Source of the DNA: Microvenator marinus
GTDB lineage: Bacteria > Myxococcota_A > Bradymonadia > Bradymonadales > Bradymonadaceae
Direction of reading: 5' to 3'
Length of the DNA stretch: 64,000 nucleotides
Assembly (NCBI RefSeq): GCF_007993755.1
Contig: NZ_CP042467.1
Span: 4,426,001-4,490,000 of the forward strand
Part shown: positions 1 to 64,000 of the stretch, one piece after another
How positions within the stretch are numbered: the first letter of the stretch is position 1
How the letters are laid out: the number at the start of each line of letters is the position of its first letter
Notes under the pieces: generated by a model
The model's input: the letters and a program-made list of their open reading frames with translations, nothing else
What the model was told of the DNA's origin: nothing
Database searches by the model: none
Program-made: the position numbers and the translations under genes

Positions 1-684
1 ATCCCAGGCAATCCGAATGGTCCGGTGTCCGAGAATGACTTGTTGTTTACCACCACACATCAGGCGCTCGACCGAATTTTCCACGGTGTCTGGCGAAGCG
101 GTCTCCTGCACCAAACCTTCGACCAGGAGCGGTTTGCCGGGTTTGAACTCCCTATTGAGCTGACGGTTGCCGAACTGGGGCTCGTGTTGGGCTCCGAGGT
201 CAACCAGCTCGCCCCTGCTGGAACGCCCTTGGCGCTTCGATTACGCCCGCTTCTACCTCCCGTGGTGGACCTCACTCAGGATTCACGCATTTCCCTCGCG
301 CTCAGTGAAACCATGGTGGATTTGGTCCTGCAGCCTAGCGGTGGTGAGGAGATTGTGGTGGCTTCGATCGCAGCGTTCCTAGAGCTTGATGTGCTTTTGG
401 AACTCGATGGTGTGGAGGTTCTCGTTGGGTTTGAAACCAACGTACGCGCCGATTTGGATTCGGAGGCTGTTGATTTTGATGACCGCGCTATTGAAGGGCT
501 CTTGACGGATATTTTGACCCTTGTGCCCGATGTACTGGCACAGTCGCTGAGGCTTCGGGGTGAGGCTGATGTAGAATGGGTTATCTTGAATAACCCGGGG
601 ATCGAGCTTCATGGGGACGGAGCCTACGTCACCCTCTCCACGGCGATGACTCCCAATCCTGACGGATTCACGTTAGACCTGTAG
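1..684 (+). CDS. C-terminal part of an unrecognised, probably exported protein (5' end outside window)
   Basis: The reading frame is open from the first base of the window, so the GTG at 25 is unlikely to be the true start and the gene is taken as 5'-truncated by the window edge. The visible 220 or so residues are acidic and rich in Leu, Val and Asp, with alternating hydrophobic patterns that suggest beta strands, for example LRLRPLLPPVVDL and LELDVLLELDGVEVLVGFET. It ends in a TAG at 682-684. No catalytic motif, cysteine pair or membrane segment is visible. The next gene, a lipoprotein, starts 26 bases downstream on the same strand, so the two may be co-transcribed. I do not recognise the family. 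Confidence 0.6.
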   Translation: MPGNPNGPVSENDLLFTTTHQALDRIFHGVWRSGLLHQTFDQERFAGFELPIELTVAELGLVLGSEVNQLAPAGTPLALRLRPLLPPVVDLTQDSRISLALSETMVDLVLQPSGGEEIVVASIAAFLELDVLLELDGVEVLVGFETNVRADLDSEAVDFDDRAIEGLLTDILTLVPDVLAQSLRLRGEADVEWVILNNPGIELHGDGAYVTLSTAMTPNPDGFTLDL

Positions 685-710
685 ACGCCATCTTTTTTCT
701 GGGCTCCCGA

Positions 711-1583
711 ATGCGCCAGTCTTGGTCAAAATTTATCTTCGTGTCGTGTGTTCTCGCCGCGTGCTCTGAACCCGTCACCGTTGAATCAACTGATTCCACG
801 CCAGATTTGGGAGTGTCAGACATGGCGGACATGGATCCGGCAGACACTTCCTCAGACATGGACAGCTGTGGCACCAAACTCTTTGGGACGCCGGCTCCGA
901 ACACTGGCTTGAGCTCTGACCAATGTGGTCCGACGTGTGGATGCCCCGGGCTCGAGAAAGTTGGCACGATTCCCACTCCAGAGATGATTGCCAATGTGGG
1001 TTCCTTTGAGTTGAACGCGCCTTTTGAGGAGATTCTCGAAGACCCGTACCAGATGCCAGCGCCCGACCCCGCGCCCGAAGGGACCGTTTGTGCCGCGCTC
1101 ATCGAGGGAACGAGTTACTCCCTCCAAACCTTTTCAAGCACTGAAGTTGCCCTTTCCGACGGCTACATAGTGACCCATTTCGGCGCCTGTGGGGCGTGCT
1201 CACCGCTCCAAGACCTCGCGGTCTATATGGAGAACCCAGACCTGACGACGCCTGTGCGGGAATGTGGATTGAAGTCCATTTCGGATGGCGAAGAGGCAGC
1301 TCGTGAATGCATCCGAGACCTCGGCTTCACCGAGCCCTGCGCGCAAATCTGGTTCTACAACACTCGCCACACGCGCCAGGAATGTCTCGAACCCTGCCTT
1401 CTGAACCTGAACGCGCCTTATCACGAAGAAGATGGATCGTTGAACGAATGTATCCTCTGTGACGAGGTCAAGAGTGGTGATGTGTTTAAGGCAGTGGCAG
1501 GCCGCACCCGCAGAAATACTGGACTTCCATCCGCCCTTTGCCGGCCTTGTCAAGAAGTCTCAGTCTTGGAACATCAGTACTAG
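711..1583 (+). CDS. Cys-rich lipoprotein of unknown function
   Basis: The 290-residue product starts with a short signal peptide ending in a lipobox, VLAAC at about residue 18, so it should be a lipid-anchored envelope protein. The lipobox is followed by an acidic spacer with repeated 'DM' and 'DTSSDMDS' runs, a linker type seen in several lipoproteins of this window. The remaining 230 residues carry about 20 cysteines, for example CGPTCGCPG and CGACSPL, suggesting a disulphide-rich extracytoplasmic fold. No enzymatic motif is visible. Its TAG stop shares the palindrome CTAG (1580-1583) with the stop of the convergent gene. Function unknown. Confidence 0.75.
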   Translation: MRQSWSKFIFVSCVLAACSEPVTVESTDSTPDLGVSDMADMDPADTSSDMDSCGTKLFGTPAPNTGLSSDQCGPTCGCPGLEKVGTIPTPEMIANVGSFELNAPFEEILEDPYQMPAPDPAPEGTVCAALIEGTSYSLQTFSSTEVALSDGYIVTHFGACGACSPLQDLAVYMENPDLTTPVRECGLKSISDGEEAARECIRDLGFTEPCAQIWFYNTRHTRQECLEPCLLNLNAPYHEEDGSLNECILCDEVKSGDVFKAVAGRTRRNTGLPSALCRPCQEVSVLEHQY

Positions 1584-1900
1584 AGCGGTAGGTTCACCGA
1601 GAACACGCGTTTTTGGACTGGACGTCTGACAACCACCACTTCGCGTTGTGGAGCCCTGCGGTGTCTTTGATGAACGCGCTCCCTTTGCATCCTCTTGTGT
1701 CGTTGATGAACTCGCTTCGCGCGCTTCTTCTCAACGTGTTTGACTACGGTGGTTGTTTCAACCACGCGCCCATGTGAATGGGTTGTGGTCGTTGTGGTCA
1801 CGGTCTTCGTCACCGATTTTGGTTTGGCCATCGCGGACCCGGTGCTCATCAAAAGGGCAAGGGCGCTAAAGAAGATGATTGCTGTGATTCTGGACTTCAT
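1580..1900 (-). CDS. Small secreted His/Arg-rich basic protein
   Basis: This 106-residue protein has a classical Sec signal peptide (MKSRITAIIFFSALALLMST... ending near SAMA, about residue 25). The mature part is strongly basic. It holds a run of threonines and valines, then two near-copies of a VHQRHKR/VHQRHRR element separated by MQRER, and finishes with REVVVVRRPVQKR. The composition suggests binding to an anionic surface such as LPS, capsule or nucleic acid, or metal binding through the histidines; that is inference only. It converges on the preceding lipoprotein gene, overlapping it by four bases. I do not recognise a family. Confidence 0.65.
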   Translation of the reverse strand: MKSRITAIIFFSALALLMSTGSAMAKPKSVTKTVTTTTTTHSHGRVVETTTVVKHVEKKRAKRVHQRHKRMQRERVHQRHRRAPQREVVVVRRPVQKRVFSVNLPL

Positions 1901-1961
1901 TGTTCTACTCCGTGTTTTGGGCGGCTCTTTCCGCCTTCAAAGGAGTCAAACGACCAAAGTC

Positions 1962-3944
1962 TTAACCGAATCTGAAGTGAGCTAACTTTTCCAAAACAAT
2001 TTCTTCCAGGAACTCAAAATAGAGGTCGATGTAATTCGAACCATCCTCATTCGGAGTCAGAAGCCACGGATTCATGAGGGTGTGACGAAGCACCAAGAGC
2101 GATTCGTCTCCAGGGGCCGGCGCGTCGAGCCCTAGTAATTTATGGGCCTCGTGGGTTCGAGGGCCATAGTGTTCCTCCACGAGCCTTGTTGACGACACGA
2201 TGAACGACCGGTTCTGAATCGGCCCATCTTGGACCGGTCCAAGCTTCTTCAAGAGCTCCTTTCCAAAGGCGTTGGCGACCTTCAGGTCGCGATTGCCGGT
2301 GGGGTTGAGGGCAAAGCAGGCGATATTCGTATCAGGCTCAAAGGGCATAGCCAGAACCACCTTGTCCGCCATTCGAGCCGCCCATGCTTGGGCGACGTCC
2401 CAAAAATACTCACAGGAATGGATGGAGTTGCCGATGATTTTTCCAAACCCTTTGTGGTTCAGAGGAATGACTCGATGTGTGATATAAGCGCTGGCCACAG
2501 TGGAGCCGGGCTTCGAGCCCTCCATGATATATTGTCCGAGTTTTCGGAAGCGGGAATCATCCGCAGACTCGCCGTCAAAGACGTAGGCGGCATCTTGTCG
2601 GACGAACTCAACGATATCTCGATTCCGAGCGATATACGCGCCTGCGGGGTATGGTATGAACGCGAGTTTATGCGGGTCGATCGTAGCTGAGTCGGTCTTG
2701 GATGTGGCATCAAACGCGTTGTATACCTCGGCGCTCGGAAAGTACTTAAACTCTGCCTTGAGCTCCGCATGTGGCCTGAGCGTGCCATCTTCCGCCTTGA
2801 AGAGGCTTCGAAGGTAGCCACCCCACGCCGCGTCGAGGTGGATCCCGAATTCCTGTCCACGCAAACGGCACGTCTGTCGCGCCGCTACCACGCCGTCTAC
2901 AGGGTCGATGGCGCCAAACTCCGTGGTTCCGAGCACCGGCACCACCAAAAGGACGGTGTCTTTAGCGTCATGAGCGTAATCGAGGAGCTGCTGCAAGGAT
3001 TCGAGCTCCATTCGCATATCCATGTCCACCGCGATCATGTCTAAGTTGGAGGTACCGAGACCCATGAGTTTCATGGCTTTTTCCCATGAATAGTGGGCGC
3101 TCGCAGGAACCATAACTCTAAGGCGACCGAGCTCTGGATGGCGTCTTTGAAACTCGGTAAGTCCAAGGGTTTCGTATCGTTGAGCGTCAACGAGATCCGC
3201 CCAATTTTGGATGCCCAATTCTTGAGCGCTCTTGTGGGCAGCCGCGCGAATGTCGAGGGCTTCTTCGACGCTCATATTTGCAAGCCGGCGCGGGGAGATG
3301 TCTCGGATGAGCTGGCCCTCCCATTTGAGATCGGCGTCTAGCTCACGGGCAGCTTCGCCAAGCGCCACGGGGAAAAGTCTTGCCGCCATCAGGTTCTTGA
3401 GTCCTTCGTAGTTGGCGATGGTGCCGCCCGATGTCATATGGCCAAACGCCTTGATGGGCCCGGAGAGGCTGTAGCCCAGCATTTCGGCTAGCTGTTCTCC
3501 GACTTCGAGCTCCTTTTCGATGGTGGCTGGGCTCGCGTCTTCGCTCACATGGTTGGGGTTGTAAAGAAGCGTCGCGATACGTGCGACCACACCTGGGATG
3601 AGCAAGTCGCTCGCCATGTGTCCAATATAGCGAGGGCTAAAAAAGGGAATCGCCGCCTTGAGGTCCGCGCTCAGACGGTACATCTCGGACTTCAGCAAGG
3701 CCACGAACTCCTGATACTCTGGCGTGAATTGAGCTGCGGTCGGGATGGGCGGCTGGGACTCCGGATGAAAGTTGCGGCGCCAGTACATGTGATCGCGCAT
3801 CGCCTCGTTGACAAGGTCCTCAACAAGTTGGTGGTTTTCACCGTATGCGCCTAGAAACCAGGGATAAAAATCTTTCATAAGTGTATTTGCGTAGAGGAGG
3901 GCTTTGTCCTCTTCAGTTGAGTAGTGGGAAAGCGAGTATTTCAA
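1962..3944 (-). CDS. PLP-dependent group II decarboxylase, tyrosine-decarboxylase-like
   Basis: This 660-residue enzyme should remove the carboxyl group of an amino acid to give an amine. Visible motifs are the PLP-stacking His in SAHYSWEKA (H284), the PLP-nitrogen Asp in HLDAAWGG (D371) and the Schiff-base lysine in TIDPHKL (K426). The N-terminal stretch around residues 30-65 (GENHQL...WRRNFHPE) and the overall length match bacterial tyrosine decarboxylases (about 620 residues) better than the 460-residue GadB type, so Tyr or another aromatic amino acid is the best guess. The upstream-most start is a TTG at 3944 without a clear Shine-Dalgarno; an ATG at 3878 is an alternative but would trim residues that look homologous. 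No amine antiporter gene is adjacent. It is transcribed divergently from the RND operon. Confidence 0.85.
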   Translation of the reverse strand: MKYSLSHYSTEEDKALLYANTLMKDFYPWFLGAYGENHQLVEDLVNEAMRDHMYWRRNFHPESQPPIPTAAQFTPEYQEFVALLKSEMYRLSADLKAAIPFFSPRYIGHMASDLLIPGVVARIATLLYNPNHVSEDASPATIEKELEVGEQLAEMLGYSLSGPIKAFGHMTSGGTIANYEGLKNLMAARLFPVALGEAARELDADLKWEGQLIRDISPRRLANMSVEEALDIRAAAHKSAQELGIQNWADLVDAQRYETLGLTEFQRRHPELGRLRVMVPASAHYSWEKAMKLMGLGTSNLDMIAVDMDMRMELESLQQLLDYAHDAKDTVLLVVPVLGTTEFGAIDPVDGVVAARQTCRLRGQEFGIHLDAAWGGYLRSLFKAEDGTLRPHAELKAEFKYFPSAEVYNAFDATSKTDSATIDPHKLAFIPYPAGAYIARNRDIVEFVRQDAAYVFDGESADDSRFRKLGQYIMEGSKPGSTVASAYITHRVIPLNHKGFGKIIGNSIHSCEYFWDVAQAWAARMADKVVLAMPFEPDTNIACFALNPTGNRDLKVANAFGKELLKKLGPVQDGPIQNRSFIVSSTRLVEEHYGPRTHEAHKLLGLDAPAPGDESLLVLRHTLMNPWLLTPNEDGSNYIDLYFEFLEEIVLEKLAHFRFG

Positions 3945-4127
3945 ATCTTAGAACAACTGACCTGATCGGAATTTCCCCCAAATTAATCAGAGCAATTATC
4001 GTTCCTAGATCCCATAGCCCGCATGTTAGGGGGAACGCGACCCGGCCAAGGTTTCCATGAGCAAGAAATTGCACCTTCAGGAATATTATCCGCATCTTTT
4101 TCGCTACAGGGGACCCTTTGGAATTTT

Positions 4128-5201
4128 ATGAAAAACTACATCCTACCCATTGCACTACTCGCCGTCTTTTCTCTTGGTGCGTGTTCTTCGACTGAAGAAG
4201 AAGCTGCACCGAAAGGCAAAGGACCTTCAGCAGCCAAGGTGACCACGGTCCCCATTGAGCGAGATTCACTCTTTGAAGAGCGTCGCTTCATGGGAGATGT
4301 CACCAATGCTGAATCCACCGTTCTAGCCGCCGGAGGCTCTGGCGAGGTGATCCGAGTGACGGTGGCCGAAGGTGATCAGGTCAAACGTGGACAAGTGCTC
4401 GCGCAGCTCGATGATTCAATCCTGCGTGCGAGACTCGCTGAGCTCCAAGCCGGGCTCTCACAATCGGATGCTCAGCTAGAGCAAGCGATTCGCGACGCCG
4501 ACCGACTCAAAAACCTAAGCGGTCAAGGGTATTTCCCTTCTGCCGAAGTCGAGCAGGTCACTACTCGAAAAACGACGCTAGAGGCCGCCAAGCAAGGCCA
4601 AGACGCTGGGATTAGGCGTCTGCGCGAAGAAATCGCACAGATGCGCATCACTGCGCCCTTTGATGGAGTGGTCTCCAAGAGGCATATCGCTCCCGGGCAA
4701 TGGCTTAGTGTGGGGCAACCGGCCATTGAGCTCGCGTCTGAGGGCGTGCAGGAGGTCCATGTTCGCGTGCCTGGAACACTTCTGGACGTGCTCAGTGAGA
4801 CCACAGAAGTCGTTGTTTCCCGCGGCGAGTACGAAGTCAAAGGAAGTATTGCGGGAGTAGCTGGGGCTGTAGATGTGCGCTCCAGAACGGCACTCCTGCG
4901 CGTGGTCCCCGAAGCGGCCCCTGAGTGGCTTCGAGAGGGCCTTGCCGTAGACGCTCTTCTGCGAATTGAGCGGGTGAACGAGGGCGTGGTCGTGCCCATT
5001 GATGCCGTTGTTTACTCGGTTTCTGGTGCACGTGTGTTTCTGGAGAAAGAGGGTAAGGCCGAACCGGTTGATGTGACCGTCGTCGCTCAAAACTCCGACG
5101 AAGTCTTGGTGTCTTCCGAGCGACTCGAAGTCGGCCAGAAGGTTGTCACTCGTGGCAATGAGCGCCTCCGACCCGGACAAGATTTGCAGGTGATGCAATG
5201 A
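4128..5201 (+). CDS. RND efflux periplasmic adaptor (membrane fusion) lipoprotein
   Basis: Taking the ATG at 4128 gives a 357-residue lipoprotein (MKNYILPIALLAVFSLGAC, lipobox SLGAC); the longer frame from 4023 would bury this signal. After it come the usual membrane-fusion elements: a barrel-sandwich half (VIRVTVAEGDQVKRGQVLAQLD), a helical hairpin with heptads (about residues 100-165), the second lipoyl half (ITAPFDGVVSKRHIAPGQWLSVGQP) and beta-barrel and membrane-proximal parts ending LRPGQDLQVMQ. In this family the adaptor links the inner-membrane RND pump to an outer-membrane channel. Its stop overlaps the start of the pump gene (ATGA, 5198-5201), so the two are translationally coupled. 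No outer-membrane factor gene is in the window. Confidence 0.9.
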   Translation: MKNYILPIALLAVFSLGACSSTEEEAAPKGKGPSAAKVTTVPIERDSLFEERRFMGDVTNAESTVLAAGGSGEVIRVTVAEGDQVKRGQVLAQLDDSILRARLAELQAGLSQSDAQLEQAIRDADRLKNLSGQGYFPSAEVEQVTTRKTTLEAAKQGQDAGIRRLREEIAQMRITAPFDGVVSKRHIAPGQWLSVGQPAIELASEGVQEVHVRVPGTLLDVLSETTEVVVSRGEYEVKGSIAGVAGAVDVRSRTALLRVVPEAAPEWLREGLAVDALLRIERVNEGVVVPIDAVVYSVSGARVFLEKEGKAEPVDVTVVAQNSDEVLVSSERLEVGQKVVTRGNERLRPGQDLQVMQ

Positions 5202-8200
5202 GCTTTAATCCCGAGTCCGGAATCCTCTCGAAAGCCATTTCACGCCCGGTGAGCGTGGTATCCACTATGATTCTGGTGCTCTTCTTTGGAGGACTCGCCG
5301 TATTTCAACTTCCAATCCAGCTCACACCAGATATCGCGCGCCCCACGATCAACGTGGCCACGGTCTGGCCCGGCGCGTCTCCCGTAGAGGTCGAGAGCGA
5401 AATCCTTGAGCAGCAAGAAGATGTGCTCAAACGGGTGACAGGACTGCTAGAGATGGAGTCTACGGCGCGTCTCGGCCGCGGCGAGATTTCGCTCGAATTC
5501 GAGGTTGGAACCGATATTGACCAGGCCCTCGTACGCGTCTCAAATCAGCTCTCACAGGTTCCGTCCTACCCGGAGAATGTGGATCAACCCATCATCTCCA
5601 GCGCGAACTCTACCGGCCCACCGCTAGCCGTGATTATTGTGCGCTCGAATCATCCGTCGGTCTCAACTCAACCTTATAGAACGTGGGTGGAAGAGGTCAT
5701 CGTGCCTGAGATTGAGCGCGTACCAGGTATTGCGAGCGTTCGACTCAGAGGCGGCGCACCCACCGAGGTGCAAGTTGACTTTGATGTAGACGCGCTCGCG
5801 GCGCGCGGAATCACGGTCAACCAACTCGCTCAGCGCGTGCGTGCCGAGCTCGCCGACGTATCTGCCGGTGATTTTAATGTTGGAAAACGCCGCGTGATTG
5901 TTCGCTCCAAGTTCAAACCTGGCGAGGCTACCGAGCTAGAGAAGATTGTGATTGCTTCTACCGCTGACGGGGTTCCCGTAAGGCTCTCGGACGTGGCCAC
6001 CGTCAAGGTCGGCCCCGGCAAAATGCAGGATATCGCCATCGCCGATGGTGATGAGGCTATTGCGATCCTCCCGCAGCGTGAGGCTGGCTACAATGTGCTT
6101 GAGGTCACTGAACAATTGAGAGATGTGGTGATCAATCTCAATGACACTCGTTTTGAGCCCGAGGGGCTTAGAATTGACGTGGTTGACGACCAGGTTTCAT
6201 ACATTCGAGGCGCGATCGGTGTGGTTCAGGAAAACCTCATCGTCGGGGCTATTCTCGCGATCATCGTGCTGCTGATTTTCCTGCGCCGTTTTACGGCGGC
6301 CACCATCATCAGTCTTGCGATTCCTGTGTCTGTCTTGGGTACTGCCATAGGCATGGCAGCACTCGGCCGAACCATCAACGTCGTGAGCCTCGCCGGTATG
6401 ACCTTCGCTATCGGTATGGTGATCGATAACTCCATCGTGGCACTTGAGAACATCGACTCGTGGAGTAAAAAAGTCTCGGATTCACGCGAGGCGGCGTGGA
6501 AAGGCATCAAAGAGGTGGCGGGGGCCCTGCTCGCCAGTACGGCCACGACCGCAGCGGTCTTCATCCCTATCATCTTGTGGCAAGGCGAAGTCGGCGAGAT
6601 TCTACGCGACCTCGCTTACGCCATTGCGCTCTCTGTGACGATCTCGTTTGGCGTCTCTATCCTCATCATTCCGAGTCTTGCGGGCGTGTTGCTTAGGTCG
6701 TCTAAGAATGACCAACTCCCATTGCAAAGGCTTGCCGGTTGGGGCGAAGTAGTGCGCCAGTCGGTTGGTCGGGTTTCGAGTTGGCTCTCTCGAAAGTCGT
6801 GGCGCGCGGGCCTTGTCACGGGAATCGCCGTGGTGATGTCGGTTGGAGTAGCGTTTACGCTGCTTCCGAAAATGGAATACCTGCCTACCGGCAACAGGAA
6901 TCTGATCTTTGGGATTATCTTGCCGCCGCCAGGCTACTCTGTGGAAGAGTCGTACGAGACTGGGTTCAAGAACCAGCAGACCATGATGAAACACACGGGT
7001 GAAGAAGATGTGGACGGCGTGCCAGCTATCCGGCGTTCTTTCTTCGTGGGAGACCCGTCGCAGTTCCTTGCGGGCGCAGCAACGCAAGACGAAAACCGTG
7101 TTGTTGAGCTGAGGGACTTCATGCAGAACCTGCACTCACAGATCCCGGGTGTCATCAACTTCGCGAGCCAGGCAGCGCTCTTTGCATCGGGTATCGGCGA
7201 AGGCCGTGCGGTAGAGATCGAACTCTCCGGGCCTGATTTGGCAGCACTCGTGGGGCTTGGACGCCGACTCATGGGAGAGGTGCAAAAGGCAGTTCCCGGT
7301 GCACGCGTGAGACCCGTTCCACTCTTGGACGAAGGGGCTCAGGAGATTCACGTCAAGCCGAGGCGTGACGAGGTGGCTGAGCTTGGTGTGACCTCGGCCG
7401 ACTTGAGCTTTCTCGCCGATGTCTACATCGACGGCCGAAAGATTGGTGAATGGGGAAGAGAGGGGGAGCGCAAAGTCGATGTGAAGTTGCGCTCGCAAGC
7501 AGAGAACAACGCTACAGACTCTCTCAGAATGCTCCAGGATGCGCCTGTCGCGACGGCCACAGGCGAGACGGTTCCTTTCGGCGTGCTGGCGAGGATGGAG
7601 ACGACGATCGGGCCCACGGTGATTCAGCGCGTGGAGCGCCGGCGTGCCGTTATTCTGCAGGTGACCCCACCGGACGATATGCCGTTCGAGACTGCAATTG
7701 AAGCAGTTCAAACCCAGATCGTTGAGCCGCTACTGGTGTCCGAAGATTTGCCGCCCGGCGTCAACGTGCAACTCTCAGGCACGGCCGGAAAACTCAAGGA
7801 TGCCCAGCAACAATTCGGTTGGGTTCTTCTCTTCGCGTTGGTGATTTCGTTCCTACTTTTAGCCGCACTTTTTGAGGACTTCCTGGCGCCGGTCGTGGTG
7901 CTTGTGACCATTCCCTTGGCCGCAGCCGGTGGCGTCTTGGGGCTGATTTTCATCGACTGGGCAGTGACTGAACAGCCGCTCGATATCATGACCGCCGTCG
8001 GCTTCTTGATCCTCATAGGCGTGGTGGTCAATAACGCGATTCTGATTGTGGACGGCGCGATTGCGCGCCTTAGAGAGGGGGCTGAACTCGACGATGCCGT
8101 GTCCGAGGCCGTCATCAACCGCGTGCGCCCAATCTTCATGAGCACGCTCACCTCCCTTGCGGGTCTGCTACCTATGACCCTCGCGACCGGTGCGGGATCG

Positions 8201-8350
8201 GAGCTCTATCGCGGAGTTGGTGCCGTTCTCCTTGGCGGACTCCTTCTCTCCACATTTATGTCTCTCTTTGTTGTCCCGTGTCTCTTCTCGCTCATCTGGA
8301 GAATTCGGACGACGGCGTTGAGGGTCAAAGAGTTGGCGGCCGCCGAGTAG
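5198..8350 (+). CDS. RND efflux pump permease (AcrB/HAE1 superfamily)
   Basis: At 1050 residues this has the full RND length: an N-terminal transmembrane helix (residues 18-38), a first periplasmic loop, a block of helices from about 340, a second periplasmic loop (about 565-870) and a C-terminal helix block. By family knowledge it works as a proton-driven trimer exporting hydrophobic compounds or metals through the adaptor encoded upstream. The helix-4 motif reads GMVIDNSIVALEN, keeping the first proton-relay Asp (D410) but with Asn at the second position (N411), and helix 10 reads VVNNAILIVD, with Asn945 where AcrB has Lys940. This points to a divergent RND subgroup rather than a classical AcrB; substrate unknown. 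Coupled to the adaptor by an ATGA overlap. Confidence 0.93.
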   Translation: MSFNPESGILSKAISRPVSVVSTMILVLFFGGLAVFQLPIQLTPDIARPTINVATVWPGASPVEVESEILEQQEDVLKRVTGLLEMESTARLGRGEISLEFEVGTDIDQALVRVSNQLSQVPSYPENVDQPIISSANSTGPPLAVIIVRSNHPSVSTQPYRTWVEEVIVPEIERVPGIASVRLRGGAPTEVQVDFDVDALAARGITVNQLAQRVRAELADVSAGDFNVGKRRVIVRSKFKPGEATELEKIVIASTADGVPVRLSDVATVKVGPGKMQDIAIADGDEAIAILPQREAGYNVLEVTEQLRDVVINLNDTRFEPEGLRIDVVDDQVSYIRGAIGVVQENLIVGAILAIIVLLIFLRRFTAATIISLAIPVSVLGTAIGMAALGRTINVVSLAGMTFAIGMVIDNSIVALENIDSWSKKVSDSREAAWKGIKEVAGALLASTATTAAVFIPIILWQGEVGEILRDLAYAIALSVTISFGVSILIIPSLAGVLLRSSKNDQLPLQRLAGWGEVVRQSVGRVSSWLSRKSWRAGLVTGIAVVMSVGVAFTLLPKMEYLPTGNRNLIFGIILPPPGYSVEESYETGFKNQQTMMKHTGEEDVDGVPAIRRSFFVGDPSQFLAGAATQDENRVVELRDFMQNLHSQIPGVINFASQAALFASGIGEGRAVEIELSGPDLAALVGLGRRLMGEVQKAVPGARVRPVPLLDEGAQEIHVKPRRDEVAELGVTSADLSFLADVYIDGRKIGEWGREGERKVDVKLRSQAENNATDSLRMLQDAPVATATGETVPFGVLARMETTIGPTVIQRVERRRAVILQVTPPDDMPFETAIEAVQTQIVEPLLVSEDLPPGVNVQLSGTAGKLKDAQQQFGWVLLFALVISFLLLAALFEDFLAPVVVLVTIPLAAAGGVLGLIFIDWAVTEQPLDIMTAVGFLILIGVVVNNAILIVDGAIARLREGAELDDAVSEAVINRVRPIFMSTLTSLAGLLPMTLATGAGSELYRGVGAVLLGGLLLSTFMSLFVVPCLFSLIWRIRTTALRVKELAAAE

Positions 8351-8433
8351 TGCCTCTGTGATTCATTGGTTTTTTGGGTTGAACTCAACTACACTTGTGA
8401 GAGTCCTCTTCAACTGGCAAAGCAGGCAAAACC

Positions 8434-9126
8434 ATGATTCTTAACGCCCGAACGCTCGCTCCAGCACTTTTGACCACAAGCCTCGTTGGTGTGGCTCTGT
8501 TCGGTGCGTTAGAGAAACACCCAGGCCTAAAGGACGACGCCCTCAAAGAGGCCCTGCGCGCTGAGCGCCAGCATCAGCGGCTCGATCCAATCCGGGCCCG
8601 AGTAGCTCTCTATCTCAAAGTCGATAACGAAGACGGTTGGGTTTACGACCGCTACACGAAGACCAAAATCAAGGCAGGGAAGCCCCCGCTTCCCACGGAA
8701 ATGTGGGTCGAGCAGACATGGCCAAGGCTACAAACGCCTCATCCTGACGCAAAGACCGACTTGCACCAACTCTTCCCAGTCGCGCCAAAAGCTAATGTCA
8801 CAAGAGCCACATTCCCGTTCTGTGATGTGAAGTTTCCAGTGTGGTCTGAAGGGGGCTCGCGACTCGGAATTGGCAGCGGACGCAAAGTATGTTTTGAGCC
8901 GCCAGATGACCACAAAGGCGACGCCGCCCGAGCCATGTTCTACATATCCGTCATGTACAACGCCCCCATTGAGACCGAACAGGAAAAGGTACTCAGGGAT
9001 TGGTCTCAAAGAGACCGCCCCGATGCGCGTGAGAAACGCCGCAACGACCGTGTGGAAAAGGCACAGAAGTCGAGGAATCCATTTATTGACGACCCTTCAA
9101 TGGTCAAACGAATCTCGAACTTCTGA
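8434..9126 (+). CDS. Hypothetical protein with N-terminal membrane anchor or signal
   Basis: The 230-residue product begins with one hydrophobic segment (LAPALLTTSLVGVALFGAL, about residues 8-26), probably an uncleaved anchor or signal peptide. The rest is soluble, charged and carries a low-complexity basic end (RPDAREKRRNDRVEKAQKSRN). A central stretch with two cysteines (FPFCDVKFPVWSEGG and GRKVCFEPPDDH, about residues 128-155) looks like the folded core. The start ATG follows GCAGG at a suitable distance. It lies 83 bases after the RND pump, so read-through is possible. I see no known family motif. Confidence 0.65.
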   Translation: MILNARTLAPALLTTSLVGVALFGALEKHPGLKDDALKEALRAERQHQRLDPIRARVALYLKVDNEDGWVYDRYTKTKIKAGKPPLPTEMWVEQTWPRLQTPHPDAKTDLHQLFPVAPKANVTRATFPFCDVKFPVWSEGGSRLGIGSGRKVCFEPPDDHKGDAARAMFYISVMYNAPIETEQEKVLRDWSQRDRPDAREKRRNDRVEKAQKSRNPFIDDPSMVKRISNF

Positions 9127-9127
9127 A

Positions 9128-9649
9128 CTACCATACCAACTTCGCACTTACTCCGCTGGGGCCAACCGCAACTTCGACGTCCGAGACCAAGTCGTAGCCG
9201 ATGATTCCGCCAGCTACGGAGCCGCTGAAGGCGCCCGCAAATGAGAGTGGAATCATCAGTGCTTGGGGACCGTCCTCCCAGGTGCTCCACATGACCCGCA
9301 TCGCCATGACCGAAACCGCGAAGCCAGCCATTGAACCAGTCAGGGTGCCCGCGAAGTTGGGTGCTAAACCACAATTCTCGGCGGCCAACGAAGGGCCCAC
9401 CAACATCAATGCCCCTCCGACGCTAACAGTCGCAGCTCCCACCCCTACACCCATGATCAGGTTTTCTCCGCTCGGATTTGCAAAAAGGGCGGCCGTTAAG
9501 GCGCCTCCTACGAGTGTGGTGCCTCCAACCACGGCGGTTGTGTACTTGAACTGATGGTATCCAAGTTCATCGTCACATGCTGCTGAAGCGTCGAGTGAGA
9601 AGGTTAGGGAAGCGATAAGGGCGATAAACATTGAAATTAAAGTTCTCAT
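9128..9649 (-). CDS. Secreted Gly/Ala-rich protein of unknown function
   Basis: The start at 9649 is preferred because it gives a clean signal peptide (MRTLISMFIALIASLTFSLDASAA); the longer frame from 9721 adds 24 residues that hide it. The mature part of about 150 residues has four long Gly/Ala/Val-rich hydrophobic stretches (for example AVVGGTTLVGGALTAALFA and FAGAFSGSVAGGIIGYDL), like glycine-zipper segments, and ends with alternating residues closing in Trp (EVAVGPSGVSAKLVW). That end resembles an outer-membrane beta signal, but this is inference. Its stop is one base from the convergent stop of the upstream gene. The protein at 60285-60794 has a similar plan. Confidence 0.65.
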   Translation of the reverse strand: MRTLISMFIALIASLTFSLDASAACDDELGYHQFKYTTAVVGGTTLVGGALTAALFANPSGENLIMGVGVGAATVSVGGALMLVGPSLAAENCGLAPNFAGTLTGSMAGFAVSVMAMRVMWSTWEDGPQALMIPLSFAGAFSGSVAGGIIGYDLVSDVEVAVGPSGVSAKLVW

Positions 9650-9834
9650 GCACCGAGCTACCGCAAGCCGTGTGCCAAAAGTTAAAAAACCTCGAACGTT
9701 GGCTTGAGATGCGGTCCTCACCTAGTTATGCTTCACGAGAGTTCTTGCCCAAATAAGTTGGTTCTGAATGCGGGTGGTTGTTTTTTGCGCGAGTGTTGTA
9801 CGTAAATTGAACAGATGGTGGCAAGGGCGTTGAT

Positions 9835-12306
9835 ATGCGAAGATTTCTTTTGGTCGTTTTGGTTCTTTCCTTGAGTTGTGGCGAGGATATTTCAAAGAAG
9901 ACACCGGTCCCCGAACCCATGGAAGACATGAACACCGCGGACATGAACACCGCGGACATGAATACGCAGGAGGACATGTCTGGGGATTTTGAATCAGACA
10001 CCGGCACGGACGGTGCTGAAGACATGAGCAATCCGTGCGATTTGGTAGATTGTGGCCAAAACGCAGAGTGCCTAGTGGTAGAGGACCAAGCCATTTGCGA
10101 ATGTCTGGAAGGTTTTGAATTGGATGGCCAGGATTGTGTGCCGGAGAACGAAGGCCCAACTCTTCAGAATCTTCCTGCGGAAGAGTCCGGCGCAAGGTCG
10201 GAGTCGGATTCCTTCACGATCACTGCGACCGACCCCAATCCTAATGACGTCCTCACTTTCGGACTTGTGGATTCGACCTGCCCCTTTGATGTGCAGGTCG
10301 TGGCTGCCACCGGTGTGGTGACCTGGAATTGCCCCGCGACAACATTGAGTTGTGGCGTCAATCTACAAGTCAAAGACGATAGTGGTCTGACTGACGTCGA
10401 GGCACTCACCATTCACTGTGTTCGGAGCCTGCCCGTCATCAGTTCCACACCGCCTACTATGGTCGATGAGCACGAAACGCTGAGCTACGACGTTCAGTGC
10501 CAAGACCCTGAAGGAAGTCCAGTCACCATTTCTAGAGCGGCTGACGATACCTGCGGGGGCATCATTCAGACTAACCGCTACGTCTTTACGCCAGGTGAGA
10601 CGGATGGAGGAAACGCATGCCTTTTGAAGATTCAATGCTCCAACGGCGAGACGACCGAAACACAGAGTTCCACGTTGAGTATTCAAGAAACGAATGAGCC
10701 GCCTTCTCACGTCACGCTACCCACCACCGCATCCGCCCCATGGGGCCGTGCGGGAAGTATCCAACTCGCCGGTGCTGACTCCGATATCCCGCAGCAGAGC
10801 CTTGAATTCACTCGATTGAGCTCCACGTGTTCCTACAACGTGGATGTTTCGCTCGGCGGTGCTGTATCGTTTCTCTGCCAGAACTCGACAGGCACGTGTT
10901 CTACCCAGATCCGGGTATCGGATGGCCTCAGTGCTGCGACCTCTACGTTGACTACCGCGTGCACAAACGCCGCGCCTTCAGCCTCGAACGTGAGTGTCTC
11001 ACCAGCACAACCGTCCTCACCCGGAGCCCTGCTGACCTGTTCTTACACCTTTGCGGACCCCGATTCCGACGCCGACCAATCCACTCTTCAATGGTATTTG
11101 AACGGGAGTCCCACCGGCGTGACCTCTTCGACCTTCAGTGCGTACGGAGAGGGCGACGAAGTGCAGTGTCGAGTCACGCCAAGTGATGGGATTTCGAGCG
11201 GAACCACCCGACTTTCGAACATCGTTGTGGGTCCCCTTCAGCCCTTCGTCAGATTGGGGGAAGCTCATGCGTGCGCTCGTACCGCAGCCGGAGGCGTCAA
11301 GTGCTGGGGGAACAATTTCTATGGAAAAGTCGGTGGACCAAACCTATCCGGCAGTTCGTACTATGCGCCGTATACACCCGGAAACCTCACCAGTGGTGTC
11401 ACGCTGATGGATGTGGGAAACAACTTCTCTTGCGCGGTGCACAACGGGACCCTGAAATGTTGGGGCTCAGCAGGGTACGGTTTGCTCGGTACAGCTCTTC
11501 AGGGCGCACAGCCGAACCCTGTCAGCGTGCTTAGCGGCGGAATCACCCAAATCGCTGCCGGAAGTACACACGTCTGTGTGGTTCAGAATGGGGCGGTGAA
11601 GTGCTGGGGAGGAAACGCCGAGGGTCAGTCTGGAAACACGTCCACCTATAACGCAACCGAGGGTAACCCGTACCCAACCACGGTTTCCGGCATGACTTCA
11701 GGCATCACGAAAGTCGTCGCTGGAAGTAGCCATACCTGCGCCATCAAATCAGGTGCACTCTATTGTTGGGGCAATAACTATCACGGGCAGCTCGGTCTCA
11801 GTACGAACTTCCAAACCGATAACATGAACGCTTCGCCCAGCATCGTCAGTGGTATGTCTTCGGGAGTGACCGACGTGGTAGCCGGAGCCCTCCACACTTG
11901 CGCAGAACACAACGGCGTCTGGAAGTGCTGGGGCTTTAATCAGTGGTCACAGCTAGGCCGCACGACCACGTCGAACTTCAACTACCTGACTGGGACGGTG
12001 GCGGCCGATATGTCCGGCGCGGGCTTGGTACGGGCTGGCGGTGATAACGTGTGCTTCTTGGATTCAGGTTCCTTGAACTGCTGGGGCTCAAACTCTTGGG
12101 GGCAGCTGCTATCACCCACTTCCTACGAAACTATCGATTCGGAATTGCTGCTCCCTTCAGGGGTGACGGACGTGGGGATTGGCCGCCAGGCGGTCTGTGC
12201 TGTTGAGAATGGCCAGGTTTATTGCTGGGGAAGCGACTACAACGCCATCAGTGGCGGTGGGCAGTCCGTCTCAGCATACTTTCCCAAAACACTCATCAAT
12301 CTATAG
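9835..12306 (+). CDS. Surface lipoprotein with EGF-like domain and seven RCC1-type repeats
   Basis: This 823-residue protein has a signal with lipobox LSLSC (Cys at about 15), a 'DMNTA' repeat linker, an EGF-like Cys cluster (CDLVDCGQNAECLVVEDQAICEC, about residues 66-100), then Ig/cadherin-like modules from about 105 to 465. The C-terminal 350 residues hold seven repeats, each with a CAxxxG...xCWGxN signature (for example GVKCWGNNFYGKVGG). In RCC1-family proteins seven such repeats close a seven-bladed beta-propeller, so a complete propeller is expected. By analogy with related myxobacterial proteins it is probably exposed at the cell surface for binding; no ligand can be inferred. The gene at 31395-33710 has the same lipobox-linker-propeller plan with different middle domains. 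The tail overlaps the convergent hydrolase gene by 11 bases. Confidence 0.85.
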   Translation: MRRFLLVVLVLSLSCGEDISKKTPVPEPMEDMNTADMNTADMNTQEDMSGDFESDTGTDGAEDMSNPCDLVDCGQNAECLVVEDQAICECLEGFELDGQDCVPENEGPTLQNLPAEESGARSESDSFTITATDPNPNDVLTFGLVDSTCPFDVQVVAATGVVTWNCPATTLSCGVNLQVKDDSGLTDVEALTIHCVRSLPVISSTPPTMVDEHETLSYDVQCQDPEGSPVTISRAADDTCGGIIQTNRYVFTPGETDGGNACLLKIQCSNGETTETQSSTLSIQETNEPPSHVTLPTTASAPWGRAGSIQLAGADSDIPQQSLEFTRLSSTCSYNVDVSLGGAVSFLCQNSTGTCSTQIRVSDGLSAATSTLTTACTNAAPSASNVSVSPAQPSSPGALLTCSYTFADPDSDADQSTLQWYLNGSPTGVTSSTFSAYGEGDEVQCRVTPSDGISSGTTRLSNIVVGPLQPFVRLGEAHACARTAAGGVKCWGNNFYGKVGGPNLSGSSYYAPYTPGNLTSGVTLMDVGNNFSCAVHNGTLKCWGSAGYGLLGTALQGAQPNPVSVLSGGITQIAAGSTHVCVVQNGAVKCWGGNAEGQSGNTSTYNATEGNPYPTTVSGMTSGITKVVAGSSHTCAIKSGALYCWGNNYHGQLGLSTNFQTDNMNASPSIVSGMSSGVTDVVAGALHTCAEHNGVWKCWGFNQWSQLGRTTTSNFNYLTGTVAADMSGAGLVRAGGDNVCFLDSGSLNCWGSNSWGQLLSPTSYETIDSELLLPSGVTDVGIGRQAVCAVENGQVYCWGSDYNAISGGGQSVSAYFPKTLINL
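9925..9969 (+). repeat. 15-bp in-frame tandem repeat (DMNTA linker)
   Basis: Three copies of a 15-base unit starting GACATGAACACCGCG, the first two identical and the third diverged. They encode the DMNTA repeats directly after the lipobox of the RCC1 lipoprotein. The near-identity at the DNA level points to recent slippage or recombination, so linker length may vary among strains. Confidence 0.85.
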
Positions 12307-13123
12307 TCTCCAAGAAATCCGAGATATCCTTCCAGTAGACTTTGGAATCCGGCGGGAAATCGTTGTGGTCGCAATCGTACGAGATAAGGCGACCACCGGT
12401 AGCGGCGGCCAATTTCTGGGCATGGTGAAAGGGCACAACGGAGTCGTGGGTGCCGTGCATCACAAGGACCGGAATCTTCTGTTCTTCAACCACGCTCAAG
12501 GTGTCAAAAGGATCACTCACGAGAAATGCCGGTAGGAAGAACTGAGAAGCAAAAGACGACACGCTGGTAAAGGTGGACTGCAAGATGATTGCTTTCGCCG
12601 GCCGATGAAGCAAGAGCTGGCCCACCGCACCACCGCCAAGGGAGCGGCCGTGAAACACTATGCGGTCTTTGTCCACATCTTCTCGTTGAACCAACCAGTC
12701 ATAGAATTTAATGAAATCTTCGGTAATCGCGTCTTGTGAAGGGTCTCCTGCGGAGCGCCCATAGCCGCGGTATTCAGGTAGCAGCACGTTGAAACCCATC
12801 TTGCGATACGGCTCCATTTCATGCGGCCAGTAGTCGATGAGCTCCCCGTTTCCGTGTGCAAGAATCACCGTTGGACGAGCACCTGTGCCTTCTCCCGGCA
12901 AGAACCACCCTTCAACTTTGCCCTGCGGTGACTCCACATAAGTCTTCTCTATCCCCGCGACCCCGTAGCCCGGATTTGGAAGTGGTTGAGCGTAGTGTCT
13001 GGGAAAGAGCATTGAGCGTTGAAAGAAAGTAATCATGAGGCCATAAAGCAAATAGACGATGAAAAGAGCAAGGGTGATTCGCCGCAAGGAGCGCAGATGC
13101 TTTTGAAAATTTCTACCACTCAT
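12296..13123 (-). CDS. Membrane-anchored alpha/beta hydrolase (ABHD13/ABHD17-like)
   Basis: The 275-residue product has an N-terminal transmembrane helix (LALFIVYLLYGLMITFF, about residues 18-34) followed by a serine-hydrolase domain. Visible are the oxyanion-hole motif LAHGNGE, the nucleophile elbow GRSLGG, the acid in VMHGTHDSVVP and the catalytic His in YDCDHNDF. The pattern after the anchor (SMLFPRHYAQ, then GWFLPG) fits the BEM46/ABHD13 group of membrane-associated esterases or thioesterases; the substrate is unknown. The 3' end overlaps the RCC1 gene. The 5' end overlaps the start of the divergent hen1 gene by 27 bases, so either the two share a tight divergent promoter region or the hydrolase starts at an internal Met. 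Confidence 0.85.
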   Translation of the reverse strand: MSGRNFQKHLRSLRRITLALFIVYLLYGLMITFFQRSMLFPRHYAQPLPNPGYGVAGIEKTYVESPQGKVEGWFLPGEGTGARPTVILAHGNGELIDYWPHEMEPYRKMGFNVLLPEYRGYGRSAGDPSQDAITEDFIKFYDWLVQREDVDKDRIVFHGRSLGGGAVGQLLLHRPAKAIILQSTFTSVSSFASQFFLPAFLVSDPFDTLSVVEEQKIPVLVMHGTHDSVVPFHHAQKLAAATGGRLISYDCDHNDFPPDSKVYWKDISDFLETID

Positions 13124-14476
13124 ACGCCTGCCACGGACTTAGGCTATCTTCTGCACAAACATCCAGACCGGGCCCAAGTGTTTGACGTGGGCTTTGGAGA
13201 TGCGCACGTTTTTTACACCGAAGCCAACGACATGCGAACGACGGCCGCTATGTTATTGGATGTCGACCCAGTTCGACTGGTGCGCTCCCTCGACCCCAAG
13301 CATTCTGCACCCTTGCATCAGTACGTCAACGATCGGCCCTATGTGTCCTCATCATTCATGAGCGTGGCGATGGGTCGTGTGTTCTCAACCGCGATTTCGG
13401 GAATCTGCAAGATGCGTCCTGAACTCGTTGAAACAGCAATCCCGCTTGAATTCAGTGTGGATGTAGTCTCCGCGCGTGGCGGTGAAGGAGCGATCCGCGG
13501 GTTCTTTGAGCCCCTTGGATACACCGTGGAAGTTCAAGGCGTTGTGCTCGACTCAGAGTTAGGCTGGGAGCACTCTTCGCACTATCATTTGAGCTTAAGT
13601 CACACGCTGCGTCTAAGTGACGCGCTCTCGCACCTCTTTGTACTCCTGCCCGCTCTGGATGATTCCAAACACTATTATGTGGCGGATGATGAGGTGGAAA
13701 AGCTGCTGAGGCACGGTGAAGGCTGGCTAAGCGCACATCCGCAGCATGAAGAGATCACCAGAAGGTATCTGGAGAGACGACGTGTGCTCGTGTTTAAGGC
13801 ATTGGACCGCCTGGTAAGTGAGGACGAAGAAAGGGACTCGGAGGCGCCCGCAGTGACTCCCGCTGAGGAACGTAGGAAATCACTGCATGACCAGCGACTT
13901 GACCGCGTCTTGGAGATCCTCGTGTCTAGCCCTGCGCGTTCGGTTCTCGACCTCGGCTGTGGGGAAGGGAAGCTTCTTCGCCGACTCGTGACCAAGTCTC
14001 AGTTTCAGCGCATTCTTGGCCTTGATGTCTCACACAAGAGCCTTGAGATTGCGTCTAGGCGCCTGAGGCTCAATGAGATGTCGAACGAGCGTCAAGATCG
14101 GCTTCAGTTGGTTCATGGGTCGCTCCTCTACCGAGACAAGAGACTTGAAGGCTTTGACGCAGCAGCATTGGTCGAGGTTATTGAACATCTCGACGAGGCG
14201 AGGTTGTCCACATTGGAGCGAAACGTGTTTGAGTTCTCGCGCCCAGGTACCGTGGTCGTGACTACGCCAAACGTCGAGTACAACGCGGTCTTCGCCGATA
14301 TGGAGGGGTTCAGGCACTCCGACCATCGGTTCGAATGGACACGGGCTGAGTTTGAGTCATGGGCCAAACGCGTGGCGACGTTCTATGGCTATTCCGTAGA
14401 GTTTGAAGGAATCGGCGAGCCCCACGAGGAGTTTGGGGCACCGAGCCAGGCAGCGGTGTTCAGGAGGGATGTATGA
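13097..14476 (+). CDS. hen1: Hen1: RNA 3'-terminal ribose 2'-O-methyltransferase
   Basis: The start is set at 13097 because AAGGAG (13086-13091) lies five bases upstream and the resulting N-terminus, MLLKISTTHTPATDLGYLLHKHP, is the characteristic opening of bacterial Hen1. The length, 459 residues, is normal. The N-terminal half is the Hen1-specific domain known to be needed for the ligase activity of Pnkp. The C-terminal half is a SAM methyltransferase with VLDLGCGEGKLLRRL (about residue 275) and the metal-binding EVIEHLDE motif. In this system Hen1 methylates the 2'-OH at the cut RNA 3' end before sealing so that the same ribotoxin cannot cut again. Its stop overlaps the pnkp start (ATGA, 14473-14476), a standard coupled cassette. 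Confidence 0.95.
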   Translation: MLLKISTTHTPATDLGYLLHKHPDRAQVFDVGFGDAHVFYTEANDMRTTAAMLLDVDPVRLVRSLDPKHSAPLHQYVNDRPYVSSSFMSVAMGRVFSTAISGICKMRPELVETAIPLEFSVDVVSARGGEGAIRGFFEPLGYTVEVQGVVLDSELGWEHSSHYHLSLSHTLRLSDALSHLFVLLPALDDSKHYYVADDEVEKLLRHGEGWLSAHPQHEEITRRYLERRRVLVFKALDRLVSEDEERDSEAPAVTPAEERRKSLHDQRLDRVLEILVSSPARSVLDLGCGEGKLLRRLVTKSQFQRILGLDVSHKSLEIASRRLRLNEMSNERQDRLQLVHGSLLYRDKRLEGFDAAALVEVIEHLDEARLSTLERNVFEFSRPGTVVVTTPNVEYNAVFADMEGFRHSDHRFEWTRAEFESWAKRVATFYGYSVEFEGIGEPHEEFGAPSQAAVFRRDV

Positions 14477-17016
14477 AGATTTCGATACCAGATCCATCAT
14501 TGGTCGTACTTATTGGCCCGTCTGGAGCAGGAAAATCCACCTTCGCTCAGAGGCATTTTGCCCCTACCGAGATTCTTTCGTCGGACCGATTTCGTGGACT
14601 GATTTCCGACGACGAAAACAGTATGGAGGCTACGAGTGATGCCTTTGAAGCGCTTCACTTCATGTTGGACAAGCGCCTCAAGAACAGGCGAATGACCGTA
14701 GTAGATGCCACAAACGTCCAAGCTCACGCCCGCGAGGAGTTGCTCAGAATTGCCAGGCGCCACGACCTCTTGAGCGTTGCTATCGTCTTCGATTTACCTC
14801 AAAAGCTATGTCAGGAACGAAACGACGCGCGCCCAGACCGAGATATGGGTCCTCACGTCATTCGACGCCACCTCGCCGACATGCGGCGTGGGTTTAAGGA
14901 TATCCGTAGAAGGTTCAAACAAGTCTTCGTTCTGAACTCAGAGGCCGAGGTCAATGCAGTAGAGGTGGAGAGAAGGCCGCTCTTCTCCGATCACCGCGAT
15001 ATGACAGGTCCATTCGATATCATCGGTGATATTCACGGTTGCTATGACGAGCTTCGTGAGCTCGTCCAAGAGCTTGGCTATCAGGTGGAGTTGAACGATA
15101 CGGACCCGTGGGAAGCCCCCGCCTACGGATATAAGAACATCACCCACCCAGAGGGAAGAACCCTCTTCTTCGTGGGAGATTTTTGTGACCGCGGTCCTGC
15201 TACTCCGGAAGTTTTCCGATTTGCCATGGCGGCAGTTAATGCTTTCGGGGCACGCGCCGTGCCGGGTAATCACGACGTAAAGCTTGCCAATGCACTCAGA
15301 GGTAAACGCGTGAAGACCGCGCATGGCCTTGCGCTCTCGCTTGAGCAGTTGGCAGAAGTTCCTGAGTCGTTCAAGCAGGATATCATTGAATGGGTGGATA
15401 GTCTGGTTTCGCATCAAGTCCTGGATTCGGGCCGACTCTGCGTGGCTCACGCTGGAATGCGTGAGGACTACCAGATGCGCGCTTCGGGTCGCGTTCGAAC
15501 CTTCGCACTCTATGGGGATACCACCGGCGAAGTTGATGACTTAGGGATGCCTGTGCGCCTCGACTGGGCCTCCGAGTACGAAGGCAAAGCTCTCGTCGTG
15601 TTTGGCCATACCGCGATGGCACGTCCACGTTGGATGAATAACAGCGTTTGTATTGATACGGGGTGTGTCTTCGGGGGCGCTCTGAGCGCGCTAAAGTATC
15701 CAGAGCGTGAAATCATCAGTGTGCCGGCGAAGCAAGTCTGGGCTGAACCCGTGAGACCTCTTGGCCAGCCGATGAACCCTGAAGACGACGGCGTGCTCGA
15801 TATCGAGCGATTTTCCGGACGAATCGGAATCGAAACATCGCTGATGAATCGGGTCTCCATCGCGGCCGAGAACACGAACGCGGCCATGGAAGTGATGAGT
15901 CGATTCGCCATCGATCCACGCTGGCTTGTCTACCTTCCTCCCACCATGTCCCCATGTAAGACCTCGGAGACAGAGCTTCTAGAAGCGCCGCGCGAAGCTT
16001 TTGATGAATTTGAGTCTTGGGGCGTAAAGACCGTGATCTGCCAGGAAAAGCACATGGGCTCGAGGGCCGTGCTCGTGTTGTGTCGAACGCTCGAAGTTTC
16101 AAAAGAGCGTTTCGATGGCATTAACCTTGGGGTGATCTACACGCGAAGTGGACGGCCGTTTTTCGAACGTGACCTCGAGGCAAGGCTCGTCAAGCGCGTG
16201 GTTGATGCCCTTGAAAAAAGCGGTATCTGGGATGAGTTGGGTGCTAAGGTCTTAGTATTGGACGCTGAGCTCATGCCTTGGAGTGCTAAAGCAGTGGAGT
16301 TGATTCGCGGTCAGTACGCCAGGGTAGGGGCGGCGGCCGAAGCGAGTCTCAAGAGTGCACTAGAGGCGGTGAAAGCGGCAATAGCACGCGGAATCGACCC
16401 AGGCGTTCAGCCACAATTGGAGCGACGCATCGAAGACGTTGAAAAGTATCGTCGTGCCTATCGTGCCTACACATGGGCCATAAACTCAGACGACGACTAT
16501 CGCATCGCTGCGTTTCACTTCCTCGCCTCCGACACACAGGTCTTCACCAACAATGACCATCTTTGGCATATGGCCATGGCGGAGAAGCTGGCCAGCACCC
16601 AAGATCCTGTCTTGATGGCAACCCAATGGCGGAGTGTGGATTTGGACAACCCCGAGTCGCGTACCGAGGCGGAATCTTGGTGGAAGTCCATGACAGGCGC
16701 AGGAGGTGAGGGCATGGTGGTCAAGCCTCTCGACTTCGTTCACTTGCAAGCGGGCAAGGTTCAGCAACCAGCCATCAAGGTGCGTGGGCCCGAGTATCTG
16801 CGCATCATCTACGGGCCAGCCTACCTTGAGGAAGGAAATCTAAACAGACTTCGAAAGAGGGGGCTTGGGCGAAAAAGAGGCCTTGCACTTCGGGAGTTTG
16901 CACTCGGGATGGAGGGTCTTGAGCGTTTTGCTCGAGGTGACTCATTGGTGCGAGTGCACGAATGTGCATTTGGTGTTCTGGCACTCGAAAGTGAGCCTGT
17001 GGACCCGAGACTCTAG
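14473..17016 (+). CDS. pnkp: Pnkp: polynucleotide kinase-phosphatase-ligase for RNA repair
   Basis: The 847-residue protein has all three modules of bacterial Pnkp. The 5'-kinase has P-loop GPSGAGKST (residues 15-23, K21). The metallophosphatase, about residues 180-440, has GDIHG (D186, H188), GDFCDRG (D236) and GNHD (N266, H267, D268). The ligase-type adenylyltransferase has its nucleotidyl lysine in EKHMGSR (K526) and a late VVKPL motif. The family heals 2',3'-cyclic-P/5'-OH ends of ribotoxin-cut RNA and, together with Hen1, ligates them in the cytoplasm. No motif residue looks lost, so it should be active. It is coupled to hen1 and convergent with the aminomutase gene, overlapping its stop by four bases. 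Confidence 0.96.
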   Translation: MKISIPDPSLVVLIGPSGAGKSTFAQRHFAPTEILSSDRFRGLISDDENSMEATSDAFEALHFMLDKRLKNRRMTVVDATNVQAHAREELLRIARRHDLLSVAIVFDLPQKLCQERNDARPDRDMGPHVIRRHLADMRRGFKDIRRRFKQVFVLNSEAEVNAVEVERRPLFSDHRDMTGPFDIIGDIHGCYDELRELVQELGYQVELNDTDPWEAPAYGYKNITHPEGRTLFFVGDFCDRGPATPEVFRFAMAAVNAFGARAVPGNHDVKLANALRGKRVKTAHGLALSLEQLAEVPESFKQDIIEWVDSLVSHQVLDSGRLCVAHAGMREDYQMRASGRVRTFALYGDTTGEVDDLGMPVRLDWASEYEGKALVVFGHTAMARPRWMNNSVCIDTGCVFGGALSALKYPEREIISVPAKQVWAEPVRPLGQPMNPEDDGVLDIERFSGRIGIETSLMNRVSIAAENTNAAMEVMSRFAIDPRWLVYLPPTMSPCKTSETELLEAPREAFDEFESWGVKTVICQEKHMGSRAVLVLCRTLEVSKERFDGINLGVIYTRSGRPFFERDLEARLVKRVVDALEKSGIWDELGAKVLVLDAELMPWSAKAVELIRGQYARVGAAAEASLKSALEAVKAAIARGIDPGVQPQLERRIEDVEKYRRAYRAYTWAINSDDDYRIAAFHFLASDTQVFTNNDHLWHMAMAEKLASTQDPVLMATQWRSVDLDNPESRTEAESWWKSMTGAGGEGMVVKPLDFVHLQAGKVQQPAIKVRGPEYLRIIYGPAYLEEGNLNRLRKRGLGRKRGLALREFALGMEGLERFARGDSLVRVHECAFGVLALESEPVDPRL

Positions 17017-17024
17017 TTTCTCGG
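17005..17024. terminator. Possible bidirectional hairpin at the pnkp/kamD convergent stops
   Basis: CCGAGA (17005-17010) and TCTCGG (17019-17024) form a perfect 6-bp stem around an 8-base loop that contains both stop codons. There is no strong T-run on either side, so termination is only suggested by the position between two convergent genes. Confidence 0.3.
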
Positions 17025-18581
17025 TTCGAGTCCGCGCTCGCGTCTCAATTCGTCTTCGATCGGGTTGTAGTAGTCCTCGGCTTTCACAAAGACGCCCTGA
17101 AGTCCTTTTCCGCCTGTCTTTGCACGGAAGACATCCGCGAATACTCCAGCTTCTAGAACCTCAAAGAGCCCTGTTTTTTCCACCCGTTCGAGGAGTTCAG
17201 TGGCTTCTTCCAAAACGCTCTGGGCGCGGGTCTGAATCATGCCGCCGGGCTTGTACTGGATCTCGTCTCCTAAAGCGCGCATGTTGTTCATGACGTACTG
17301 TGCATTTTCCAGCGCAAGATATCGATCACCCATATGAGGCGTGTGCATCGCTTCGGTCATCATGCCCAAGAGCTGAATGCCCTGTTTGGTCCAAACCCCG
17401 ATCATATTGAAGAGTGCATCCTGGATATGTCCTTTAAAGATGTTTCCAGTCATGTGTTTGGTGGGCGGCATATATTTGAGAGGGGCGTTCGGGAAAATCT
17501 CACGGGCCATCTGGGCCTGCGCGAGCTCCATGAGAAATCCGTTCTCGATCTCGGGATTCATCTCCATGGCGTGACCGAGCCCCATCTGTTCTTCGGGGAG
17601 ACCACTTCGAAGCGCAAACTGCTCGTTGATAAATTGGCTCGCGAGCACCGTATATGCAGCCTCCACAGCATCCGCAGTGGTCAGGTAGTTGTCCTCGCCG
17701 GTATTGATGACGATTCCCGCGCTCGCGTTGATAAGACGGCTGAAATACTGGTCGACAAACGTACGTTGCGGATTGATATCCCTGAAAAGAATGCCGTAGA
17801 GCGCGTCATTGAGCATGACGTCGAGCCGCTCCATAGCGCCCATAGCCGCGATCTCCGGCATGCAGAGCCCGCTACAATAGTTGCAGAGACGGATGTACCG
17901 CCCTAGCTCTTCTCCCACTTCATCGAGCTTCTCGCGAACGATTCTGAAGTTTGCTTGAGTGGCATAGGTGCCACCAAAGCCTTCTGTGGTAGGGCCATAG
18001 GGCACGTAGTCGAGTAGGCTTTGCCCTGTAGAGCGAATCACCGCGATGATATCAGCGCCCGCGCGAGCAGCCGTGGCCGCTTGCACTGCGTCTTCATAAA
18101 TATTGCCGGTGGCCACGATCACATAGTGAAGAGGTTCCGGTCTCGGTTGGCTTGCAGCGATCAATGCACTTCGTTTGGCCGCGTTTCCAGCGATAGTGGC
18201 CGCGGCCTCGCGTGCCAGTTTTGCTCCGAGTTCGTGAACGGCATCATCAGCCTCGTCCGGAATCTCGCTCAATTTGAGGCTTCCTGATGCGACCAGCTCC
18301 GCCACATCTTGTGCACTTCGCCCGGTATGAATCATGCCGCGGACAAGAGTGTGCATGATGCCACGCTCAAGGACTCCCGCTTCACGAGCGGCGTCCACGA
18401 GACGGTTGGGCAGCGGAATATCATCTTCATCTACACCGTCTACGCCGACGAGACGAAGGACCGTTCGCTCAATCGCCACGGTGGAGCGCTCAGAGATGAA
18501 CGTGTCCATGTCCTGAGCAATTAGGCCCGCAGCGTGCCGCGCACGTTCGATTAAATTTGGATCAAGTCCCAGAAGAGACAT
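17013..18581 (-). CDS. kamD: Lysine 5,6-aminomutase alpha subunit (KamD-like), apparently without its beta partner nearby
   Basis: With the ATG at 18581, preceded by GAGGT, the product has 522 residues, matching known KamD (about 516); the longer frame from 18686 runs into the upstream gene. Sequence blocks typical of the large catalytic subunit are present: a TIM-barrel region with YVIVATGNIYEDAVQAATAARAG, STGQSLLDYVPYGPTTEG and YMPPTKHMTGNIF. In characterised enzymes this subunit holds most PLP and adenosylcobalamin contacts, but the PLP-binding lysine and the B12 Rossmann domain sit on the beta subunit KamE, and no kamE is adjacent. The gene starts seven bases after the stop of the nucleotide-sugar dehydrogenase, so both probably share one transcript. 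Confidence 0.88.
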   Translation of the reverse strand: MSLLGLDPNLIERARHAAGLIAQDMDTFISERSTVAIERTVLRLVGVDGVDEDDIPLPNRLVDAAREAGVLERGIMHTLVRGMIHTGRSAQDVAELVASGSLKLSEIPDEADDAVHELGAKLAREAAATIAGNAAKRSALIAASQPRPEPLHYVIVATGNIYEDAVQAATAARAGADIIAVIRSTGQSLLDYVPYGPTTEGFGGTYATQANFRIVREKLDEVGEELGRYIRLCNYCSGLCMPEIAAMGAMERLDVMLNDALYGILFRDINPQRTFVDQYFSRLINASAGIVINTGEDNYLTTADAVEAAYTVLASQFINEQFALRSGLPEEQMGLGHAMEMNPEIENGFLMELAQAQMAREIFPNAPLKYMPPTKHMTGNIFKGHIQDALFNMIGVWTKQGIQLLGMMTEAMHTPHMGDRYLALENAQYVMNNMRALGDEIQYKPGGMIQTRAQSVLEEATELLERVEKTGLFEVLEAGVFADVFRAKTGGKGLQGVFVKAEDYYNPIEDELRRERGLEPRN

Positions 18582-18588
18582 CTTTACC

Positions 18589-19905
18589 TCAGAGGCTCTG
18601 GACGTTGGGGTGTTCCCCTTTGATGGCGTGTCGCGCGTCGAAAACAAGGCGCGAATGTTTGATGACGAAGTCGTAGTCGACGTCACGGTGGTTGGTCACC
18701 ACGATCACAGCGTGAGAAGCCTCAAGAGCTTCCTTGGTCAAAGCGACCGACTTCGCCTTGATGCCATGGTCGTCGACATGGTCCACAAACGGGTCGTGAT
18801 AGCGCACATCTGCGCCCCATTCTGTGTGGAGCAATTGCCATACATCCAGTGCCGGAGACTCACGGACGTCATTGATATTGGGCTTGTAGGCCATGCCGAG
18901 GAGAAGGATTTTGGCGCCTTTGAGCGCGACTCCTCGCTCGTTGAGTGCCCGCACGAGCTTGTTGACCAGGAATCGTGGCATATTGCCATTGATATCGGTC
19001 GCAAGCTCGATGAAGCGGTTGTAGAAGCCGTAACTCTTGGCTTTCCAGCTAAGGTACGTGGGGTCGAGCGGAATACAGTGGCCGCCGATTCCAGGGCCCG
19101 GGAAGAATGGCATATATCCGAAGGGCTTGGTGGCCGCAGCTTCGATGACATCCCACGTATAGATCCCCATGCGGTCCGCCATCATCGCCATCTCGTTGAC
19201 CAATGCGATGTTCACGGCGCGGAAGGTGTTTTCCAACAACTTGACCATCTCTGCTTCGCGAGCGCCGCGCACAGCATGCACGTGGTCGACCACCTGCGAG
19301 TAGAATTTCTCCACCAACTCGGTGCTTTTAGGCGTGACTCCGCCCACCACTTTCGGGGTGTTCTTCAAGCCGTAGTGCGCGTTTCCGGGGTCCACGCGCT
19401 CTGGACTGAACGCCACAAAAAGGTTCTTGTCCAAGACAAGGTCTTCCGAGGCCAATTCTTGGGCCACGAGCTCCTCGGTGGTTCCGGGATACGTGGTCGA
19501 TTCCAAGATCACGAGCACACCGGATTTCTTCAGATGGGGGCGCATCGCTTCCACGGAAGCCTGAATGTACGAGACGTCTGGGTCGCGCGTCTTTCTCAAC
19601 GGTGTTGGAACGCAGATAGAGATAACGTCGGCGTCCTTCAGGTCTTCGTACGACGCCGTCGCTCGATAACGCCCGGTGTCTACGAGCTCTTTAACGTCTG
19701 CGTCAGAAACATCGATGATATGGCTTTCACCGCGATTTAGGCCCGCCACCTTCTCAGGATCTACGTCGAGCCCGATACAATGAAATCCGGATTTGATGAC
19801 TTCCACAGCCAGCGGTAGCCCGACGTATCCCTGCCCGATCACGGCCACGGTCAAGGATTTCGAGTTCAATGCTTCAAGTAGGTTCTTCGACATTCCCATC
19901 TCCAA
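18589..19905 (-). CDS. Nucleotide-sugar (UDP-HexNAc) 6-dehydrogenase, WbpA/WecC family
   Basis: This 438-residue enzyme (or 434 if Met5 is used) has the UDPGDH/MNND three-domain plan. An N-terminal Rossmann fold has VIGQGYVGLPLA (about residues 18-29). A central domain has the family signature PFGYMPFFPGPGIGGHCIPLDP with the catalytic Cys in GGHC. The C-terminal domain has LLLGMAYKPNINDVRESPA. The family oxidises a UDP-sugar C6 alcohol to the acid with two NAD+, supplying uronic acids for O-antigen, capsule or exopolysaccharide. The PGPGIGGHCIPLDPxYLSWKAK signature favours UDP-GlcNAc or UDP-ManNAc as substrate over UDP-glucose. No glycosyltransferase is adjacent; its only operon mate seems to be kamD. 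Confidence 0.9.
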   Translation of the reverse strand: MEMGMSKNLLEALNSKSLTVAVIGQGYVGLPLAVEVIKSGFHCIGLDVDPEKVAGLNRGESHIIDVSDADVKELVDTGRYRATASYEDLKDADVISICVPTPLRKTRDPDVSYIQASVEAMRPHLKKSGVLVILESTTYPGTTEELVAQELASEDLVLDKNLFVAFSPERVDPGNAHYGLKNTPKVVGGVTPKSTELVEKFYSQVVDHVHAVRGAREAEMVKLLENTFRAVNIALVNEMAMMADRMGIYTWDVIEAAATKPFGYMPFFPGPGIGGHCIPLDPTYLSWKAKSYGFYNRFIELATDINGNMPRFLVNKLVRALNERGVALKGAKILLLGMAYKPNINDVRESPALDVWQLLHTEWGADVRYHDPFVDHVDDHGIKAKSVALTKEALEASHAVIVVTNHRDVDYDFVIKHSRLVFDARHAIKGEHPNVQSL

Positions 19906-19946
19906 TGAATTTGCGTGGAATAGCTACACCACACTCCCCTTGTGTA

Positions 19947-19967
19947 CAAGCAGGCTCCGTTTGCTTG
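19947..19967. repeat. Intergenic stem-loop repeat, copy 1
   Basis: Arms CAAGCAG and TTGCTTG enclose the loop GCTCCGT: six Watson-Crick pairs plus a G-T closing pair. It belongs to the dispersed family also seen at 29833-29903 and 50753-50871. It sits about 40 bases upstream of the dehydrogenase start, between two divergent genes. Confidence 0.6.
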
Positions 19968-19973
19968 GAATTC

Positions 19974-20027
19974 TTCTCAAAAAAATTAACTTTTTTCGCA
20001 ACATTTTCGAATTTTGTCCGAAAATAA
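19974..20027 (+). repeat. Upstream block shared by the two coiled-coil genes (copy A)
   Basis: This 54-base AT-rich block precedes the gene at 20098 and aligns without gaps to the block at 60161-60214 upstream of its truncated relative. Matches include the opening TTCTCAA and a perfect TTTTGTCCGAAAATAA at the end; 25 of the last 29 bases agree, 37 of 54 overall. It may hold the family's promoter or operator. Confidence 0.7.
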
Positions 20028-20097
20028 GAATACGGGCCCAAGTTTTGGGCGCCGTAACTTTGATTACAACCAACTAAACCCGATTAAGGGGGATAGA

Positions 20098-20931
20098 ATG
20101 ATAAAGCTAACGCCCAAAATGGCGAAGCCGCACGAGGCATGGTGCCTCAACATCGCATTGCAGGTGTGCGGCGAAGTCAGAAAACACGAATCCTTTCGCC
20201 AACACCGGACAGTGGACGCGATACTCCATATGCCGAATCCAGTGGCCCATTGGGGACCATTGGCAGGTCTTTTGTGCAGACGAGACGTACTGGTTGAGCA
20301 TTTTTCGAACTCAGTGAGTTTGTCCGATTTAGGATCCTGTCGCGAGAAGATCGGCTATGCGTCGTACCGGTACTTCACAACACGGATAAAGAATCGGACA
20401 GAGCTCCACCCATCCATGGTGATCTTGTCTCACCGCACGCCTGAACGTGTTCTTAAAGAACCCAACATGTTTGAAAAGACAACAAATAAAGGAATTTGGA
20501 GGTGGGGATCGGTGGAATGCGGCCCTATCTTCATCGTCGCCACCACGGCTCTGGAGGATACCCCTGAGTTTGAGTGGATGAAGATGACCACTCGCCTGCC
20601 CCAAACTCCAGGAGAGTTTGATAAGGCGGCGAGATTGATAAGTGAAAACATAAACGATAAAATAAAACCCGAAGATTTGGAGAAGACCATGTTTGATTTC
20701 ATGTATGTAGATGGGGTGAACGTTCTAACGTACGCCGAAGAGCAAAAGAAGGCCGCCGAAGAGCAAAAGAAGGCCGCCGAAGAGCAAAAGAAGGCCGCCG
20801 AAGAGCAGAAGAGGTTTGCGCAAGAAGTTCTTCGCGAACTTCAGGAGCAGAAAAAGCTCAATGAGGAGGCGAGGCGAGAAATCGAAGCACTTAAGGCTCA
20901 GATGAACGGGGGCGTCGCCTCCGACGACTGA
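20098..20931 (+). CDS. Coiled-coil protein of unknown family, intact member of a local pair
   Basis: The ATG at 20098 follows AAGGGGGA (20086-20093) and is preferred to the upstream TTG at 20014, which falls inside a conserved non-coding block. The 277-residue product has a globular N-terminal domain (to about 200) and a charged coiled coil made of heptad copies of AEEQKKA, ending in REIEALKAQMN. Residues around GIWRWGSVECGPIFIVATTALED match the start of the gene at 59435-60112. A segment VEHFSNSVS...REKIGYASYRYF is weakly reminiscent of the EHQS...RxxxY region of Rpn/YhgA-like PD-(D/E)XK proteins, which also often end in charged repeats, but I cannot confirm this. No signal peptide, so probably cytoplasmic. 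Confidence 0.7.
   Translation: MIKLTPKMAKPHEAWCLNIALQVCGEVRKHESFRQHRTVDAILHMPNPVAHWGPLAGLLCRRDVLVEHFSNSVSLSDLGSCREKIGYASYRYFTTRIKNRTELHPSMVILSHRTPERVLKEPNMFEKTTNKGIWRWGSVECGPIFIVATTALEDTPEFEWMKMTTRLPQTPGEFDKAARLISENINDKIKPEDLEKTMFDFMYVDGVNVLTYAEEQKKAAEEQKKAAEEQKKAAEEQKRFAQEVLRELQEQKKLNEEARREIEALKAQMNGGVASDD
20734..20817 (+). repeat. 21-bp in-frame tandem repeat encoding coiled-coil heptads
   Basis: Four 21-base units beginning GCCGAAGAGCA: the first three are identical, and the fourth diverges towards its end. Each encodes one heptad (AEEQKKA), so copy-number change would lengthen or shorten the coiled coil by whole heptad turns. Confidence 0.9.
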
Positions 20932-21015
20932 GTCGGGCTACGCCATCCCCGAACGAATTTCTAGTAGGAAAAAATACCGATTCATTGCTACCTTATCGGT
21001 ATCAAAGGAGGTCCA

Positions 21016-21978
21016 ATGTCTTGGTATAATTTGCCCCCTCGGCGCGATGAGGGGGACGACCGCTCTATCGATGAAATCCAAATTCGAGCCACGGAGCCAC
21101 ATCCAGCTCCTACCGACGGCGCCCTCGGCCAGGCGTGGGAGATGGTCAAGGAAAAGCCCTTCGAGACCATACTGCTCTCCTTTGGAATGATCATTTTCGG
21201 CCAAGGTGGCGGGTGTAACAATGTGGGCAATTTGGGTGAGCTCATCCCCACAGGTGATACCGACACTTCCGATACCTGGGGCGATGATTACGGTGATTCT
21301 TACGACGACGGCTCCAGTTTTGGAGAGGGGACTCAGGACTACGAGAGTTGGGATCCCGCAACTGAGCTCCTTGGAACCTTCGATCCGGCAAGCATTGATC
21401 TGGTCAATCTCCCGTTCTCACTAGGAGTGCTCACCGATACTGCATGGCTCGGGATCGGCCTTGCCGCGGTGCTTTTCATCGTGGCCTTGGGGCTCTTGAT
21501 GTGGGTGCTCCGCACGGCCATTGAGGCGGGCTCTGTAGTGTTCTGGCTGCGCTATGTACGCGGCCAAGACGCAACACTGAATCACACCATACAGGCCAAG
21601 AAGTTCATTCTGCCGCTGCTCGTCACGAATATCCTCTACGGCATAGCCATCGGTCTGGGCTTCCTCGCTCTGGTCATCCCGGCGGTGATCATCGCGATAG
21701 GTCTCTATTTCGTTTCCTATGTCGTGATCGATAAAAACCTGACCTATCTCGACGGCCTCAAAGCTAGTTGGCGTCTTACCGACGGCTACAAATTCGATAT
21801 TTTCATATTTGCGATTTTGTCGGGCTTCTTGAACATGGGCGGTATGCTTCTGTGTTGTGTCGGTATGTTTGTGACGAACGCGATCGTGATGGGAGCCACG
21901 GCCATCATTTATAACCGGCTCGCAGAGCCCGGAAATGCCTATATGCCGCATTCTGATATATTGAGCGCGTTTGACTGA
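21016..21978 (+). CDS. Multi-pass membrane protein of unknown function
   Basis: A strong AAAGGAGG (21004-21011) fixes the ATG at 21016. The 320-residue protein has a cytoplasmic-looking N-terminal 50 residues, a weak hydrophobic segment (ETILLSFGMIIFGQ), an acidic Asp/Gly/Ser/Thr-rich loop (about residues 75-120) and then at least four long hydrophobic helices between about 145 and 305. The region KKFILPLLVTNILYGIAIGLG...YLDGLKASWRLT resembles the repeated helix-loop pattern of DUF975 or glycerophosphodiesterase membrane-domain proteins (an amphipathic AxxxSWxLT-type helix after the membrane helices). That fold-level likeness is my reading, not proof. It follows the coiled-coil gene on the same strand. 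Confidence 0.7.
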   Translation: MSWYNLPPRRDEGDDRSIDEIQIRATEPHPAPTDGALGQAWEMVKEKPFETILLSFGMIIFGQGGGCNNVGNLGELIPTGDTDTSDTWGDDYGDSYDDGSSFGEGTQDYESWDPATELLGTFDPASIDLVNLPFSLGVLTDTAWLGIGLAAVLFIVALGLLMWVLRTAIEAGSVVFWLRYVRGQDATLNHTIQAKKFILPLLVTNILYGIAIGLGFLALVIPAVIIAIGLYFVSYVVIDKNLTYLDGLKASWRLTDGYKFDIFIFAILSGFLNMGGMLLCCVGMFVTNAIVMGATAIIYNRLAEPGNAYMPHSDILSAFD

Positions 21979-22007
21979 ACCTTGAGCTTCGGAGCTGTAG
22001 CGGGCCC

Positions 22008-22466
22008 ATGGATTTTCGAATTCAATTTTTCATTCTAAGTGCGATTTTGCTGGTCGGCTGCGTCGATCCTGAAGCGCGTCCTTACGAAGAGTACGTCGAG
22101 GACTACGAACGCCTGCAAAATGGCGAAACTTTGAACAACCAATCGACAAACAACCAGTCGAATGGAAGTACAAATCAGAATACCTCGAACCAGACCAACA
22201 ACGCCTCGAACAACACCTATCCTTGCTCGCCGGATGGTGGCGCGTCTATCGACATCACGATTCGCAATGCTACTGAGTATCCGGCAGATCTCTTCTGGGT
22301 CTCGTTTGACTGCGAAGAGCTACAGTATGGGACGCTCTTTCCCGACCAGGTTCGGTCTCAGCAGACCTTCGTGGGGCACGTCTGGATTTTGAAAATCATC
22401 AATACCACCCTCGCATGGGGCGTGGTGGAAGAGGGCACGACTGAGCTTGTTTTGGGGGAAGAGTGA
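22008..22466 (+). CDS. Lipoprotein with a VHL-beta-like domain
   Basis: The 152-residue product has a signal with lipobox LLVGC (Cys 18), a spacer (about residues 42-70) made almost only of Asn, Ser, Thr and Gln, and a C-terminal domain of about 80 residues. In that domain IRNATEYPADLFWVSFD, then YGTLFPDQ and FVGHVWILK follow the order of the von Hippel-Lindau beta domain (CNRSP...VWLNFDG, YPTLPPG, YRGHLWLF). In animals this domain reads hydroxyproline in HIF; in bacterial envelope proteins its role is unknown, probably peptide or carbohydrate binding. The GTGA at 22463-22466 couples it to the next gene. Confidence 0.75.
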   Translation: MDFRIQFFILSAILLVGCVDPEARPYEEYVEDYERLQNGETLNNQSTNNQSNGSTNQNTSNQTNNASNNTYPCSPDGGASIDITIRNATEYPADLFWVSFDCEELQYGTLFPDQVRSQQTFVGHVWILKIINTTLAWGVVEEGTTELVLGEE

Positions 22467-24655
22467 GATCTTTTTGGGTTGTACTTGTTGGTCTCTTGGC
22501 GAGTGGCTGTTGGAGCGTAGTGACGCCTCAGGCGTCCAAAGCCGATAAGCTTCTAGCGCAAGGAAAGCTCCAAGAGGCAGACGAAGCCTACGCAATGGCA
22601 GCGCAGGCCGAGCTTGCTCAGGACGAATGGGACTACATTTTTGAGCAGCGATGCAAAGCGCGAACTGAGATCCTCCAGGACGCCATGAAGACCTTGCGAA
22701 GCACTCAGCCGAGTACCGAAGAGGTGGAGAAATGGCAGGAATATTCAAGGCGCTGTCCGTCGTACGTGGAGTTCTACGCAGAGCTTACGGACATGATGAT
22801 TGCGGCCGCCGAGCGGCAGTTTGCCACTGACGTGGACCCAAAAGTGGCACAAGGCGATCTCTACGGCGCGCTCAAAGCGGCCGAGCCCCTCACACGCCTG
22901 ATTCCGGAGGGTGGGGCGCGCGCGAAGATGCTCGAGGACCTTCGTGATCGTTATGCAGCTGACTTGGCTCAAAAGTCCGGCGCGCTCGAGACCACTTATC
23001 CCACGACAAAATCAGTCCTCGACTGGATGGGCTCTTGGTCGAGCCTCTACGACGGACAGATTGATCGCGGTCCAACAGAGCGGTTTATGAGCGTGGCACA
23101 AGCCAACTCGGCTGCCGCCGCCATCGAAGGTGATTGTGCAGCCATCGCGATCGCGCCACTCAAAGAGGTAGGTTCGAGTACAGGCTACGAGATCGTCGGT
23201 CTAAAGGTCTCAGATTGCACTAAAACCGTCAGTGTTAGAGAGGGAATCGAGGAGTACATCGAGTACATTCCCAAGGTAGTGACACGGCAGGTTGAGCGGG
23301 AGGTTGTGGTTCCGGTGTCAGTCCCGAGCACCACAAACTACGTCAAATGTTACTCGAGCGGAAACTGCTATACCACCTCTTCTTACACTACCTACTCCAC
23401 TCGCTATGAGACTCAGAGGTATACCGAAACCATCACTGAGACGATTCAGGAGCCGCACCAAAGGCAACGGCCGGCCCTCTTTGCAGCGGCGCGGCGCAAG
23501 GCCCGTGTCGATTTTGAGGTGCGCTCGCCCGATGGGGCACAATTCGTGTCGTTTGAGGTGAACGTGTCGAACGAATCGAGCCCGTTTCCTATGACGACGG
23601 ATCGTGCTCTCGTTCAAGGATTTGATACGGACTCGGTTGTAAATGAGGCCATGCTCGCTGAGGTCGAGGCCAAGATCCGAGAGGAAGCTCATGGCGCCGC
23701 CTATGCCCTTCGGCAAGAGACAATCGCCAGACTCTGGGAGGCGCAAGTCAGCACCAACCCCAAACAAGCTACAGAGTATGCACTCATGCTTTGGATTTCC
23801 GGGGATGATACTGCCGAGGTGATTTCATACCTTGATGCCGCGCTCCCGATGCCGATCTCAAGGTTTCCCATCGCCGAGGATCACCGCGTCCCTCGCTACA
23901 CATGGGCACCTTCAGAAATCAAAGATAACTACTTCGTATTCGATGCGAGCAATCGTTACTGGGAGGGGGTCGTGTCCACAGGATATCCGATCTTCTCAGC
24001 TGGTATCATGGGAGCCTATCGCTCTCCCGAAACCTTCGTTGGCCAGCCCGAGCGCGGTAGCGCTCAAGCCGACTTCTTTACCCGTTTGAGGTGGACCTTC
24101 AGCTCCGACGACCATCACAAGGGGTTCGGGCTTATGCTAGGCTACGACACCACCTTCAGCATCGGAACGAGACTCGGCGAGGACTATCAAAGGCTTCAAG
24201 AACTGCCGATCTACGTGGACGAGGAAAACTATAAAGAGCTCGGAACCACGTTTGGCATGGACCTCGCCGTTGCATCGATGGTGGGCTATCGCTCTCGATT
24301 CTTTGGGATCTTTGCTGGAGTGCGCCCCACGTACACCTCGTTCAAGATCGGGCACTTCTTTTCGGAAGGCGGCACGATTCCGCTGACGGGCAGACTCGAA
24401 ATCCGAGTTCGCGAGCGTTATCCCGTGATCGCAGAGGCCTGGTGGGGGGACTTAAACGGCTCCACGTCGCTTGGCGAGTTCGGGCAGGCAGGGGCTTTCC
24501 TCGATTGGCCCATCGGCCCCATAGGGTGGCTGAGGCTCGGCGCCACACAACACGTCCTACCAGCTGAGTTTTTCGGCCTCTTCGAGACCGACGACATCTA
24601 CGTACCCAGCGCTAAGACCCTCACTGGGTCAGTCGGCTTCACACTAAATCTCTAG
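22463..24655 (+). CDS. Large lipoprotein with helical N-terminus and probable beta-barrel-like C-terminus
   Basis: Starts with GTG overlapping the previous stop. The 730-residue protein has lipobox LASGC (Cys 16), then a helical region with a TPR-like start (ADKLLAQGKLQEADEAYAMAAQAE). A central stretch rich in Tyr, Thr and Ser follows (about residues 285-330, many TYSTRYETQRYTET-like runs). The C-terminal 230 residues alternate aromatic and small residues and end SVGFTLNL, like outer-membrane barrel strands. That suggests a lipid-anchored protein whose end folds in or on the outer membrane, but no family is recognised. Co-translated with the VHL-like lipoprotein, so the two may form one envelope complex (inference). 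Confidence 0.7.
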   Translation: MRSFWVVLVGLLASGCWSVVTPQASKADKLLAQGKLQEADEAYAMAAQAELAQDEWDYIFEQRCKARTEILQDAMKTLRSTQPSTEEVEKWQEYSRRCPSYVEFYAELTDMMIAAAERQFATDVDPKVAQGDLYGALKAAEPLTRLIPEGGARAKMLEDLRDRYAADLAQKSGALETTYPTTKSVLDWMGSWSSLYDGQIDRGPTERFMSVAQANSAAAAIEGDCAAIAIAPLKEVGSSTGYEIVGLKVSDCTKTVSVREGIEEYIEYIPKVVTRQVEREVVVPVSVPSTTNYVKCYSSGNCYTTSSYTTYSTRYETQRYTETITETIQEPHQRQRPALFAAARRKARVDFEVRSPDGAQFVSFEVNVSNESSPFPMTTDRALVQGFDTDSVVNEAMLAEVEAKIREEAHGAAYALRQETIARLWEAQVSTNPKQATEYALMLWISGDDTAEVISYLDAALPMPISRFPIAEDHRVPRYTWAPSEIKDNYFVFDASNRYWEGVVSTGYPIFSAGIMGAYRSPETFVGQPERGSAQADFFTRLRWTFSSDDHHKGFGLMLGYDTTFSIGTRLGEDYQRLQELPIYVDEENYKELGTTFGMDLAVASMVGYRSRFFGIFAGVRPTYTSFKIGHFFSEGGTIPLTGRLEIRVRERYPVIAEAWWGDLNGSTSLGEFGQAGAFLDWPIGPIGWLRLGATQHVLPAEFFGLFETDDIYVPSAKTLTGSVGFTLNL

Positions 24656-24674
24656 AGTTTCGTAGTCTCTCGTT

Positions 24675-24701
24675 GGTTAGTCTTGCGTTTGGAGACTGAC
24701 C
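24675..24701. other. Hairpin upstream of cbs
   Basis: GGTTAGTCT (24675-24683) pairs with AGACTGACC (24693-24701), nine pairs including one G-T, around a 9-base loop, 38 bases before the cbs start. No T-run follows, so it could be a terminator for the upstream genes, a leader structure, or chance. Confidence 0.3.
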
Positions 24702-24739
24702 GGGATAGGCAATCGAAAACCTGAACCTGGATTGAAACA

Positions 24740-26119
24740 ATGCCCATTAAAGCTGCAAACAACATCCTTGAACTCATCGGAAACACGCCTCTTGTGAAGT
24801 GCCACAAGATTGCGGCACACGTAAAAGCTGATATTTATCTGAAGCTTGAGTACTTGAACCCTGGCTCGAGCGTCAAAGACCGACCGGCGCTCCAGATCAT
24901 CCGTGACGCGGAAGAATCGGGTCTCCTAAAGCCAGGCGGGACCATCGTTGAGGCCACCAGTGGAAACACCGGTATGGGCCTTGCGCTCGCCGCCGCGAAC
25001 CTCGGGTATAAGTGTATATTCGTGATGCCCGACAAGATGAGCGAAGAGAAAATCCGCTCGCTTCGTGCGGTTGGCGCGCGCGTGGTGGTCTGCCCAACAG
25101 CTGTTGAGCCCGACGATCCGCGCTCCTACTACAAGGTAGCCGAGCGCCTCAGCATCGAGACCCCAAACGCTTTCCTCGCGAATCAATACCACAACGCTTC
25201 CAACCCCAAGGCGCACGTGCACAGCACCGGCCCCGAGCTTTGGGAGCAGACGGACGGCGAGATCGACGTGTTTGTGTCTTCGATGGGGACTGGCGGTACG
25301 ATCAGTGGAACGGGGCGCTACTTGAAAGAGAAGAACCCTGACGTGCAGATTGTGGGTGTGGACCCGATCGGGTCCATCTACTACGACTACTTCAAAACTG
25401 GTCGCATGACCGAAGCCCACACCTACCTTGTAGAAGGGTTCGGCGAGGACTTCTTGCCCTCGACCATGCATTTCGACGTGGTTGACGAGGTGATTCGTGT
25501 GAGCGACCGAGAGTGTTTCGAGTACACGAGACGCCTCGTTCGCGAAGAAGGAATCCTAACCGGTGGCTCGTCGGGCGGCGCACTTTGCGCAGCGATCAAG
25601 TACGCTGAGCGCATGGACAAGCACATGAATATCGTTGTGATCATGTGCGACTCCTTCTCACGCTATATGTCCAAGATTTTTGACGACGAGTGGATGCGTG
25701 AGAATGGCTTGCTTGGACCCGATCCTAACTCGGATCGAGTCTCCGATATTCTGAACACCGTGGGGGCGCACAAGCGCGCTGTGATTACGGCTCGCCCTCA
25801 AGAGAAGCTCACCGAAGTCATCGAGAAGATGAAGAAGCACGGGATTTCCCAGCTTCCGATGTTGGACGGCGACAAGGTTGTGGGAATCGTAGCTGAGAAC
25901 GATGTGTTGAACTACTTGCTCACCGCTGACAAAGAAGGTGGCGTAGCGGCAGACGTGGCAGAACCGAATTTTGCCGTCGTTGATCCGTCTACCTCTGTGA
26001 GCATCGTGGGTCAGTTCTTTAAGCAGAACAAAGTCGTCGTGGTTTACGATGACACCAAGCTCACGGGTATTTTAACCAAGATCGACTTCATCGATCATGT
26101 GAGCCGGAAAATCGCATGA
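24740..26119 (+). CDS. cbs: Cystathionine beta-synthase (PLP domain plus two CBS domains)
   Basis: The 459-residue enzyme has a fold-type II PLP domain with SSVKDR (Schiff-base K46), EATSGNTGMG, the glycine loop SMGTGGTISGTGRYLK, and GGSSGGA near the end. Two tandem CBS domains follow (about 345-400 and 405-459). This layout, without a heme-binding N-terminus, is that of bacterial cystathionine beta-synthases, which join serine (or O-acetylserine) and homocysteine in reverse transsulfuration; a cysteine-synthase role is the alternative. The CBS pair suggests control by an adenosine ligand such as SAM. Its stop overlaps the start of the next gene (ATGA, 26116-26119). Confidence 0.92.
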   Translation: MPIKAANNILELIGNTPLVKCHKIAAHVKADIYLKLEYLNPGSSVKDRPALQIIRDAEESGLLKPGGTIVEATSGNTGMGLALAAANLGYKCIFVMPDKMSEEKIRSLRAVGARVVVCPTAVEPDDPRSYYKVAERLSIETPNAFLANQYHNASNPKAHVHSTGPELWEQTDGEIDVFVSSMGTGGTISGTGRYLKEKNPDVQIVGVDPIGSIYYDYFKTGRMTEAHTYLVEGFGEDFLPSTMHFDVVDEVIRVSDRECFEYTRRLVREEGILTGGSSGGALCAAIKYAERMDKHMNIVVIMCDSFSRYMSKIFDDEWMRENGLLGPDPNSDRVSDILNTVGAHKRAVITARPQEKLTEVIEKMKKHGISQLPMLDGDKVVGIVAENDVLNYLLTADKEGGVAADVAEPNFAVVDPSTSVSIVGQFFKQNKVVVVYDDTKLTGILTKIDFIDHVSRKIA

Positions 26120-26937
26120 GATTATTGTTACTCGCTCTCTCTTTTCTTCTCATCTCGACGGAGATCTCGGCTCAAACAAACTTGCGTTTGGTTGTTTCGG
26201 ATCCGAGCGAGTTGAGCGAGGGAAAGTCCCCGAAGCGCCAGGCCCATCTGAATCAGATGGTGCTCGAAGCGTTGCAGAAACGTACTGAAGCTGCGGGGAT
26301 GAGGGGCACTCAGGTGACCAAGGCGGGTAGCGATCTCAAGATTTCAGTTCCGAAGAAGTGGAAACGCTCATTCATCGATCCGATCGTCTTGGCACCAGGT
26401 CGCCTTGAGGTTCGGGCTTTGAGCCCGATGGCCGTTGATTGGGTCCAAAATGCGTCCCAACTGCCGGCTGGGGTTGAGCTTCGGGGAGCTGCCGAGCCAT
26501 TCCTCTGGAGTGCCGACCGCCGGCTCCTCGACCAAGTCGCCGAAAAGTTTTCGACTCCCACAGAAATGGTGGTGGTCGCGAAGCATCCCGAAGGCTGGAG
26601 AACCTACTCAGGTACTCAGGTTCTGGGGCGTGAAGCCGACATTGATGTGGCCAAATCGGACCGTAGTCCGAACGGCGGCGCATTTATTTCGATAAGATTC
26701 CGCACTTCGATGGTGGATCGTCTTGCGACTCCGGCTTTTTTGGATGTAAAAACATGGCTGGTCATTTTGGACGGTGAAGTCTTGGGACTTGTATCTTCCA
26801 CTGCGTTGGCGACGGGCTCAATTGAATTGAGCGCGCCGGTCTCATTGCCCTCCGACGGGCAACGTCAGTGGGTTTCACAGGTTGCAGGCCGGCTCGCCGC
26901 TCCTCTTCCTATTCCTGTTGCCATTCTTCCGGAGTGA
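26116..26937 (+). CDS. Secreted SecD-P1-like protein
   Basis: The 273-residue product has a cleavable signal peptide (LLLLALSFLLISTEISA) and no membrane helix. The order of elements matches the periplasmic P1 region of the translocase subunit SecD. LEALQKRTEAAGMRGTQV...DLKISVP corresponds to ILRRRVxxLGVxEPxVQ...RIVVELPG. A LEVRAL strand follows, then FISIRF...VILDGEVLGL and finally VAGRLAAPLPIPVAILPE, like LRAGALPAPVxIxEE. SecD itself continues into six helices, absent here. It may be a stand-alone P1-domain chaperone-like protein; this rests on pattern similarity. Translationally coupled to cbs. Confidence 0.65.
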   Translation: MRLLLLALSFLLISTEISAQTNLRLVVSDPSELSEGKSPKRQAHLNQMVLEALQKRTEAAGMRGTQVTKAGSDLKISVPKKWKRSFIDPIVLAPGRLEVRALSPMAVDWVQNASQLPAGVELRGAAEPFLWSADRRLLDQVAEKFSTPTEMVVVAKHPEGWRTYSGTQVLGREADIDVAKSDRSPNGGAFISIRFRTSMVDRLATPAFLDVKTWLVILDGEVLGLVSSTALATGSIELSAPVSLPSDGQRQWVSQVAGRLAAPLPIPVAILPE

Positions 26938-26940
26938 AGC

Positions 26941-27609
26941 ATGCGAGAGCGCCCGCTTCCAGAAGCCATACGAGGCTCGTGGTATTACCTCCCCGCCAAT
27001 ACAGATCCGCGTCAAACCGGTGAAAAAGGCATTCAAATGTACCGATTCAGGCTCGACGGTACGTTTAGTCTCTTCGGAGGCCGCGCGGGGTCATGGACTG
27101 AAAAGGAGCGTGGTGAATACACGTTCGACGGTCAGTTCCTGATTATCCGTGGTCGAAACACCGAGACCTTCCGCGTCAAAGCCAGCCGATACTGGCGTTG
27201 GACGCTCGAGGGAAAGAAGGAGGATTACGTTCTCGTGCGTGGCAAAGCCACAGACGACGACTTCAAGGCCTTGCCCCCTGAACAGGCCAAGGAAATTCGA
27301 ATTCTTCCTATCCGAGTGCTCATTCACAATGAGTATGACGAGCGTGAAGGCATTTTTGAGCTCGTCTACGAGAGCGAAAATATCCGAAAGCCGGTCGGCT
27401 CCTTCTTTGTGGAGCACAACACCGAAGACGGGAAGATGTGGGTGGGTCTAAGCCCCTGGGCCGAAGGCCTTGAGCCCAAAACGTGGGAGCGAATCATTCG
27501 CGAGTCCTTCCTCGATATCCATCGCTCCAAGCCGGACGACGTCACGGTGGTCACGATTCGAAACCTCCGCGATAACGAATCCAAAGTCTTCAACTACGTC
27601 TTGGGTTGA
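26941..27609 (+). CDS. Hypothetical protein, 222 residues
   Basis: The ATG lies three bases after the stop of the SecD-like gene, so it is probably the third gene of the cbs operon. The protein has no signal peptide. Its first 100 residues (GSWYYLPANTD...MYRFRLDGTFSLF...YTFDGQFLIIRGR) read like a small lipocalin-type or DUF-type beta barrel of the 'G.W......yrF..dGtf' kind. The second half (IRVLIHNEYDEREGIFELVYES...PEDGKMWVGLSPWAEGLEP-like) is another alpha/beta region. No catalytic motif recognised. Confidence 0.65.
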   Translation: MRERPLPEAIRGSWYYLPANTDPRQTGEKGIQMYRFRLDGTFSLFGGRAGSWTEKERGEYTFDGQFLIIRGRNTETFRVKASRYWRWTLEGKKEDYVLVRGKATDDDFKALPPEQAKEIRILPIRVLIHNEYDEREGIFELVYESENIRKPVGSFFVEHNTEDGKMWVGLSPWAEGLEPKTWERIIRESFLDIHRSKPDDVTVVTIRNLRDNESKVFNYVLG

Positions 27610-27618
27610 GGCTTAGGC

Positions 27619-29361
27619 CTATTTCACAAAGGGGTTGAGCTTTAGAACCGCAGCTTGTTGCTCGGAGATTTCGATATCCGCTGTGCTTCCGCCAACCGCA
27701 GGGAACATCAGATTTCCAGCATCTGGACAGCCGAATCCCTGAAATTGCACGTTCGAACACACCGGGGTGTCATCTAGCGGATCTTGGGTGTCCACCATGG
27801 TCTTGAAGAAGACGGACGCTTCGTCGGTTCCGTTGTGCAATGTTTCAGTCGTATGTCTGAGGCCGAGGTAGTGACCGAGCTCGTGTGCCATGATCTGAGC
27901 CACGAAGGCGTTGTCTTGGCCTAGGTCTGCGAGCCTAAAGATAAGGCCGTTGTTGGCGTTCCCATGCATTCCGGGCGGGCCTGGGACGCCTGCCGAGAGC
28001 CCGAGGATCAGTCCCGATGTCTGACCTACGAGGATATCCTCCACCCAGAAGACGTCCACGGAGAGGTGCTCATCAAGACTTGGACCTCGCGGTTGTCCTA
28101 GCGCCGAGATCTTTCTCAGGTCCGGAAACCCGCGAACGATCTGATATCGCTCAAGTGATTCGCGGTCCGGGTCGTAGAATCTAACATCACCGAGTTGAAG
28201 GCCAGCCTTCTCGAAAATCGTATTCACGCCATCTAGGACTTCCTGCACATCCGCATTAGCTTGGGCGTTGGACGCGTTGATTCCCGGGACACCGAAGAGA
28301 TGGATGTTGAGGTCCAGCCGTGCTGCTTGGGGGTTGCTGGGGAGAATGTAGAGGCAGGGTGTGTCGCCATCTGTGGTAACTCGCAGCGTGTGATTGCCGG
28401 CCTGAACCAAGTTCTGACGGGCAGGTGAGTAGGGAACCATAAAGGGCCAGTCGTAGCTGACGGTTTTATAGATTCCCACGGGCTCGTAGTTGTCGAGTGG
28501 CTCGTCAACCGCGCGCAAATTGTGGTGGATATAGTCGTTGATGAGGTCAATGTTTTCTTCAGGGCCAATCACAGAGCCCACGTCCACACGACCCGTCCGA
28601 ACCATTGGGACGAGCGTATAGCCCGTCCAAGTCGCATCGACCGTGTATTCGATCTCCCAGCGGTATTTGTCCCCATCCTGTCCGACCTGAACCGCGTTGC
28701 ACGTGATTCCGAGCGCCTCGGAGGTCTCTTCAAAGGTCACATTGGGGGCTGGCGCGTCAAAAGGAACGCAGAAGCTACCGCCCCAGTCGTCGTCGCAAAT
28801 ATAGCCTGGCCGGCAATCGCGAGTGCCTTCACACGTTGCGGCGCAGAGCGTGCCAGCTGGCGTTTGGGCGCACGTTGAGTTGCCCGGACAAGTCTCACAA
28901 TCGCGACTCGTGCAGTAACCGCCAGGAAGTGCGGTCTCACAGATTTGCCCGGAATTGCAATCTTCGGCGCGTTCGCATGCGGAACCCGGGTCGCCGGGGG
29001 AGGGGCCATCGGTGCTCGGTGTTTTGCAGACTCTAGTGCCCGCAACGATTTCGCATGCGTAGCCAGTGCGGCAATCTTGCCCGGTAGAACACGATTGAAA
29101 GCACATGGACTGAACGGCATCGAGAGCAAGGCAAACCGCCCCCTCACCGGTGCAGCCGTCGGCCAGGCAATCGGTGGTGGTGCAATATCCTTGCGGCCAC
29201 CCCGAGAAGTCCTGGAGGCACGAGTCTCCCGCACAATCGGCGGCTGTGGTGCAGGAGTCGCCGTCATCAGCTCCGTAGACGATGGGGGCGAGTTCTGGTT
29301 CGTCCCCGCCGCATGCCGTCAAGATGAGTGTGAGCAAAACCGCGCAGCGACTCGTGTACAT
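27619..29361 (-). CDS. Lipoprotein with metzincin-type zinc metalloprotease domain
   Basis: Starting at the ATG at 29361 (a GTG at 29376 is possible) gives about 580 residues with lipobox LILTAC. The first 190 residues hold four Cys-rich repeats of the CxxAxDCxxxxxC kind, for example CTTAADCAGDSC and CERAEDCNSGQIC. The C-terminal part has the zinc motif HELGHYLGLRH (HExxHxxGxxH) and a downstream NLMFP that can serve as the Met-turn, both hallmarks of metzincins. It should be an envelope-anchored protease with Cys-rich adhesion modules. Expression is convergent with the gene upstream and divergent from the NfuA-like gene. Confidence 0.85.
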   Translation of the reverse strand: MYTSRCAVLLTLILTACGGDEPELAPIVYGADDGDSCTTAADCAGDSCLQDFSGWPQGYCTTTDCLADGCTGEGAVCLALDAVQSMCFQSCSTGQDCRTGYACEIVAGTRVCKTPSTDGPSPGDPGSACERAEDCNSGQICETALPGGYCTSRDCETCPGNSTCAQTPAGTLCAATCEGTRDCRPGYICDDDWGGSFCVPFDAPAPNVTFEETSEALGITCNAVQVGQDGDKYRWEIEYTVDATWTGYTLVPMVRTGRVDVGSVIGPEENIDLINDYIHHNLRAVDEPLDNYEPVGIYKTVSYDWPFMVPYSPARQNLVQAGNHTLRVTTDGDTPCLYILPSNPQAARLDLNIHLFGVPGINASNAQANADVQEVLDGVNTIFEKAGLQLGDVRFYDPDRESLERYQIVRGFPDLRKISALGQPRGPSLDEHLSVDVFWVEDILVGQTSGLILGLSAGVPGPPGMHGNANNGLIFRLADLGQDNAFVAQIMAHELGHYLGLRHTTETLHNGTDEASVFFKTMVDTQDPLDDTPVCSNVQFQGFGCPDAGNLMFPAVGGSTADIEISEQQAAVLKLNPFVK

Positions 29362-29504
29362 TGTCTTTAAATCCACAGTTTTCCCAAAAGTTTGGATAGA
29401 GACAGTGTACCAAAAACCGGTGGTGGGAGGAATATTGCGTTGGACTCGATTGTCTTTGATTTGCCTTGGTGGTAGTCCAAGAGCACCCGAGCAGGAGATT
29501 CACC

Positions 29505-29765
29505 ATGCGAAGACAAATACAAAAACTTATTGAAGCTGAAATCAACCCGATGGTCGCCGCTCACGGTGGCCGAATCGACCTGGTCGACTACGTGGACAAG
29601 AACGTGTTCCTCGTGATGTCTGGCGGCTGTCAGGGATGTTCCGCATCCTCGGCCACCCTCAAACAAGGGGTCGAGCGGATTCTTCGGCAAGCGTTCGGTG
29701 AGGATATCAACCATATCTACGACGTCACCGACCACGAAATGGGCGACAATCCATTCTACGCCTAG
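29505..29765 (+). CDS. NifU C-terminal / NfuA-type Fe-S scaffold protein
   Basis: CAGGAG at 29492-29497 supports the ATG at 29505, giving 86 residues; the longer frame from 29466 lacks this support. The protein is a single Nfu domain. It has IEAEINPMVAAHGGRIDLVDYVDKNVFLVMSGGCQGCSASSATLKQG with the CxxC pair (GGCQGC) that binds a 4Fe-4S cluster between two monomers. Such stand-alone Nfu proteins deliver clusters to client proteins in the cytoplasm. No other isc/suf gene is in the window. Confidence 0.88.
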   Translation: MRRQIQKLIEAEINPMVAAHGGRIDLVDYVDKNVFLVMSGGCQGCSASSATLKQGVERILRQAFGEDINHIYDVTDHEMGDNPFYA

Positions 29766-29832
29766 CGACCAGCTTTTCTTTCGGCGAGCGGTGGTCCGTC
29801 TTTCATTTGTGATTAAGTTGTTATTGCGACAA

Positions 29833-29903
29833 TCGCACACGAGCACAGAGCCCGCGTTGACTGGAATCGCAGGGTCGCATACGCGGACAGAGCCCGCGTA
29901 GAC
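29833..29903. repeat. Intergenic stem-loop repeat, copies 2 and 3 in tandem
   Basis: Two direct copies with a 42-base period. The second has arms TACGCGG (29880-29886) and CCGCGTA (29894-29900) around the loop ACAGAGC; its 29-base context (29875-29903) is identical to 50846-50874. The first (29833-29861) keeps the loop but only four of seven arm pairs. They lie between the NfuA-like gene and the small membrane protein gene. Confidence 0.8.
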
Positions 29904-29930
29904 GGGGTTCCCAAGCCGAAGGAAGACATC

Positions 29931-30182
29931 ATGAACAATGACGATGCAAAACGCGAAGAGCTCGAGACCCAGCTCAAAGAGGGCACGGGCCACGTAAAGT
30001 TCGGTGTGGGAGTCGGGGCCGTTTCAGCGGCTTCACTCCTAATTCTCGGGACTACTTGTCCGCTATGCTACTTTGTGGCACCGGCCATGGTTGCCGCGGG
30101 AGTTCATAAGCGGCGGAAGGCCAAACAAGAGCTTGAAAAGATGCCTGGCATCAAAGTGAACTGGCCAGAAGAACTGGCATAG
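29931..30182 (+). CDS. Small membrane protein, 83 residues
   Basis: A charged N-terminus (MNNDDAKREELETQLKEG) is followed by a hydrophobic stretch (about residues 26-60: GVGAVSAASLLILGTTCPLCYFVAPAMVAAGV) with a CPLC pair, probably one or two helices, and a basic tail. The CxxC-type pair inside the membrane region is notable but no family is recognised. GAAGGA upstream gives a plausible ribosome site. Its last 32 bases overlap the convergent acetyltransferase gene. Confidence 0.65.
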   Translation: MNNDDAKREELETQLKEGTGHVKFGVGVGAVSAASLLILGTTCPLCYFVAPAMVAAGVHKRRKAKQELEKMPGIKVNWPEELA

Positions 30183-30657
30183 GCCGCCACATCACCACGT
30201 GCGGACCAATCCCTGGAATCTCCCAGTCGGGCCCCACCTCAGTCCAACCATATTTGGCGTAAAAAGCAGCGGCGGTACGCCGCGCATTGCACCAGGCTAT
30301 CTTTCGGTCCGGTGTGGTGAGCGCAGCACTCACGATCGCGTAATTTAAGAGTCTCTGGCCAATTCCTGTGCCCTGCGCTTGAGGAAGTACGGCCATACCT
30401 CGAAACTGCCAAGCGTTGGGTTGAGCCAATAGGTCTGGAGCCCCAGGTAAAGTTTTGTGGGTCTCGGGGAATGGGCGGGCCATCATGGTCAAGACAGCGA
30501 CCGGAGCTCCGTCTTCTTCCCAAAGTGCATGCAGCGTTTCTGGGTCGTCGTCCCCTTCAAAATGTGCCAATTGGCCGGCCGAAAAATGAGGTCGTAGGAC
30601 CGTGGTTCTCACGTCCAAAATCTCGGAAGTCTCGGCCCAGCGTGCGCCCTGACTCAT
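30151..30657 (-). CDS. GNAT-family N-acetyltransferase
   Basis: The ATG at 30657 lies one base after the TGA of the upstream response-regulator gene, suggesting translational coupling; the longer frame from 30708 would overlap that gene. The 168-residue product has the GNAT acetyl-CoA site MAVLPQAQGTGIGQRLL (Q/RxxGxG/A type), a following helix (LNYAIVSAAL), and the typical AAAFYAKYGWTEVG strand-helix near the end. The acceptor is unknown. Being co-transcribed with a regulator, it might modify a regulated protein or a small molecule. Confidence 0.85.
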   Translation of the reverse strand: MSQGARWAETSEILDVRTTVLRPHFSAGQLAHFEGDDDPETLHALWEEDGAPVAVLTMMARPFPETHKTLPGAPDLLAQPNAWQFRGMAVLPQAQGTGIGQRLLNYAIVSAALTTPDRKIAWCNARRTAAAFYAKYGWTEVGPDWEIPGIGPHVVMWRPMPVLLASSL

Positions 30658-30658
30658 T

Positions 30659-31297
30659 TCAGTAGTTGCCAAAAAGTGAGGTGAGTTTGCAATCGAGAGC
30701 CCGCGCAATCTTGTAGAGCGAAGACACCGATGCGCTCGATTCTGCGCGCTCGATCTGAGAAAGGAGACTCACCGAAAGGCCCGTTCTCCGGGCCACCTGT
30801 TTGAGCGTGAGCTGACGGTCTTTCCGGGTTTTTCGAATATTATGGCCGATAGAGATTAAGAGCGTCTCTTCAGGGTCGGTCAAGAGACCTTTCTCACGCA
30901 GAATCCGCTCAAGACTCGTGTTGAAGTACGCAATATCAAAAGGTTTTTGGATGTAGTCAGAGACCTTGAGTTTCAGCGACTGCACCGCAGTTTGCACCGT
31001 GGGATTGCCGGTGAAAATGATGACGTCGATATCGTTATCAAACCGGCGAATCTCTTCGAGAAGCTCCATGCCGTTGAGGTTTGGCATCATGATATCGAGC
31101 ACAACCACGTGATAGTCGCCCTCTCGCAGCTGATAAATCGCGTCTTCAGGCTTCGAGCAGGTGTCCACGTTGTAGCCGCTTTGTGAGAGCAGGAGTTCCA
31201 TGTACTCACAAATGTCGCGGTCGTCGTCGACAATAAGAATGTTGATATTACGTGACAAAAGCGTCCCCGAACGTGATTCATCTTCGATCTTCTTCAC
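30659..31297 (-). CDS. Response regulator: receiver domain fused to an XRE-type HTH
   Basis: I place the start at the GTG at 31297, which has AGAGG six bases upstream; the TTG at 31363 has no such site. The 212-residue protein has a receiver domain (INILIVDDDRDI with the acidic pocket, phosphoacceptor Asp in VVVLDIMMPNLNG, Thr in IFTGN, Lys in IQKPFD) and then a Cro/CI helix-turn-helix (LTLKQVARRTGLSVSLLSQIERAESSASVSSLYKIARAL). Most response regulators end in OmpR, NarL or Fis-type HTHs, so a REC-XRE fusion is uncommon. No histidine kinase is adjacent, hence an orphan regulator; the coupled GNAT gene is a possible partner. Confidence 0.9.
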   Translation of the reverse strand: MKKIEDESRSGTLLSRNINILIVDDDRDICEYMELLLSQSGYNVDTCSKPEDAIYQLREGDYHVVVLDIMMPNLNGMELLEEIRRFDNDIDVIIFTGNPTVQTAVQSLKLKVSDYIQKPFDIAYFNTSLERILREKGLLTDPEETLLISIGHNIRKTRKDRQLTLKQVARRTGLSVSLLSQIERAESSASVSSLYKIARALDCKLTSLFGNY

Positions 31298-31394
31298 TAA
31301 AGACCTCTGAGGAATCAAAGTCAAGACAGAAACTCTGAGCAAAAGGCGTGCGTTATCCTTCAAGTCGAGCTAGTCTAGGGGCTCGGAGGTACCT

Positions 31395-33710
31395 ATGTGG
31401 ATCAAAGTCGCCGCAGTTTTTTTAATGCTAATGGCCAGCGCATGTAAATATGATGCGTACAGCGAATTAACTTGTTCATCAAGCAGTGAGTGCCCTTCGG
31501 GGGCCGAATGTCGCTCCGGATTTTGTGCGTCAACAAATGACGTGGTCCCCGTTGAAGATATGGGCGATGACACCCCAGATACAAGTGTATTCAGGATTGA
31601 AGTTGGCCCGACCTTAGCTCTCAACGTCGGTGATACCGGGCAGCTCGAAGCTCAGGCGTTTAATCGTGCATCCGAGCCACTCGCGGTTCTTTTCACCTGG
31701 TCTAGTGCCGATGAGAGCGTGGCCGCGGTAAGTCCATCGGGCGAGGTCACGGCTCTTGGGCCTGGGAACACGACCATTACTGTCAGTGCTGAGGGTGTCG
31801 AAGCTCAAGCAACGGTTGGTGTAGATAATCCCCCAGTGGCCATTGAAGTCCAACCTGAGACTGCAATCGTAGGTGTAGGCACTTCTGTTTCGCTGAGTGC
31901 AGAGGTGACGGACATCAACGGCGGCGTGCTCAGCGTTCCCGTCACCTGGAGCTCTTCCGATGAGGCGGTGGCTACAGTGTCTCCCACTGGTGTGGTGTCC
32001 GGCGTGGCGGAGGGTTCGGTGACGATCACGGCCACGTCTGGCGAGTTGAGCGGCACCGCCGAGATTGATGTCCAACTTTTGGAGCCAAATACACTCGTCT
32101 TAGAGGCATTCGATTCTTCCCTCGATCCTATCGATATCCAGGATATCTCCGTTCGAAATTCGGCGATTATTGTCGTAGAAGCGAGTCTCTTCTTCAGAGA
32201 TAATGGCGTGGAGCTCGAGTTTCCGAATGAGTCCGTTGTGTTCGCGATAGATTCAACGACTTTCGGAGTACTTGGGAACCCGGGCGGTCAAACGGCGTCG
32301 TTCACCGCGGATGCTGACTCCGAAGGTATCGCGACGATTACAGCCACATTCGGAGAGCTCGAGGAAACACTAACGATCGAAGTCTACACACCAGTCCCGG
32401 ACACCTTGACCATCACGCCCACAGACCCTTCGGCCTTTATCGGTGCCGAAGTTGTTTTCACGGCAGATGTAATTGCGCAAGACGGTCTGCCTTTAGTGAC
32501 CGATGTTAACTGGACGAGCGATAACTCCTCTTTGGCCACCATTTTGGAAGAGGATCTCGGCGCGACAGCCGTCGCTCGAACCTTGGGTCCCGGTGCCGTC
32601 ACCATACGGGCTACTGCGGGCAGCTTGACCGAAGAGACGACGCTCACCATCGCTGGCTTTGCTGCGGGGTCGATTGCTCTCGGTGAAGAACATACTTGTG
32701 CCCTTTCTTTGGCAGGCTTCGCCTATTGTTGGGGCGAGGGCGCGGATGGCCGACTTGGAGACGACCAGACAAGTGACCGCGATCTGCCGAGCCGAGTGGA
32801 TGGCAACCGTGTTTTCGGCTCAATTCATGCTGGTGACCGACATACATGCGCGTTGACCAGCGACGGAGCCGTATTCTGTTGGGGAGCTGGGGGGCGTCTT
32901 GGAACTGGAAATGGTTCTGGGGCTGAGGTGCCCACCCCCATCACGGGTACGCGAGTTTTTCAGGAAATCGCCACAGGCAAAGACCATACGTGTGGATTCA
33001 CTGATATGGATGAGCTCTACTGTTGGGGCAGTGGTGGGAGCGGACAGCTTGGCGATGGTCAGGCTGCCAATTCGAACGCTCCGGTATTGGTCCCTAAACC
33101 AGCAGGCGCACTTGGATGGCTCAACGTGGCTGCAGGTCACACCCATACTTGCGCGCTGGACACTGCAGGAAAGGCCTATTGCTGGGGAACAAATGACCAG
33201 GGGCAACTCGGAAACGGAACCAACGATCCGAGCAACTCGCCCGTGCCGGTCGATGTTTCGGCTGTTAATAACGCCGCGTTCGTGTGGATTGGCGCGGGTG
33301 AGAACTTCACCTGCGCACGAACCATGGCGGGTGAACTCTACTGTTGGGGTACAAATGCGGTTGGGCAACTTGGCCTCGGCGTGGCCCAGACAAGTTTTGA
33401 TACGCCGACTCAAGTCCCAGGGCTGCTCTTCGAAGCAGTCTCAATCGGGAGCTCCCATGCGTGTGGTCTTAGCGCCGGTGATACCTATTGTTGGGGCGAT
33501 TCTGGCAGCGGTCGGATCGGCGCGGCGATGGACCAAAACATGCCCACTCAAGTGGTAGGTGCAACCTTCACGTCAGTTGAAGCCGGAGGTGAGCACACCT
33601 GCGGGCTACTCTCCACGAATTTCATCGAGTGTTTTGGCGAAAACCAGCGCGGCCAGCTCGGAATTGATAACACCGACGACCAAAGCTCGCCGAGCCTCGT
33701 TTGGCCTTAA
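31395..33710 (+). CDS. Surface lipoprotein with Big_2 domains and seven RCC1-type repeats
   Basis: GGAGG (31385-31389) precedes the ATG. The 771-residue product has lipobox ASAC (Cys 17), a short Cys-rich stretch (LTCSSSSECPSGAECRSGFC), then bacterial Ig-like Big_2 modules. Clear copies are at about residues 68-145 and 150-230, each with the VTWSSSDExVATVSPxGxVxG motif; a more diverged pair reaches about 420. The C-terminal 350 residues carry seven RCC1 repeats (YCWGEG, FCWGAG, YCWGSG, YCWGTN twice, YCWGDS, ECFGEN), enough for one closed propeller. Likely a surface-exposed binding protein. It is divergent from the REC-XRE gene. Confidence 0.88.
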   Translation: MWIKVAAVFLMLMASACKYDAYSELTCSSSSECPSGAECRSGFCASTNDVVPVEDMGDDTPDTSVFRIEVGPTLALNVGDTGQLEAQAFNRASEPLAVLFTWSSADESVAAVSPSGEVTALGPGNTTITVSAEGVEAQATVGVDNPPVAIEVQPETAIVGVGTSVSLSAEVTDINGGVLSVPVTWSSSDEAVATVSPTGVVSGVAEGSVTITATSGELSGTAEIDVQLLEPNTLVLEAFDSSLDPIDIQDISVRNSAIIVVEASLFFRDNGVELEFPNESVVFAIDSTTFGVLGNPGGQTASFTADADSEGIATITATFGELEETLTIEVYTPVPDTLTITPTDPSAFIGAEVVFTADVIAQDGLPLVTDVNWTSDNSSLATILEEDLGATAVARTLGPGAVTIRATAGSLTEETTLTIAGFAAGSIALGEEHTCALSLAGFAYCWGEGADGRLGDDQTSDRDLPSRVDGNRVFGSIHAGDRHTCALTSDGAVFCWGAGGRLGTGNGSGAEVPTPITGTRVFQEIATGKDHTCGFTDMDELYCWGSGGSGQLGDGQAANSNAPVLVPKPAGALGWLNVAAGHTHTCALDTAGKAYCWGTNDQGQLGNGTNDPSNSPVPVDVSAVNNAAFVWIGAGENFTCARTMAGELYCWGTNAVGQLGLGVAQTSFDTPTQVPGLLFEAVSIGSSHACGLSAGDTYCWGDSGSGRIGAAMDQNMPTQVVGATFTSVEAGGEHTCGLLSTNFIECFGENQRGQLGIDNTDDQSSPSLVWP

Positions 33711-33786
33711 GCATTGCGTTTCCGACGGCATACGTGTAGCGTCCGCGCCGTGCCACCATTCGGCCATTGATTGATTAGGAGCTCAA

Positions 33787-34287
33787 GTGCAAGCCACGGT
33801 AGAAAACGGAAAAGTCGTCTTTATTCACTTCACACTCACAAACCAAGAGGGCGAGGAACTCGATTCTACGCACGGCGATGAGCCACTCTTCTACCTTCAT
33901 GGCGCGGACAACATCGTGCCTGGCCTCGAGCAAGCTCTCGAGGGCAAGCAAGTAGGAGATAAGGTCCAGGCTGTGGTTGCGCCAGAGGACGGTTACGGAG
34001 AGCGCTCAGAAGCTCCTCCACAACGAGTGTCCAAAGATGAGTTCCCAGACGATATGGAAGTGCTGCCGGGTATGCCGCTTCACGCCGAAACCGACGACGG
34101 ATTCATCACCGTTTGGGTCACTGACGTCACCGCGGATTGGGTTGAGATCGACACGAATCACCCGCTCGCCGGCGAAACCCTTCACTTCGACGTGGAGATC
34201 GTCCGAGTTCGAGACGCGCATAAAGACGAGCTCGAGCACGGCCACCCACACGGGCCAGAAGGCACCGAAGGTCACCATCACCACTGA
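33787..34287 (+). CDS. slyD: SlyD-like FKBP peptidyl-prolyl isomerase
   Basis: Starts with GTG at 33787 after AGGAG. The 166-residue protein has the SlyD plan. An FKBP half (GKVVFIHFTLTNQEGEELDST, YLHGADNIVPGLEQALEGKQVGDK) is interrupted by an insert-in-flap domain (PEDGYGERSEAPPQRVSKDEFP...), then DTNHPLAGETLHFDVEIVRVRDA follows. A His-rich tail (EHGHPHGPEGTEGHHHH) can bind Ni or other metals, as in E. coli SlyD. Role: cytoplasmic prolyl isomerase/chaperone and possibly metallochaperone. The next gene starts within its stop codon (TGATG). Confidence 0.92.
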   Translation: MQATVENGKVVFIHFTLTNQEGEELDSTHGDEPLFYLHGADNIVPGLEQALEGKQVGDKVQAVVAPEDGYGERSEAPPQRVSKDEFPDDMEVLPGMPLHAETDDGFITVWVTDVTADWVEIDTNHPLAGETLHFDVEIVRVRDAHKDELEHGHPHGPEGTEGHHHH

Positions 34288-35720
34288 TGTCGTGGCGTAA
34301 GAATTTTCTGAAATCACTTGAAGGTGAGGGCGGATTTGTCGAGGACGGCCAGCAATGGCCGTTTCGTCGAGTTCTTGAGTCTGCTCAGGAGTTCGCCGAA
34401 AGCCTTGGAACACGCGGCGTCGATGCCGGTGATACGGTGGGCGTTCGTCTAGAAAGCCCCATCGCGAACGTCATCGCATTGGTCGGGAACTACCTTCGTG
34501 GATGCGTCCATGTGCCGATCAACACGCGGTACACGCAGCGTGAGGTGGACCATATCGTTGAGGAGGCGGAACTCAAGTGCATCGTAGGCGACGAGTTTAC
34601 GCTTTTTTCGGACTCACCCGCGTCGCCCTATCGTGGGGACGACGAGGATATCGCGATCATCCTCTTTACATCAGGTACCACGGGGCGCCCAAAGGCCGTG
34701 GAGCTTAGCTATCGTGCGGTGCTCTCCAATATTGACGCCCTCACAAAGCTCTGGCGTTGGACTCCTGCCGACACATTGGTCTTGAGCCTGCCGCTCTTCC
34801 ACGTCCACGGGCTGGGAATTGGCGTCCACGGCACGATTCTTCGTGGATGTTGGGCCCAATTGCGGGGCGCTTTTGAGGCGGAAGATGTGGTCTCGGCATT
34901 CGAAGGTGAGAACGGGAGAGCCGGTAGCATCTTCATGGGAGTTCCCACGATGTACTCAAGGCTGATTACACACCTTGAGAGCAAGCCTGAAGCTTGTAAG
35001 GCTCTTTCGAGAGGGCGCCTCTTTACCTCGGGGTCCGCGCCTCTCTCAACCAGTGATTTTGACGCCTTTCGCCGTCTTACCGGGCATACCATTCTGGAGC
35101 GTTATGGCATGTCCGAGACCATGCTGACGCTATCTAATCTCTATGAGGACAGACGCCGCGGCATGGTCGGGCAACCGGTGGGCGATACCGAGATTCGCGT
35201 GGTGGATGAGCTTGGGCAGGACATCTCCGATGGAATCGGCGAGCTCTGGGTTCGAGGTTCGAGTTTGATGAGTGGGTATCGGGGGCGACCTGAAGAGACG
35301 AAGGCGTCTTTCGAAAATGGCTGGTTCAAAACCGGCGACATGGTCGAAATCCTAGACGGGTTTGTGTCGATTGTCGGCAGACGGTCAACAGATATCATCA
35401 AGTCTGGTGGCTTCAAGATCGGCGCGCGAGAGATTGAAGAAGTGATTCGCGAGCACGAATGGATAGCCGATGTTGCCGTTTTTGGTGCTTCGGACACCGA
35501 TCTCGGCGAGCGAGTGGTAGCGGCCCTGGTCTTGAGTGGTGAGCATGGCCACTTGGAGTCCGAAGTACTGAAGTCTGGCTTGGATACCTGGTGCCGAGAG
35601 CACTTAACGGGCTACAAAATACCCCGCGATCTCCTTGTCGTAGACGCGCTGCCTCGAAACCCAATGGGCAAGGTTCAGAAGCCGCGTCTCAAAGAAATTT
35701 ACGAATCCACGCGGACTTGA
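34287..35720 (+). CDS. Acyl-CoA synthetase (ANL family, malonyl-CoA-synthetase-like)
   Basis: The 477-residue enzyme has all adenylating-family motifs: P-loop ILFTSGTTGRPKAVELS (about residue 130), YGMSET, the hinge region WFKTGDMVE, KSGGFKIGAREIEEV and the catalytic lysine in PRNPMGKVQK. It activates a carboxylic acid to the acyl-AMP and then the CoA thioester. Its short length (no N-terminal extension) and motif spacing fit the malonyl/short-chain MatB-like group, but the substrate cannot be read from sequence. It is coupled to slyD by a one-base overlap; the functional link is unclear. Confidence 0.88.
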   Translation: MSWRKNFLKSLEGEGGFVEDGQQWPFRRVLESAQEFAESLGTRGVDAGDTVGVRLESPIANVIALVGNYLRGCVHVPINTRYTQREVDHIVEEAELKCIVGDEFTLFSDSPASPYRGDDEDIAIILFTSGTTGRPKAVELSYRAVLSNIDALTKLWRWTPADTLVLSLPLFHVHGLGIGVHGTILRGCWAQLRGAFEAEDVVSAFEGENGRAGSIFMGVPTMYSRLITHLESKPEACKALSRGRLFTSGSAPLSTSDFDAFRRLTGHTILERYGMSETMLTLSNLYEDRRRGMVGQPVGDTEIRVVDELGQDISDGIGELWVRGSSLMSGYRGRPEETKASFENGWFKTGDMVEILDGFVSIVGRRSTDIIKSGGFKIGAREIEEVIREHEWIADVAVFGASDTDLGERVVAALVLSGEHGHLESEVLKSGLDTWCREHLTGYKIPRDLLVVDALPRNPMGKVQKPRLKEIYESTRT

Positions 35721-35780
35721 CTTGCGCGTCGTGGAGCTACGGGCCATCCTCTCGGTCAAATTTCCGTGGACGGACGGTAA

Positions 35781-37544
35781 ATGTCAGGCGACGTAACTTC
35801 AATGACTGGGCTTGTTCTGGACGGGCGATATCAAGTGGGCAACCTGCTTGGTGCCGGTGGTATGGGGGCGGTCTACCGTGGTGTTCAACGGTCTGTTGGA
35901 CGAAATGTTGCCATCAAAGTCCTGCGCGTCGGAGTATTTACGACCGAAGAGTCCAAGGTTCGATTTGAGCGCGAAGCTCAGGTTATGGCCGGTCTCGAAC
36001 ACCCGAATATTGTTCGTCTCTACGATTTTGGATCGCATGAGAAGGGCGTCTTTATGGTGCTCGAACTCGTCGAAGGAAAATCTCTCCACGAAGTTCTAAA
36101 GGGGCGGAGCCTCGCCCCGGAACTGGCGATGGAGATCGTTCGTCAGATCGCTACCGGGATGGCGGAAGCGCATGCACGTGGTATCGTTCACCGCGACCTA
36201 AAGCCCGCCAATATCATGATCACCTCGGACTCTAGCGGTGCGATGCGGGTGGTGATTTTGGACTTTGGTCTCGCGAGGCCTTCGCGCCAAGACGTACGCC
36301 TGACTACGAACGGTCTCGTCTACGGCACTCCCGAATACATCGCTCCCGAGTACGCTCGCGGAAATGAGTTTGACGAGACGGCTGAGATCTATGCGCTCGG
36401 TGTGGTGCTCTACGAAATGCTGACGGGCAAACCACCGTTTACGGGCGACCCCTTGCAGGTGCTTTTTCAGCAGGTCAGCGAGCCGACACCTGGTCTGGAT
36501 GAAGCGGTCGCCAGTGGGCAGATTTCAGAAGCTTGCGCGAACTTGACCATGTCCATGTTGGAAAAATCCCCAGAGAATCGTCAGCCGAAGTCCATGCTCG
36601 GGCTGGTGCAACGACTGGAAGTGATGGGGATAGGCAAGCGTAGATTTGTCCGCGAATTGGACGAGGGTTTGCGTGCTCCGGTGAGCGTGTCCAGACAGCG
36701 CCCGAAGCTCGAGCCTAACAAGGTCCGTGCGGGATCTACACCATTTTTGGAAGCGGACGACGCGGTCAAAGGGGCGTGGCAAGACTATGTCCGCAAAACG
36801 GGGGCTATCAAACTCGATGAACCCCTAGGTCAGGGGACCGTGATCGACCCAAACATCGATGGTTCGCTGGAGTTTGGGACCGACCCTGAGTCGTTGATCA
36901 AGACCATTCCGCGTGAAGGCGTGCCGCCGATCACCGAGCAGATGCAAGACCCAAGAGGAGAGCTGCCAACCATGCTCTCGGTTCCAGGCGTGGACCAGAG
37001 CTCCGAGATGAGTCGCTTTACGACCGAGCGGATGAACTCTGTATTCGGAAGTCGAGAAGGAATGGGAACCATTCCGGCTACGGACGTTAAGATTCAAGCC
37101 GCACCCGTACCCCCACCGGCCGAGCCGTCGCCGAAGAGGGCACAGCCTCAGAGCCCGGAACTTGCCTTTGACCCGAGAGAGCGGTTTTCGCAAGAGCGGC
37201 AACGTCCGGAGGAGCCAGCAAAACCCAAGACTGCCATACCGGCACGACTCATACTCGTTGTGGCCATCATCGTGCTCGTGCTCTTGGTTGCGATTGTGCT
37301 TCAGCTGAGAAATTTCGCGCCCGAGGCAGACACCCTCTCAAGAGAGGAGCTCCTCAAACTCTATGAGGAAGAGGCGGACGAGGCCGAGAAGGCTGAGAAG
37401 GCCGAGCAATCGACAGGGGAAAGACCCCAAACATCAAGGGCAAAGAAGACCGCACCGAAGAAAGGCGAGGTCATCGATCTTTTCGAAGGTGAGGCGGGTC
37501 AAGACGAGCCACCCTCAAATATTAAAATTGAGAGAGGACGATGA
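35781..37544 (+). CDS. Membrane-anchored serine/threonine protein kinase (Hanks type, PknB-like)
   Basis: The 587-residue protein has an N-terminal kinase domain: Gly loop LLGAGGMGAVYRG (residues 22-34), VAIKVL (K46), HRDLKPANIM (D139), DFGLA (D161) and APEYARGNEFDETAEIYALG. A roughly 200-residue Pro/Glu-rich linker follows, then one transmembrane helix (about residues 488-509) and an extracytoplasmic tail of about 78 residues that is acidic and Lys/Glu-rich. The kinase should face the cytoplasm. All catalytic residues are present. The M20 peptidase gene is translationally coupled (ATGA, 37541-37544), a notable pairing of a signalling kinase with a peptidase. Confidence 0.95.
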   Translation: MSGDVTSMTGLVLDGRYQVGNLLGAGGMGAVYRGVQRSVGRNVAIKVLRVGVFTTEESKVRFEREAQVMAGLEHPNIVRLYDFGSHEKGVFMVLELVEGKSLHEVLKGRSLAPELAMEIVRQIATGMAEAHARGIVHRDLKPANIMITSDSSGAMRVVILDFGLARPSRQDVRLTTNGLVYGTPEYIAPEYARGNEFDETAEIYALGVVLYEMLTGKPPFTGDPLQVLFQQVSEPTPGLDEAVASGQISEACANLTMSMLEKSPENRQPKSMLGLVQRLEVMGIGKRRFVRELDEGLRAPVSVSRQRPKLEPNKVRAGSTPFLEADDAVKGAWQDYVRKTGAIKLDEPLGQGTVIDPNIDGSLEFGTDPESLIKTIPREGVPPITEQMQDPRGELPTMLSVPGVDQSSEMSRFTTERMNSVFGSREGMGTIPATDVKIQAAPVPPPAEPSPKRAQPQSPELAFDPRERFSQERQRPEEPAKPKTAIPARLILVVAIIVLVLLVAIVLQLRNFAPEADTLSREELLKLYEEEADEAEKAEKAEQSTGERPQTSRAKKTAPKKGEVIDLFEGEAGQDEPPSNIKIERGR

Positions 37545-39022
37545 CTTGGAAAGGGCGCCTTAAACGAGGTGGTGCCGCTAGCGTCACGCTCTTTGTGATC
37601 GTGATCCTCGTGATCGTCTTCCGAGGCCTATTCGTTCAGTCAAAACAGCCGGTTCCTCAGACACCGAAAGAGTTTGAGCCGAATCAGGGTTTTGAGCAGC
37701 GACTTTCCGACGCCATTAAAATTCCCACCGTTTCCGACCAAGATCCGTCGAAGATGGATTTCGCGAAGTGGGATGAACTCTTCACCTTGATCGAATCGGC
37801 CTATCCGAAGGTGCACCAGACGCTTGCGCGTCAAAAGATTGGTGAATGTTCGTGGGTCTATGAGTGGAAGGCAGCCCAGGGGGCTGGATCGGTGCTTTTC
37901 CTCGCGCATACCGACGTGGTCCCCGAGGAAGAAGAGAAGCTCAAAGAGTGGGAGCATCCTCCGTTTTCAGGTCATGTGGACGACGAGTTCATCTGGGGGC
38001 GAGGCGCGCTGGACGATAAGGTCTCGGTGTTTGGAATGCTTGAGGCGCTCGAGGTCTTGGCGAGTCGTGGCTACAAACCTGAGCGCAATATCGTGCTCGG
38101 CTTTGGATGCGATGAGGAAGTTGGTGGACATTTAGGCGCAAAGGCGATCAAAGCTCATTTTGAAAGGGAGAATCGAAGATTTGTGTGGTCCATGGACGAG
38201 GGACATATCATCGGCGACGGGTTTTTCCCTGGGGTAGACCGGCCCGTGGCCTTTATCGGCCTGGCCGAGAAAGGGTTTGTGACCCTTGAGCTGAGCGCCG
38301 AAGGCGAGGGTGGGCATTCGTCCATGCCTGGAAAACAAACAGCTGTCGGAATTCTTGCTCGGGCCATTTCGAAGCTAGAGGAGAACCCATTCCCCGCGCG
38401 GCTCACCCCGCCGGTCGAAGGTATGCTGGCCCATCTTGCGCCTGAAGTGAACGGGCCGTTGAGATGGGTTTTTGCGAACCTTTGGATTTTGGAGCCCCTT
38501 GTTCTGCGGGTATTTGCTGGCAAGCCCTCCACCAACGCCACGGTGCGAACCACGACAGCTCTGACGGTGTTTCATGGCGGTGTGCGTGAAAATATCTTGC
38601 CGAAAACAGCCAGTGCGAAAGTTAATTTCAGAATTCTTCCCGGCGATACGAGAGAGGGCGTCTTGGAGCGAGCGAAGGAACTGATCGACGACGAACGTGT
38701 CAAAATTGATGTTCCAGAACGGGGCTTCAACTCGAACCCAACCTCGCCGTCATCGATTGACGGGCTGGGCTATGCGGTCATTTCGCAATCTATCCGAAAC
38801 GTCTGGCAGGATGGCGTATTTGTGGCTCCGTCACTTACGGTGGGCGGGACCGACTCACGCCATTTTGAACCATTGGCCGATGACACCTATCGATTTCTGC
38901 CCCTCGTCTTGACCCCAACCGACACGCCTCGAATCCATGGCGTGAACGAGCGGGTCTCCATCGAAGGTTACGAAAAAGCGATTCGTCTCTACGCCGAAGT
39001 CTTTCAGCGTCTATCCGAATGA
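37541..39022 (+). CDS. Membrane-anchored M20 metallopeptidase (PM20D1/CPS1-like)
   Basis: The 493-residue product has an N-terminal helix (SVTLFVIVILVIVFRGLF, about residues 14-31) and an M20 peptidase domain. Metal and catalytic residues are visible in LAHTDVVP (H123), RGALDDK (D158) and GFGCDEEVGG (E192/E193), and the dimerisation-type insert contains AEGEGGHSSMPG. Late motif GGTDSRHFEPL completes the site. The N-terminal anchor and about 490-residue length fit the carboxypeptidase S/PM20D1 group (hydrolysis of peptides or N-acyl amino acids), acting outside the cytoplasmic membrane. Coupled to the kinase gene. Confidence 0.9.
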   Translation: MTWKGRLKRGGAASVTLFVIVILVIVFRGLFVQSKQPVPQTPKEFEPNQGFEQRLSDAIKIPTVSDQDPSKMDFAKWDELFTLIESAYPKVHQTLARQKIGECSWVYEWKAAQGAGSVLFLAHTDVVPEEEEKLKEWEHPPFSGHVDDEFIWGRGALDDKVSVFGMLEALEVLASRGYKPERNIVLGFGCDEEVGGHLGAKAIKAHFERENRRFVWSMDEGHIIGDGFFPGVDRPVAFIGLAEKGFVTLELSAEGEGGHSSMPGKQTAVGILARAISKLEENPFPARLTPPVEGMLAHLAPEVNGPLRWVFANLWILEPLVLRVFAGKPSTNATVRTTTALTVFHGGVRENILPKTASAKVNFRILPGDTREGVLERAKELIDDERVKIDVPERGFNSNPTSPSSIDGLGYAVISQSIRNVWQDGVFVAPSLTVGGTDSRHFEPLADDTYRFLPLVLTPTDTPRIHGVNERVSIEGYEKAIRLYAEVFQRLSE

Positions 39023-39066
39023 GTGGTAGTGGCATTGTGTTGGTCTTTTGAGTACACTTCGCCGCG

Positions 39067-40362
39067 ATGAAGCTCTTTTTTCTTATTACATCACTCTTTT
39101 TCCTCTCGTGTTCGGACGGGTTTCAAACTCCCGAGGCTCCGGCTGATGCCGACCTTATGAGTCGAAATTTCGCGTTGGGCGAGCCTATCGACGGCTATCC
39201 TTCTTATGAAGAGAGGGTCGTGCTCTATTTGACGAACCAGCTCCGCACCGAGCCGCAAGCATTTAATGAGCAAGGGGCATACGCGCCAACGCCGCCGTTG
39301 CGCTATGACGCTGCCCTCGGCCGAGCCGCACGATTTCACGCAAAACACATCATCGAGGCCTCGTGCTGGTGCGAGGACCACTCTTCGTGCTGCCCGCTCG
39401 AAGCTGGGCCCGATGAGCCACAGTGTGCCCAACCCGCAAGTGGTTGTGGCGTGATGGATGCCGCGGATCGCGTGAGCATGTTCAGCCCTGCTTATTCCGG
39501 CGAGAACATGGCGATGGGCCAGCCCACGCCGCAGTCTGCGATTGAAGGTTGGACTTTCTCCGAGGGGCACTGGTCAAACATCAATAATGCTGGGCACCGA
39601 CTGCTTGGAACCGGCTACTACCCGACCGCCTGGGTTCAGGACTTTGGCGTCGGTGGCTCGCCGCCTGTGATCGGCGACGGTATTCATATGGGGGCGAGCA
39701 CGTCCTCAAAGTTTGGCATCACGTATTACCAACCAGGGACGGGCGGGCCGCGTGTGGCAATGGTCATCGTCAATGGCGAGTGTCACGATCTTGATCTCGT
39801 CTACGGCACCCCGGAACACGGTTCATTTGAAACCACGGTCAGCCTCGACCAAGGCTGTAATCGCTACTACTTCCATTTCACTGATGGGCAAGGAAACGAC
39901 ATCACTTACCCGTCTCGCGGAAGTTTTGGCGTGGGTGATGGGTGTGAGTTTTACGTTGAGGAGCGCCCCGCGGACACGTGCTCTCCGAGCGGGCAAACAT
40001 GTGAAACTGGAGACACGCGCGCCTGCTACACCGGACCCTTTGGCACCCGAGATGTGGGTGTTTGCGCCTCAGGAGTTGAGCGTTGTGTAGGGTCACAATG
40101 GACAGGCGAATGTCTGAACCAGATTGTGCCGGGCGAAGAAATTTGCGATGGAACAGATGCCGATTGTGACGGCGAGGTCGATGAAGGTTGTGAGGTTGAA
40201 GAACCCGTGGTCGAAGAACCACTTCCTGATCCGATAGACGCGCCAACAGAAGAATCGCCAACCAAGGAATCTGAAGGTTGCGCCTCGGCGGGAATGGGTT
40301 ATGTGTGGCTTTGGTCGTTTGCTCTCATGATGGGCGCGTTCAGTCGCCGGCGGCGACGGTGA
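39067..40362 (+). CDS. CAP/SCP-domain surface protein with MopE-type motif and C-terminal sorting tail
   Basis: The 431-residue protein has a signal ending in FLSC, then a CAP domain (about residues 40-220) with SGENMAMG and the family motif EGHWSNINNAGHRLLGTGYY. A beta module (VNGECHDLDLVYGTPEHGSFETTVSL) follows, then a Cys-rich RACYTGPFGTRDVGVC region and the MopE-type GEEICDGTDADCDGEVDEGC. The C-terminus reads Gly-Cys, a hydrophobic helix and RRRRR, the layout of MYXO-CTERM-like tails that anchor and process surface proteins. The tandem neighbour downstream is a diverged copy of the same design. Confidence 0.85.
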   Translation: MKLFFLITSLFFLSCSDGFQTPEAPADADLMSRNFALGEPIDGYPSYEERVVLYLTNQLRTEPQAFNEQGAYAPTPPLRYDAALGRAARFHAKHIIEASCWCEDHSSCCPLEAGPDEPQCAQPASGCGVMDAADRVSMFSPAYSGENMAMGQPTPQSAIEGWTFSEGHWSNINNAGHRLLGTGYYPTAWVQDFGVGGSPPVIGDGIHMGASTSSKFGITYYQPGTGGPRVAMVIVNGECHDLDLVYGTPEHGSFETTVSLDQGCNRYYFHFTDGQGNDITYPSRGSFGVGDGCEFYVEERPADTCSPSGQTCETGDTRACYTGPFGTRDVGVCASGVERCVGSQWTGECLNQIVPGEEICDGTDADCDGEVDEGCEVEEPVVEEPLPDPIDAPTEESPTKESEGCASAGMGYVWLWSFALMMGAFSRRRRR

Positions 40363-40378
40363 AATATTGAGGAATGTT

Positions 40379-42223
40379 ATGAAAAGAGCGTTGATTGTCG
40401 CGCCATTGCTTGCGCTTGGGTGTACCACGGACGTGGAAAAACCCGCTCCAGATACTGAGACTCAGGGCCAGAACTTAGGCGAGTCGACTCAGGCTTATTA
40501 TTTCTCGGGCATCGGTGCCGGTGAGATGCCGACCATGCAAGAACGCGTGGCGATTCACCTCGCAAACCGCGTCAGAACTGCCCCTTACGTTTGGGGTATC
40601 CAGACCGAAGAGGGTGAGCCGGTCGACCCAATTGCTGCTTTGACATACCAGCCCTTCTTCGCTGAAGCAGGCCGCTGGCAAGGCGCTCACGCGATTCAGT
40701 ATCAGTGTTTCTGTACCCCGGGCATGATGCCGGCCCCTCAAGATTACAACACGTGTTGTGAAATGGGCCTGAAGAATGGTGAGGTCCAGTGCGTTGGGCC
40801 GATCACGACCTGTGAAGAAGGCACTGAAGAGGCAGACCGCTGGGCTCTCTTGAACAGAGGTCCCGGTGTCATCAACAACGAATTCTTCTGGCCAGGTGAT
40901 TTGCCTGCCGGAATCCCAACGCTTCCAGGCGAGCTGGCGGCGAACTTCTTGGTGCAGAACTCACTCGGCGCGCTTTTTAGCCCTCGAGATCGCGCAGCAG
41001 CGTTCTCTCAAGTCAATACACCGATTATCCCTCAGGAATGCCAACCACAGTTTGAGCCATGCGCTCAGGGCATTTGTACCGATATCGATACCGGTGCAAA
41101 TGAGTGCGATACGGCTCTGAATCCGGATTGTCTGGGGCTCTGCCTTGGGACCGACGAAAACCCAGCACCTCCTTGCACCCTCAACGAGCCTTTGGACCCC
41201 GAGATCTGTAACCCGGACGAGTGGCAACAAGCGTTCTATTGGACTTTTGCCTTCGGTGGCAGCCGCGATCCGGTGCCAGTGCTCTCTGATGGTGTTGCGT
41301 TCCAACCTGGATTCACCGCGACAGAACAGAACCCAGAAGGCACGTTCGGTGTTGTAGAGCCAGGGGAAGTCCTCTTCTCTGTTCGCTACCACCAGCCCGT
41401 TGGTGCCCCGCAATCTTTGAAGTTGGCCATGAACGGGTCGTGTTTCGACATGGATCTTTGGGTCGAGCCTCCAACCGAAATGGTGCCTGTGGAGGGCGAT
41501 ATGGGTCCAGATATGGAAGACATGGGAGACATGGATCCAGATATGGACACCGATATGGGTGAATTCGAGGAGCAACCGGTCTTCCCATACTCTGGTCTTA
41601 CCTTCGAAAACGTCCAAAGCCTTACGGCAGGTTGTTACCGCTTCTTCTACTCGGCTATTGACGCTGAGGGGTTTGTGTACCGTTTCCCTTCGCTTGGTTC
41701 GCTTGGGGTTAGCGTAGATGCCGAGGGGCGCGTCAATCTCGAGGATCCAGAGTGTCCAACCTGGTCTGAAACCGTACCTCCCGTTCAATGTTTGCCAACC
41801 GTTGACGAATGCAACGCTGGTGAAGAACGGCCTTGTTACTCCGGTCGTCCAGGCACGCAAGACAAAGGTATCTGTGAACTTGGAACTGAGTCCTGCGAAC
41901 AAGGACGCTGGTCCGGTAAATGCGAAGGCGAAGTTCGTCCTGAAGCTGAAGAGACGTGTGGCGACAACCTCGATAACAACTGTAATGGTGTGGTCGAAGA
42001 AAATTGTCCCATCACACCACCAGACCCAGAGCCAGAGCCAGAGCCAGATATGGGCGCTGATGATATGGGTGCAGAAGATATGGGCGAGGCCCCAGCGCCT
42101 GGCAGCTCAGACTCCTCGGATGATGGTTGCGGCTGCGCCACTGTGGACCAAAAGCAAGACTCGCCCTACGGGCTCGTCGTCCTAGGTCTCTTTGGTGCCT
42201 TCATCCTGCGCCGTTTCCTGTAG
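40379..42223 (+). CDS. Diverged CAP-like surface protein with MopE-type motif and C-terminal sorting tail
   Basis: The ATG at 40379 is preferred to the TTG at 40367; it gives 614 residues with lipobox LALGC. It keeps the plan of the preceding gene: an N-terminal region starting GEMPTMQERVAIHLANRVRTAP, a MNGSCFDMDLWVEPP module, ERPCYSGRPGTQDKGIC, and EETCGDNLDNNCNGVVEENC. It ends with DDGCGCATVD, a hydrophobic helix and RRFL. It has inserts (about residues 120-290 with extra Cys) and a 'DMGxDMEDMGDMDPDMD'-type acidic linker. The CAP active-site-like motif GHWxNI is not recognisable, so it may have lost that function. Likely a tandem duplication followed by divergence. Confidence 0.8.
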   Translation: MKRALIVAPLLALGCTTDVEKPAPDTETQGQNLGESTQAYYFSGIGAGEMPTMQERVAIHLANRVRTAPYVWGIQTEEGEPVDPIAALTYQPFFAEAGRWQGAHAIQYQCFCTPGMMPAPQDYNTCCEMGLKNGEVQCVGPITTCEEGTEEADRWALLNRGPGVINNEFFWPGDLPAGIPTLPGELAANFLVQNSLGALFSPRDRAAAFSQVNTPIIPQECQPQFEPCAQGICTDIDTGANECDTALNPDCLGLCLGTDENPAPPCTLNEPLDPEICNPDEWQQAFYWTFAFGGSRDPVPVLSDGVAFQPGFTATEQNPEGTFGVVEPGEVLFSVRYHQPVGAPQSLKLAMNGSCFDMDLWVEPPTEMVPVEGDMGPDMEDMGDMDPDMDTDMGEFEEQPVFPYSGLTFENVQSLTAGCYRFFYSAIDAEGFVYRFPSLGSLGVSVDAEGRVNLEDPECPTWSETVPPVQCLPTVDECNAGEERPCYSGRPGTQDKGICELGTESCEQGRWSGKCEGEVRPEAEETCGDNLDNNCNGVVEENCPITPPDPEPEPEPDMGADDMGAEDMGEAPAPGSSDSSDDGCGCATVDQKQDSPYGLVVLGLFGAFILRRFL

Positions 42224-42228
42224 GCGAA

Positions 42229-42963
42229 CTACCCAACTAACGAGGAAGGAGCCCTCGTTGACACGAGTTCCAGCGCCAGTTTCCTTGCTTTTTCAGACTC
42301 GCCTGCGCCAATGGCCTCGGCGATGGTTCGATGAGAAGACAAGTTGTTGAGCTCCTCCATCAGGACTACCGCCATCAATTCACGCATCTGATCGTAGAGC
42401 TCTCGAATCGAGTTGAAGGCGAGTTGGTAGGCGACGTTTTGCGAACCTCGAATGACGGTCGCCCAGAACTCCATGTTTAGGTCTTGGCGTGCGCTCAAGT
42501 CGCCAAGCTTCATCTCTTCACAAATCCTGAGCAGGTTTTCAGCGATCTCCGGGCTTCGAATCGCGCAAAGTCTCGCGATATCAGCGGCCATGGCGCTTCG
42601 CATTTCCATCACGCTTCTCGCGACTTCAAAATCAATCTGACCATCCGCATCAAAAATGAGCGAAGAAATCAGCTCGGTGCCAGCGGTCTCCCAGAAGTCC
42701 AAGACTCGCGTAGATTCGCCTTGATGAATGGTGATGAGCTTTGCCTGTTCAAGGCGTTTGAGGGCTTCGCGGACGGCACCTCGGTTGACCCCAAGGGTTT
42801 CAGCCAAATGCCTCTCGCTCGGAAGTGTTTCGCCGGCCGCGAGCTCGCCCGCTAGAATTCTCTGTCTCAGTTGTTCAAAAACAGAGTCTGAGACAGATTT
42901 TTTCGTTATTGGCGTAAACATTTCGTCAACTCGTCGGTAGAATGCGTTCGACCAAGTGGTCAT
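42229..42963 (-). CDS. FadR-subfamily GntR transcriptional regulator
   Basis: The 244-residue protein has a winged HTH (VFEQLRQRILAGELAAGETLPSERHLAETLGVNRGAVREALKRLEQAKLI, about residues 28-80) and an all-helical FadR-type effector domain rich in Arg/Glu/Met (RSVMEMRSAMAADIARL, MEFWATVIRGSQN, SHRTIAEAI). The FCD metal site (D/N, H, H) is not obvious, so it may be closer to FadR proper, which binds acyl-CoA. The ATG at 42963 or Met15 (42921) could be the start. A perfect palindrome lies directly upstream (42967-42981), suggesting self-regulation; the divergent ferredoxin/SRPBCC genes are possible targets. Confidence 0.88.
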   Translation of the reverse strand: MTTWSNAFYRRVDEMFTPITKKSVSDSVFEQLRQRILAGELAAGETLPSERHLAETLGVNRGAVREALKRLEQAKLITIHQGESTRVLDFWETAGTELISSLIFDADGQIDFEVARSVMEMRSAMAADIARLCAIRSPEIAENLLRICEEMKLGDLSARQDLNMEFWATVIRGSQNVAYQLAFNSIRELYDQMRELMAVVLMEELNNLSSHRTIAEAIGAGESEKARKLALELVSTRAPSSLVG

Positions 42964-42966
42964 ACC

Positions 42967-42981
42967 AGATGAGGTTCATCT
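42967..42981. promoter_or_regulatory. Palindrome next to the FadR-type gene start, candidate operator
   Basis: AGATGA and TCATCT form a perfect 6-bp inverted repeat around GGT. It lies three bases upstream of the regulator's ATG (on the minus strand) and 90 bases before the divergent ferredoxin gene. The size suits a GntR dimer site; binding is inferred from position and symmetry only. Confidence 0.45.
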
Positions 42982-43071
42982 CGGGAATGTAACGAAAAGA
43001 TTTGGGTTGATTATTCGTGGACGATGTAAAAGAGTAGCGAGCAGCGTTCCTGCAGTTTCCTAGGAGTAACT

Positions 43072-43362
43072 ATGGCGTTTGTAATTACTGAACCGTGCTT
43101 GGGTACGTGCGATACCTCGTGTGTAGAATCTTGTCCGGTAGATTGCATTCACGGCCCGCTACCAGTGGACGAGGTCAAGGACCTCCAAGCCGCTGGTGAC
43201 ACTGAGGCCCTGGCGAATATACAGATGTTTATTGATCCAGACGTATGTATCGATTGTGGATGTTGCGTACCCGAGTGTCCCGTTGAGGCCATTTTTGAAG
43301 AGGACGATGTTCCTGGAAAGTGGTCGAATTTCATCAAACTCAATGCAGACTTTTTTGCGTAA
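43072..43362 (+). CDS. Ferredoxin with two Fe-S clusters (FdxA-like)
   Basis: AGGAG precedes the ATG. This 96-residue soluble protein has two Cys clusters: EPCLGTCDTSCVESCPVDC at residues 8-26 and CIDCGCCVPECPVEAI near residue 65. The arrangement fits a 7Fe or 8Fe ferredoxin, similar in plan to FdxA, with an insert between the clusters and a C-terminal KWSNFIKLNADFF helix. It would carry electrons for an unidentified reductase. The SRPBCC gene follows nine bases later on the same strand, and the FadR-type regulator is divergent. Confidence 0.9.
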   Translation: MAFVITEPCLGTCDTSCVESCPVDCIHGPLPVDEVKDLQAAGDTEALANIQMFIDPDVCIDCGCCVPECPVEAIFEEDDVPGKWSNFIKLNADFFA

Positions 43363-43371
43363 GGACACTCG

Positions 43372-43899
43372 ATGGCGAGAATTGATATTCGCGACCACAT
43401 CGCATTTGACCGAAAGACCGTCTACGAGACCTTTAGAGACCATCTGAAGGAGTTGCAGCCTTACCTCCCTACGATTGAGTCAATCGAGGTTGAGAGCTAC
43501 GACAGGCTCGATGATACGATGGTTAAGATCGTCAACATTTGGAAGGCCTCAGAGGGGGATATTCCCGCAATGGCGTCTAAGTTTATCAAGCCTGAAATGT
43601 TGCGCTGGACCGACCGCGCCACGTGGTTTGATGACCAGCATATCTGCAACTGGGACATGGAAGTTGGCTTCCTAAAAGAGGCGATTTCTTGCAGCGGTAC
43701 AACTCGTTATATCGAGAAAGGTAACGGGACCGAGGTGCATATCGAAGGCAATCTTCGTGTGGATGCCTCAAAGATCCCCGGTGTGCCGCGCCTGGTCGCT
43801 GGAAAGGTCTCTGATGTCGTCGAAGGCTTTGTGGTCAAAATGATCACTCCCAACCTCAAAGAAGTGAATCGCGGCTGCGAAAAGCATCTTTCGAAGTAG
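43372..43899 (+). CDS. SRPBCC/START-fold protein (DUF2505-like)
   Basis: AAGGA precedes the ATG. The 175-residue protein reads as a helix-grip fold: IRDHIAFDRKTVYETFRDHLKELQPYLPTIESIEVESYDRLDDTMVKIVNIWKA at the start, a central WTDRATWFDDQHICNWDMEV, and a long C-terminal amphipathic helix (VAGKVSDVVEGFVVKMITPNLKEVNRG). Such proteins bind hydrophobic ligands in a cavity. It is probably co-transcribed with the ferredoxin. The ligand and role are unknown. Confidence 0.75.
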   Translation: MARIDIRDHIAFDRKTVYETFRDHLKELQPYLPTIESIEVESYDRLDDTMVKIVNIWKASEGDIPAMASKFIKPEMLRWTDRATWFDDQHICNWDMEVGFLKEAISCSGTTRYIEKGNGTEVHIEGNLRVDASKIPGVPRLVAGKVSDVVEGFVVKMITPNLKEVNRGCEKHLSK

Positions 43900-43955
43900 T
43901 TGGCCCACCCTTTGCAGTCTGTTGGCGTCGATGAAGACGTTCAACGGAGCAAATC

Positions 43956-44063
43956 GTGAAAGAATTAGAAAGACATGATATCTCAGGCATCGCCGCCCAG
44001 GTATGCCTGAGCCTCGCCTTGCACATGGCCCTCATCGGTGGCGCAATTTGGCTGGTCACCTAA
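43956..44063 (+). CDS. Small 35-residue membrane ORF
   Basis: A GTG at 43956 is preceded by ACGGAG (43944-43949) at six bases and opens a 35-codon frame ending in TAA. The product has a charged start (MKELERHDISG) and one hydrophobic helix (IAAQVCLSLALHMALIGGAIWLV). It fills most of the gap between the SRPBCC gene and the DUF2914 gene, all on the same strand. Real translation is plausible but unproven; no family is known to me. Confidence 0.5.
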   Translation: MKELERHDISGIAAQVCLSLALHMALIGGAIWLVT

Positions 44064-44143
44064 AGAAATAAATTTCTTATCGCTTGAGGTTTTGCCACGC
44101 CCGTCTGCATTGATTTGTGTTTTCAGGCGAGAAAGGCAATACG

Positions 44144-45163
44144 ATGGCTTTATTGATAGACCCAGCCCACGTCCAGAGAGCGAGAGCCTACGCACCATTC
44201 ACGGCGTTCGTGGGCGGGTTTGTATTCGATATTCTGACTTTGAGGGGGCCGCTCAACTGGCTCAATCTCGGCGCGCTTGGAGCCTATGCGCTGCTTGTCT
44301 CGGTGCTGCTTATCCTTCAGGCTCGCGGCGCGTTTGAAAAGTGGAGCAAATGGCTCTCGTACGCCACCCAGTTTGGTCTTGGCGCGCTCTTCAGCGCTAT
44401 GGTGGTGCTCTACTTCAAAAGTTCACACCAGCTCTTCTCGTTCCTCTTCGTGATGATTCTTTTCTGCGGCATGGTCGCGAACGAATTTCTTCACAAAGAC
44501 AAAAGACTGCGCGAAATCATCTGGGGAATTTATGCCGTTTCGTTGGCGATGCTCCTGAACTTCGTGATTCCCTACGCGCTAGATAGTGTGCGACCCGTCT
44601 ACTTTTACCTGAGTACGGCCATGGCGCTGGGATTGGTAGTTGTGGTGTGGCTGCTCGCGGGGCGCATCAAGCAGCTCTTGCGCGGGCCGCTGATATCCGT
44701 GGGGATCCTGGTGGGCGTATATGCGATTGGCCTGATCCCGCCGGTACCGCTAGTGATGAAGAATGGTCTGGTCTGCACGGATTTTATCAAGGCCGAGTAT
44801 TCATGCGCCCCAGACGCTCAAGGCTTTTCGCAAAAGCTGGGTGCGGCACCGGTCGTGACTAAAGACTCGGGAGACGCCGTTTACGTGCTCACCGCCGTGG
44901 CTGCTCCGAAAGGCGCGCATGCCGTGCTGGAACACCGGTGGTTTCAAGAGGTTGAAGGTTCGTGGCAGGCCCGTGACGTGATGACGTTTGAAATCAAGGG
45001 TGGGCGAAAGGACGGCTGGCGTTTCTGGAGCCGTAAACGCTACGCAAGACCCGGATACTGGAAGGTCGAAACGGCTCTGAAAGGTGGCAATGTGCTGGGC
45101 GTTCAGAAGATCAAGGTCGAGGAGCCTCGCGACGAGGCGAAAAAATCTCGCCAACTTCTCTAG
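44144..45163 (+). CDS. DUF2914-domain membrane protein
   Basis: The ATG at 44144 (after GAAAGG) is preferred to 44117. The 339-residue product has about eight hydrophobic helices in the first 220 residues and a C-terminal soluble domain. In that domain HRWFQEVEGSWQARDVMTFEIKGGRKDGWRFWSRKRYARPGYWKVET matches the DUF2914 signature (HxW...D...F.I.GGR..G.R.WS.K....G.W.V.V). The domain's function is unknown; it presumably lies on the outer side of the inner membrane. Its stop overlaps the convergent dipeptidase gene by four bases inside the palindrome TCTCTAGAGA. Confidence 0.8.
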   Translation: MALLIDPAHVQRARAYAPFTAFVGGFVFDILTLRGPLNWLNLGALGAYALLVSVLLILQARGAFEKWSKWLSYATQFGLGALFSAMVVLYFKSSHQLFSFLFVMILFCGMVANEFLHKDKRLREIIWGIYAVSLAMLLNFVIPYALDSVRPVYFYLSTAMALGLVVVVWLLAGRIKQLLRGPLISVGILVGVYAIGLIPPVPLVMKNGLVCTDFIKAEYSCAPDAQGFSQKLGAAPVVTKDSGDAVYVLTAVAAPKGAHAVLEHRWFQEVEGSWQARDVMTFEIKGGRKDGWRFWSRKRYARPGYWKVETALKGGNVLGVQKIKVEEPRDEAKKSRQLL

Positions 45164-46128
45164 AGACCGCGTTCTCCGCTCAGGAGTTCGAGAGCGTTCT
45201 CTCCCATGATGCGCTTGATGGTGTCTTCCGAGTGACCTCGTGCGCGAAGACCTCTTTCGATAAGGTTGATATCGCGGCAATCCCGCATATCGCTCGGGAT
45301 CGGGATCCAACCATCGTAGTCAGAACCGATGGCCACGTGTCGGTCGCCCGCCACTTTGAGCGCGTATTCGATATGGTCGAGCACGCAATTTGAGTCCACT
45401 CGAACTTTACCAGTCAGAAATTTCGGGGCGAACATGATGCCGATGACACCGTCTGTAGCCACGATACCGTCGATTTCCTCGTCGGTGATGTTGCGCGCGT
45501 GCGGATAGGCTCCTTTGATGCCGGTATGCGTGCAGAAGAGCGGCCTTTTGGATATGCGGCAGACATCCAGAACACCTGGGGTGTTGAGGTGCGCCACGTC
45601 CACTGTGATATCCGACTCCTGGAGTGCCTCCACTAGATCACGTCCAAAATCGGTGATGCCGTCGACTTCGTTGGCACCGCGTCCCATCGAGGGCGTCGCC
45701 GCTTCGTTCTTGGAGAAATGCGTGAGCGTCAGGTAAGCGACACTTCGCTCTTTAAGCGTATGTACGCGGTCAAGCCGCTTGTTCAGCATGTGCGCGCCTT
45801 CGACGCCTGGGGCTAGAGCGAGTTTGCCTTCGGCAAGGGCCAGGCGCCATTCTGAGCGATTTCGGATGCGCCAAACTCTAGGGTCTGCCGCCAAGTCATA
45901 GTCGAGGTAGTCGATCTGCTTGTTCATTTCGAGAAAACCACTCTCGGATTCCCACGGGTAATAGTGAATGCCGAGACATGCCCCAGAATACTTGGCTTCA
46001 AGCATGCGTGGGATGTCAGCGTGCCAGATGAGGGGCTGCCCCTTGATTCCCGGTCGATGTTGTCTGAGCGCGTCGTAGGAAAAAAGGCGTTGCTGAATGA
46101 TAAAGTCAACGTGCAGGTCGATAATCAT
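45160..46128 (-). CDS. Membrane-dipeptidase family (M19) zinc hydrolase
   Basis: The 322-residue protein starts with the metal motif DLHVD (H6, D8), followed by GVEGAHML (bridging Glu, about residue 109), THF, VDVAHLN, THTGIKG, and IGSDYDGW near the end, in the order of the renal dipeptidase family. These enzymes hydrolyse dipeptides, including D-amino-acid-containing ones from peptidoglycan. No signal peptide is visible, so it may act in the cytoplasm, as some bacterial M19 members do. Its start overlaps the end of the upstream lipoprotein gene (ATGA, 46125-46128). Confidence 0.9.
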   Translation of the reverse strand: MIIDLHVDFIIQQRLFSYDALRQHRPGIKGQPLIWHADIPRMLEAKYSGACLGIHYYPWESESGFLEMNKQIDYLDYDLAADPRVWRIRNRSEWRLALAEGKLALAPGVEGAHMLNKRLDRVHTLKERSVAYLTLTHFSKNEAATPSMGRGANEVDGITDFGRDLVEALQESDITVDVAHLNTPGVLDVCRISKRPLFCTHTGIKGAYPHARNITDEEIDGIVATDGVIGIMFAPKFLTGKVRVDSNCVLDHIEYALKVAGDRHVAIGSDYDGWIPIPSDMRDCRDINLIERGLRARGHSEDTIKRIMGENALELLSGERGL

Positions 46129-47015
46129 GGGTCATCATCAGGGAAAAAGAAACCCGGCGCCGCGGTGACGTCTAAGGTGATGGAGAGCTCCTCGCACTCG
46201 CCTTCGGCGTTCGGTGCGAGGTCGGCGAGTCGAAAGAGTGAGGTGGAGATTAGTCGTAGGACGTCGGCCGACGCGTCGATTTGGGAGATGCTTTCTGCAA
46301 ACTCGGGAATCACGATCGCGCCCGCGATGATCCCTTCAAAACGCCCGGACTCGGTAAAAGACCCCGCGATTGTGGCGTTCCGGATTTGGACGAAAACCTC
46401 AAAATTGTCCACCACGAGCGGAAGCTCAAGATCGAACGGTCCCGCCACGAGTTTCCCTTCTTCAATTCGGGCGCCTTCGATCAGCGTGGGGGCAATGTTA
46501 GGGTCGCGTTCATAAGTCTGACTTTCTTCCAGAAGTCCGTTGGCTCCGATGGACGGTTGGCCAGTCGCTCTGCCGACTTGAACTTCCACACACGCGTCGT
46601 CTTCCAGGCTGTCGAGCTTCGAGACCTCGAGCGAGAGCAGGAGCCCGCCCGAGTTGATGGTGCGCTGAATCACGGCGAGTACCGAGTCTGCGCCGGCCAC
46701 AGCATCGAGCGCTGGAACGAGGCGCGCAAACTGATTGTCGACCCCGGGCTCGCCTGTGGGCGAGACGAAATCCTCTTGCCCGCAGGTTTCTTCGTCGCCT
46801 CGGTCGGAGAGGCGTCCGTCGATATTAAGACCGTTGGAGACTTCTCCTTCGTGACCCACAAAGGAAACCTGGTCTACGACTAAAGTCTTGGCCTCGAGCG
46901 CCCCTCCGCAAGGGTCTGTGACCTCGGAGGGCTCCTGAGGAAATGTGGACGTGGTATCTACACAACCAAAGCCAAACACGGCCAGCATGACAAGCTTAAG
47001 TACTGATTCCTTCAT
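46125..47015 (-). CDS. Lipoprotein of unknown function
   Basis: The 296-residue product begins with a signal peptide and lipobox FGFGC (Cys 18). The mature part is acidic, Gly/Leu-rich and appears mostly beta. One motif, VSNGLNIDGRLSDRGDEETCGQEDFVSPTGEPGVDNQFARL, with two cysteines and a repeated 'DG...D' pattern (about residues 58-95), could form a calcium-type turn. I do not recognise the family. The ATGA overlap puts it in an operon with the dipeptidase, upstream of it. Confidence 0.7.
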   Translation of the reverse strand: MKESVLKLVMLAVFGFGCVDTTSTFPQEPSEVTDPCGGALEAKTLVVDQVSFVGHEGEVSNGLNIDGRLSDRGDEETCGQEDFVSPTGEPGVDNQFARLVPALDAVAGADSVLAVIQRTINSGGLLLSLEVSKLDSLEDDACVEVQVGRATGQPSIGANGLLEESQTYERDPNIAPTLIEGARIEEGKLVAGPFDLELPLVVDNFEVFVQIRNATIAGSFTESGRFEGIIAGAIVIPEFAESISQIDASADVLRLISTSLFRLADLAPNAEGECEELSITLDVTAAPGFFFPDDDP

Positions 47016-47107
47016 GCCTTCTGTTTTACAAGGAGAACCATCGCTTGCCTAGCGGGATTGAAGGCGTTAAAAGAGCGTTCTTTCGTAAACCCCCCGAAGG
47101 ACTCGGC

Positions 47108-48613
47108 ATGTACGCCTCCTCTCGCTTTAGTAAGAACCGCTACGCCCAGTGCGCCGCGTGGATTGTTGCTCTGTTCAGTGTTTTTGTGATTTTCACAGGA
47201 TATTTGATTTCTCCCAATGACGTGAGCGCTCAGAACGAGACCGAGGCTCCAGTTGAGGCCAAGGTAGACGCACCGGCGGCCGATACTGACAACGCCAAGG
47301 TAGCTCCAGAAGCCAAGGCTGACGCGCAGCCGATCCTCAAGCGAAAGATTGGAGAGGGTGAAAAGTCTTCAGTCCTGGAGCGGGCGATTAGCTTTCTTGG
47401 CCTGGCGTTCTTCATCTTTATCGCGTGGTTGATGTCGACGAACCGAAAGGCCATCAGTTGGAAATTGGTTGGATGGGGTGTGGGGCTGCAGATTACTTTT
47501 GCTCTGGCAATCTTTTTCGTTCCTGGAGGGGAGTGGGCGTTTGAACAGGCGACAAGAGGCGTGAATGCTCTACTTGGTTTCACCAACGTGGGGTCCGACT
47601 TCATCTTCAAGAGTTTTGTGACCAATCAATGGGAGCCCGCTCTTGTGAACTTCGGGTTTGCTGTTTTGCCGACCATCATCTTCTTCTCGTCTTTGATGAC
47701 GATCCTCTACCATATCGGCGTGATGCATAAGATCGTGGCTGGGTTTGCGTGGGTCATGGAGAAGGTCATGGGCACTTCGGGAGCTGAGAGCCTCAGTGCG
47801 GCGGCAAATATCTTTGTGGGGCAGACCGAGGCGCCACTTGTGGTCAAGCCATACGTGGACGACATGACCGTGTCTGAATTGATGACCGTCATGACTGGCG
47901 GATTCGCAACGGTGGCTGGCGGCGTGATGGCGATTTATGTGGGCATGTTGCAGTCTTCGTTTCCGAACATTGCGGGTCACCTGATCGCGGCGAGTGTGAT
48001 GAGTGCCCCAGCGGCGTTGGTGATCGGGAAGATTATGATTCCTGAGACTGAGACCCCAAAAACGATGGGTGGCGTCAAAATGACCTTGGAAAAAGAGGAC
48101 GTGAACGTGCTCGATGCCGCTAGCCGTGGGGCTGCCGAAGGTCTGAAACTCGCGCTCAACGTGGGCGCTATGTTGTTGGCGTTCATCGCGTTGGTAGCCA
48201 TGGTCAACGGCATCATCGCACTTCCTCAGGGCGAAGATCCGCTCACTCTACAGGTGCTCCTCGGCTACCTCTTCAGCCCGATCGCGTGGATCATGGGTGT
48301 GCCCTGGGTCGACGCGGTTCACGTAGGCAAATTGTTGGGAATCAAAATGGTTCTCAACGAACTTGTAGGCTACGCCGAGCTTCAGATGATGCTCAATGAT
48401 CCAAATATCGTGCTCAAGGATCGCTCCGTGATTATCGCGACCTACGCGTTGTGTGGCTTTGCTAACTTCGGGTCCATCGGCATTCAGCTCGGTGGTATTG
48501 GTGGTATTGCGCCGAGCCGAAAGCATGACCTCGCGAAGATCGCATTTAAGGCCATGATCGGTGGTACGATTGCGGCGTGTATGACGGCGACAATCGCCGG
48601 GATCTTGAACTAA
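47108..48613 (+). CDS. nupC: NupC/CNT-family concentrative nucleoside transporter
   Basis: GAAGGA upstream supports the ATG at 47108 (501 residues); the TTG at 47045 would add 21. The N-terminal part has an extra signal-like helix and an acidic Ala/Glu-rich linker (about residues 20-95) before the transport core; typical bacterial NupC lacks this. The core has the CNT motifs GQTEAPLVVKPY, LNELVGYAEL and RSVIIATYALCGFANFGSIGIQ with Gly-rich repeats at the end. It should import nucleosides with a cation. It heads an operon with a membrane-anchored unknown, punA and cdd, that is, nucleoside uptake and salvage. Confidence 0.93.
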   Translation: MYASSRFSKNRYAQCAAWIVALFSVFVIFTGYLISPNDVSAQNETEAPVEAKVDAPAADTDNAKVAPEAKADAQPILKRKIGEGEKSSVLERAISFLGLAFFIFIAWLMSTNRKAISWKLVGWGVGLQITFALAIFFVPGGEWAFEQATRGVNALLGFTNVGSDFIFKSFVTNQWEPALVNFGFAVLPTIIFFSSLMTILYHIGVMHKIVAGFAWVMEKVMGTSGAESLSAAANIFVGQTEAPLVVKPYVDDMTVSELMTVMTGGFATVAGGVMAIYVGMLQSSFPNIAGHLIAASVMSAPAALVIGKIMIPETETPKTMGGVKMTLEKEDVNVLDAASRGAAEGLKLALNVGAMLLAFIALVAMVNGIIALPQGEDPLTLQVLLGYLFSPIAWIMGVPWVDAVHVGKLLGIKMVLNELVGYAELQMMLNDPNIVLKDRSVIIATYALCGFANFGSIGIQLGGIGGIAPSRKHDLAKIAFKAMIGGTIAACMTATIAGILN

Positions 48614-48635
48614 ACCCCTAGAGGCCGACACATTT

Positions 48636-49505
48636 ATGTCTAGTAAAGGCTCGATTCTAAAAACACTGGCCGGATGCGGATGCGTGCTCCTTTTGATCGG
48701 GATGCTACTCGGTGGAGCCGGTCTTTACGCTGCGTGGGTTGGTGTTCAGAAGTTGAGCGCGGTGGCCGCTGAGAAGTCCAAGTCCTTCGACCCTGAGAGA
48801 CTCAAAGATCTACGTGACCTACTGCCCGAAGGCGTGGAGATGCCCGAAGTGGACCAGAAGCGAATTGTGCAAGCCCTTGGGCGACCGCTCGACGCCGAAG
48901 ACGTAGACAGATTTCTCGCCGCAAATAAGTGGTTCTATGACCAACCCGAGAATTCCGAGGCATCTAAGGCGCTCGAGGAAGCATCGCAGGGTACTGGGCT
49001 TGATGTGTTCACCAACGGCCGTGATGCCATGGAGAAGCACACCAAGCTCATCGGGTTGCTGACTCGGTTCAACACGTACATTTCCGAGAACGATGGATAC
49101 GTAAAACAGATCGATGGTGCGATTCGCTGCGCGGGTGTTGCTGCGGCTGCGGACGCGTATAGTAGGGTCAAGGGCGGGGAGCCTTGGGAGGCGAAGAGCG
49201 CCGCCGAACTCAAGACCCTGGCGTCAAAGACTGACACGGATGTGGAGCTCGACCCACTCGCCAAGCAAATGGGACTTGCTCCAACGGATCTTGAATGGGC
49301 TCGGCCTGGGCTTGTAGCACTATCCAAGATGCCGAACGAATCGTTTGAGACGTGGGAAAAATTGCCAGTCGCAAAACGAAAAGAGTTAATCGAAACGTAT
49401 AGAAAACAAGGGTCGGCGGTCCTGGCCACCCAATTGAACCCGGTGCTTCAAACCGGCGGACTCCTCGAGATTTTGGCTCAGGGGTTCAAGAATTCTGGAG
49501 GATGA
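48636..49505 (+). CDS. Hypothetical membrane-anchored protein in the nucleoside operon
   Basis: The 289-residue product has one transmembrane segment near the start (CGCVLLLIGMLLGGAGLYAAWVGV, about residues 14-36) and a soluble remainder of mostly helices, with no signal-type cleavage site. Cys14 and Cys16 flank the membrane helix. It lies 22 bases after nupC and is directly followed by punA (its TGA is adjacent to the GTG of punA), so it is embedded in a purine/pyrimidine salvage operon. It may assist the transporter, but no family is recognised. Confidence 0.7.
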   Translation: MSSKGSILKTLAGCGCVLLLIGMLLGGAGLYAAWVGVQKLSAVAAEKSKSFDPERLKDLRDLLPEGVEMPEVDQKRIVQALGRPLDAEDVDRFLAANKWFYDQPENSEASKALEEASQGTGLDVFTNGRDAMEKHTKLIGLLTRFNTYISENDGYVKQIDGAIRCAGVAAAADAYSRVKGGEPWEAKSAAELKTLASKTDTDVELDPLAKQMGLAPTDLEWARPGLVALSKMPNESFETWEKLPVAKRKELIETYRKQGSAVLATQLNPVLQTGGLLEILAQGFKNSGG

Positions 49506-50333
49506 GTGACGTACTACGATGAAGTGAAATTGGCCGCAGATTGGCTAAAAGAGCGCGTGGGCAAGGTGCCTAGCGCCGCAATGGTGTTGGGCAGCGGGCT
49601 CGGGGCGATGGCCGAAGAACTGTCCGACTCGATGACCTTTGAATACTCGGAGATTCCGAACTTTCCGGTCTCAAAAGTCGAAGGACACGCTGGTCGTTTG
49701 GTGGTGGGCGAGTTGGCTGGAAAGACCGTAGCTGTGATGCAAGGTCGAGTACACTACTACGAAGGCTGGAGTGCTGAAGAGCTCACGCTCCCAATGCGCG
49801 CCTTTGGTCTATGGGGAATCGACAAAGTCATCATCACGAATGCTGCAGGTGGCATCAATCCGGACTTCAAGGCCGGAGATCTAATGTTGATCACCGACCA
49901 TATCAACTACATGGGCTTCAATCCCTTGCGTGGAGACAATGACGACCGCTTCGGGCCGAGATTCCCGGATATGTCGCACGCCTATAATCCTGAGATGCAA
50001 GACTTGATCGTTCGGGCGGCTAGAGAGCTCAACGTGCCTTTGAAAGCCGGCGTATACGTTGCAGTTGCGGGTCCTTCGTACGAGACGCCGGCCGAGATTC
50101 GAATGTTCGGGAAAGTCGGTGCCGATGCTGTTGGTATGTCAACCGTGCCCGAGGCCATCGTGGCAAATCACATGGGGCTCAAGGTGGGCGGCATCAGCTG
50201 CATTTCAAACCTCGCGGCGGGAATCTCTCCTACTAAACTCGACCACGCCGAGGTTAAGGCCACGGCCGATTTGGTGAAGGAAGCTTTCGCTAGCCTCGTG
50301 CGCAAAACGGTCGAACTCATGGACGCTGAATGA
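49506..50333 (+). CDS. punA: Purine nucleoside phosphorylase (class II, trimeric type)
   Basis: Starts with GTG at 49506, right after the TGA of the previous gene, with GGAGGA (49497-49502). The 275-residue enzyme has the NP-II signature: MVLGSGLGAMAEEL, GHAGRLVVGELAGKTVAVMQGRVHYYEGW, ITNAAGGINPDFKAGDLMLITDHIN, the base-binding VAVAGPSYETPAEIRMF and MSTVPEAIVANHMG. It phosphorolyses guanosine/inosine-type nucleosides to base and ribose-1-phosphate. It is coupled to cdd by an ATGA overlap (50330-50333). Confidence 0.94.
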   Translation: MTYYDEVKLAADWLKERVGKVPSAAMVLGSGLGAMAEELSDSMTFEYSEIPNFPVSKVEGHAGRLVVGELAGKTVAVMQGRVHYYEGWSAEELTLPMRAFGLWGIDKVIITNAAGGINPDFKAGDLMLITDHINYMGFNPLRGDNDDRFGPRFPDMSHAYNPEMQDLIVRAARELNVPLKAGVYVAVAGPSYETPAEIRMFGKVGADAVGMSTVPEAIVANHMGLKVGGISCISNLAAGISPTKLDHAEVKATADLVKEAFASLVRKTVELMDAE

Positions 50334-50749
50334 AAGATTTTGAAGGAATCAAAGGCGAGGTTTGGACTCGTTTGGCCTCGGAAGCTATTGAGGCCCAGAA
50401 CAGGGCGTATGCCCCTTATAGCGACTTCGCGGTGGGAGCCGCATTGCTTCTCGATGACGGAAGTATTGTCCACGGATGCAATGTGGAGAATGCCACGTTC
50501 GGCGCCACGGTATGTGCGGAGAGAACCGCTGTGGGCTCGGCGGTCGCCCTTGGAAAACGCAAGTTTCTGGCAATCGCGGTTGTGACGCCAGCGGATTCAT
50601 GTGTGGCGCCGTGTGGCATCTGCCGACAAGTGCTCGCCGAGTTTTCTGAAAAATTGCCGATTCTGCTTTCAAACAATGCGGGCGAACACGAATTTGTGAC
50701 GATTGATGAGTTGTTGCCACACCGCTTCAGAAAGTCGGATTTCGTTTGA
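50330..50749 (+). CDS. cdd: Cytidine deaminase
   Basis: The 139-residue protein matches the short tetrameric cytidine deaminases. Zinc and proton-shuttle residues lie in the CAE and PCGIC motifs: CNVENATFGATVCAERTAVGSAVALG (zinc Cys and catalytic Glu) and VAPCGICRQVLAEF (two zinc Cys). It converts cytidine and deoxycytidine to uridine forms, complementing punA in nucleoside salvage. It is the last gene of the operon; a stem-loop repeat starts four bases after its stop. Confidence 0.94.
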   Translation: MKDFEGIKGEVWTRLASEAIEAQNRAYAPYSDFAVGAALLLDDGSIVHGCNVENATFGATVCAERTAVGSAVALGKRKFLAIAVVTPADSCVAPCGICRQVLAEFSEKLPILLSNNAGEHEFVTIDELLPHRFRKSDFV

Positions 50750-50752
50750 GTA

Positions 50753-50773
50753 CAAGCGGGCTCTGTCCGCTTG
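50753..50773. repeat. Intergenic stem-loop repeat, copy 4 (opposite orientation)
   Basis: Arms CAAGCGG and CCGCTTG pair perfectly (7 bp) around the loop GCTCTGT, the complement of the ACAGAGC loop in the other copies. It starts four bases after the cdd stop, so it could also end transcription. A worn further copy (core GGACAGTGCCCGC) lies at about 50779-50791. Confidence 0.8.
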
Positions 50774-50850
50774 GGATGGACAGTGCCCGCTCACGTTAGA
50801 ACCGAAGCCAACTAACGATCTGGTTGAAGGACCTGGAACTAGGAATCGCA

Positions 50851-50871
50851 TACGCGGACAGAGCCCGCGTA
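50851..50871. repeat. Intergenic stem-loop repeat, copy 5
   Basis: Arms TACGCGG and CCGCGTA around ACAGAGC. The 29 bases 50846-50874 are identical to 29875-29903. It lies between the convergent cdd and rtcB genes, 29 bases from the rtcB stop. Confidence 0.85.
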
Positions 50872-50899
50872 GACAGTGAGTCGCAAACGACAAGATGCA

Positions 50900-52297
50900 T
50901 CAATCCTCTGGCGGCTCTCCGGCGGGAGCCATCTTGACGATCTTGGGGCTGAACTTCGCGACGATGTCCACGAGGTCGGTCTGTGCGCGCATCACCTCGT
51001 CGATATCCTTGTAGACATCGGGTGCTTCGTCCACGCCGGCTGAGAGCAGTGTGATGTCTTTCTCAGCTAGACTCTTTTTAACCTTGGACCAATTGACTGT
51101 TTCCTTGGCCTTGGTGCGCGACATTACGCGCCCCGCACCGTGGGAAGCGGACTTTAAGGATTCAGCGGCACCGCGTCCACGCACCACATAGCCAGGCGTG
51201 GCCATGGAGCCAGGAATAATCCCGAGCACACCTTCATCGGCGGGCGTGGCTCCCTTTCTATGCACGTAGACTTCCTTGGAGTCATGGATCTCCTTCCAGG
51301 CAAAGTTATGGTGATTCTCTACATCAGCGAGCACCTTTGCGCCCAATGCCTTTGAGACCATGCGGTGGATCATCTCGTGGTTTGCCGCCGCATATCGCCC
51401 CATCAGGTTCATGGCTTCCCAGTATTCCTGGCCCGCCTCCGAGTCCATGTCCAGCCAGGCCAGATGTTGAAGTTCCTTTGGTAACTCTGGGTGGAGCTCG
51501 CGGGCGAGCTTCGAATAGTGACCGGCCACGGTGGCGCCCGCACCACGACTCCCTGAGTGCGAGAGAAGGGCTAGATAAGTGCCTGCCTCAAGCCCAAGGT
51601 CTGGTGAGTTGAGTTCGAGCGTTCCAAACTCTACGAAGTGGTTTCCAGAACCGCTTGTGCCGAGTTGTGCCCACGCTTTGTCCTTGAGGCGCTTCGTGAC
51701 CGGCCCTTCGGACCATGTGTCCTCTTCCAAGACCTCGTGGTCGCGCCTATCACGGCCCCGGAACTGCGCTCCCATTCCAAACCGTGTTTCGGACTCGATA
51801 GCCTTGATAAGCCTCTCCTTCTCGCCCTTGATGGCGTGCACGGGTGTGTCGAGCACCGTCAGCTTCATTCGACACGCGATATCCACCCCCACGGCGTATG
51901 GAATGATAGCGTTCTCGGTGGCGAGGACTCCGCCAATCGGGAGGCCGTAGCCTACGTGGGCGTCGGGCATCAGCGCCCCTTGCACCGCCACGGGTAGACG
52001 ACACGCGTTTTCGAGTTGGCGAATGGCGCTCTCGTCGAGGTCATCTCCATATTTCGCCCATGGCGCCGGAGTTTCGCGCTCCCTCCAGGTGGCAACGGGT
52101 GTATTGATGAGAAGCGTCGCCAATTCGCCAAACGTAGGGTCGGCGACAAACTCATGAGGTGCAATGGAGAGTGATCTCACAGTTCGTCTGACTTCTGCCG
52201 CCTTGGCTCCTCCGCGGCGTGCGTTGGTGACTGCGGCAATGGCAGCCTTGAGATGTTCTTTTGGGATCCCCAAGTTTATTAAATCGCGAGATTTCAT
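50900..52297 (-). CDS. rtcB: RtcB-family RNA ligase
   Basis: The 465-residue protein has the RtcB landmarks: ALMPDAHVGYGLPIGGVLATE, PYAVGVDIACRM (metal ligands D139, C142), GTSGSGNHF (N219, H220), SHSGSRG (H247), ENHHN (H330) and SHGAGRVMSR with the guanylated His386. RtcB joins 2',3'-cyclic-P (3'-P) and 5'-OH RNA ends with GTP and Mn(II), in tRNA splicing or in repair of cut RNA. All ligands are present. No archease or rtcA gene is adjacent. It gives the genome a second RNA-sealing route besides Hen1/Pnkp at 13-17 kb. Confidence 0.95.
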   Translation of the reverse strand: MKSRDLINLGIPKEHLKAAIAAVTNARRGGAKAAEVRRTVRSLSIAPHEFVADPTFGELATLLINTPVATWRERETPAPWAKYGDDLDESAIRQLENACRLPVAVQGALMPDAHVGYGLPIGGVLATENAIIPYAVGVDIACRMKLTVLDTPVHAIKGEKERLIKAIESETRFGMGAQFRGRDRRDHEVLEEDTWSEGPVTKRLKDKAWAQLGTSGSGNHFVEFGTLELNSPDLGLEAGTYLALLSHSGSRGAGATVAGHYSKLARELHPELPKELQHLAWLDMDSEAGQEYWEAMNLMGRYAAANHEMIHRMVSKALGAKVLADVENHHNFAWKEIHDSKEVYVHRKGATPADEGVLGIIPGSMATPGYVVRGRGAAESLKSASHGAGRVMSRTKAKETVNWSKVKKSLAEKDITLLSAGVDEAPDVYKDIDEVMRAQTDLVDIVAKFSPKIVKMAPAGEPPED

Positions 52298-52388
52298 AAT
52301 GTGCCCTTCTCTCGAGTTGTCGCGAAAACGTCACTTGTATTCGTTGCGGGTAATCTTGAGAATACCGCGACTTTTGCTCGAGTAGTTC

Positions 52389-54917
52389 ATGCGTGTTCAG
52401 ACCTATCTAAGTTCCCTTTTGATGATTCTCATCGCGGCGTGCTCTAACCCCAAGCCAACGTCGGAGAATTCCCAAGCCGTTGAAGAAAAGGTGAGCGAGG
52501 CCCCAAAACCGCCTAAACGTATCATTCTCTTCATTGGCGATGGAATGGGGATGAATTACGTGAGTGCCGCTGCCTACGCAAACGGCGGACCGCTGGCCAT
52601 GATGTCGATGCCGCATTTTGGAAGCACGACGCATCACGAGTACGAACACGCTTCTACCGATTCGGCGGCATCCGCGACCGCGCTTGCAACCGGCCGAAAG
52701 ACTCATTTTGAGGGCGTGAGTGTGACGCCTGGGACCACGGCCGAGAACGAGACCGACGATGCGCGACACATGGAGACCTTGATGGAGGCTGCCAAAGCCG
52801 AGGGTCTGGGAACGGGCCTTGTTTCCACCACTGTCATCACGCACGCAACGCCCGCGGCCTTTGGTGCCCATCGCGCCAATAGAGACTCAGCGGATGAGAT
52901 TGCTCAGGATTTCTTCGACAACCGAATCGACGTCATGATCGGTGGGGGTATGCGTCACTTCAATGAGCGCAAAGATGGTCGCGATTTGGCCGCGGAGCTC
53001 TCGGAGTGGGGCTATCAGGTGGCAGACAACGTTCAGGATATGCGCGTCGCTCAAAACAAACCGCTCGCCGCACTTCTAACTCCCGGGCACTTCCCGCTGA
53101 AGCTAACCGGTGAACGACCGATAAGCCTCAAAGAAATGACCGAGGAAGCGATTACGCGACTTGATATGTTGAGGCCCAAGGGTTGGGTCTTGATGGTTGA
53201 GGGCTCGCAAATCGACTGGTGCGGTCATGATCTGGATGCTGCCTGCGCGGTGTCAGAAACACTGGACTTGGATGAGGCAGTTGGCAGCGCGCTGAACTAC
53301 TCGCGCGAGAGAGATGACACGCTCGTGGTTGTGACGGCTGACCATGAAACAGGTGGTCTGGCTGTGATTACATCCGAGCGCGCGGCGCCATTTGTGGAAA
53401 AGCTCGGTGGTAAGGAAAAGCTAGAAAAAGCCATGGATCTCAAAGAGGGCGGTGCTCCCCCTGCGGTTTATGACGTGTCGATTCCCAACGACAAAACATG
53501 GACCTGGGAGGAGCCGCAAATCATGAGCCTTGGCTGGGGCTATCTCTCACAGGCGAGTCGGCCGCTTTGGGATTCTGAAAAGCGATTCTATGCCGCGCAT
53601 ACAATTACGCTCGTTGGCGTTATGGCGGAGGGTCCGGGGGCTGAGGCGTTGGTTCAGATGAAGGATAATGCCGATTTGGGCAAGACCCTGAAGTCGCTTG
53701 TGGCAGGAGACGTCGGTACGCCACGTGCCAAAGAGTCAACAAAGCCGAAGAACGTCATTCTCATGGTTGCAGACGGACTTGGTCACTCCGGGCTCGCCGC
53801 AGCCACCTACGTTCATGGTGAGCTCAAGCTTCGCGAACTACCACACCAGGGATTTGTTTCTACGCATGGAACGGACAGGCTCGTAAACGATTCGGCAGCT
53901 ACCGCGACTGCGTTAGCGACCGGCAAGCGCACACGCTACAACGCCGTGGGCATGGTCCCAGAGGGCGGCGAGTTGAAGAGCGCAAAGAGCGTACTCGAAG
54001 CTGCGGAATCGCTTGGATTGCGGACAGGGCTAGTGACGACCACACAACTTTCCCATGCCACGCCGGCGGCGTTTTACGCCCATGTGAACAAGCGGTCGCA
54101 GACTGGCGATATCGCAAAACAATTCTTAGATCTAAATAATCGAGTGGAAGGGGCTGACGGTATCGACGTTGCACTGGGTGGGGGCAAGGCTGATTTTGGA
54201 CCGCATTTAGACGCCCTCAAGACACTTGGGTATTCGGTGTCCGAGACCTGGCCTGTTGAGCCCCAGTCGAAGCTCTTTGGTGTGTTCGCTGACCAGGGGC
54301 TTGATTCTGCCGAAAAGCGGCTCAAGGGCGAGTCTAAGCACCCGTCCTTGGCGGCTATGACAGACGTTGCGCTAAAGTCATTGCCCAACGAAAAAGGGTT
54401 TTTCCTCGTGGTCGAAGGTGGTCAGCTAGATTGGCGCCTGCACGAAGCAGCAAGAGATATGAGTGTGATCCAAGAGATTGTCGACTTTGACAAGGCGGTG
54501 GAAGTGGCGAAGAAATTTGTGGACGAGAACGGCGACACATTGTTGATCGTGACGTCCGACCACGACCACACCTTGTCAGTGATCGACAATCACTATCCGT
54601 TTACTGGCAACAGGTGCGGCGCAGAGGCTCGCTGTGGTGGCACCTTTGAGAGCATTGAATTGCCCGTGAATTACAAGTCGGTGCGAAACGCCGAGGGCTT
54701 TGTGGATAAGCAAGTTCGAGGCGATTGGGCAGATTCAGTGATCATGCTTCAGTACGCTTGGTTGGTGCAGGAAGGAAAACTAAAGGGGGCTTCGAAATCG
54801 GCCCCGCACGCGGCACATTTCGTGCCGCTCTTTGCCTACGGGCCATGGGCGTATCGCTTTGAAGGATATCTGGACCAACCTCAGATTGGCCAAATCCTCT
54901 TGGAATGGGCTCGGTAG
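52389..54917 (+). CDS. Lipoprotein with two tandem alkaline phosphatase domains
   Basis: The 842-residue product has lipobox IAAC (Cys 18) and two consecutive PhoA-type domains. Domain 1 (about 38-435) shows IGDGMG, STDSAASATALATG (nucleophile Ser), ITHATPAAF, VEGSQIDWCGHD, TADHETGG and a late AAHT. Domain 2 (about 455-840) repeats the order: VADGLG, VNDSAATATALATG, LSHATPAAF, VEGGQLDWRLHEA, TSDHDHT, and HAAHFVPLFAYGP at the end. Both sets of metal ligands and both serines look intact. By family knowledge it would release phosphate from monoesters outside the cytoplasm. A double-headed form is unusual; single-domain PhoA is about 450 residues. Confidence 0.92.
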   Translation: MRVQTYLSSLLMILIAACSNPKPTSENSQAVEEKVSEAPKPPKRIILFIGDGMGMNYVSAAAYANGGPLAMMSMPHFGSTTHHEYEHASTDSAASATALATGRKTHFEGVSVTPGTTAENETDDARHMETLMEAAKAEGLGTGLVSTTVITHATPAAFGAHRANRDSADEIAQDFFDNRIDVMIGGGMRHFNERKDGRDLAAELSEWGYQVADNVQDMRVAQNKPLAALLTPGHFPLKLTGERPISLKEMTEEAITRLDMLRPKGWVLMVEGSQIDWCGHDLDAACAVSETLDLDEAVGSALNYSRERDDTLVVVTADHETGGLAVITSERAAPFVEKLGGKEKLEKAMDLKEGGAPPAVYDVSIPNDKTWTWEEPQIMSLGWGYLSQASRPLWDSEKRFYAAHTITLVGVMAEGPGAEALVQMKDNADLGKTLKSLVAGDVGTPRAKESTKPKNVILMVADGLGHSGLAAATYVHGELKLRELPHQGFVSTHGTDRLVNDSAATATALATGKRTRYNAVGMVPEGGELKSAKSVLEAAESLGLRTGLVTTTQLSHATPAAFYAHVNKRSQTGDIAKQFLDLNNRVEGADGIDVALGGGKADFGPHLDALKTLGYSVSETWPVEPQSKLFGVFADQGLDSAEKRLKGESKHPSLAAMTDVALKSLPNEKGFFLVVEGGQLDWRLHEAARDMSVIQEIVDFDKAVEVAKKFVDENGDTLLIVTSDHDHTLSVIDNHYPFTGNRCGAEARCGGTFESIELPVNYKSVRNAEGFVDKQVRGDWADSVIMLQYAWLVQEGKLKGASKSAPHAAHFVPLFAYGPWAYRFEGYLDQPQIGQILLEWAR

Positions 54918-55037
54918 GCCACACCTCAAAAAAGTCTGCAGGGTGGAGTTTCCTCACTCGTCAGAAGTGTCGAGTTCCGTTTATCTTTCGGTTTCTGAAA
55001 ATGACGATCAAATTCTCCCTTCGACATGGAGTCACCG

Positions 55038-58000
55038 ATGCAGTGGTACTTAGAGCGCGACAACGAGTGGGTTTCTTTTGTTTTCAATGACGCTGAGGTT
55101 CGAATTACCTCCGATAGTGGGCGCGACGAGACTCAGTCCTTCGAAAATCAGAATGAAGCGGTAGCCGCTATGCGCTTAATAACGCGCGAGCTTTTCGACG
55201 ATGGGTACAAGAGTCGGGTTCCGCCTGACCAGAGATTCGCACAAGACCCTGAAATTCAACGTTGGTGGGAGGAAGAGTTTGAAGCTGCACTTGTGGCAGT
55301 TAACGACGCTCAGGCCATTGAGTCGAGAGGTTTGAAGGCCCAAATTGCAGCGGATCGCAATACCAGTTTTTCACCGGACCTCGAGAAGTTTCTCGACCTA
55401 AGAGACCGCTATAGTTTTGGATGGACCAATTACAACGAGTGGCGAATCTGGGACCAGGATTTGGAGTTGCCCGATTTCGGTGTTTCGAACCGCTTTGAGC
55501 AGCTCATCTTGCTCGACCAAGCTAACTACCTCGGTACTGCCATGGCCGAGGCCTTTATGGGCGGAGTGTTCATTGGAACCGCCGGGAATGGCGACTCCTA
55601 TTTTGCCCTCAGTGGAGAAGATCCCGGGCGCTCAGAAGTCGTGATGTGGGATCACGACGAAGCCAGTATTTCTGCCGTGATCGCGGACTCCGTTTCGTCG
55701 TTTGCGTACCTGAACCATGTGCTCGGGATGGTTCATGACGAAGATGGCGAGTTCTCGGAAGAAGAACTTCTTGAAGCGGCCGAAAGGCTCGAAGGAAAGG
55801 TAAATCCTTCGTGGCACTACGACTCCATCTACGAAGAGACCGACGTTGAGTTTGAGTACGAATCAAACTGTCCCGCGGAGTATTTCTACTGGCGAATGGC
55901 ATGGGTCAACTACCTCCTGAGGCAGAATTCTGTGGTCGGGATGGAAGATATCTCTAACTACTTTTTGGAGCAGATCCACTCAGGGCTACATTGGGAGGAG
56001 GCGCTTAAATATCATCACGTTCGGCAGACGCCAGAGACCCAATTCTACTGGCTTTGGCGGCTTTTTTGGTTCGATAAACCAGAGCTCAGCCAAATGCTCG
56101 AGATCGCTGATGAAGCCCCGTCTCCCTTGGTCAGAGATTGCGCGGCACTGATTCGCGAGCTGATCAACGGACGCAAAGAGCTCGGAAAGATCAAGGATAT
56201 CCACGCGTGGCGTCAGAAGTTTCTGGACCTCGATCTCGATCCAGACAGGGCTGAGGACCGCATGCGTGAGGAGATGGAACACGAGCAAAGAAAGGTCCTA
56301 GAGTCGGCTCAACGTCTGGAAAAAGCCCACGACCTCATTGCGGAAGGAGACCGTGAAAGTGTTGTGGCAGCGACTTGGGAACACTTGGACCAGCCGGAAA
56401 TTTTGGACGTATTCTTCGAGTATCTCGCGAGTGTCGATCCTGATGTGGCCTACGGCCTTAAGCTTATCGACTTTATCGAGCATGCAAGCGAGACGCGCCC
56501 GAGTGTGGTGAGCGTTGAAATCGAGGAAGTGAAGGAAGAGCTCGGGTTCAAGGGCAAAAGTGTGCTCCCGCTCCTACTGGCGAAGGGCTGGTGGTCCGTT
56601 GCGGCGAGAACCGGTGACCCTCGGGCGTTTGAGGGCATGGTTGAGAAGTTAGGGTTGCGCGAAAAGTACCACCATACGCTCAAGGATGTGGTTATCGGCC
56701 TGGCTCGCATGCCCGAGGAGGGACGTAGGCGAGCTGTGGACGTGCTCCGGCCCATGATTCTCGAGTTCAATTGGGTCGAAGGCGACTATATGTCGGAGAT
56801 CGAAAACAAGGATGTGATGCGGGCATTGTTAGAGACCGTGAGCACTCTTGGGGAGACAACTGACGATGTCTCGGAGATTCGAGTCGTGGCAGAGGAGGGT
56901 CCAGAAGCACTTCAGATCGTGGCTCTTAAGTCCGCCGCTCGTCTCCTTGCGCGACTTGGCGCAGAGGAGGACTGGGTCTACGAAAAGTGCGAAGAACTCT
57001 TGGATGGCGACCTTGCACGGCCTGCCTTGTTTGCGCTTTCAGAGTTCGGCACGAAACGTGCCGGCGAGTTGATCGCTGCTTGTGTTGGTAAGATCTCGGG
57101 AGCCTCCAACGTGATGGCCTACGAACGAGTCATGCAGCAACGATGGGCGAAGCGAGCTGGGGAATCTGTGAATGCTGAACTCGTCGACTTTGCTTCAAAG
57201 GTCATCGAGAAGTCGAAGTTCGTAGACCTCGAACTTCACCTTGCAGTGGTTGAGTTGCTAGGAGCCCTGGATGCGGATTTTGCGGAGACCAGACTGCTCC
57301 AGTATTTGAGCCATCACCACGTTGAAGTGCGCGATCTGGCGCGCTCAGAACTATCCAAACGTGATGTGAATGCGACGTATTGCACTCGTACCTTCTTAGA
57401 GTACAGCAATCCGAAAGAAAGTGAGCTGATTGCGCTCTTGCAATCACCGAACACCGTCTACAAGTTCAACTTTGTGCATTGGGCCGTTGACTATGACCTC
57501 AGCGATGCGTTCTACGCAGTGCTCGCCAGCGAACTACCTTCGATTGTACGTTACACCCACTACAATGGCGGGTATGTTGGCTATTACCATAATAATTTTT
57601 ACTATCTCTTTCGCTACTTGATGAATCTGGAGCGCCCCGAGATCGATGAGGTACTGGGTGAATTCCTTTCGCGCCCCGTGACCATGTACGCACACGATCT
57701 AGACAAGGGTCGAGTGGCGGAGCTCAAGGCAGCGCATGCAAGCAAGCTCGCCTCAAAGGGCTCGAGTTCTGAGGTGGCAACTTTTGAAAGGCTTGGAGAC
57801 CCACGATGGATCTGTGGTGGAAATGTACATGGTGTTGCAATCCCCGAGAATGGCGTAAAGATTTTTGTGGCGAGCACAAATGGGCTTGTAGTCTTCGATC
57901 CGGACGGGCGAGTGGTGGGGGCCACGGAACCTCGTTGGCTCTATGACGTGCAAGTGTCGGGAGAAAACCTCGCACTCTCGGGCCATCACGGGTTTTTTGC

Positions 58001-59438
58001 GCTCCTTCAGGTGGATGACCTAAGCGCAAGACGTGCAATCTCGCTTTCGGGAGGGGTTCGAAAGGCTAGATTCTCCAAGGATGGAAAGCTTGTGATTGCG
58101 GTGACTGATCACCGAAACTGGTATCTCATCGACGTCGCTACTGCAGACATACAGTTGGAGGGCCAAGACCCTCAGGACATCAACGGGATTGACTGGCTGG
58201 ATGACTCCACTTTTATGTACGCGACCGACACGAGCGTGGTCGTGATGAACACCACTGGAGAAGAGCTAGCTAGAAAGAGATTCGGAGCCATGGCTGAGGT
58301 TCGAGTCGGGCCTGATTCACTCATCTATGCGGGTACTCCGAAGGGGATCGAACGCCTGAATCGCGACCTCAGTGCTGCTGCGGAATTGCTCAAGCAAACC
58401 AGCGTTTCTCGAATCGAGTTTCGGGGGGCCGGGCACTTGGTGGCTGCTTCGTGGGACGGAAAGGATACCGGGGTCTGGGTCTGGGATCTAAAGAAGTCGA
58501 AGCGGCGCCGCGCAAAAGGTCACGAGGATTCAGGAGTCTTTGGGCTCGCGCTTGATTCGGCCCGACAGATTTACGCCGGTGGAAATAAGAGCACACTCGA
58601 GCGTTGGGATGGAAAGGATAAGCCCATTGCGAACCCGATTCCGGGGCATACTAAGAAAGTTGAATTCCTTGGGCGTGGGCGCGCCTCGCGCTTACTCAGT
58701 GCAGGAGGCGACCAGAAAATCGTTGAGTGGGATGTGGAGTCGGGACTGACGACTTTCGAAGCCGGGCTTGATTTTCGCGCGTGCTGTGCGCGTTGGTCAG
58801 ATGACGTTCTCTACGTTTCAGGCACCAACAATCTTGTTGCCATGAACTCAAGCGGTGAGGAGATTTGGCGAAGCGATGCCGTTCGCCGAAGCGAATACTT
58901 GGAGGTCTATCAAAACCAAATCATTGCAGCATCGAGGGCCGAGTTAGTTTGGCTCGACCGAGCTACCGGCAAGGAAACCGCTCGCAGCGGAGATTTTACA
59001 GACTCATTCATCTACAGATGGGTGCGTATGAACGAAAAGACACTCATCGTGGCTGGTTACGATGACGTGCATGTGTTTGTCGTGGATTTGGAGACCAGGG
59101 AAGTTTCCAAGCCCTTGGCATTTGGAGGAAGTGAGCGTCTGCGAGATATCGCCAAATTGGACGAAGAACGTGTGGTGCTCACCCATTGGGGCGAAAAGCT
59201 CAAAATATTCAATGTGACTACTGGCAAGGTCGAAAAGGTAGTCAAAGAAGATCTCTCAACGCTCGCCGTCTCTGCTGATGGAGATGTCCATGCATGGAAA
59301 GGGGGCAAGATGTTTATCTTGAAGCCAGACGGGGAATTGAAGCCACCTGTGGAGACACCGGCGGCTGAAAAGGCGTTGTGGCTTGACGGCCGCCTGTTTC
59401 TTGGAGGACCAACAGGTGCTGTGTACCGGATGAGCTAG
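55038..59438 (+). CDS. Giant WGR-SUKH-HEAT-propeller protein of unknown function
   Basis: GGAG within ATGGAG (55028-55031) supports the ATG at 55038, giving 1466 residues. The N-terminal 60 residues (MQWYLERDNEWVSFVFND...GRDETQSFENQNEAVAAMRLITRELFDDGYK) look like a WGR domain. Around 180-240 is a SUKH (SMI1/KNR4)-like stretch (VFIGTAGNGDSYFALSGEDP...AVIADSVSSFAYLNHVL). Helical repeats of HEAT type fill about 400-880, and a WD40/PQQ-like beta-propeller about 915-1466 (VWVWDLKKSKRRRAKGHEDSGVFGLALDS, KIVEWDVESG). WGR occurs in MolR-like and PARP proteins, SUKH in toxin-immunity proteins. No signal peptide: probably cytoplasmic. The exact role is unknown. Confidence 0.8.
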   Translation: MQWYLERDNEWVSFVFNDAEVRITSDSGRDETQSFENQNEAVAAMRLITRELFDDGYKSRVPPDQRFAQDPEIQRWWEEEFEAALVAVNDAQAIESRGLKAQIAADRNTSFSPDLEKFLDLRDRYSFGWTNYNEWRIWDQDLELPDFGVSNRFEQLILLDQANYLGTAMAEAFMGGVFIGTAGNGDSYFALSGEDPGRSEVVMWDHDEASISAVIADSVSSFAYLNHVLGMVHDEDGEFSEEELLEAAERLEGKVNPSWHYDSIYEETDVEFEYESNCPAEYFYWRMAWVNYLLRQNSVVGMEDISNYFLEQIHSGLHWEEALKYHHVRQTPETQFYWLWRLFWFDKPELSQMLEIADEAPSPLVRDCAALIRELINGRKELGKIKDIHAWRQKFLDLDLDPDRAEDRMREEMEHEQRKVLESAQRLEKAHDLIAEGDRESVVAATWEHLDQPEILDVFFEYLASVDPDVAYGLKLIDFIEHASETRPSVVSVEIEEVKEELGFKGKSVLPLLLAKGWWSVAARTGDPRAFEGMVEKLGLREKYHHTLKDVVIGLARMPEEGRRRAVDVLRPMILEFNWVEGDYMSEIENKDVMRALLETVSTLGETTDDVSEIRVVAEEGPEALQIVALKSAARLLARLGAEEDWVYEKCEELLDGDLARPALFALSEFGTKRAGELIAACVGKISGASNVMAYERVMQQRWAKRAGESVNAELVDFASKVIEKSKFVDLELHLAVVELLGALDADFAETRLLQYLSHHHVEVRDLARSELSKRDVNATYCTRTFLEYSNPKESELIALLQSPNTVYKFNFVHWAVDYDLSDAFYAVLASELPSIVRYTHYNGGYVGYYHNNFYYLFRYLMNLERPEIDEVLGEFLSRPVTMYAHDLDKGRVAELKAAHASKLASKGSSSEVATFERLGDPRWICGGNVHGVAIPENGVKIFVASTNGLVVFDPDGRVVGATEPRWLYDVQVSGENLALSGHHGFFALLQVDDLSARRAISLSGGVRKARFSKDGKLVIAVTDHRNWYLIDVATADIQLEGQDPQDINGIDWLDDSTFMYATDTSVVVMNTTGEELARKRFGAMAEVRVGPDSLIYAGTPKGIERLNRDLSAAAELLKQTSVSRIEFRGAGHLVAASWDGKDTGVWVWDLKKSKRRRAKGHEDSGVFGLALDSARQIYAGGNKSTLERWDGKDKPIANPIPGHTKKVEFLGRGRASRLLSAGGDQKIVEWDVESGLTTFEAGLDFRACCARWSDDVLYVSGTNNLVAMNSSGEEIWRSDAVRRSEYLEVYQNQIIAASRAELVWLDRATGKETARSGDFTDSFIYRWVRMNEKTLIVAGYDDVHVFVVDLETREVSKPLAFGGSERLRDIAKLDEERVVLTHWGEKLKIFNVTTGKVEKVVKEDLSTLAVSADGDVHAWKGGKMFILKPDGELKPPVETPAAEKALWLDGRLFLGGPTGAVYRMS

Positions 59439-60112
59439 CCCTTGTCCAAGAGTTGCTTTACCAGTCGCTCGAGTTCAGCAATTCTTCCACCGAGCTCGAC
59501 TCGGGTTGCGTCGTGGGCAGCGCGCTCCTCCTCAAGTGCGGCGCGCAGCATCGCGTTTTCTTCGCGCAGCGCGGAGATCTCCGCGCGCATTGAATCCATC
59601 TCAGATCGGTACTCGGCTCTTAGCTCTTCCCGGATCTCGGCTCTTAGCTCTTCCCGGATCTCGGCTCTTAGCTCTTCCCGAATCTCGGCTCTTAGCTCTT
59701 CCCGGATCTCGGCTCGCAGCTCCTCCCGGATCTCGGCTCTTAGCTCTTCCCGGATCTCGGCTCTTAGCTCTTCCCGGATCTTGGCGCGTTCTTGGGCACG
59801 GTATTGGTCCATTTGCCCGTGTAGTTGTTCGGTCCACCGCGCTAGTGTTTCTTCTAAAGATTCGGCGGATAGCCTTCCACTTCCCGATATCTGCATGATG
59901 TCCTCCAGGAGACGAAGCTTACTCGCCAGACTAAAGTGATCGCTCTCGTTGATCAACTCAATTATGTGCAGCAAGTCCTCGCCGGAGCTAGGGAAACGTG
60001 AAATGAGCTTTAGCCAACGGAACGACTTTTTGTCCGATAGACACGTTGTAGAAACTACGATGATCGGACCAAATTCCAGATGGCCGAAGCTCCATATTCC
60101 GGTATCAGCCAA
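59435..60112 (-). pseudogene. 5'-deleted relative of the coiled-coil gene at 20098-20931
   Basis: The frame (225 residues from a TTG at 60112) starts abruptly at GIWSFGHLEFGPIIVVSTTCLSD, matching the middle of the intact relative (GIWRWGSVECGPIFIVATTALED, about residue 135). It then follows it through FRWLKLISRFP and into a coiled coil made of eight-residue copies of AEIREELR. The in-frame codons upstream (AHYKILEPLAD) still resemble the family before a TAG at 60158, and the shared upstream block resumes at 60161. So a deletion has joined the promoter region to the 3' half. It may still be translated as a coiled-coil fragment; overlaps the giant gene's end by four bases. Confidence 0.65.
59612..59779. 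repeat. 24-bp tandem repeat, seven copies, in the coiled-coil gene
   Basis: Seven consecutive 24-base units starting CTCGGCTCTTAGC (plus strand), four identical in full and the others with one or a few changes (units at 59660 and 59708 differ). On the minus strand each encodes eight residues (AEIREELR). There are no spacers, so this is a coding tandem repeat, not CRISPR. Confidence 0.95.
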
Positions 60113-60160
60113 AGGTTCAAGTATCTTGTAATGGGCCAGAAGGTTAAATTGTTGTCCCTA

Positions 60161-60214
60161 TTATTTTCGGACAAAACTCGGAGGTGTTGAGGATTTTTTT
60201 CAAAAAATTGAGAA
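60161..60214 (-). repeat. Upstream block shared by the two coiled-coil genes (copy B)
   Basis: Read on the minus strand, this block aligns gap-free with 19974-20027 (37 of 54 bases, and 25 of the last 29, ending in TTTTGTCCGAAAATAA). Here it abuts the truncated gene after a deletion. Confidence 0.7.
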
Positions 60215-60284
60215 ACACGGGTATCTTTGTTTCTCCGGGTATGGTTCGCGTTCTTCGAACCGGGCCGGAGCTGGAGTTTTTGCT

Positions 60285-60794
60285 ATGAATTTAAAGCACT
60301 CGTCATTGGGCGCGATGCTGATCGCCGTTCTTTCTACAACACCGGCTTACGCCCAGAATGCCACAGGTGATGAAACACTTTTTTGGACTCAGTTTGGTGT
60401 GGGTATCGCTGGCGGTCTACTTACGGGTACAGCTGCTGGATTTGGTATCTATTCGCTTTGCGAGGCGAGTGATGTCGACTGGGAGTCGGGTGGAAGCCTC
60501 TGTTATGCGGGTATCATCGTATCGGCTCTGGCCGGGGTTATTCTCGGCTCAGGTACGGCAGTTTGGGGAGTTGGCGAGCTCTCTGGATATGATGGGTCAT
60601 GGGCGTCCACTGTTGGAGGAGCTGCCATTGGAACACTCCTAAGCGTTCCACTTGCTCCTTTGGCTCCGATCGGTGCTTCAGTAGGGGCGAGTTGGTTCTA
60701 TGCGAATTCAACCGTGGACCGTAGCGGTGAGGGAGCACCAATTTCCACCGCCCCAATTCGAACGATCATCCCACTTTTGAGTTTCACGTTTTAG
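60285..60794 (+). CDS. Secreted Gly/Ala-rich protein of unknown function
   Basis: The 169-residue product has a Sec signal peptide (MNLKHSSLGAMLIAVLSTTPAYAQ). Three Gly/Ala-rich hydrophobic segments follow (FGVGIAGGLLTGTAAGFGIYSL, AGIIVSALAGVILGSGTAVWGVG, VGGAAIGTLLSVPLAPLAPIGASVGASWFY), and it ends in alternating residues closing with Phe (IRTIIPLLSFTF). Three cysteines occur near two of the segments. The plan recalls the protein at 9128-9649: secreted, glycine-zipper-like, aromatic end. It could insert in the outer membrane, but that is inference. GGAG lies upstream of the ATG. Confidence 0.65.
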   Translation: MNLKHSSLGAMLIAVLSTTPAYAQNATGDETLFWTQFGVGIAGGLLTGTAAGFGIYSLCEASDVDWESGGSLCYAGIIVSALAGVILGSGTAVWGVGELSGYDGSWASTVGGAAIGTLLSVPLAPLAPIGASVGASWFYANSTVDRSGEGAPISTAPIRTIIPLLSFTF

Positions 60795-60805
60795 AAAGTC
60801 GCACT

Positions 60806-62023
60806 TTAGATTGCGTTCACAAAGTCGATGAGCGCGGTTCTTTCTTCGAGCGACATCGACTTGAAGATCTCGACTGACCTTTCGGCCTCTCCGCCATGCC
60901 AGAGTATGGCTTCCTCCACATTTTGCGCTCGTCCGTCGTGGAGCAGCATCTGGTGTCCGTTGACGGCTGGTAATGCACCTATTCCCCAGAGTGGAGGTGT
61001 TCTCCACTCGGTAGGTTTGGCGTCGCCTTCCTGAATCTGGTCAGCGAGACCTAGGCCCATATCGTGAAGCAAGAGGTCTGTGTAGGCGGCAACCCCGGGA
61101 GCTAGCTCCGGCACGTGGCATGCCGAGCACGTGGCTTGTTCAAAGAGCTGCTCTCCTATGCGGTGTTCCGGGCCAATCTTTGACACAGGTGGCGCTAGTC
61201 CCGCTACATAGGTGGTCAAGAGGTCGAGCTCAGTTTGTGAAACCTCGAGCATCGCGTCCTGCGCCGCGACACACTCTACTTGCAGGCTAGTGCATGGGCC
61301 CTCAGCGAACACGGGGTTGGTCAAACCCATATCATTGACAAGAGCCGCTGCATTTTGTTGCTCAAGGGTTGGGTGCGCTGCTTTCCATCCGAAACGTCCG
61401 ACTCTCAATATCGACGTGGCTTCTTCAATCACCCAGTGCGCTCGCCCAGAGATTCCGTCACCGTCTGCGTCGTTGCTGTCCTCGTTGGCCAAAATATCTG
61501 CTTCCGGGATAGCCTCCAGCAGGCCGAGTCCGGCAATCTGCATGGCGAGTCGTGGGCCGATACTCGGATTTTGGATAGGTCCATAGTTTAGGTTTGCGAG
61601 CTCATAGGATGGGACTCGCAGCGAAAAGGTACTTCCGTCGCGATAGTCTCCGAGCGCAGTATCGTATGACCGCCGGACTTCACCTTCAGGCTTAACGCCT
61701 GAGATAGCGCTCGTCTGAAATTGTGCGCCGTAGACTGCGTCATCCACCTTGTAGAGAAGGCCCGGCGTGCTGGGATGGGCCCTCCCGTCTCGAGCATGGC
61801 ATTGTGAACACGACGCCGCGTTGAAAATGGGTCCGAGGGTCGTAGGATCAAAGGCGCGTCGGAAGAGTGCCCGCCCTCGCAAGAACTCTTCGTGCTCTAT
61901 CTCGCCCAGCGATTCTAACGGCTGAGAAAACACGTCTTCGTCGGGAATCTCGTCATTGGGCTCAATCCAAACACATCCAGAAGTTGAGAGGAAAATCAGC
62001 GAAAAAATACACATCCATTTCAT
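60806..62023 (-). CDS. Di-heme DUF1111 (thiol-oxidoreductase-like) cytochrome lipoprotein
   Basis: The 405-residue protein has lipobox STSGC (Cys 17) and two heme c motifs: CSQCH (about residue 72) and CSACH (about residue 296). The stretch NYGPIQNPSIGPRLAMQIAGLGLLEAIPEADIL and the end AILWHGGEAERSVEIFKSMSLEERTALIDFVNAI are typical of the DUF1111/di-heme oxidoreductase family, related to MauG/CcpA peroxidases. A DADGDGISG loop may bind calcium. It would carry out redox chemistry in the periplasm; partners such as an imelysin-like lipoprotein are not in the window. Confidence 0.88.
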   Translation of the reverse strand: MKWMCIFSLIFLSTSGCVWIEPNDEIPDEDVFSQPLESLGEIEHEEFLRGRALFRRAFDPTTLGPIFNAASCSQCHARDGRAHPSTPGLLYKVDDAVYGAQFQTSAISGVKPEGEVRRSYDTALGDYRDGSTFSLRVPSYELANLNYGPIQNPSIGPRLAMQIAGLGLLEAIPEADILANEDSNDADGDGISGRAHWVIEEATSILRVGRFGWKAAHPTLEQQNAAALVNDMGLTNPVFAEGPCTSLQVECVAAQDAMLEVSQTELDLLTTYVAGLAPPVSKIGPEHRIGEQLFEQATCSACHVPELAPGVAAYTDLLLHDMGLGLADQIQEGDAKPTEWRTPPLWGIGALPAVNGHQMLLHDGRAQNVEEAILWHGGEAERSVEIFKSMSLEERTALIDFVNAI

Positions 62024-62161
62024 TGCTAGCTCCTTTATTCAGGGTTGCTACGAAGGTTGGACGTGGATCGAACTCGTTTTTGTGCAGCGTAAATCGAATC
62101 GCGATAAACTCTTTTCCGCGCTATGCTGTGACCTTGAACTCAAAACCCGTGAGGAAGCCCC

Positions 62162-62545
62162 ATGGCTCAATATAGTGAACTAGAGAACCTCGATCCCCCG
62201 ACCCTCGATGCGTTGGTCAAGATGATGGTGTGGGTCGTCTATTCGGATTTCGATGAAGAACTCTCAGAGTCGATGACTGTGATTCGTCTGGCGAGCCAGA
62301 TTGGATGGGAATATGACGAACCGGCTGGGGCGGTGATTCGTTGGGCAGAAGAATTGAAAGTACACAACAACGTGCAGCTTCAGGAAGCATGCGCTCAGCT
62401 TGCAGCGCGCATTCCCTCGCAGGCACAGCGCGAGCAGGCCATAGCGCTCTTTGAAGAGGTCGCTCGTGCAGATGGAAAAGTCATGGCTGGGGAAAATCTC
62501 TTGCTCGATTGGCTTAAGGAAGCGTTTGAAGAGGAGGGATCATGA
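62162..62545 (+). CDS. TerB-fold-like small protein
   Basis: GAGGA precedes the ATG. The 127-residue all-helical protein has the pattern of TerB/TerB-like proteins: LDALVKMMVWVVYSDFDEELSESMTVIRLA in the first half and ALFEEVARADGKVMAGENLLLDWLKEAF at the end, where the ADGxVxxxE motif is the family's best marker. TerB domains bind divalent metals at the cytoplasmic side, but the role here is unknown. It is coupled to the next lipoprotein gene by ATGA (62542-62545). Confidence 0.65.
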   Translation: MAQYSELENLDPPTLDALVKMMVWVVYSDFDEELSESMTVIRLASQIGWEYDEPAGAVIRWAEELKVHNNVQLQEACAQLAARIPSQAQREQAIALFEEVARADGKVMAGENLLLDWLKEAFEEEGS

Positions 62546-64000
62546 GGAGTGTGATTTTTTGTTCGATTTTGGCGTTGGCTCTAAGTACCGGTTGCGCCTC
62601 CTGTGACGAGGACAGCGGCATCGGGTCAAACAATACCGCTGGTCAGGACATGGGCACAGACACAGGCTCAAGTGCCTCTAACAATGGCACCAACGCTGAG
62701 TCCAATAACTCGACGACGAACGCAGAGAATGAGTGTCCGGCCTATCAAGATTTGTGTGGCGGCACGTGCATCCCGACTCAAACTGACCCGGACAACTGTG
62801 GAGGTTGTGGCGTCGTTTGTGGGGCTGAGGAGGCATGTTCGGGTGGACAATGCCAGGATTCGTGTCTGCCAGGGCTTGAGGTCTGTGATCGGGAATGCGT
62901 GGACACCCAACTGGATAATCGCCACTGCGGAGGCTGCAATCAGGCTTGTGAGGATGGAGAGGGTTGTGTGGACAACACCTGCGTGGATGCGGTCGACCTA
63001 GATTTCGATGCGGCTTCGTGTACCAACGGCGGGCCAGATATTGACCTTTCACCGGCACAAAACGTGCCCAACGAGTGCGCGGGCAATCTAGCCGAACTTA
63101 CCTTCAGGTGGGGTATTTGTTCGTGTGAAGACTTCACAACCAATAACGAGTTGGACGTCGATGCATTCGACTCAACGCTCGGCCCCTACCAGCCCGGAGA
63201 CTTTGGAGGAGGCGTAGGAGTTAATGGCCGATACACAGCGAATAATCCAGTGTCTGTAACCGGAGCCTTCTGGGTGGCAGGTGCAGAGGGAATGCTCGTG
63301 AACAACGGGATAGACGTTAAACTTCAGCTACAAAGTGGTGGCAACTGGACGGTTAACTCCACTTCTTCCGTGGGGCGTGACGCTACCGTCAAAGGGGATA
63401 TCATCACGAGTTCGGAAGTTAATATCGCTGGAAAGCTCATCACGGAAGCTGCGAGCAACGTGCCGGGCTCGGTCAATTATGCTTCGGTGGAGCGCCGCGC
63501 TGTGAACGTGCCTGAGCCTTGCACCATCGGTTGCGCGGGGCAGGCCATAGATGTTGGCGGAATCGTCGCGGCGTTCGAAGGGAACAACGACAACGCCGTG
63601 ATCGGGCTGGAATCCAATCTCCTCTTACCTGAAGGAACGCAGGCGAGCGGTGCCACACGCATAGACTTGCCGTGTGGTCGCTACTATTTAGACGGTATCA
63701 ACTCCAATCAGGCGGCGACCATCATTGCACACGGAAAGGTTGCGCTATTTGTGGGAGGTGACGTGGTGGCGAACAATCCACTCACGCTCAGCGTGATGCC
63801 CGGCGCACAGCTTGATATTTTTGTCGCCGGAAACTTCACTACCAATAACGAGATCCAGCTCGGTTCTCAAAACTATCCAGCCATGACTCGACTTTATGTG
63901 GGCGGCGAGAACGGGTTCATCTCCAACAATCCGTTGACCCTTGGAGGGTATATCTATGCTGTGCCAGGGGGCATGACCACCAATAACGAGGCGGAGATCT
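62542..64000 (+). CDS. Cys-rich lipoprotein with repetitive C-terminal region (3' end outside window)
   Basis: The frame starts at the ATG at 62542 and stays open to the window end, so it is 3'-truncated here (about 486 codons seen). It has lipobox LSTGC (Cys 18), an Asn/Ser/Thr-rich spacer (about residues 28-60) and two Cys repeats of the form NCGGCGVVCGAEEAC and HCGGCNQACEDGEGC, typical of myxobacterial surface proteins. A long repetitive region with recurring TTNNE and NNPLTL phrases follows, like the rungs of a beta-helix. Probably a surface-exposed protein; function unknown. Confidence 0.8.
   Translation, partial: MRSVIFCSILALALSTGCASCDEDSGIGSNNTAGQDMGTDTGSSASNNGTNAESNNSTTNAENECPAYQDLCGGTCIPTQTDPDNCGGCGVVCGAEEACSGGQCQDSCLPGLEVCDRECVDTQLDNRHCGGCNQACEDGEGCVDNTCVDAVDLDFDAASCTNGGPDIDLSPAQNVPNECAGNLAELTFRWGICSCEDFTTNNELDVDAFDSTLGPYQPGDFGGGVGVNGRYTANNPVSVTGAFWVAGAEGMLVNNGIDVKLQLQSGGNWTVNSTSSVGRDATVKGDIITSSEVNIAGKLITEAASNVPGSVNYASVERRAVNVPEPCTIGCAGQAIDVGGIVAAFEGNNDNAVIGLESNLLLPEGTQASGATRIDLPCGRYYLDGINSNQAATIIAHGKVALFVGGDVVANNPLTLSVMPGAQLDIFVAGNFTTNNEIQLGSQNYPAMTRLYVGGENGFISNNPLTLGGYIYAVPGGMTTNNEAEI

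Follow-up and report, generated by a model that had tools for sequence, protein, structure and literature searches.

A dispersed hairpin repeat of Microvenator marinus is best read as a new, lineage-specific REP/REPIN family that is now orphan and that points to mobilisation by a RAYT in the past. In its full form, this reading (probability roughly 70%) implies a REP family at the species or genus level whose replicative unit is a head-head dimer (REPIN) and that was spread by a Y1 transposase since lost or located outside the assembly. Evidence comes from a dimer between two convergent genes, the covariation of the hairpin arms, the orientation of neighbouring copies across the genome and the size of the gene gaps they occupy.

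The dimer at 50750-50874 and further copies in the window

The region 50753-50871 of the window (the whole 64-kb stretch of DNA that was analysed) is the body of a 125-bp element at 50750-50874. This element is a complete REPIN-like head-head dimer composed of two inverted hairpins with their GT ends outside, and it fills the gap between two convergent genes: The left hairpin starts directly behind the TGA stop codon of the plus-strand gene 50330-50749, with no base between them, and the right hairpin stops 25 nt short of the end of the minus-strand gene 50900-52297. The left hairpin (50750-50773, plus strand) reads GTA-C-AAGCGGGC/TCT/GTCCGCTT-G and scores 48.6 bits (E 8.9e-13). The right one (50851-50874, minus strand) reads GTC-T-ACGCGGGC/TCT/GTCCGCGT-A with the tail TGCGAT and scores 43.0 bits. 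Between them lies a 77-nt spacer (50774-50850) that is unique in the genome. It includes a half copy (about 50777-50792, GGACAGTGCCCGCT) comprising the loop and one arm only, which is similar to the second half of the compact dimer at genome position 1575059.

Using a covariance model without filters, seven hairpin copies were found in the window (3891, 19944, 29838, 29880, 42239, 50750 and 50851), four of them at E<1e-6 and the other three at 4.6e-5, 0.0045 and 0.07. The stem-loop pattern GTMNANGMGGGCTCTGTCCKCNT with at most three mismatches has 6 matches in the window versus 0.01 expected from shuffles, so that the dispersed stem-loop repeat proposed in the initial annotation is real. The full hairpin at 29880-29903 (minus strand, 43.8 bits) is the same as the copy at 50851, and the identity claimed for 29875-29903 and 50846-50874 holds over all 29 nt. 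In tandem with it, in the same orientation and 42 nt apart, lies a worn hairpin (29838-29861, minus strand, 13.9 bits). A second worn but recognisable copy is located at 19944-19967 (plus strand, 17.7 bits, E 0.0045), where CAAGCAG pairs with TTGCTTG including a G-T pair. Two copies had been missed before: one at 3891-3914 (plus strand, GTA-G-AGGAGGGC, 31.7 bits) at the 5' end of the minus-strand ORF 1962-3944, and one at 42239-42262 (minus strand, 24.1 bits) at the convergent end of two ORFs. Five of the six copies listed originally are hairpins, whereas the sixth, near 50779, is only the half copy in the spacer. In addition to these hairpins, the window contains about eight tandem 24-nt units (CGGATCTCGGCTCTTAGCTCTTCC) at 59583-59833 within an ORF, which encode a repetitive charged segment, and at 20733-20816 an in-frame 21-nt tandem repeat with AEEQKKA-type units in ORF 20014-20931.

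Structure, copy number and distribution of the hairpin

The 24-nt unit begins at a sharp 5' edge and reads GT[A/C]-N-ACG[A/C]GGGC-TCT-GTCC[T/G]CGT-N, followed by a weak 3' tail that is mainly RGATGRAC and in a minority of copies TGCGA. On one strand, it folds into a 9-bp stem in which C-G and G-T pairs close a TCT triloop; the seven-nucleotide loop described initially is in fact this triloop together with the closing pairs. GT forms the edge in 40 of 42 copies that were selected by the core alone, and the bases upstream of it show no conservation. The third base of the tag is A or C and the fourth is variable and paired, with GTAG proper in 2 of the 42 copies. The arms co-vary, as had been suggested. 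At the three variable outer pairs, 95%, 90% and 79% of the 42 core-selected copies, whose arms were unselected, are Watson-Crick paired, compared to shuffled means of 48%, 64% and 28%. In a larger set of 80 copies, which was chosen by the covariance model and therefore leans towards it, 98% of cells are paired, all four pair types occur at the stem foot, and 105 double-change cells were counted versus 34 after shuffling (0 of 500 shuffles as high). These double changes affect six of the nine stem pairs; shuffles and slid registers come nowhere near. The GT-footed strand folds slightly better than its complement due to the conserved G-T pair. Together with the one-sided tag, this strand asymmetry is suggestive of a single-strand transposase substrate. 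No Rfam family matched the 64-kb window above its gathering score.

The genome of M. marinus V1718, a predatory marine bradymonad (Myxococcota; PMC11509652), is a single contig of 5,847,748 bp with an estimated completeness of 97.5%. The 11-nt core GGACAGAGCCC occurs 42 times exactly, compared to 2 occurrences of the reversed control. A genome-wide covariance search, which the initial annotation had called for, yielded about 90 copies with pairing arms: at least 85 at E<0.01 with the first model and at least 90 with a refined one, with very worn copies undercounted since the best 150 candidates were scored per search. The outcome named initially as a refutation, a small number of further copies or arms that fail to pair, was not observed. 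Among 85 copies, 61 are fully intergenic, 14 lie at gene edges and 10 well inside genes, based on a simple hexamer-model gene caller that assigns about 91% of the genome to coding sequence and gives approximate start-side distances. The view that the repeat occurs only between genes is therefore correct for most copies, but not for these 10, and in the window the copies at 3891 and 42239 overlap a predicted ORF start and an ORF end, respectively. The copies are unevenly distributed, with 62 of 93 in 2.5-4.5 Mb. They are densest around the GC-skew switch near 2.7 Mb, which is probably the replication origin, and in the region after it, and very sparse near the opposite switch at about 0.5 Mb; genome positions 0-1.0 Mb and 4.5-5.0 Mb are REP-poor arcs. 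At the single REP at 3196607, a downstream stretch of about 70 nt is tandemly duplicated together with part of the hairpin.

Outside this genome, the family is nearly absent. One weak match was found in 20 genomes of family relatives, the core GGACAGAGCCC is not enriched in 57 other genomes, and the exact specific hairpin form has no match in 84,980 species genomes (a collection without the own genome). Therefore, the family is considered lineage-specific. A text search of the literature for REPIN or RAYT together with Bradymonad returned no relevant earlier paper.

Pair architecture and neighbouring genes

Among 24 neighbouring pairs at most 350 bp apart, 21 are inverted with GT outside, 3 are in tandem, and the inverted arrangement with GT inside does not occur. 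Within a dimer, the ends are usually of different stem types, and their identity is no higher than random, even slightly lower. The spacers comprise about 30-200 nt and have nothing in common beyond the tail. When 13 of them were searched genome-wide, they matched nothing but themselves, except for one spacer with a hairpin-like end, so that the idea that spacers were copied from elsewhere in the genome was rejected. It was also considered that spacers are ancestral intergenic DNA to whose gene edges hairpins were added, as almost all GT ends directly adjoin a gene and every spacer is unique. At convergent sites, gap statistics led to rejection of this idea: In 400 kb of sampled genome, convergent genes are separated by a median of 2.5 nt (35 of 44 gaps at most 30 nt), whereas the gaps with the three clear convergent dimers measure 150, 165 and 178 nt, of which only 25, 17 and 8 nt remain outside the dimer. 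Therefore, the spacer was inserted together with the ends. Dimers between divergent genes leave 48-102 nt of flank, shorter than the usual gaps. For the single copies, a simple hairpin scan for hidden partners was negative (4 of 49 versus 9 of 49 on the control strand); the single copy at 4112548 has a worn partner that is convincing by eye.

Copies inside genes leave the reading frames open. A PUFA-synthase-like protein whose carrier domains are repeated (genome 994500-999500) has a dimer at 997196-997328 within its coding sequence; this dimer encodes the peptides VHADSVRV/VHAGSVRV and SRGQSPRV, which form the two edges of linkers between domains. Similar peptides are present in two further PUFA/polyketide-synthase-like proteins, whose linkers are partly REP-built. 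A MenD-MenH fusion (genome 3130295-3132820) carries one copy in the linker of MenD and another where the two proteins are joined. The fusion is also found in one family relative, and the MenD linker with the copy is about 10-40 residues longer than in relatives, with exact boundaries blurred by divergence. The names of both kinds of protein are readings of the translations.

Relation to known REP systems and alternative explanations

The proposal of a REP-type element is supported by the dimer architecture, whereas the associated RAYT was searched for in the genome and not found. Y1_Tnp (PF01797) has no match in the genome; in the relatives set, the same search has matches in 34 of 58 genomes. 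The NCBIfam RAYT model NF047646 (REP_Tyr_transpos) reaches a best E of only 0.58, and TnpB (PF07282) has no match in the genome. It is unlikely that a RAYT gene was overlooked in the assembly. A Y2_Tnp search was uninformative, as it matched none of the control genomes. None of the hairpins adjoining RAYT genes of relatives is similar to the M. marinus unit. IS200/IS605 elements have subterminal hairpins that act as single strands with flanking guide or tag bases. The unit described here shares the single-strand hairpin and the flanking tag bases, but PF01797 and PF07282 are undetected.

In known systems, the Y1 transposase RAYT is responsible for the spread of REPINs. Their spacers are 'highly diverse', and singlets are remnants (PMC8049555). 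REPs are located no more than 20 bp from the ends of convergent ORFs, occur as heterodimers and also insert into genes in frame, the latter in Rickettsia, Opitutus and others (PMC3733652). With GTAG REPs/REPINs, the M. marinus family shares a hairpin in the range of 20-40 nt, an unpaired tag at the 5' foot, stems of 6-9 bp with G-T pairs, loops of 2-3 nt, covarying stem subtypes, head-head dimers with diverse spacers, the filling of gaps between genes and in-frame copies in genes (PMC3733652, PMC3116915, PMC8049555). In contrast to them, it has a GT[A/C] tag with a paired, variable fourth base, which falls outside the GTAG superfamily (GTAG, GYAG/GTRG/GTMG/GTGG), and about 90 copies in one lineage. 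CGTC REPs (Rickettsia RPE-4/RPE-6, Neisseria dRS3) are similar in their stems of 8-9 bp, the predominance of head-head dimers, frequent heterodimers, in-frame gene insertion and the lack of a known dedicated transposase (PMC3733652). They differ by a CGTC tag (CGTC/TGTC/CCTC in the superfamily) followed by A-T pairs, loops of 4-5 nt and a CCA tail, which is absent here, where tails are RGATG or TGCGA. Thus, a palindromic 24-nt hairpin with about 90 mostly extragenic copies at E<0.01 is a REP in the broad sense, and inverted pairs with outside tags and a spacer between them are arranged as REPINs; the family is called new and orphan because its tag is that of neither superfamily and no RAYT gene with this REP at its flanks was detected in the genome.

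Other explanations account for parts of the pattern. It is rather improbable that the hairpins have a function as RNA or DNA sites, i.e. as mRNA 3'-end stabilizers, 5'UTR elements or protein-binding sites selected at gene edges, with pairs arising where an intergenic region has one at each edge. The conservation of hairpins but not spacers, the conserved G-T pair with its compensatory changes and the location of the GT end 0-8 nt past stop codons or about 7-30 nt ahead of start codons at many sites would agree with such sites. However, a single orientation rule at 5' and 3' gene edges would place opposite RNA strands in the same role, pairs are far more common than independent edges would yield, convergent gaps with a dimer exceed the 2.5-nt background by the whole length of that dimer, and one dimer resides within the PUFA synthase coding sequence. 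It is highly unlikely that these are MITEs that descend from a DDE transposon and whose complex terminal inverted repeats are the hairpins. Inverted ends, a length of 80-250 bp and the lack of coding capacity would fit, but no target-site duplication is visible at the filled sites of 21 dimers, and the ends of one element usually differ in stem sequence and hence do not represent a single fixed terminal repeat. Moreover, each end by itself folds into a self-complementary hairpin, and single ends are frequent. Bidirectional intrinsic terminators that share their sequence by chance are scarcely credible. Stable GC-rich hairpins do lie between convergent genes, including those at 50750-50874, but the terminator reading was dropped as the hairpins are not followed by a T-run, the sequence of the loop and its closing pairs is conserved, and copies are present upstream of start codons and inside genes.

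According to the orphan REPIN reading, a Y1 (HUH) transposase of the RAYT or IS200/IS605 type would have recognised the single-stranded hairpins, cut at the foot that bears the GT tag and copied the dimer into other sites. Insertions would have survived mainly where they were least harmful, i.e. immediately after stop codons, closely upstream of ribosome-binding sites and in inter-domain linkers. The enzyme would since have been lost or be encoded outside the assembly, and most single copies would be dimers of which one end is worn. It is possible that the transcribed hairpins have a role today, e.g. in 3'-end protection or as a barrier to RNA decay, although the pattern does not require it. 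Several observations speak against this explanation: the negative searches for Y1_Tnp and REP_Tyr_transpos in the genome, the tag that is neither GTAG nor CGTC, the short flanks of dimers between divergent genes, and the good conservation of the ends compared to spacers that have no sequence in common. Neutral decay after loss of the transposase should erode both alike, unless the spacers were already diverse. Alternatively, the population might still be alive or maintained without a Y1 transposase, either because an unrelated, unrecognised enzyme mobilises the dimers or because selection keeps the hairpins as a lineage-specific RNA or DNA element while the spacers drift; this we regard as unlikely.

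The family adds a REP with a tag of its own from the Bradymonadia. It provides a clear example of a REPIN population that is apparently orphan and whose hairpins are intact beside diverged spacers. Furthermore, it shows mobile hairpins that have turned into protein linkers, as exemplified by the VHAGSVRV and SRGQSPRV peptides.

What the first reader, a model, noticed from the sequence alone, without database searches (positions are those of the whole stretch)
55038..59438. Undescribed WGR-SUKH-HEAT-propeller giant
One 1466-residue protein seems to join a WGR domain, an SMI1/KNR4-like (SUKH) segment, HEAT-type repeats and a beta-propeller. WGR is known from MolR-like and PARP proteins, SUKH from toxin-immunity proteins. 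The combination suggests a large sensor or immunity scaffold, with domains for nucleic acid, protein and ligand contacts. It is the best candidate in this window for a new system, possibly with the convergent coiled-coil gene.
Basis: partly seen in the sequence, partly recalled or inferred. Interest (0 to 1): 0.7.

Follow-up and report, generated by a model that had tools for sequence, protein, structure and literature searches.

The report
Giant modular SUKH–propeller scaffold protein
A bacterium of a predatory lineage carries a very large protein with no recognisable enzyme part, built from several binding modules (one of a kind seen in toxin-immunity proteins) and gained, lost or swapped between related species, which suggests a capture or sensing scaffold whose client is still unknown.

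Summary
The ORF and its domains are real. The 1466-aa protein is WGR-like fold (aa 1-60), SUKH (about 75-242), an undescribed helical domain "HEL" (about 243-412), HEAT-type solenoid (about 420-905), and two tandem WD40 propellers (922-1194; about 1203-1466). No catalytic domain passed a threshold. The WGR motif is eroded, so DNA contact is doubtful. The convergent coiled-coil gene has no homologue near other members, and no toxin was recognised among the neighbours scanned. The family is modular: across Myxococcota the SUKH-HEL core recurs with different arms. It behaves as an accessory gene. One species (G013) carries it as a solitary 4.8-kb segment at a site that is empty in two congeners. 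Those two share instead a split cassette with a species of another genus (7.8 kb, 94.5-96.6% DNA identity, against 77% for rpoB and 84% for recA): recent horizontal transfer. SUKH-HEL and propeller 1 are the conserved parts, and the innermost strand of propeller 1 carries near-invariant polar residues. Best reading: a cytoplasmic non-enzymatic protein-capture scaffold of the polyimmunity kind (0.4); close rival: a Knr4/Smi1-like adaptor (0.35). Client and ligand remain unknown.

The parts
55038..59438 (+). whole gene, 1466 aa (alternative in-frame ATG at 55026)
55028..55031 (+). GGAG, probable ribosome-binding site for the 55038 start
   Evidence: sequence
55038..55217 (+). WGR-like fold, aa 1-60, motif eroded
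55260..55763 (+). SUKH (SMI1/KNR4) domain, aa about 75-242
55764..56273 (+). HEL: undescribed helical domain, aa about 243-412
   Evidence: (no Pfam match)
56295..57752 (+). coil plus HEAT-type alpha-solenoid, aa about 420-905
   Evidence: HEAT_2 in homologues
57801..58619 (+). propeller 1 (WD40, 28 strands in the model), aa 922-1194, conserved inner strands
58644..59435 (+). propeller 2 (WD40-like, 24 strands in the model), aa about 1203-1466, variable
59435..60112 (-). convergent coiled-coil ORF with a 24-bp tandem repeat; not linked to the family

Best explanation
The gene encodes a cytoplasmic, non-enzymatic, polyvalent protein-capture scaffold of the polyimmunity kind. Shown by computation: the fold anatomy, no catalytic family over threshold, the modular make-up, the accessory and horizontally exchanged behaviour of relatives, and stronger constraint on SUKH-HEL and propeller 1. 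Inferred: the cytoplasmic site (no signal peptide seen by eye); SUKH-HEL grips a protein client, most likely a class of incoming or endogenous effector or toxin; the HEAT solenoid, the eroded WGR and propeller 2 form variable arms that widen or hold the grip; propeller 1 reads a conserved ligand or peptide and can do so in trans when encoded apart. Neutralisation would be by binding, not catalysis.
For: SUKH fold next to YobK and 2icg. No enzyme family over threshold in Pfam, NCBIfam or PADLOC; two weak hits to propeller-type enzyme families (SGL E 0.093, F510_1955 E 0.011) cover 29 and 37 residues and lie far below cut-off. A relative carries SUFU, another immunity superfamily, behind HEL (E 2.1e-42); PMC3482391 reports SUKH fused to SuFu in polyimmunity proteins (passages) and lists HEAT among immunity types. 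Accessory behaviour: empty site in two congeners and transfer of a cassette between genera. Patchy: 8 of 21 genomes of the window's family match the N-terminal module. Propeller 1 is a gene of its own in three genomes, split at or near the border of the two propellers, which suggests that the parts work together in trans.
Against: No toxin was recognised among the neighbours scanned with Pfam (7 window neighbours, 10 neighbours of four other loci and G007's); the neighbours of several members were not scanned. SUKH is the best conserved domain (39% mean identity; WGR, HEAT and the propellers 20-33%), and two of three pairs show dN/dS 0.13-0.15 for it; arms-race immunity would predict diversification. 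No polyimmunity locus was seen. PMC3482391 states that beta-propellers had not been found among immunity proteins (passage). The SUKH Z-scores (6.4-7.4) are moderate. The SUFU-bearing protein is cut by the contig end inside HEL, so a SUKH in front of it is not seen.
Confidence: 0.4

Rival explanations
1. A regulatory adaptor that works like fungal Knr4/Smi1: SUKH-HEL holds a conserved cellular client, propeller 1 senses a conserved ligand, and HEAT and propeller 2 assemble lineage-specific partners.
For: Conservation is concentrated in SUKH-HEL and propeller 1, with near-invariant polar residues on the innermost strands of propeller 1, overall purifying selection and no toxin among the neighbours scanned.
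Against: Presence is patchy (8 of 21), the gene is absent from the syntenic site in two congeners and a relative was transferred between genera, which is unusual for a core regulator.
Confidence: 0.35
2. Sensor part of an anti-phage or stress system: the double propeller senses a ligand as in Apaf-1-like proteins, with the effector encoded elsewhere.
For: Tandem propellers; full-length Apaf-1 is among the Foldseek matches. Mobile cassette. In G007, G016 and G018 a separate WGR protein with a repetitive C-terminus lies directly in front of the propeller-1 gene.
Against: No NTPase, nuclease or TIR family matched; no PADLOC hit to the protein. In G004 the relative of that WGR-repeat protein is on another contig than the giant gene, and in the window's genome only its WGR part finds matches.
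Confidence: 0.12
3. Decaying or neutral relic of repeat-domain shuffling.
For: Two homologues look broken or shortened: G012 (in-frame stop upstream, short) and G005 (stop right after HEL).
Against: Long open frames in genomes of several families; dN/dS about 0.2; codon usage close to the window mean; invariant residues.
Confidence: 0.05

Closest known systems
SUKH superfamily immunity proteins (YobK, PF09346)
   Same: SUKH fold; PF09346 above cut-off in homologue L031
   Different: small proteins encoded with a toxin as a rule (recalled; passages of PMC3482391 and PMC12247911); here a 1466-aa multidomain protein without a recognised toxin neighbour, with SUKH the most conserved part
Polyimmunity proteins (PMC3482391, passages)
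   Same: several binding domains in one protein; SUFU behind the SUKH-associated HEL domain in a relative
   Different: no polyimmunity locus seen; propellers, which that paper had not found among immunity proteins; SUKH is conserved, not diversified
WGR proteins (2ra8, PARP1/2, MolR)
   Same: WGR fold at the N-terminus (Z 9.8 to 2ra8, about 7 to PARP1/2)
   Different: motif and basic helix end lost; no ART or DUF4132 domain matched; that MolR carries WGR and DUF4132 is recalled
Tandem WD40 proteins (AIP1 1nr0, 2ymu, Apaf-1)
   Same: two WD40 propellers in tandem
   Different: joined to SUKH-HEL-HEAT; no NTPase as in Apaf-1
Fungal Knr4/Smi1
   Same: a SUKH-superfamily protein as regulator or scaffold (recalled; search listing and abstracts only)
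   Different: no WGR-HEL-HEAT-propeller architecture known to me there (recalled, not tested)

Membership tests
SUKH superfamily | SUKH fold | tested here: met
   2prv Z 7.4 over 135 residues, 2icg Z 6.4; Pfam E 0.0022 below cut-off in the window protein, E 1.1e-7 above cut-off in a homologue. The Z values alone are moderate; the sequence match agrees.
SUKH superfamily | works as toxin immunity | not testable with these tools
   needs bench work
WGR family | WGR fold | tested here: met
   2ra8 Z 9.8, rmsd 1.4, 60 residues; profile E 5.5e-4
WGR family | W/Y-G-R/K motif and basic K-x-x-K before the G-Y helix end | tested here: not met
   aromatic lost in 7 of 7, basic residue in 6 of 7, K-x-x-K in 7 of 7 (by eye)
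WD40 tandem propeller proteins | WD40 propeller, twice | tested here: met
   Z 34.8 for propeller 1; whole C-terminus matches 2ymu (539 residues); 28 + 24 strands in the model, so the blade number of propeller 2 is less certain
HEAT repeat proteins | HEAT repeats | tested here: met
   HEAT_2 over cut-off in homologues L024, L026, L098; helical solenoid in the window model; no Pfam HEAT hit in the window protein itself
Polyimmunity proteins | two or more immunity domains in one polypeptide | tested here: inconclusive
   SUKH and HEAT here; HEL with SUFU in a relative; HEAT is too general to count alone
Polyimmunity proteins | toxin neighbour or polyimmunity locus | tested here: not met
   7 window neighbours and 10 neighbours of other members scanned, none a toxin or immunity gene by Pfam; not every member's neighbourhood was scanned
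MolR-type WGR-DUF4132 | DUF4132 | tested here: not met
   no match in Pfam
PARP | ART catalytic domain | tested here: not met
   no match in Pfam
STAND/Apaf-1-like sensors | NTPase core | tested here: not met
   no match in Pfam or NCBIfam

The most novel reading that the evidence does not exclude
A previously undescribed class of mobile, single-protein defence against other bacteria: SUKH-HEL megascaffolds, in which a constant client-gripping core is combined with exchangeable arms, and a WD40 propeller with a conserved channel pocket reads one common ligand (for example a shared carrier, linker or modified peptide of incoming effectors), so that one protein deals with many toxins.
Probability: 0.15. 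Interest if true: 0.8.

Novelty: new variant of a known kind. Interest (0 to 1): 0.5.

Why it matters
SUKH is a widespread immunity fold, yet large proteins built on it are hardly characterised. This family offers natural experiments: a solitary gene at a site that is empty in two congeners, a split version in which propeller 1 is its own protein, and relatives in which the arms are exchanged around one core. If the client is found, it would tell whether bacteria of a predatory lineage use one scaffold against many effectors, or whether SUKH already served as a Knr4-like regulator in bacteria.

Tried and rejected
WGR as DNA reader: rejected as the likely role because the motif is eroded. Coiled-coil partner: no homologue in 10 loci or, with the low-complexity filter off, in 16 loci. 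Toxin neighbour: none recognised among the proteins scanned. Phage or plasmid carriage: no tblastn match with aa 1-425 in 72,556 plasmid and 50,697 phage records; in IMG/VR 92 stretches matched a pattern and none was a relative. The genome-contig scan used one narrow pattern: 94 stretches, 6 relatives, whose titles name Lujinxingia, Lujinxingiaceae, Myxococcales, Myxococcota or just 'bacterium'; it cannot exclude distant relatives elsewhere. Foldseek with the N-terminal model gave no hit with E below 0.001 in PDB or BFVD; only the VIA second look found WGR and SUKH. Weak VIA matches to HPF1 (Z 4.3 and 3.7) were not followed; papers that hold both HPF1 and SUKH (listing) may only hold an author name beginning so (my guess, not checked). 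Foreign-island reading of the window gene: not supported, its codon usage deviates least of the 23 window ORFs of 350 codons or more (it is also the longest, which favours a low value). Empty-site test at the window locus: the left flanking gene has matches in 16 of 20 genomes, the right one in 13 of 20; in seven loci read (in one, L162, the contig ends behind the flanking gene) no giant gene lies there. In G004 the two flanking genes lie in the same order about 10 kb apart with other genes between, so this is a changed rather than a clean empty site. Literature, open-licence library only: WGR domain + SMI1 + HEAT repeat gave 0 papers, WGR + MoxR + HEAT + SWIM + MolR gave nothing on this architecture in the listing, WGR domain + bacteria + SMI1 + beta-propeller gave one paper on another subject.
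Full report
The observation. The frame from 55026 to 59438 is open on the + strand; the start at 55038 gives 1466 residues and has GGAG six bases upstream. Of the 23 window ORFs of 350 codons or more, this gene deviates least from the window's mean codon usage, although long genes score low for lack of noise.

The anatomy. The N-terminal model (aa 1-425, mean pLDDT 78) shows a WGR-type sheet and helix at aa 1-60 (2ra8: Z 9.8, rmsd 1.4, 60 residues) and a SUKH domain (YobK 2prv Z 7.4 for aa 75-242; 2icg Z 6.4 for aa 72-234). Foldseek alone gave no significant match. The region after SUKH, here named HEL, is helical, has no Pfam match and low confidence at 277-286 and 297-316; it was not searched alone. 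The model of aa 420-1466 (mean pLDDT 78, pTM 0.50, so the relative placement of parts is uncertain) shows a helical solenoid and two WD40 propellers; propeller 1 matches solved seven-bladed WD40 domains (best Z 34.8, rmsd 1.8, 264 residues).

No enzyme. Pfam, NCBIfam and PADLOC gave no catalytic family over threshold for this protein; weak hits to two propeller-type enzyme families (SGL, F510_1955) cover 29 and 37 residues.

Relatives. The full protein gave a match in 17 of 95 relatives, several of them generic WD40 hits. The N-terminal profile (alignment A2, nine rows) gave a match in 20 of 377 Myxococcota genomes; nine of the 20 supplied the rows of A2 and match by construction. Of the 20, 15 have E below 1e-30; the other five match weakly and over one part only. 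In the window's own family 8 of 21 genomes have it. The genome-contig scan (84,980 species, one narrow pattern) gave six relatives, among them Lujinxingia vulgaris (L036), whose contig length equals that of G018's contig. The window's genome is in the same family as G018, so it belongs to the lineage described as predatory Bradymonabacteria (abstracts in the listing); that its own strain is a predator was not tested.

Architectures. WGR-SUKH-HEL-HEAT-propeller1-propeller2 is found in G000 (window), G004, G013, G038 and G128. G032 holds two halves on two contigs whose ends cut the frames, so it probably has the same architecture. In G005 a stop follows HEL directly; G012 is short, with an in-frame stop upstream. 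G007, G016 and G018 have WGR-SUKH-HEL-HEAT-propeller2 in one protein (1223 aa) and propeller 1 as a separate gene: the separate protein aligns to aa 930-1191 of the window protein, and the C-terminus of the large one aligns to propeller 2 of the G004 and G013 proteins. The propeller-1 gene is divergent from the large gene, behind a gene for a canonical WGR domain (E 2.2e-17) followed by a repetitive, probably beta-solenoid part (my reading of the sequence). An HMM of HEL built from A2 finds 20 distinct proteins in the loci held; an HMM of SUKH finds 15 of these 20. The five without a SUKH hit are one cut by a contig end (L101), L102, L107, L059 and the window genome's own paralogue L034. Other arms: HEAT (L098, HEAT_2 E 1.1e-22; its N-terminus resembles MORN repeats by eye, but Pfam did not call MORN), a propeller-like N-terminus (L099, by eye), HEL-SUFU followed by a weak TPR match, with a separate HEAT gene directly downstream (L101, SUFU E 2.1e-42), a TPR-like C-terminus (L100, by eye), L106 (SUKH E 0.0014). 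L034 is a 963-aa protein (HEL HMM E 5e-8; MORN_2 only E 0.026).

Accessory behaviour. Between G007 and G018 (different genera in the tool's table) the cassette is 96.6% identical over 7801 columns (94.5% to G016 over 7778), while the rpoB region is 77.7% and recA 83.5%. Between the congeners G016 and G018 those controls are 96.4% and 93.2%. Synonymous divergence of the large cassette gene is lower between G007 and G018 (0.070) than between G016 and G018 (0.116). This is recent horizontal transfer; only two control genes were compared. G013, of the same genus as G016 and G018 (rpoB 95%), gave no match to the WGR-repeat gene of the cassette and has the full-length gene at another site. There its flanks match G018 and G016 at about 84-87%, and 4.8 kb holding only this gene are missing from both (G013 L217 1876-6713 against 21 bases in G018, 1908-6761 against 75 bases in G016). 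Gain or loss is not decided. In G013 the gene lies beside a tandem-repeat array (42-bp unit, 9 copies), which the empty sites also carry.

Constraint. Over six homologues (one of them a joined copy made for comparison), mean pairwise identity is WGR 20% (aa 1-60), SUKH 39% (92-236), HEL 36% (237-412), coil and HEAT 26% (413-905), propeller 1 33% (916-1194), propeller 2 23% (1195-1466). Invariant residues are 2 of 60, 17 of 145, 15 of 176, 11 of 493, 25 of 279 and 3 of 272. Over seven propeller sequences, 14 positions on the innermost strands of propeller 1 have a mean conservation of 0.806 against 0.505 elsewhere, and 0 of 20,000 random draws reach this. The neighbouring register (offset -1) also gives 0.806, so the strand start as a whole is conserved, and the positions were picked after looking. 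What stands out is that several are polar and near-invariant: Y969 7 of 7, D970 6 of 7, R1008 7 of 7, K1009 6 of 7, N1049 7 of 7, acidic at 1087 7 of 7, R1125 7 of 7, and next to the strand D1047 7 of 7. No strand of propeller 2 exceeds a mean of 0.57, but its alignment is also less certain. That these residues face the channel follows from the WD40 fold (recalled), not from coordinates. dN/dS of the large cassette gene is 0.17-0.23; for SUKH it is 0.13 and 0.15 in the two pairs with G016 and 0.62 in G007-G018, which rests on 3 synonymous and 7 non-synonymous changes.

Neighbourhood. The window gene follows a gene for a double alkaline phosphatase and is convergent with a coiled-coil ORF built on a 24-bp repeat. 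In the loci compared neither has a homologue beside another member. Scattered similarities between neighbourhoods exist (kinase, response regulator, RCC1 proteins); the closest to a shared neighbour is a lipoprotein-like gene next to the G005 gene with a relative about 2 kb outside the G007 cassette (29% over 237 columns, E 4e-22). Among 10 flanking proteins of other members none is a toxin by Pfam. G029 and G051 have two adjacent WGR genes; in G029 one looks WGR-propeller and the other WGR-HEAT by eye, in G051 the second looks the same: a possible parallel to the fusion.

Mechanism. I commit to a non-enzymatic capture scaffold, with polyimmunity as the likeliest context (0.4) and a Knr4/Smi1-like adaptor close behind (0.35). 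Mobility, patchiness, the SUKH fold and SUFU in a relative speak for the first; conservation of SUKH-HEL and of propeller 1, and the lack of recognised toxin neighbours, for the second. Both hold that SUKH-HEL binds a protein and propeller 1 a conserved ligand; neither is shown.

Known or new. Papers: PMC3482391 (passages) for polyimmunity, HEAT and SuFu, and for the statement that propellers had not been found among immunity proteins; PMC12247911 (passages) for SUKH orphan immunity genes with clustered non-synonymous SNPs; PMC10789625 (passages) for WGR binding DNA breaks in PARP1-3. Searches of the library for the combination found nothing. I class it as a new variant of a known kind: known folds in an undescribed architecture, with one undescribed domain.

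Noticed in passing
L026:6408-6437 and L026:12937-12966; L027 from 5957 and 12488; L028 from 6661 and 13186: A 30-bp terminator-like palindrome sits at both ends of the split cassette (in L026 the right copy is slightly changed at its end); DNA similarity between genera stops at the right-hand copy.
   Followed up: partly
L028:9472-9657 (first 62 codons of the large cassette gene in G016): Synonymous divergence is about 0.65 in the first 62 codons against 0.02-0.25 in the later domains (pairs with G016), suggesting a local recombination patch in the WGR part.
   Followed up: no
L101:4397-9711: HEL fused to SUFU (E 2.1e-42) with a weak TPR match, followed at once by a separate HEAT-repeat gene; the N-terminus is cut by the contig end.
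   Followed up: partly
L096:6687-11485 and L095:7621-12523: Two adjacent WGR genes; in L096 one looks propeller-like and the other HEAT-like by eye, with a SWIM-finger-like protein next to them.
   Followed up: no
window 52389-54917: An 842-aa protein with a duplicated alkaline phosphatase domain; matches in 16 of 20 relatives.
   Followed up: partly
window 9835-12306 and 31395-33710: RCC1-repeat proteins with Ig-like or EGF-like parts; similar ones lie in L027, L028 and L030.
   Followed up: no
window 59612-59785: 24-bp tandem repeat, 7.2 copies, coding EIREELRA repeats in the convergent ORF.
   Followed up: partly
L217:1548-1929: Tandem array of a 42-bp unit, 9 copies, beside the full-length gene in G013; similar repeats at the empty sites in G016 and G018.
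   Followed up: partly
L034:6572-9463 (window's own genome): 963-aa paralogue sharing the HEL domain, with a MORN-like N-terminus by eye.
   Followed up: no
L026:15120-16814 and L029:10113-12599: Related lipoprotein-like genes near two members of the family in different genera (29% over 237 columns); whether the family is simply abundant in these genomes was not tested.
   Followed up: partly
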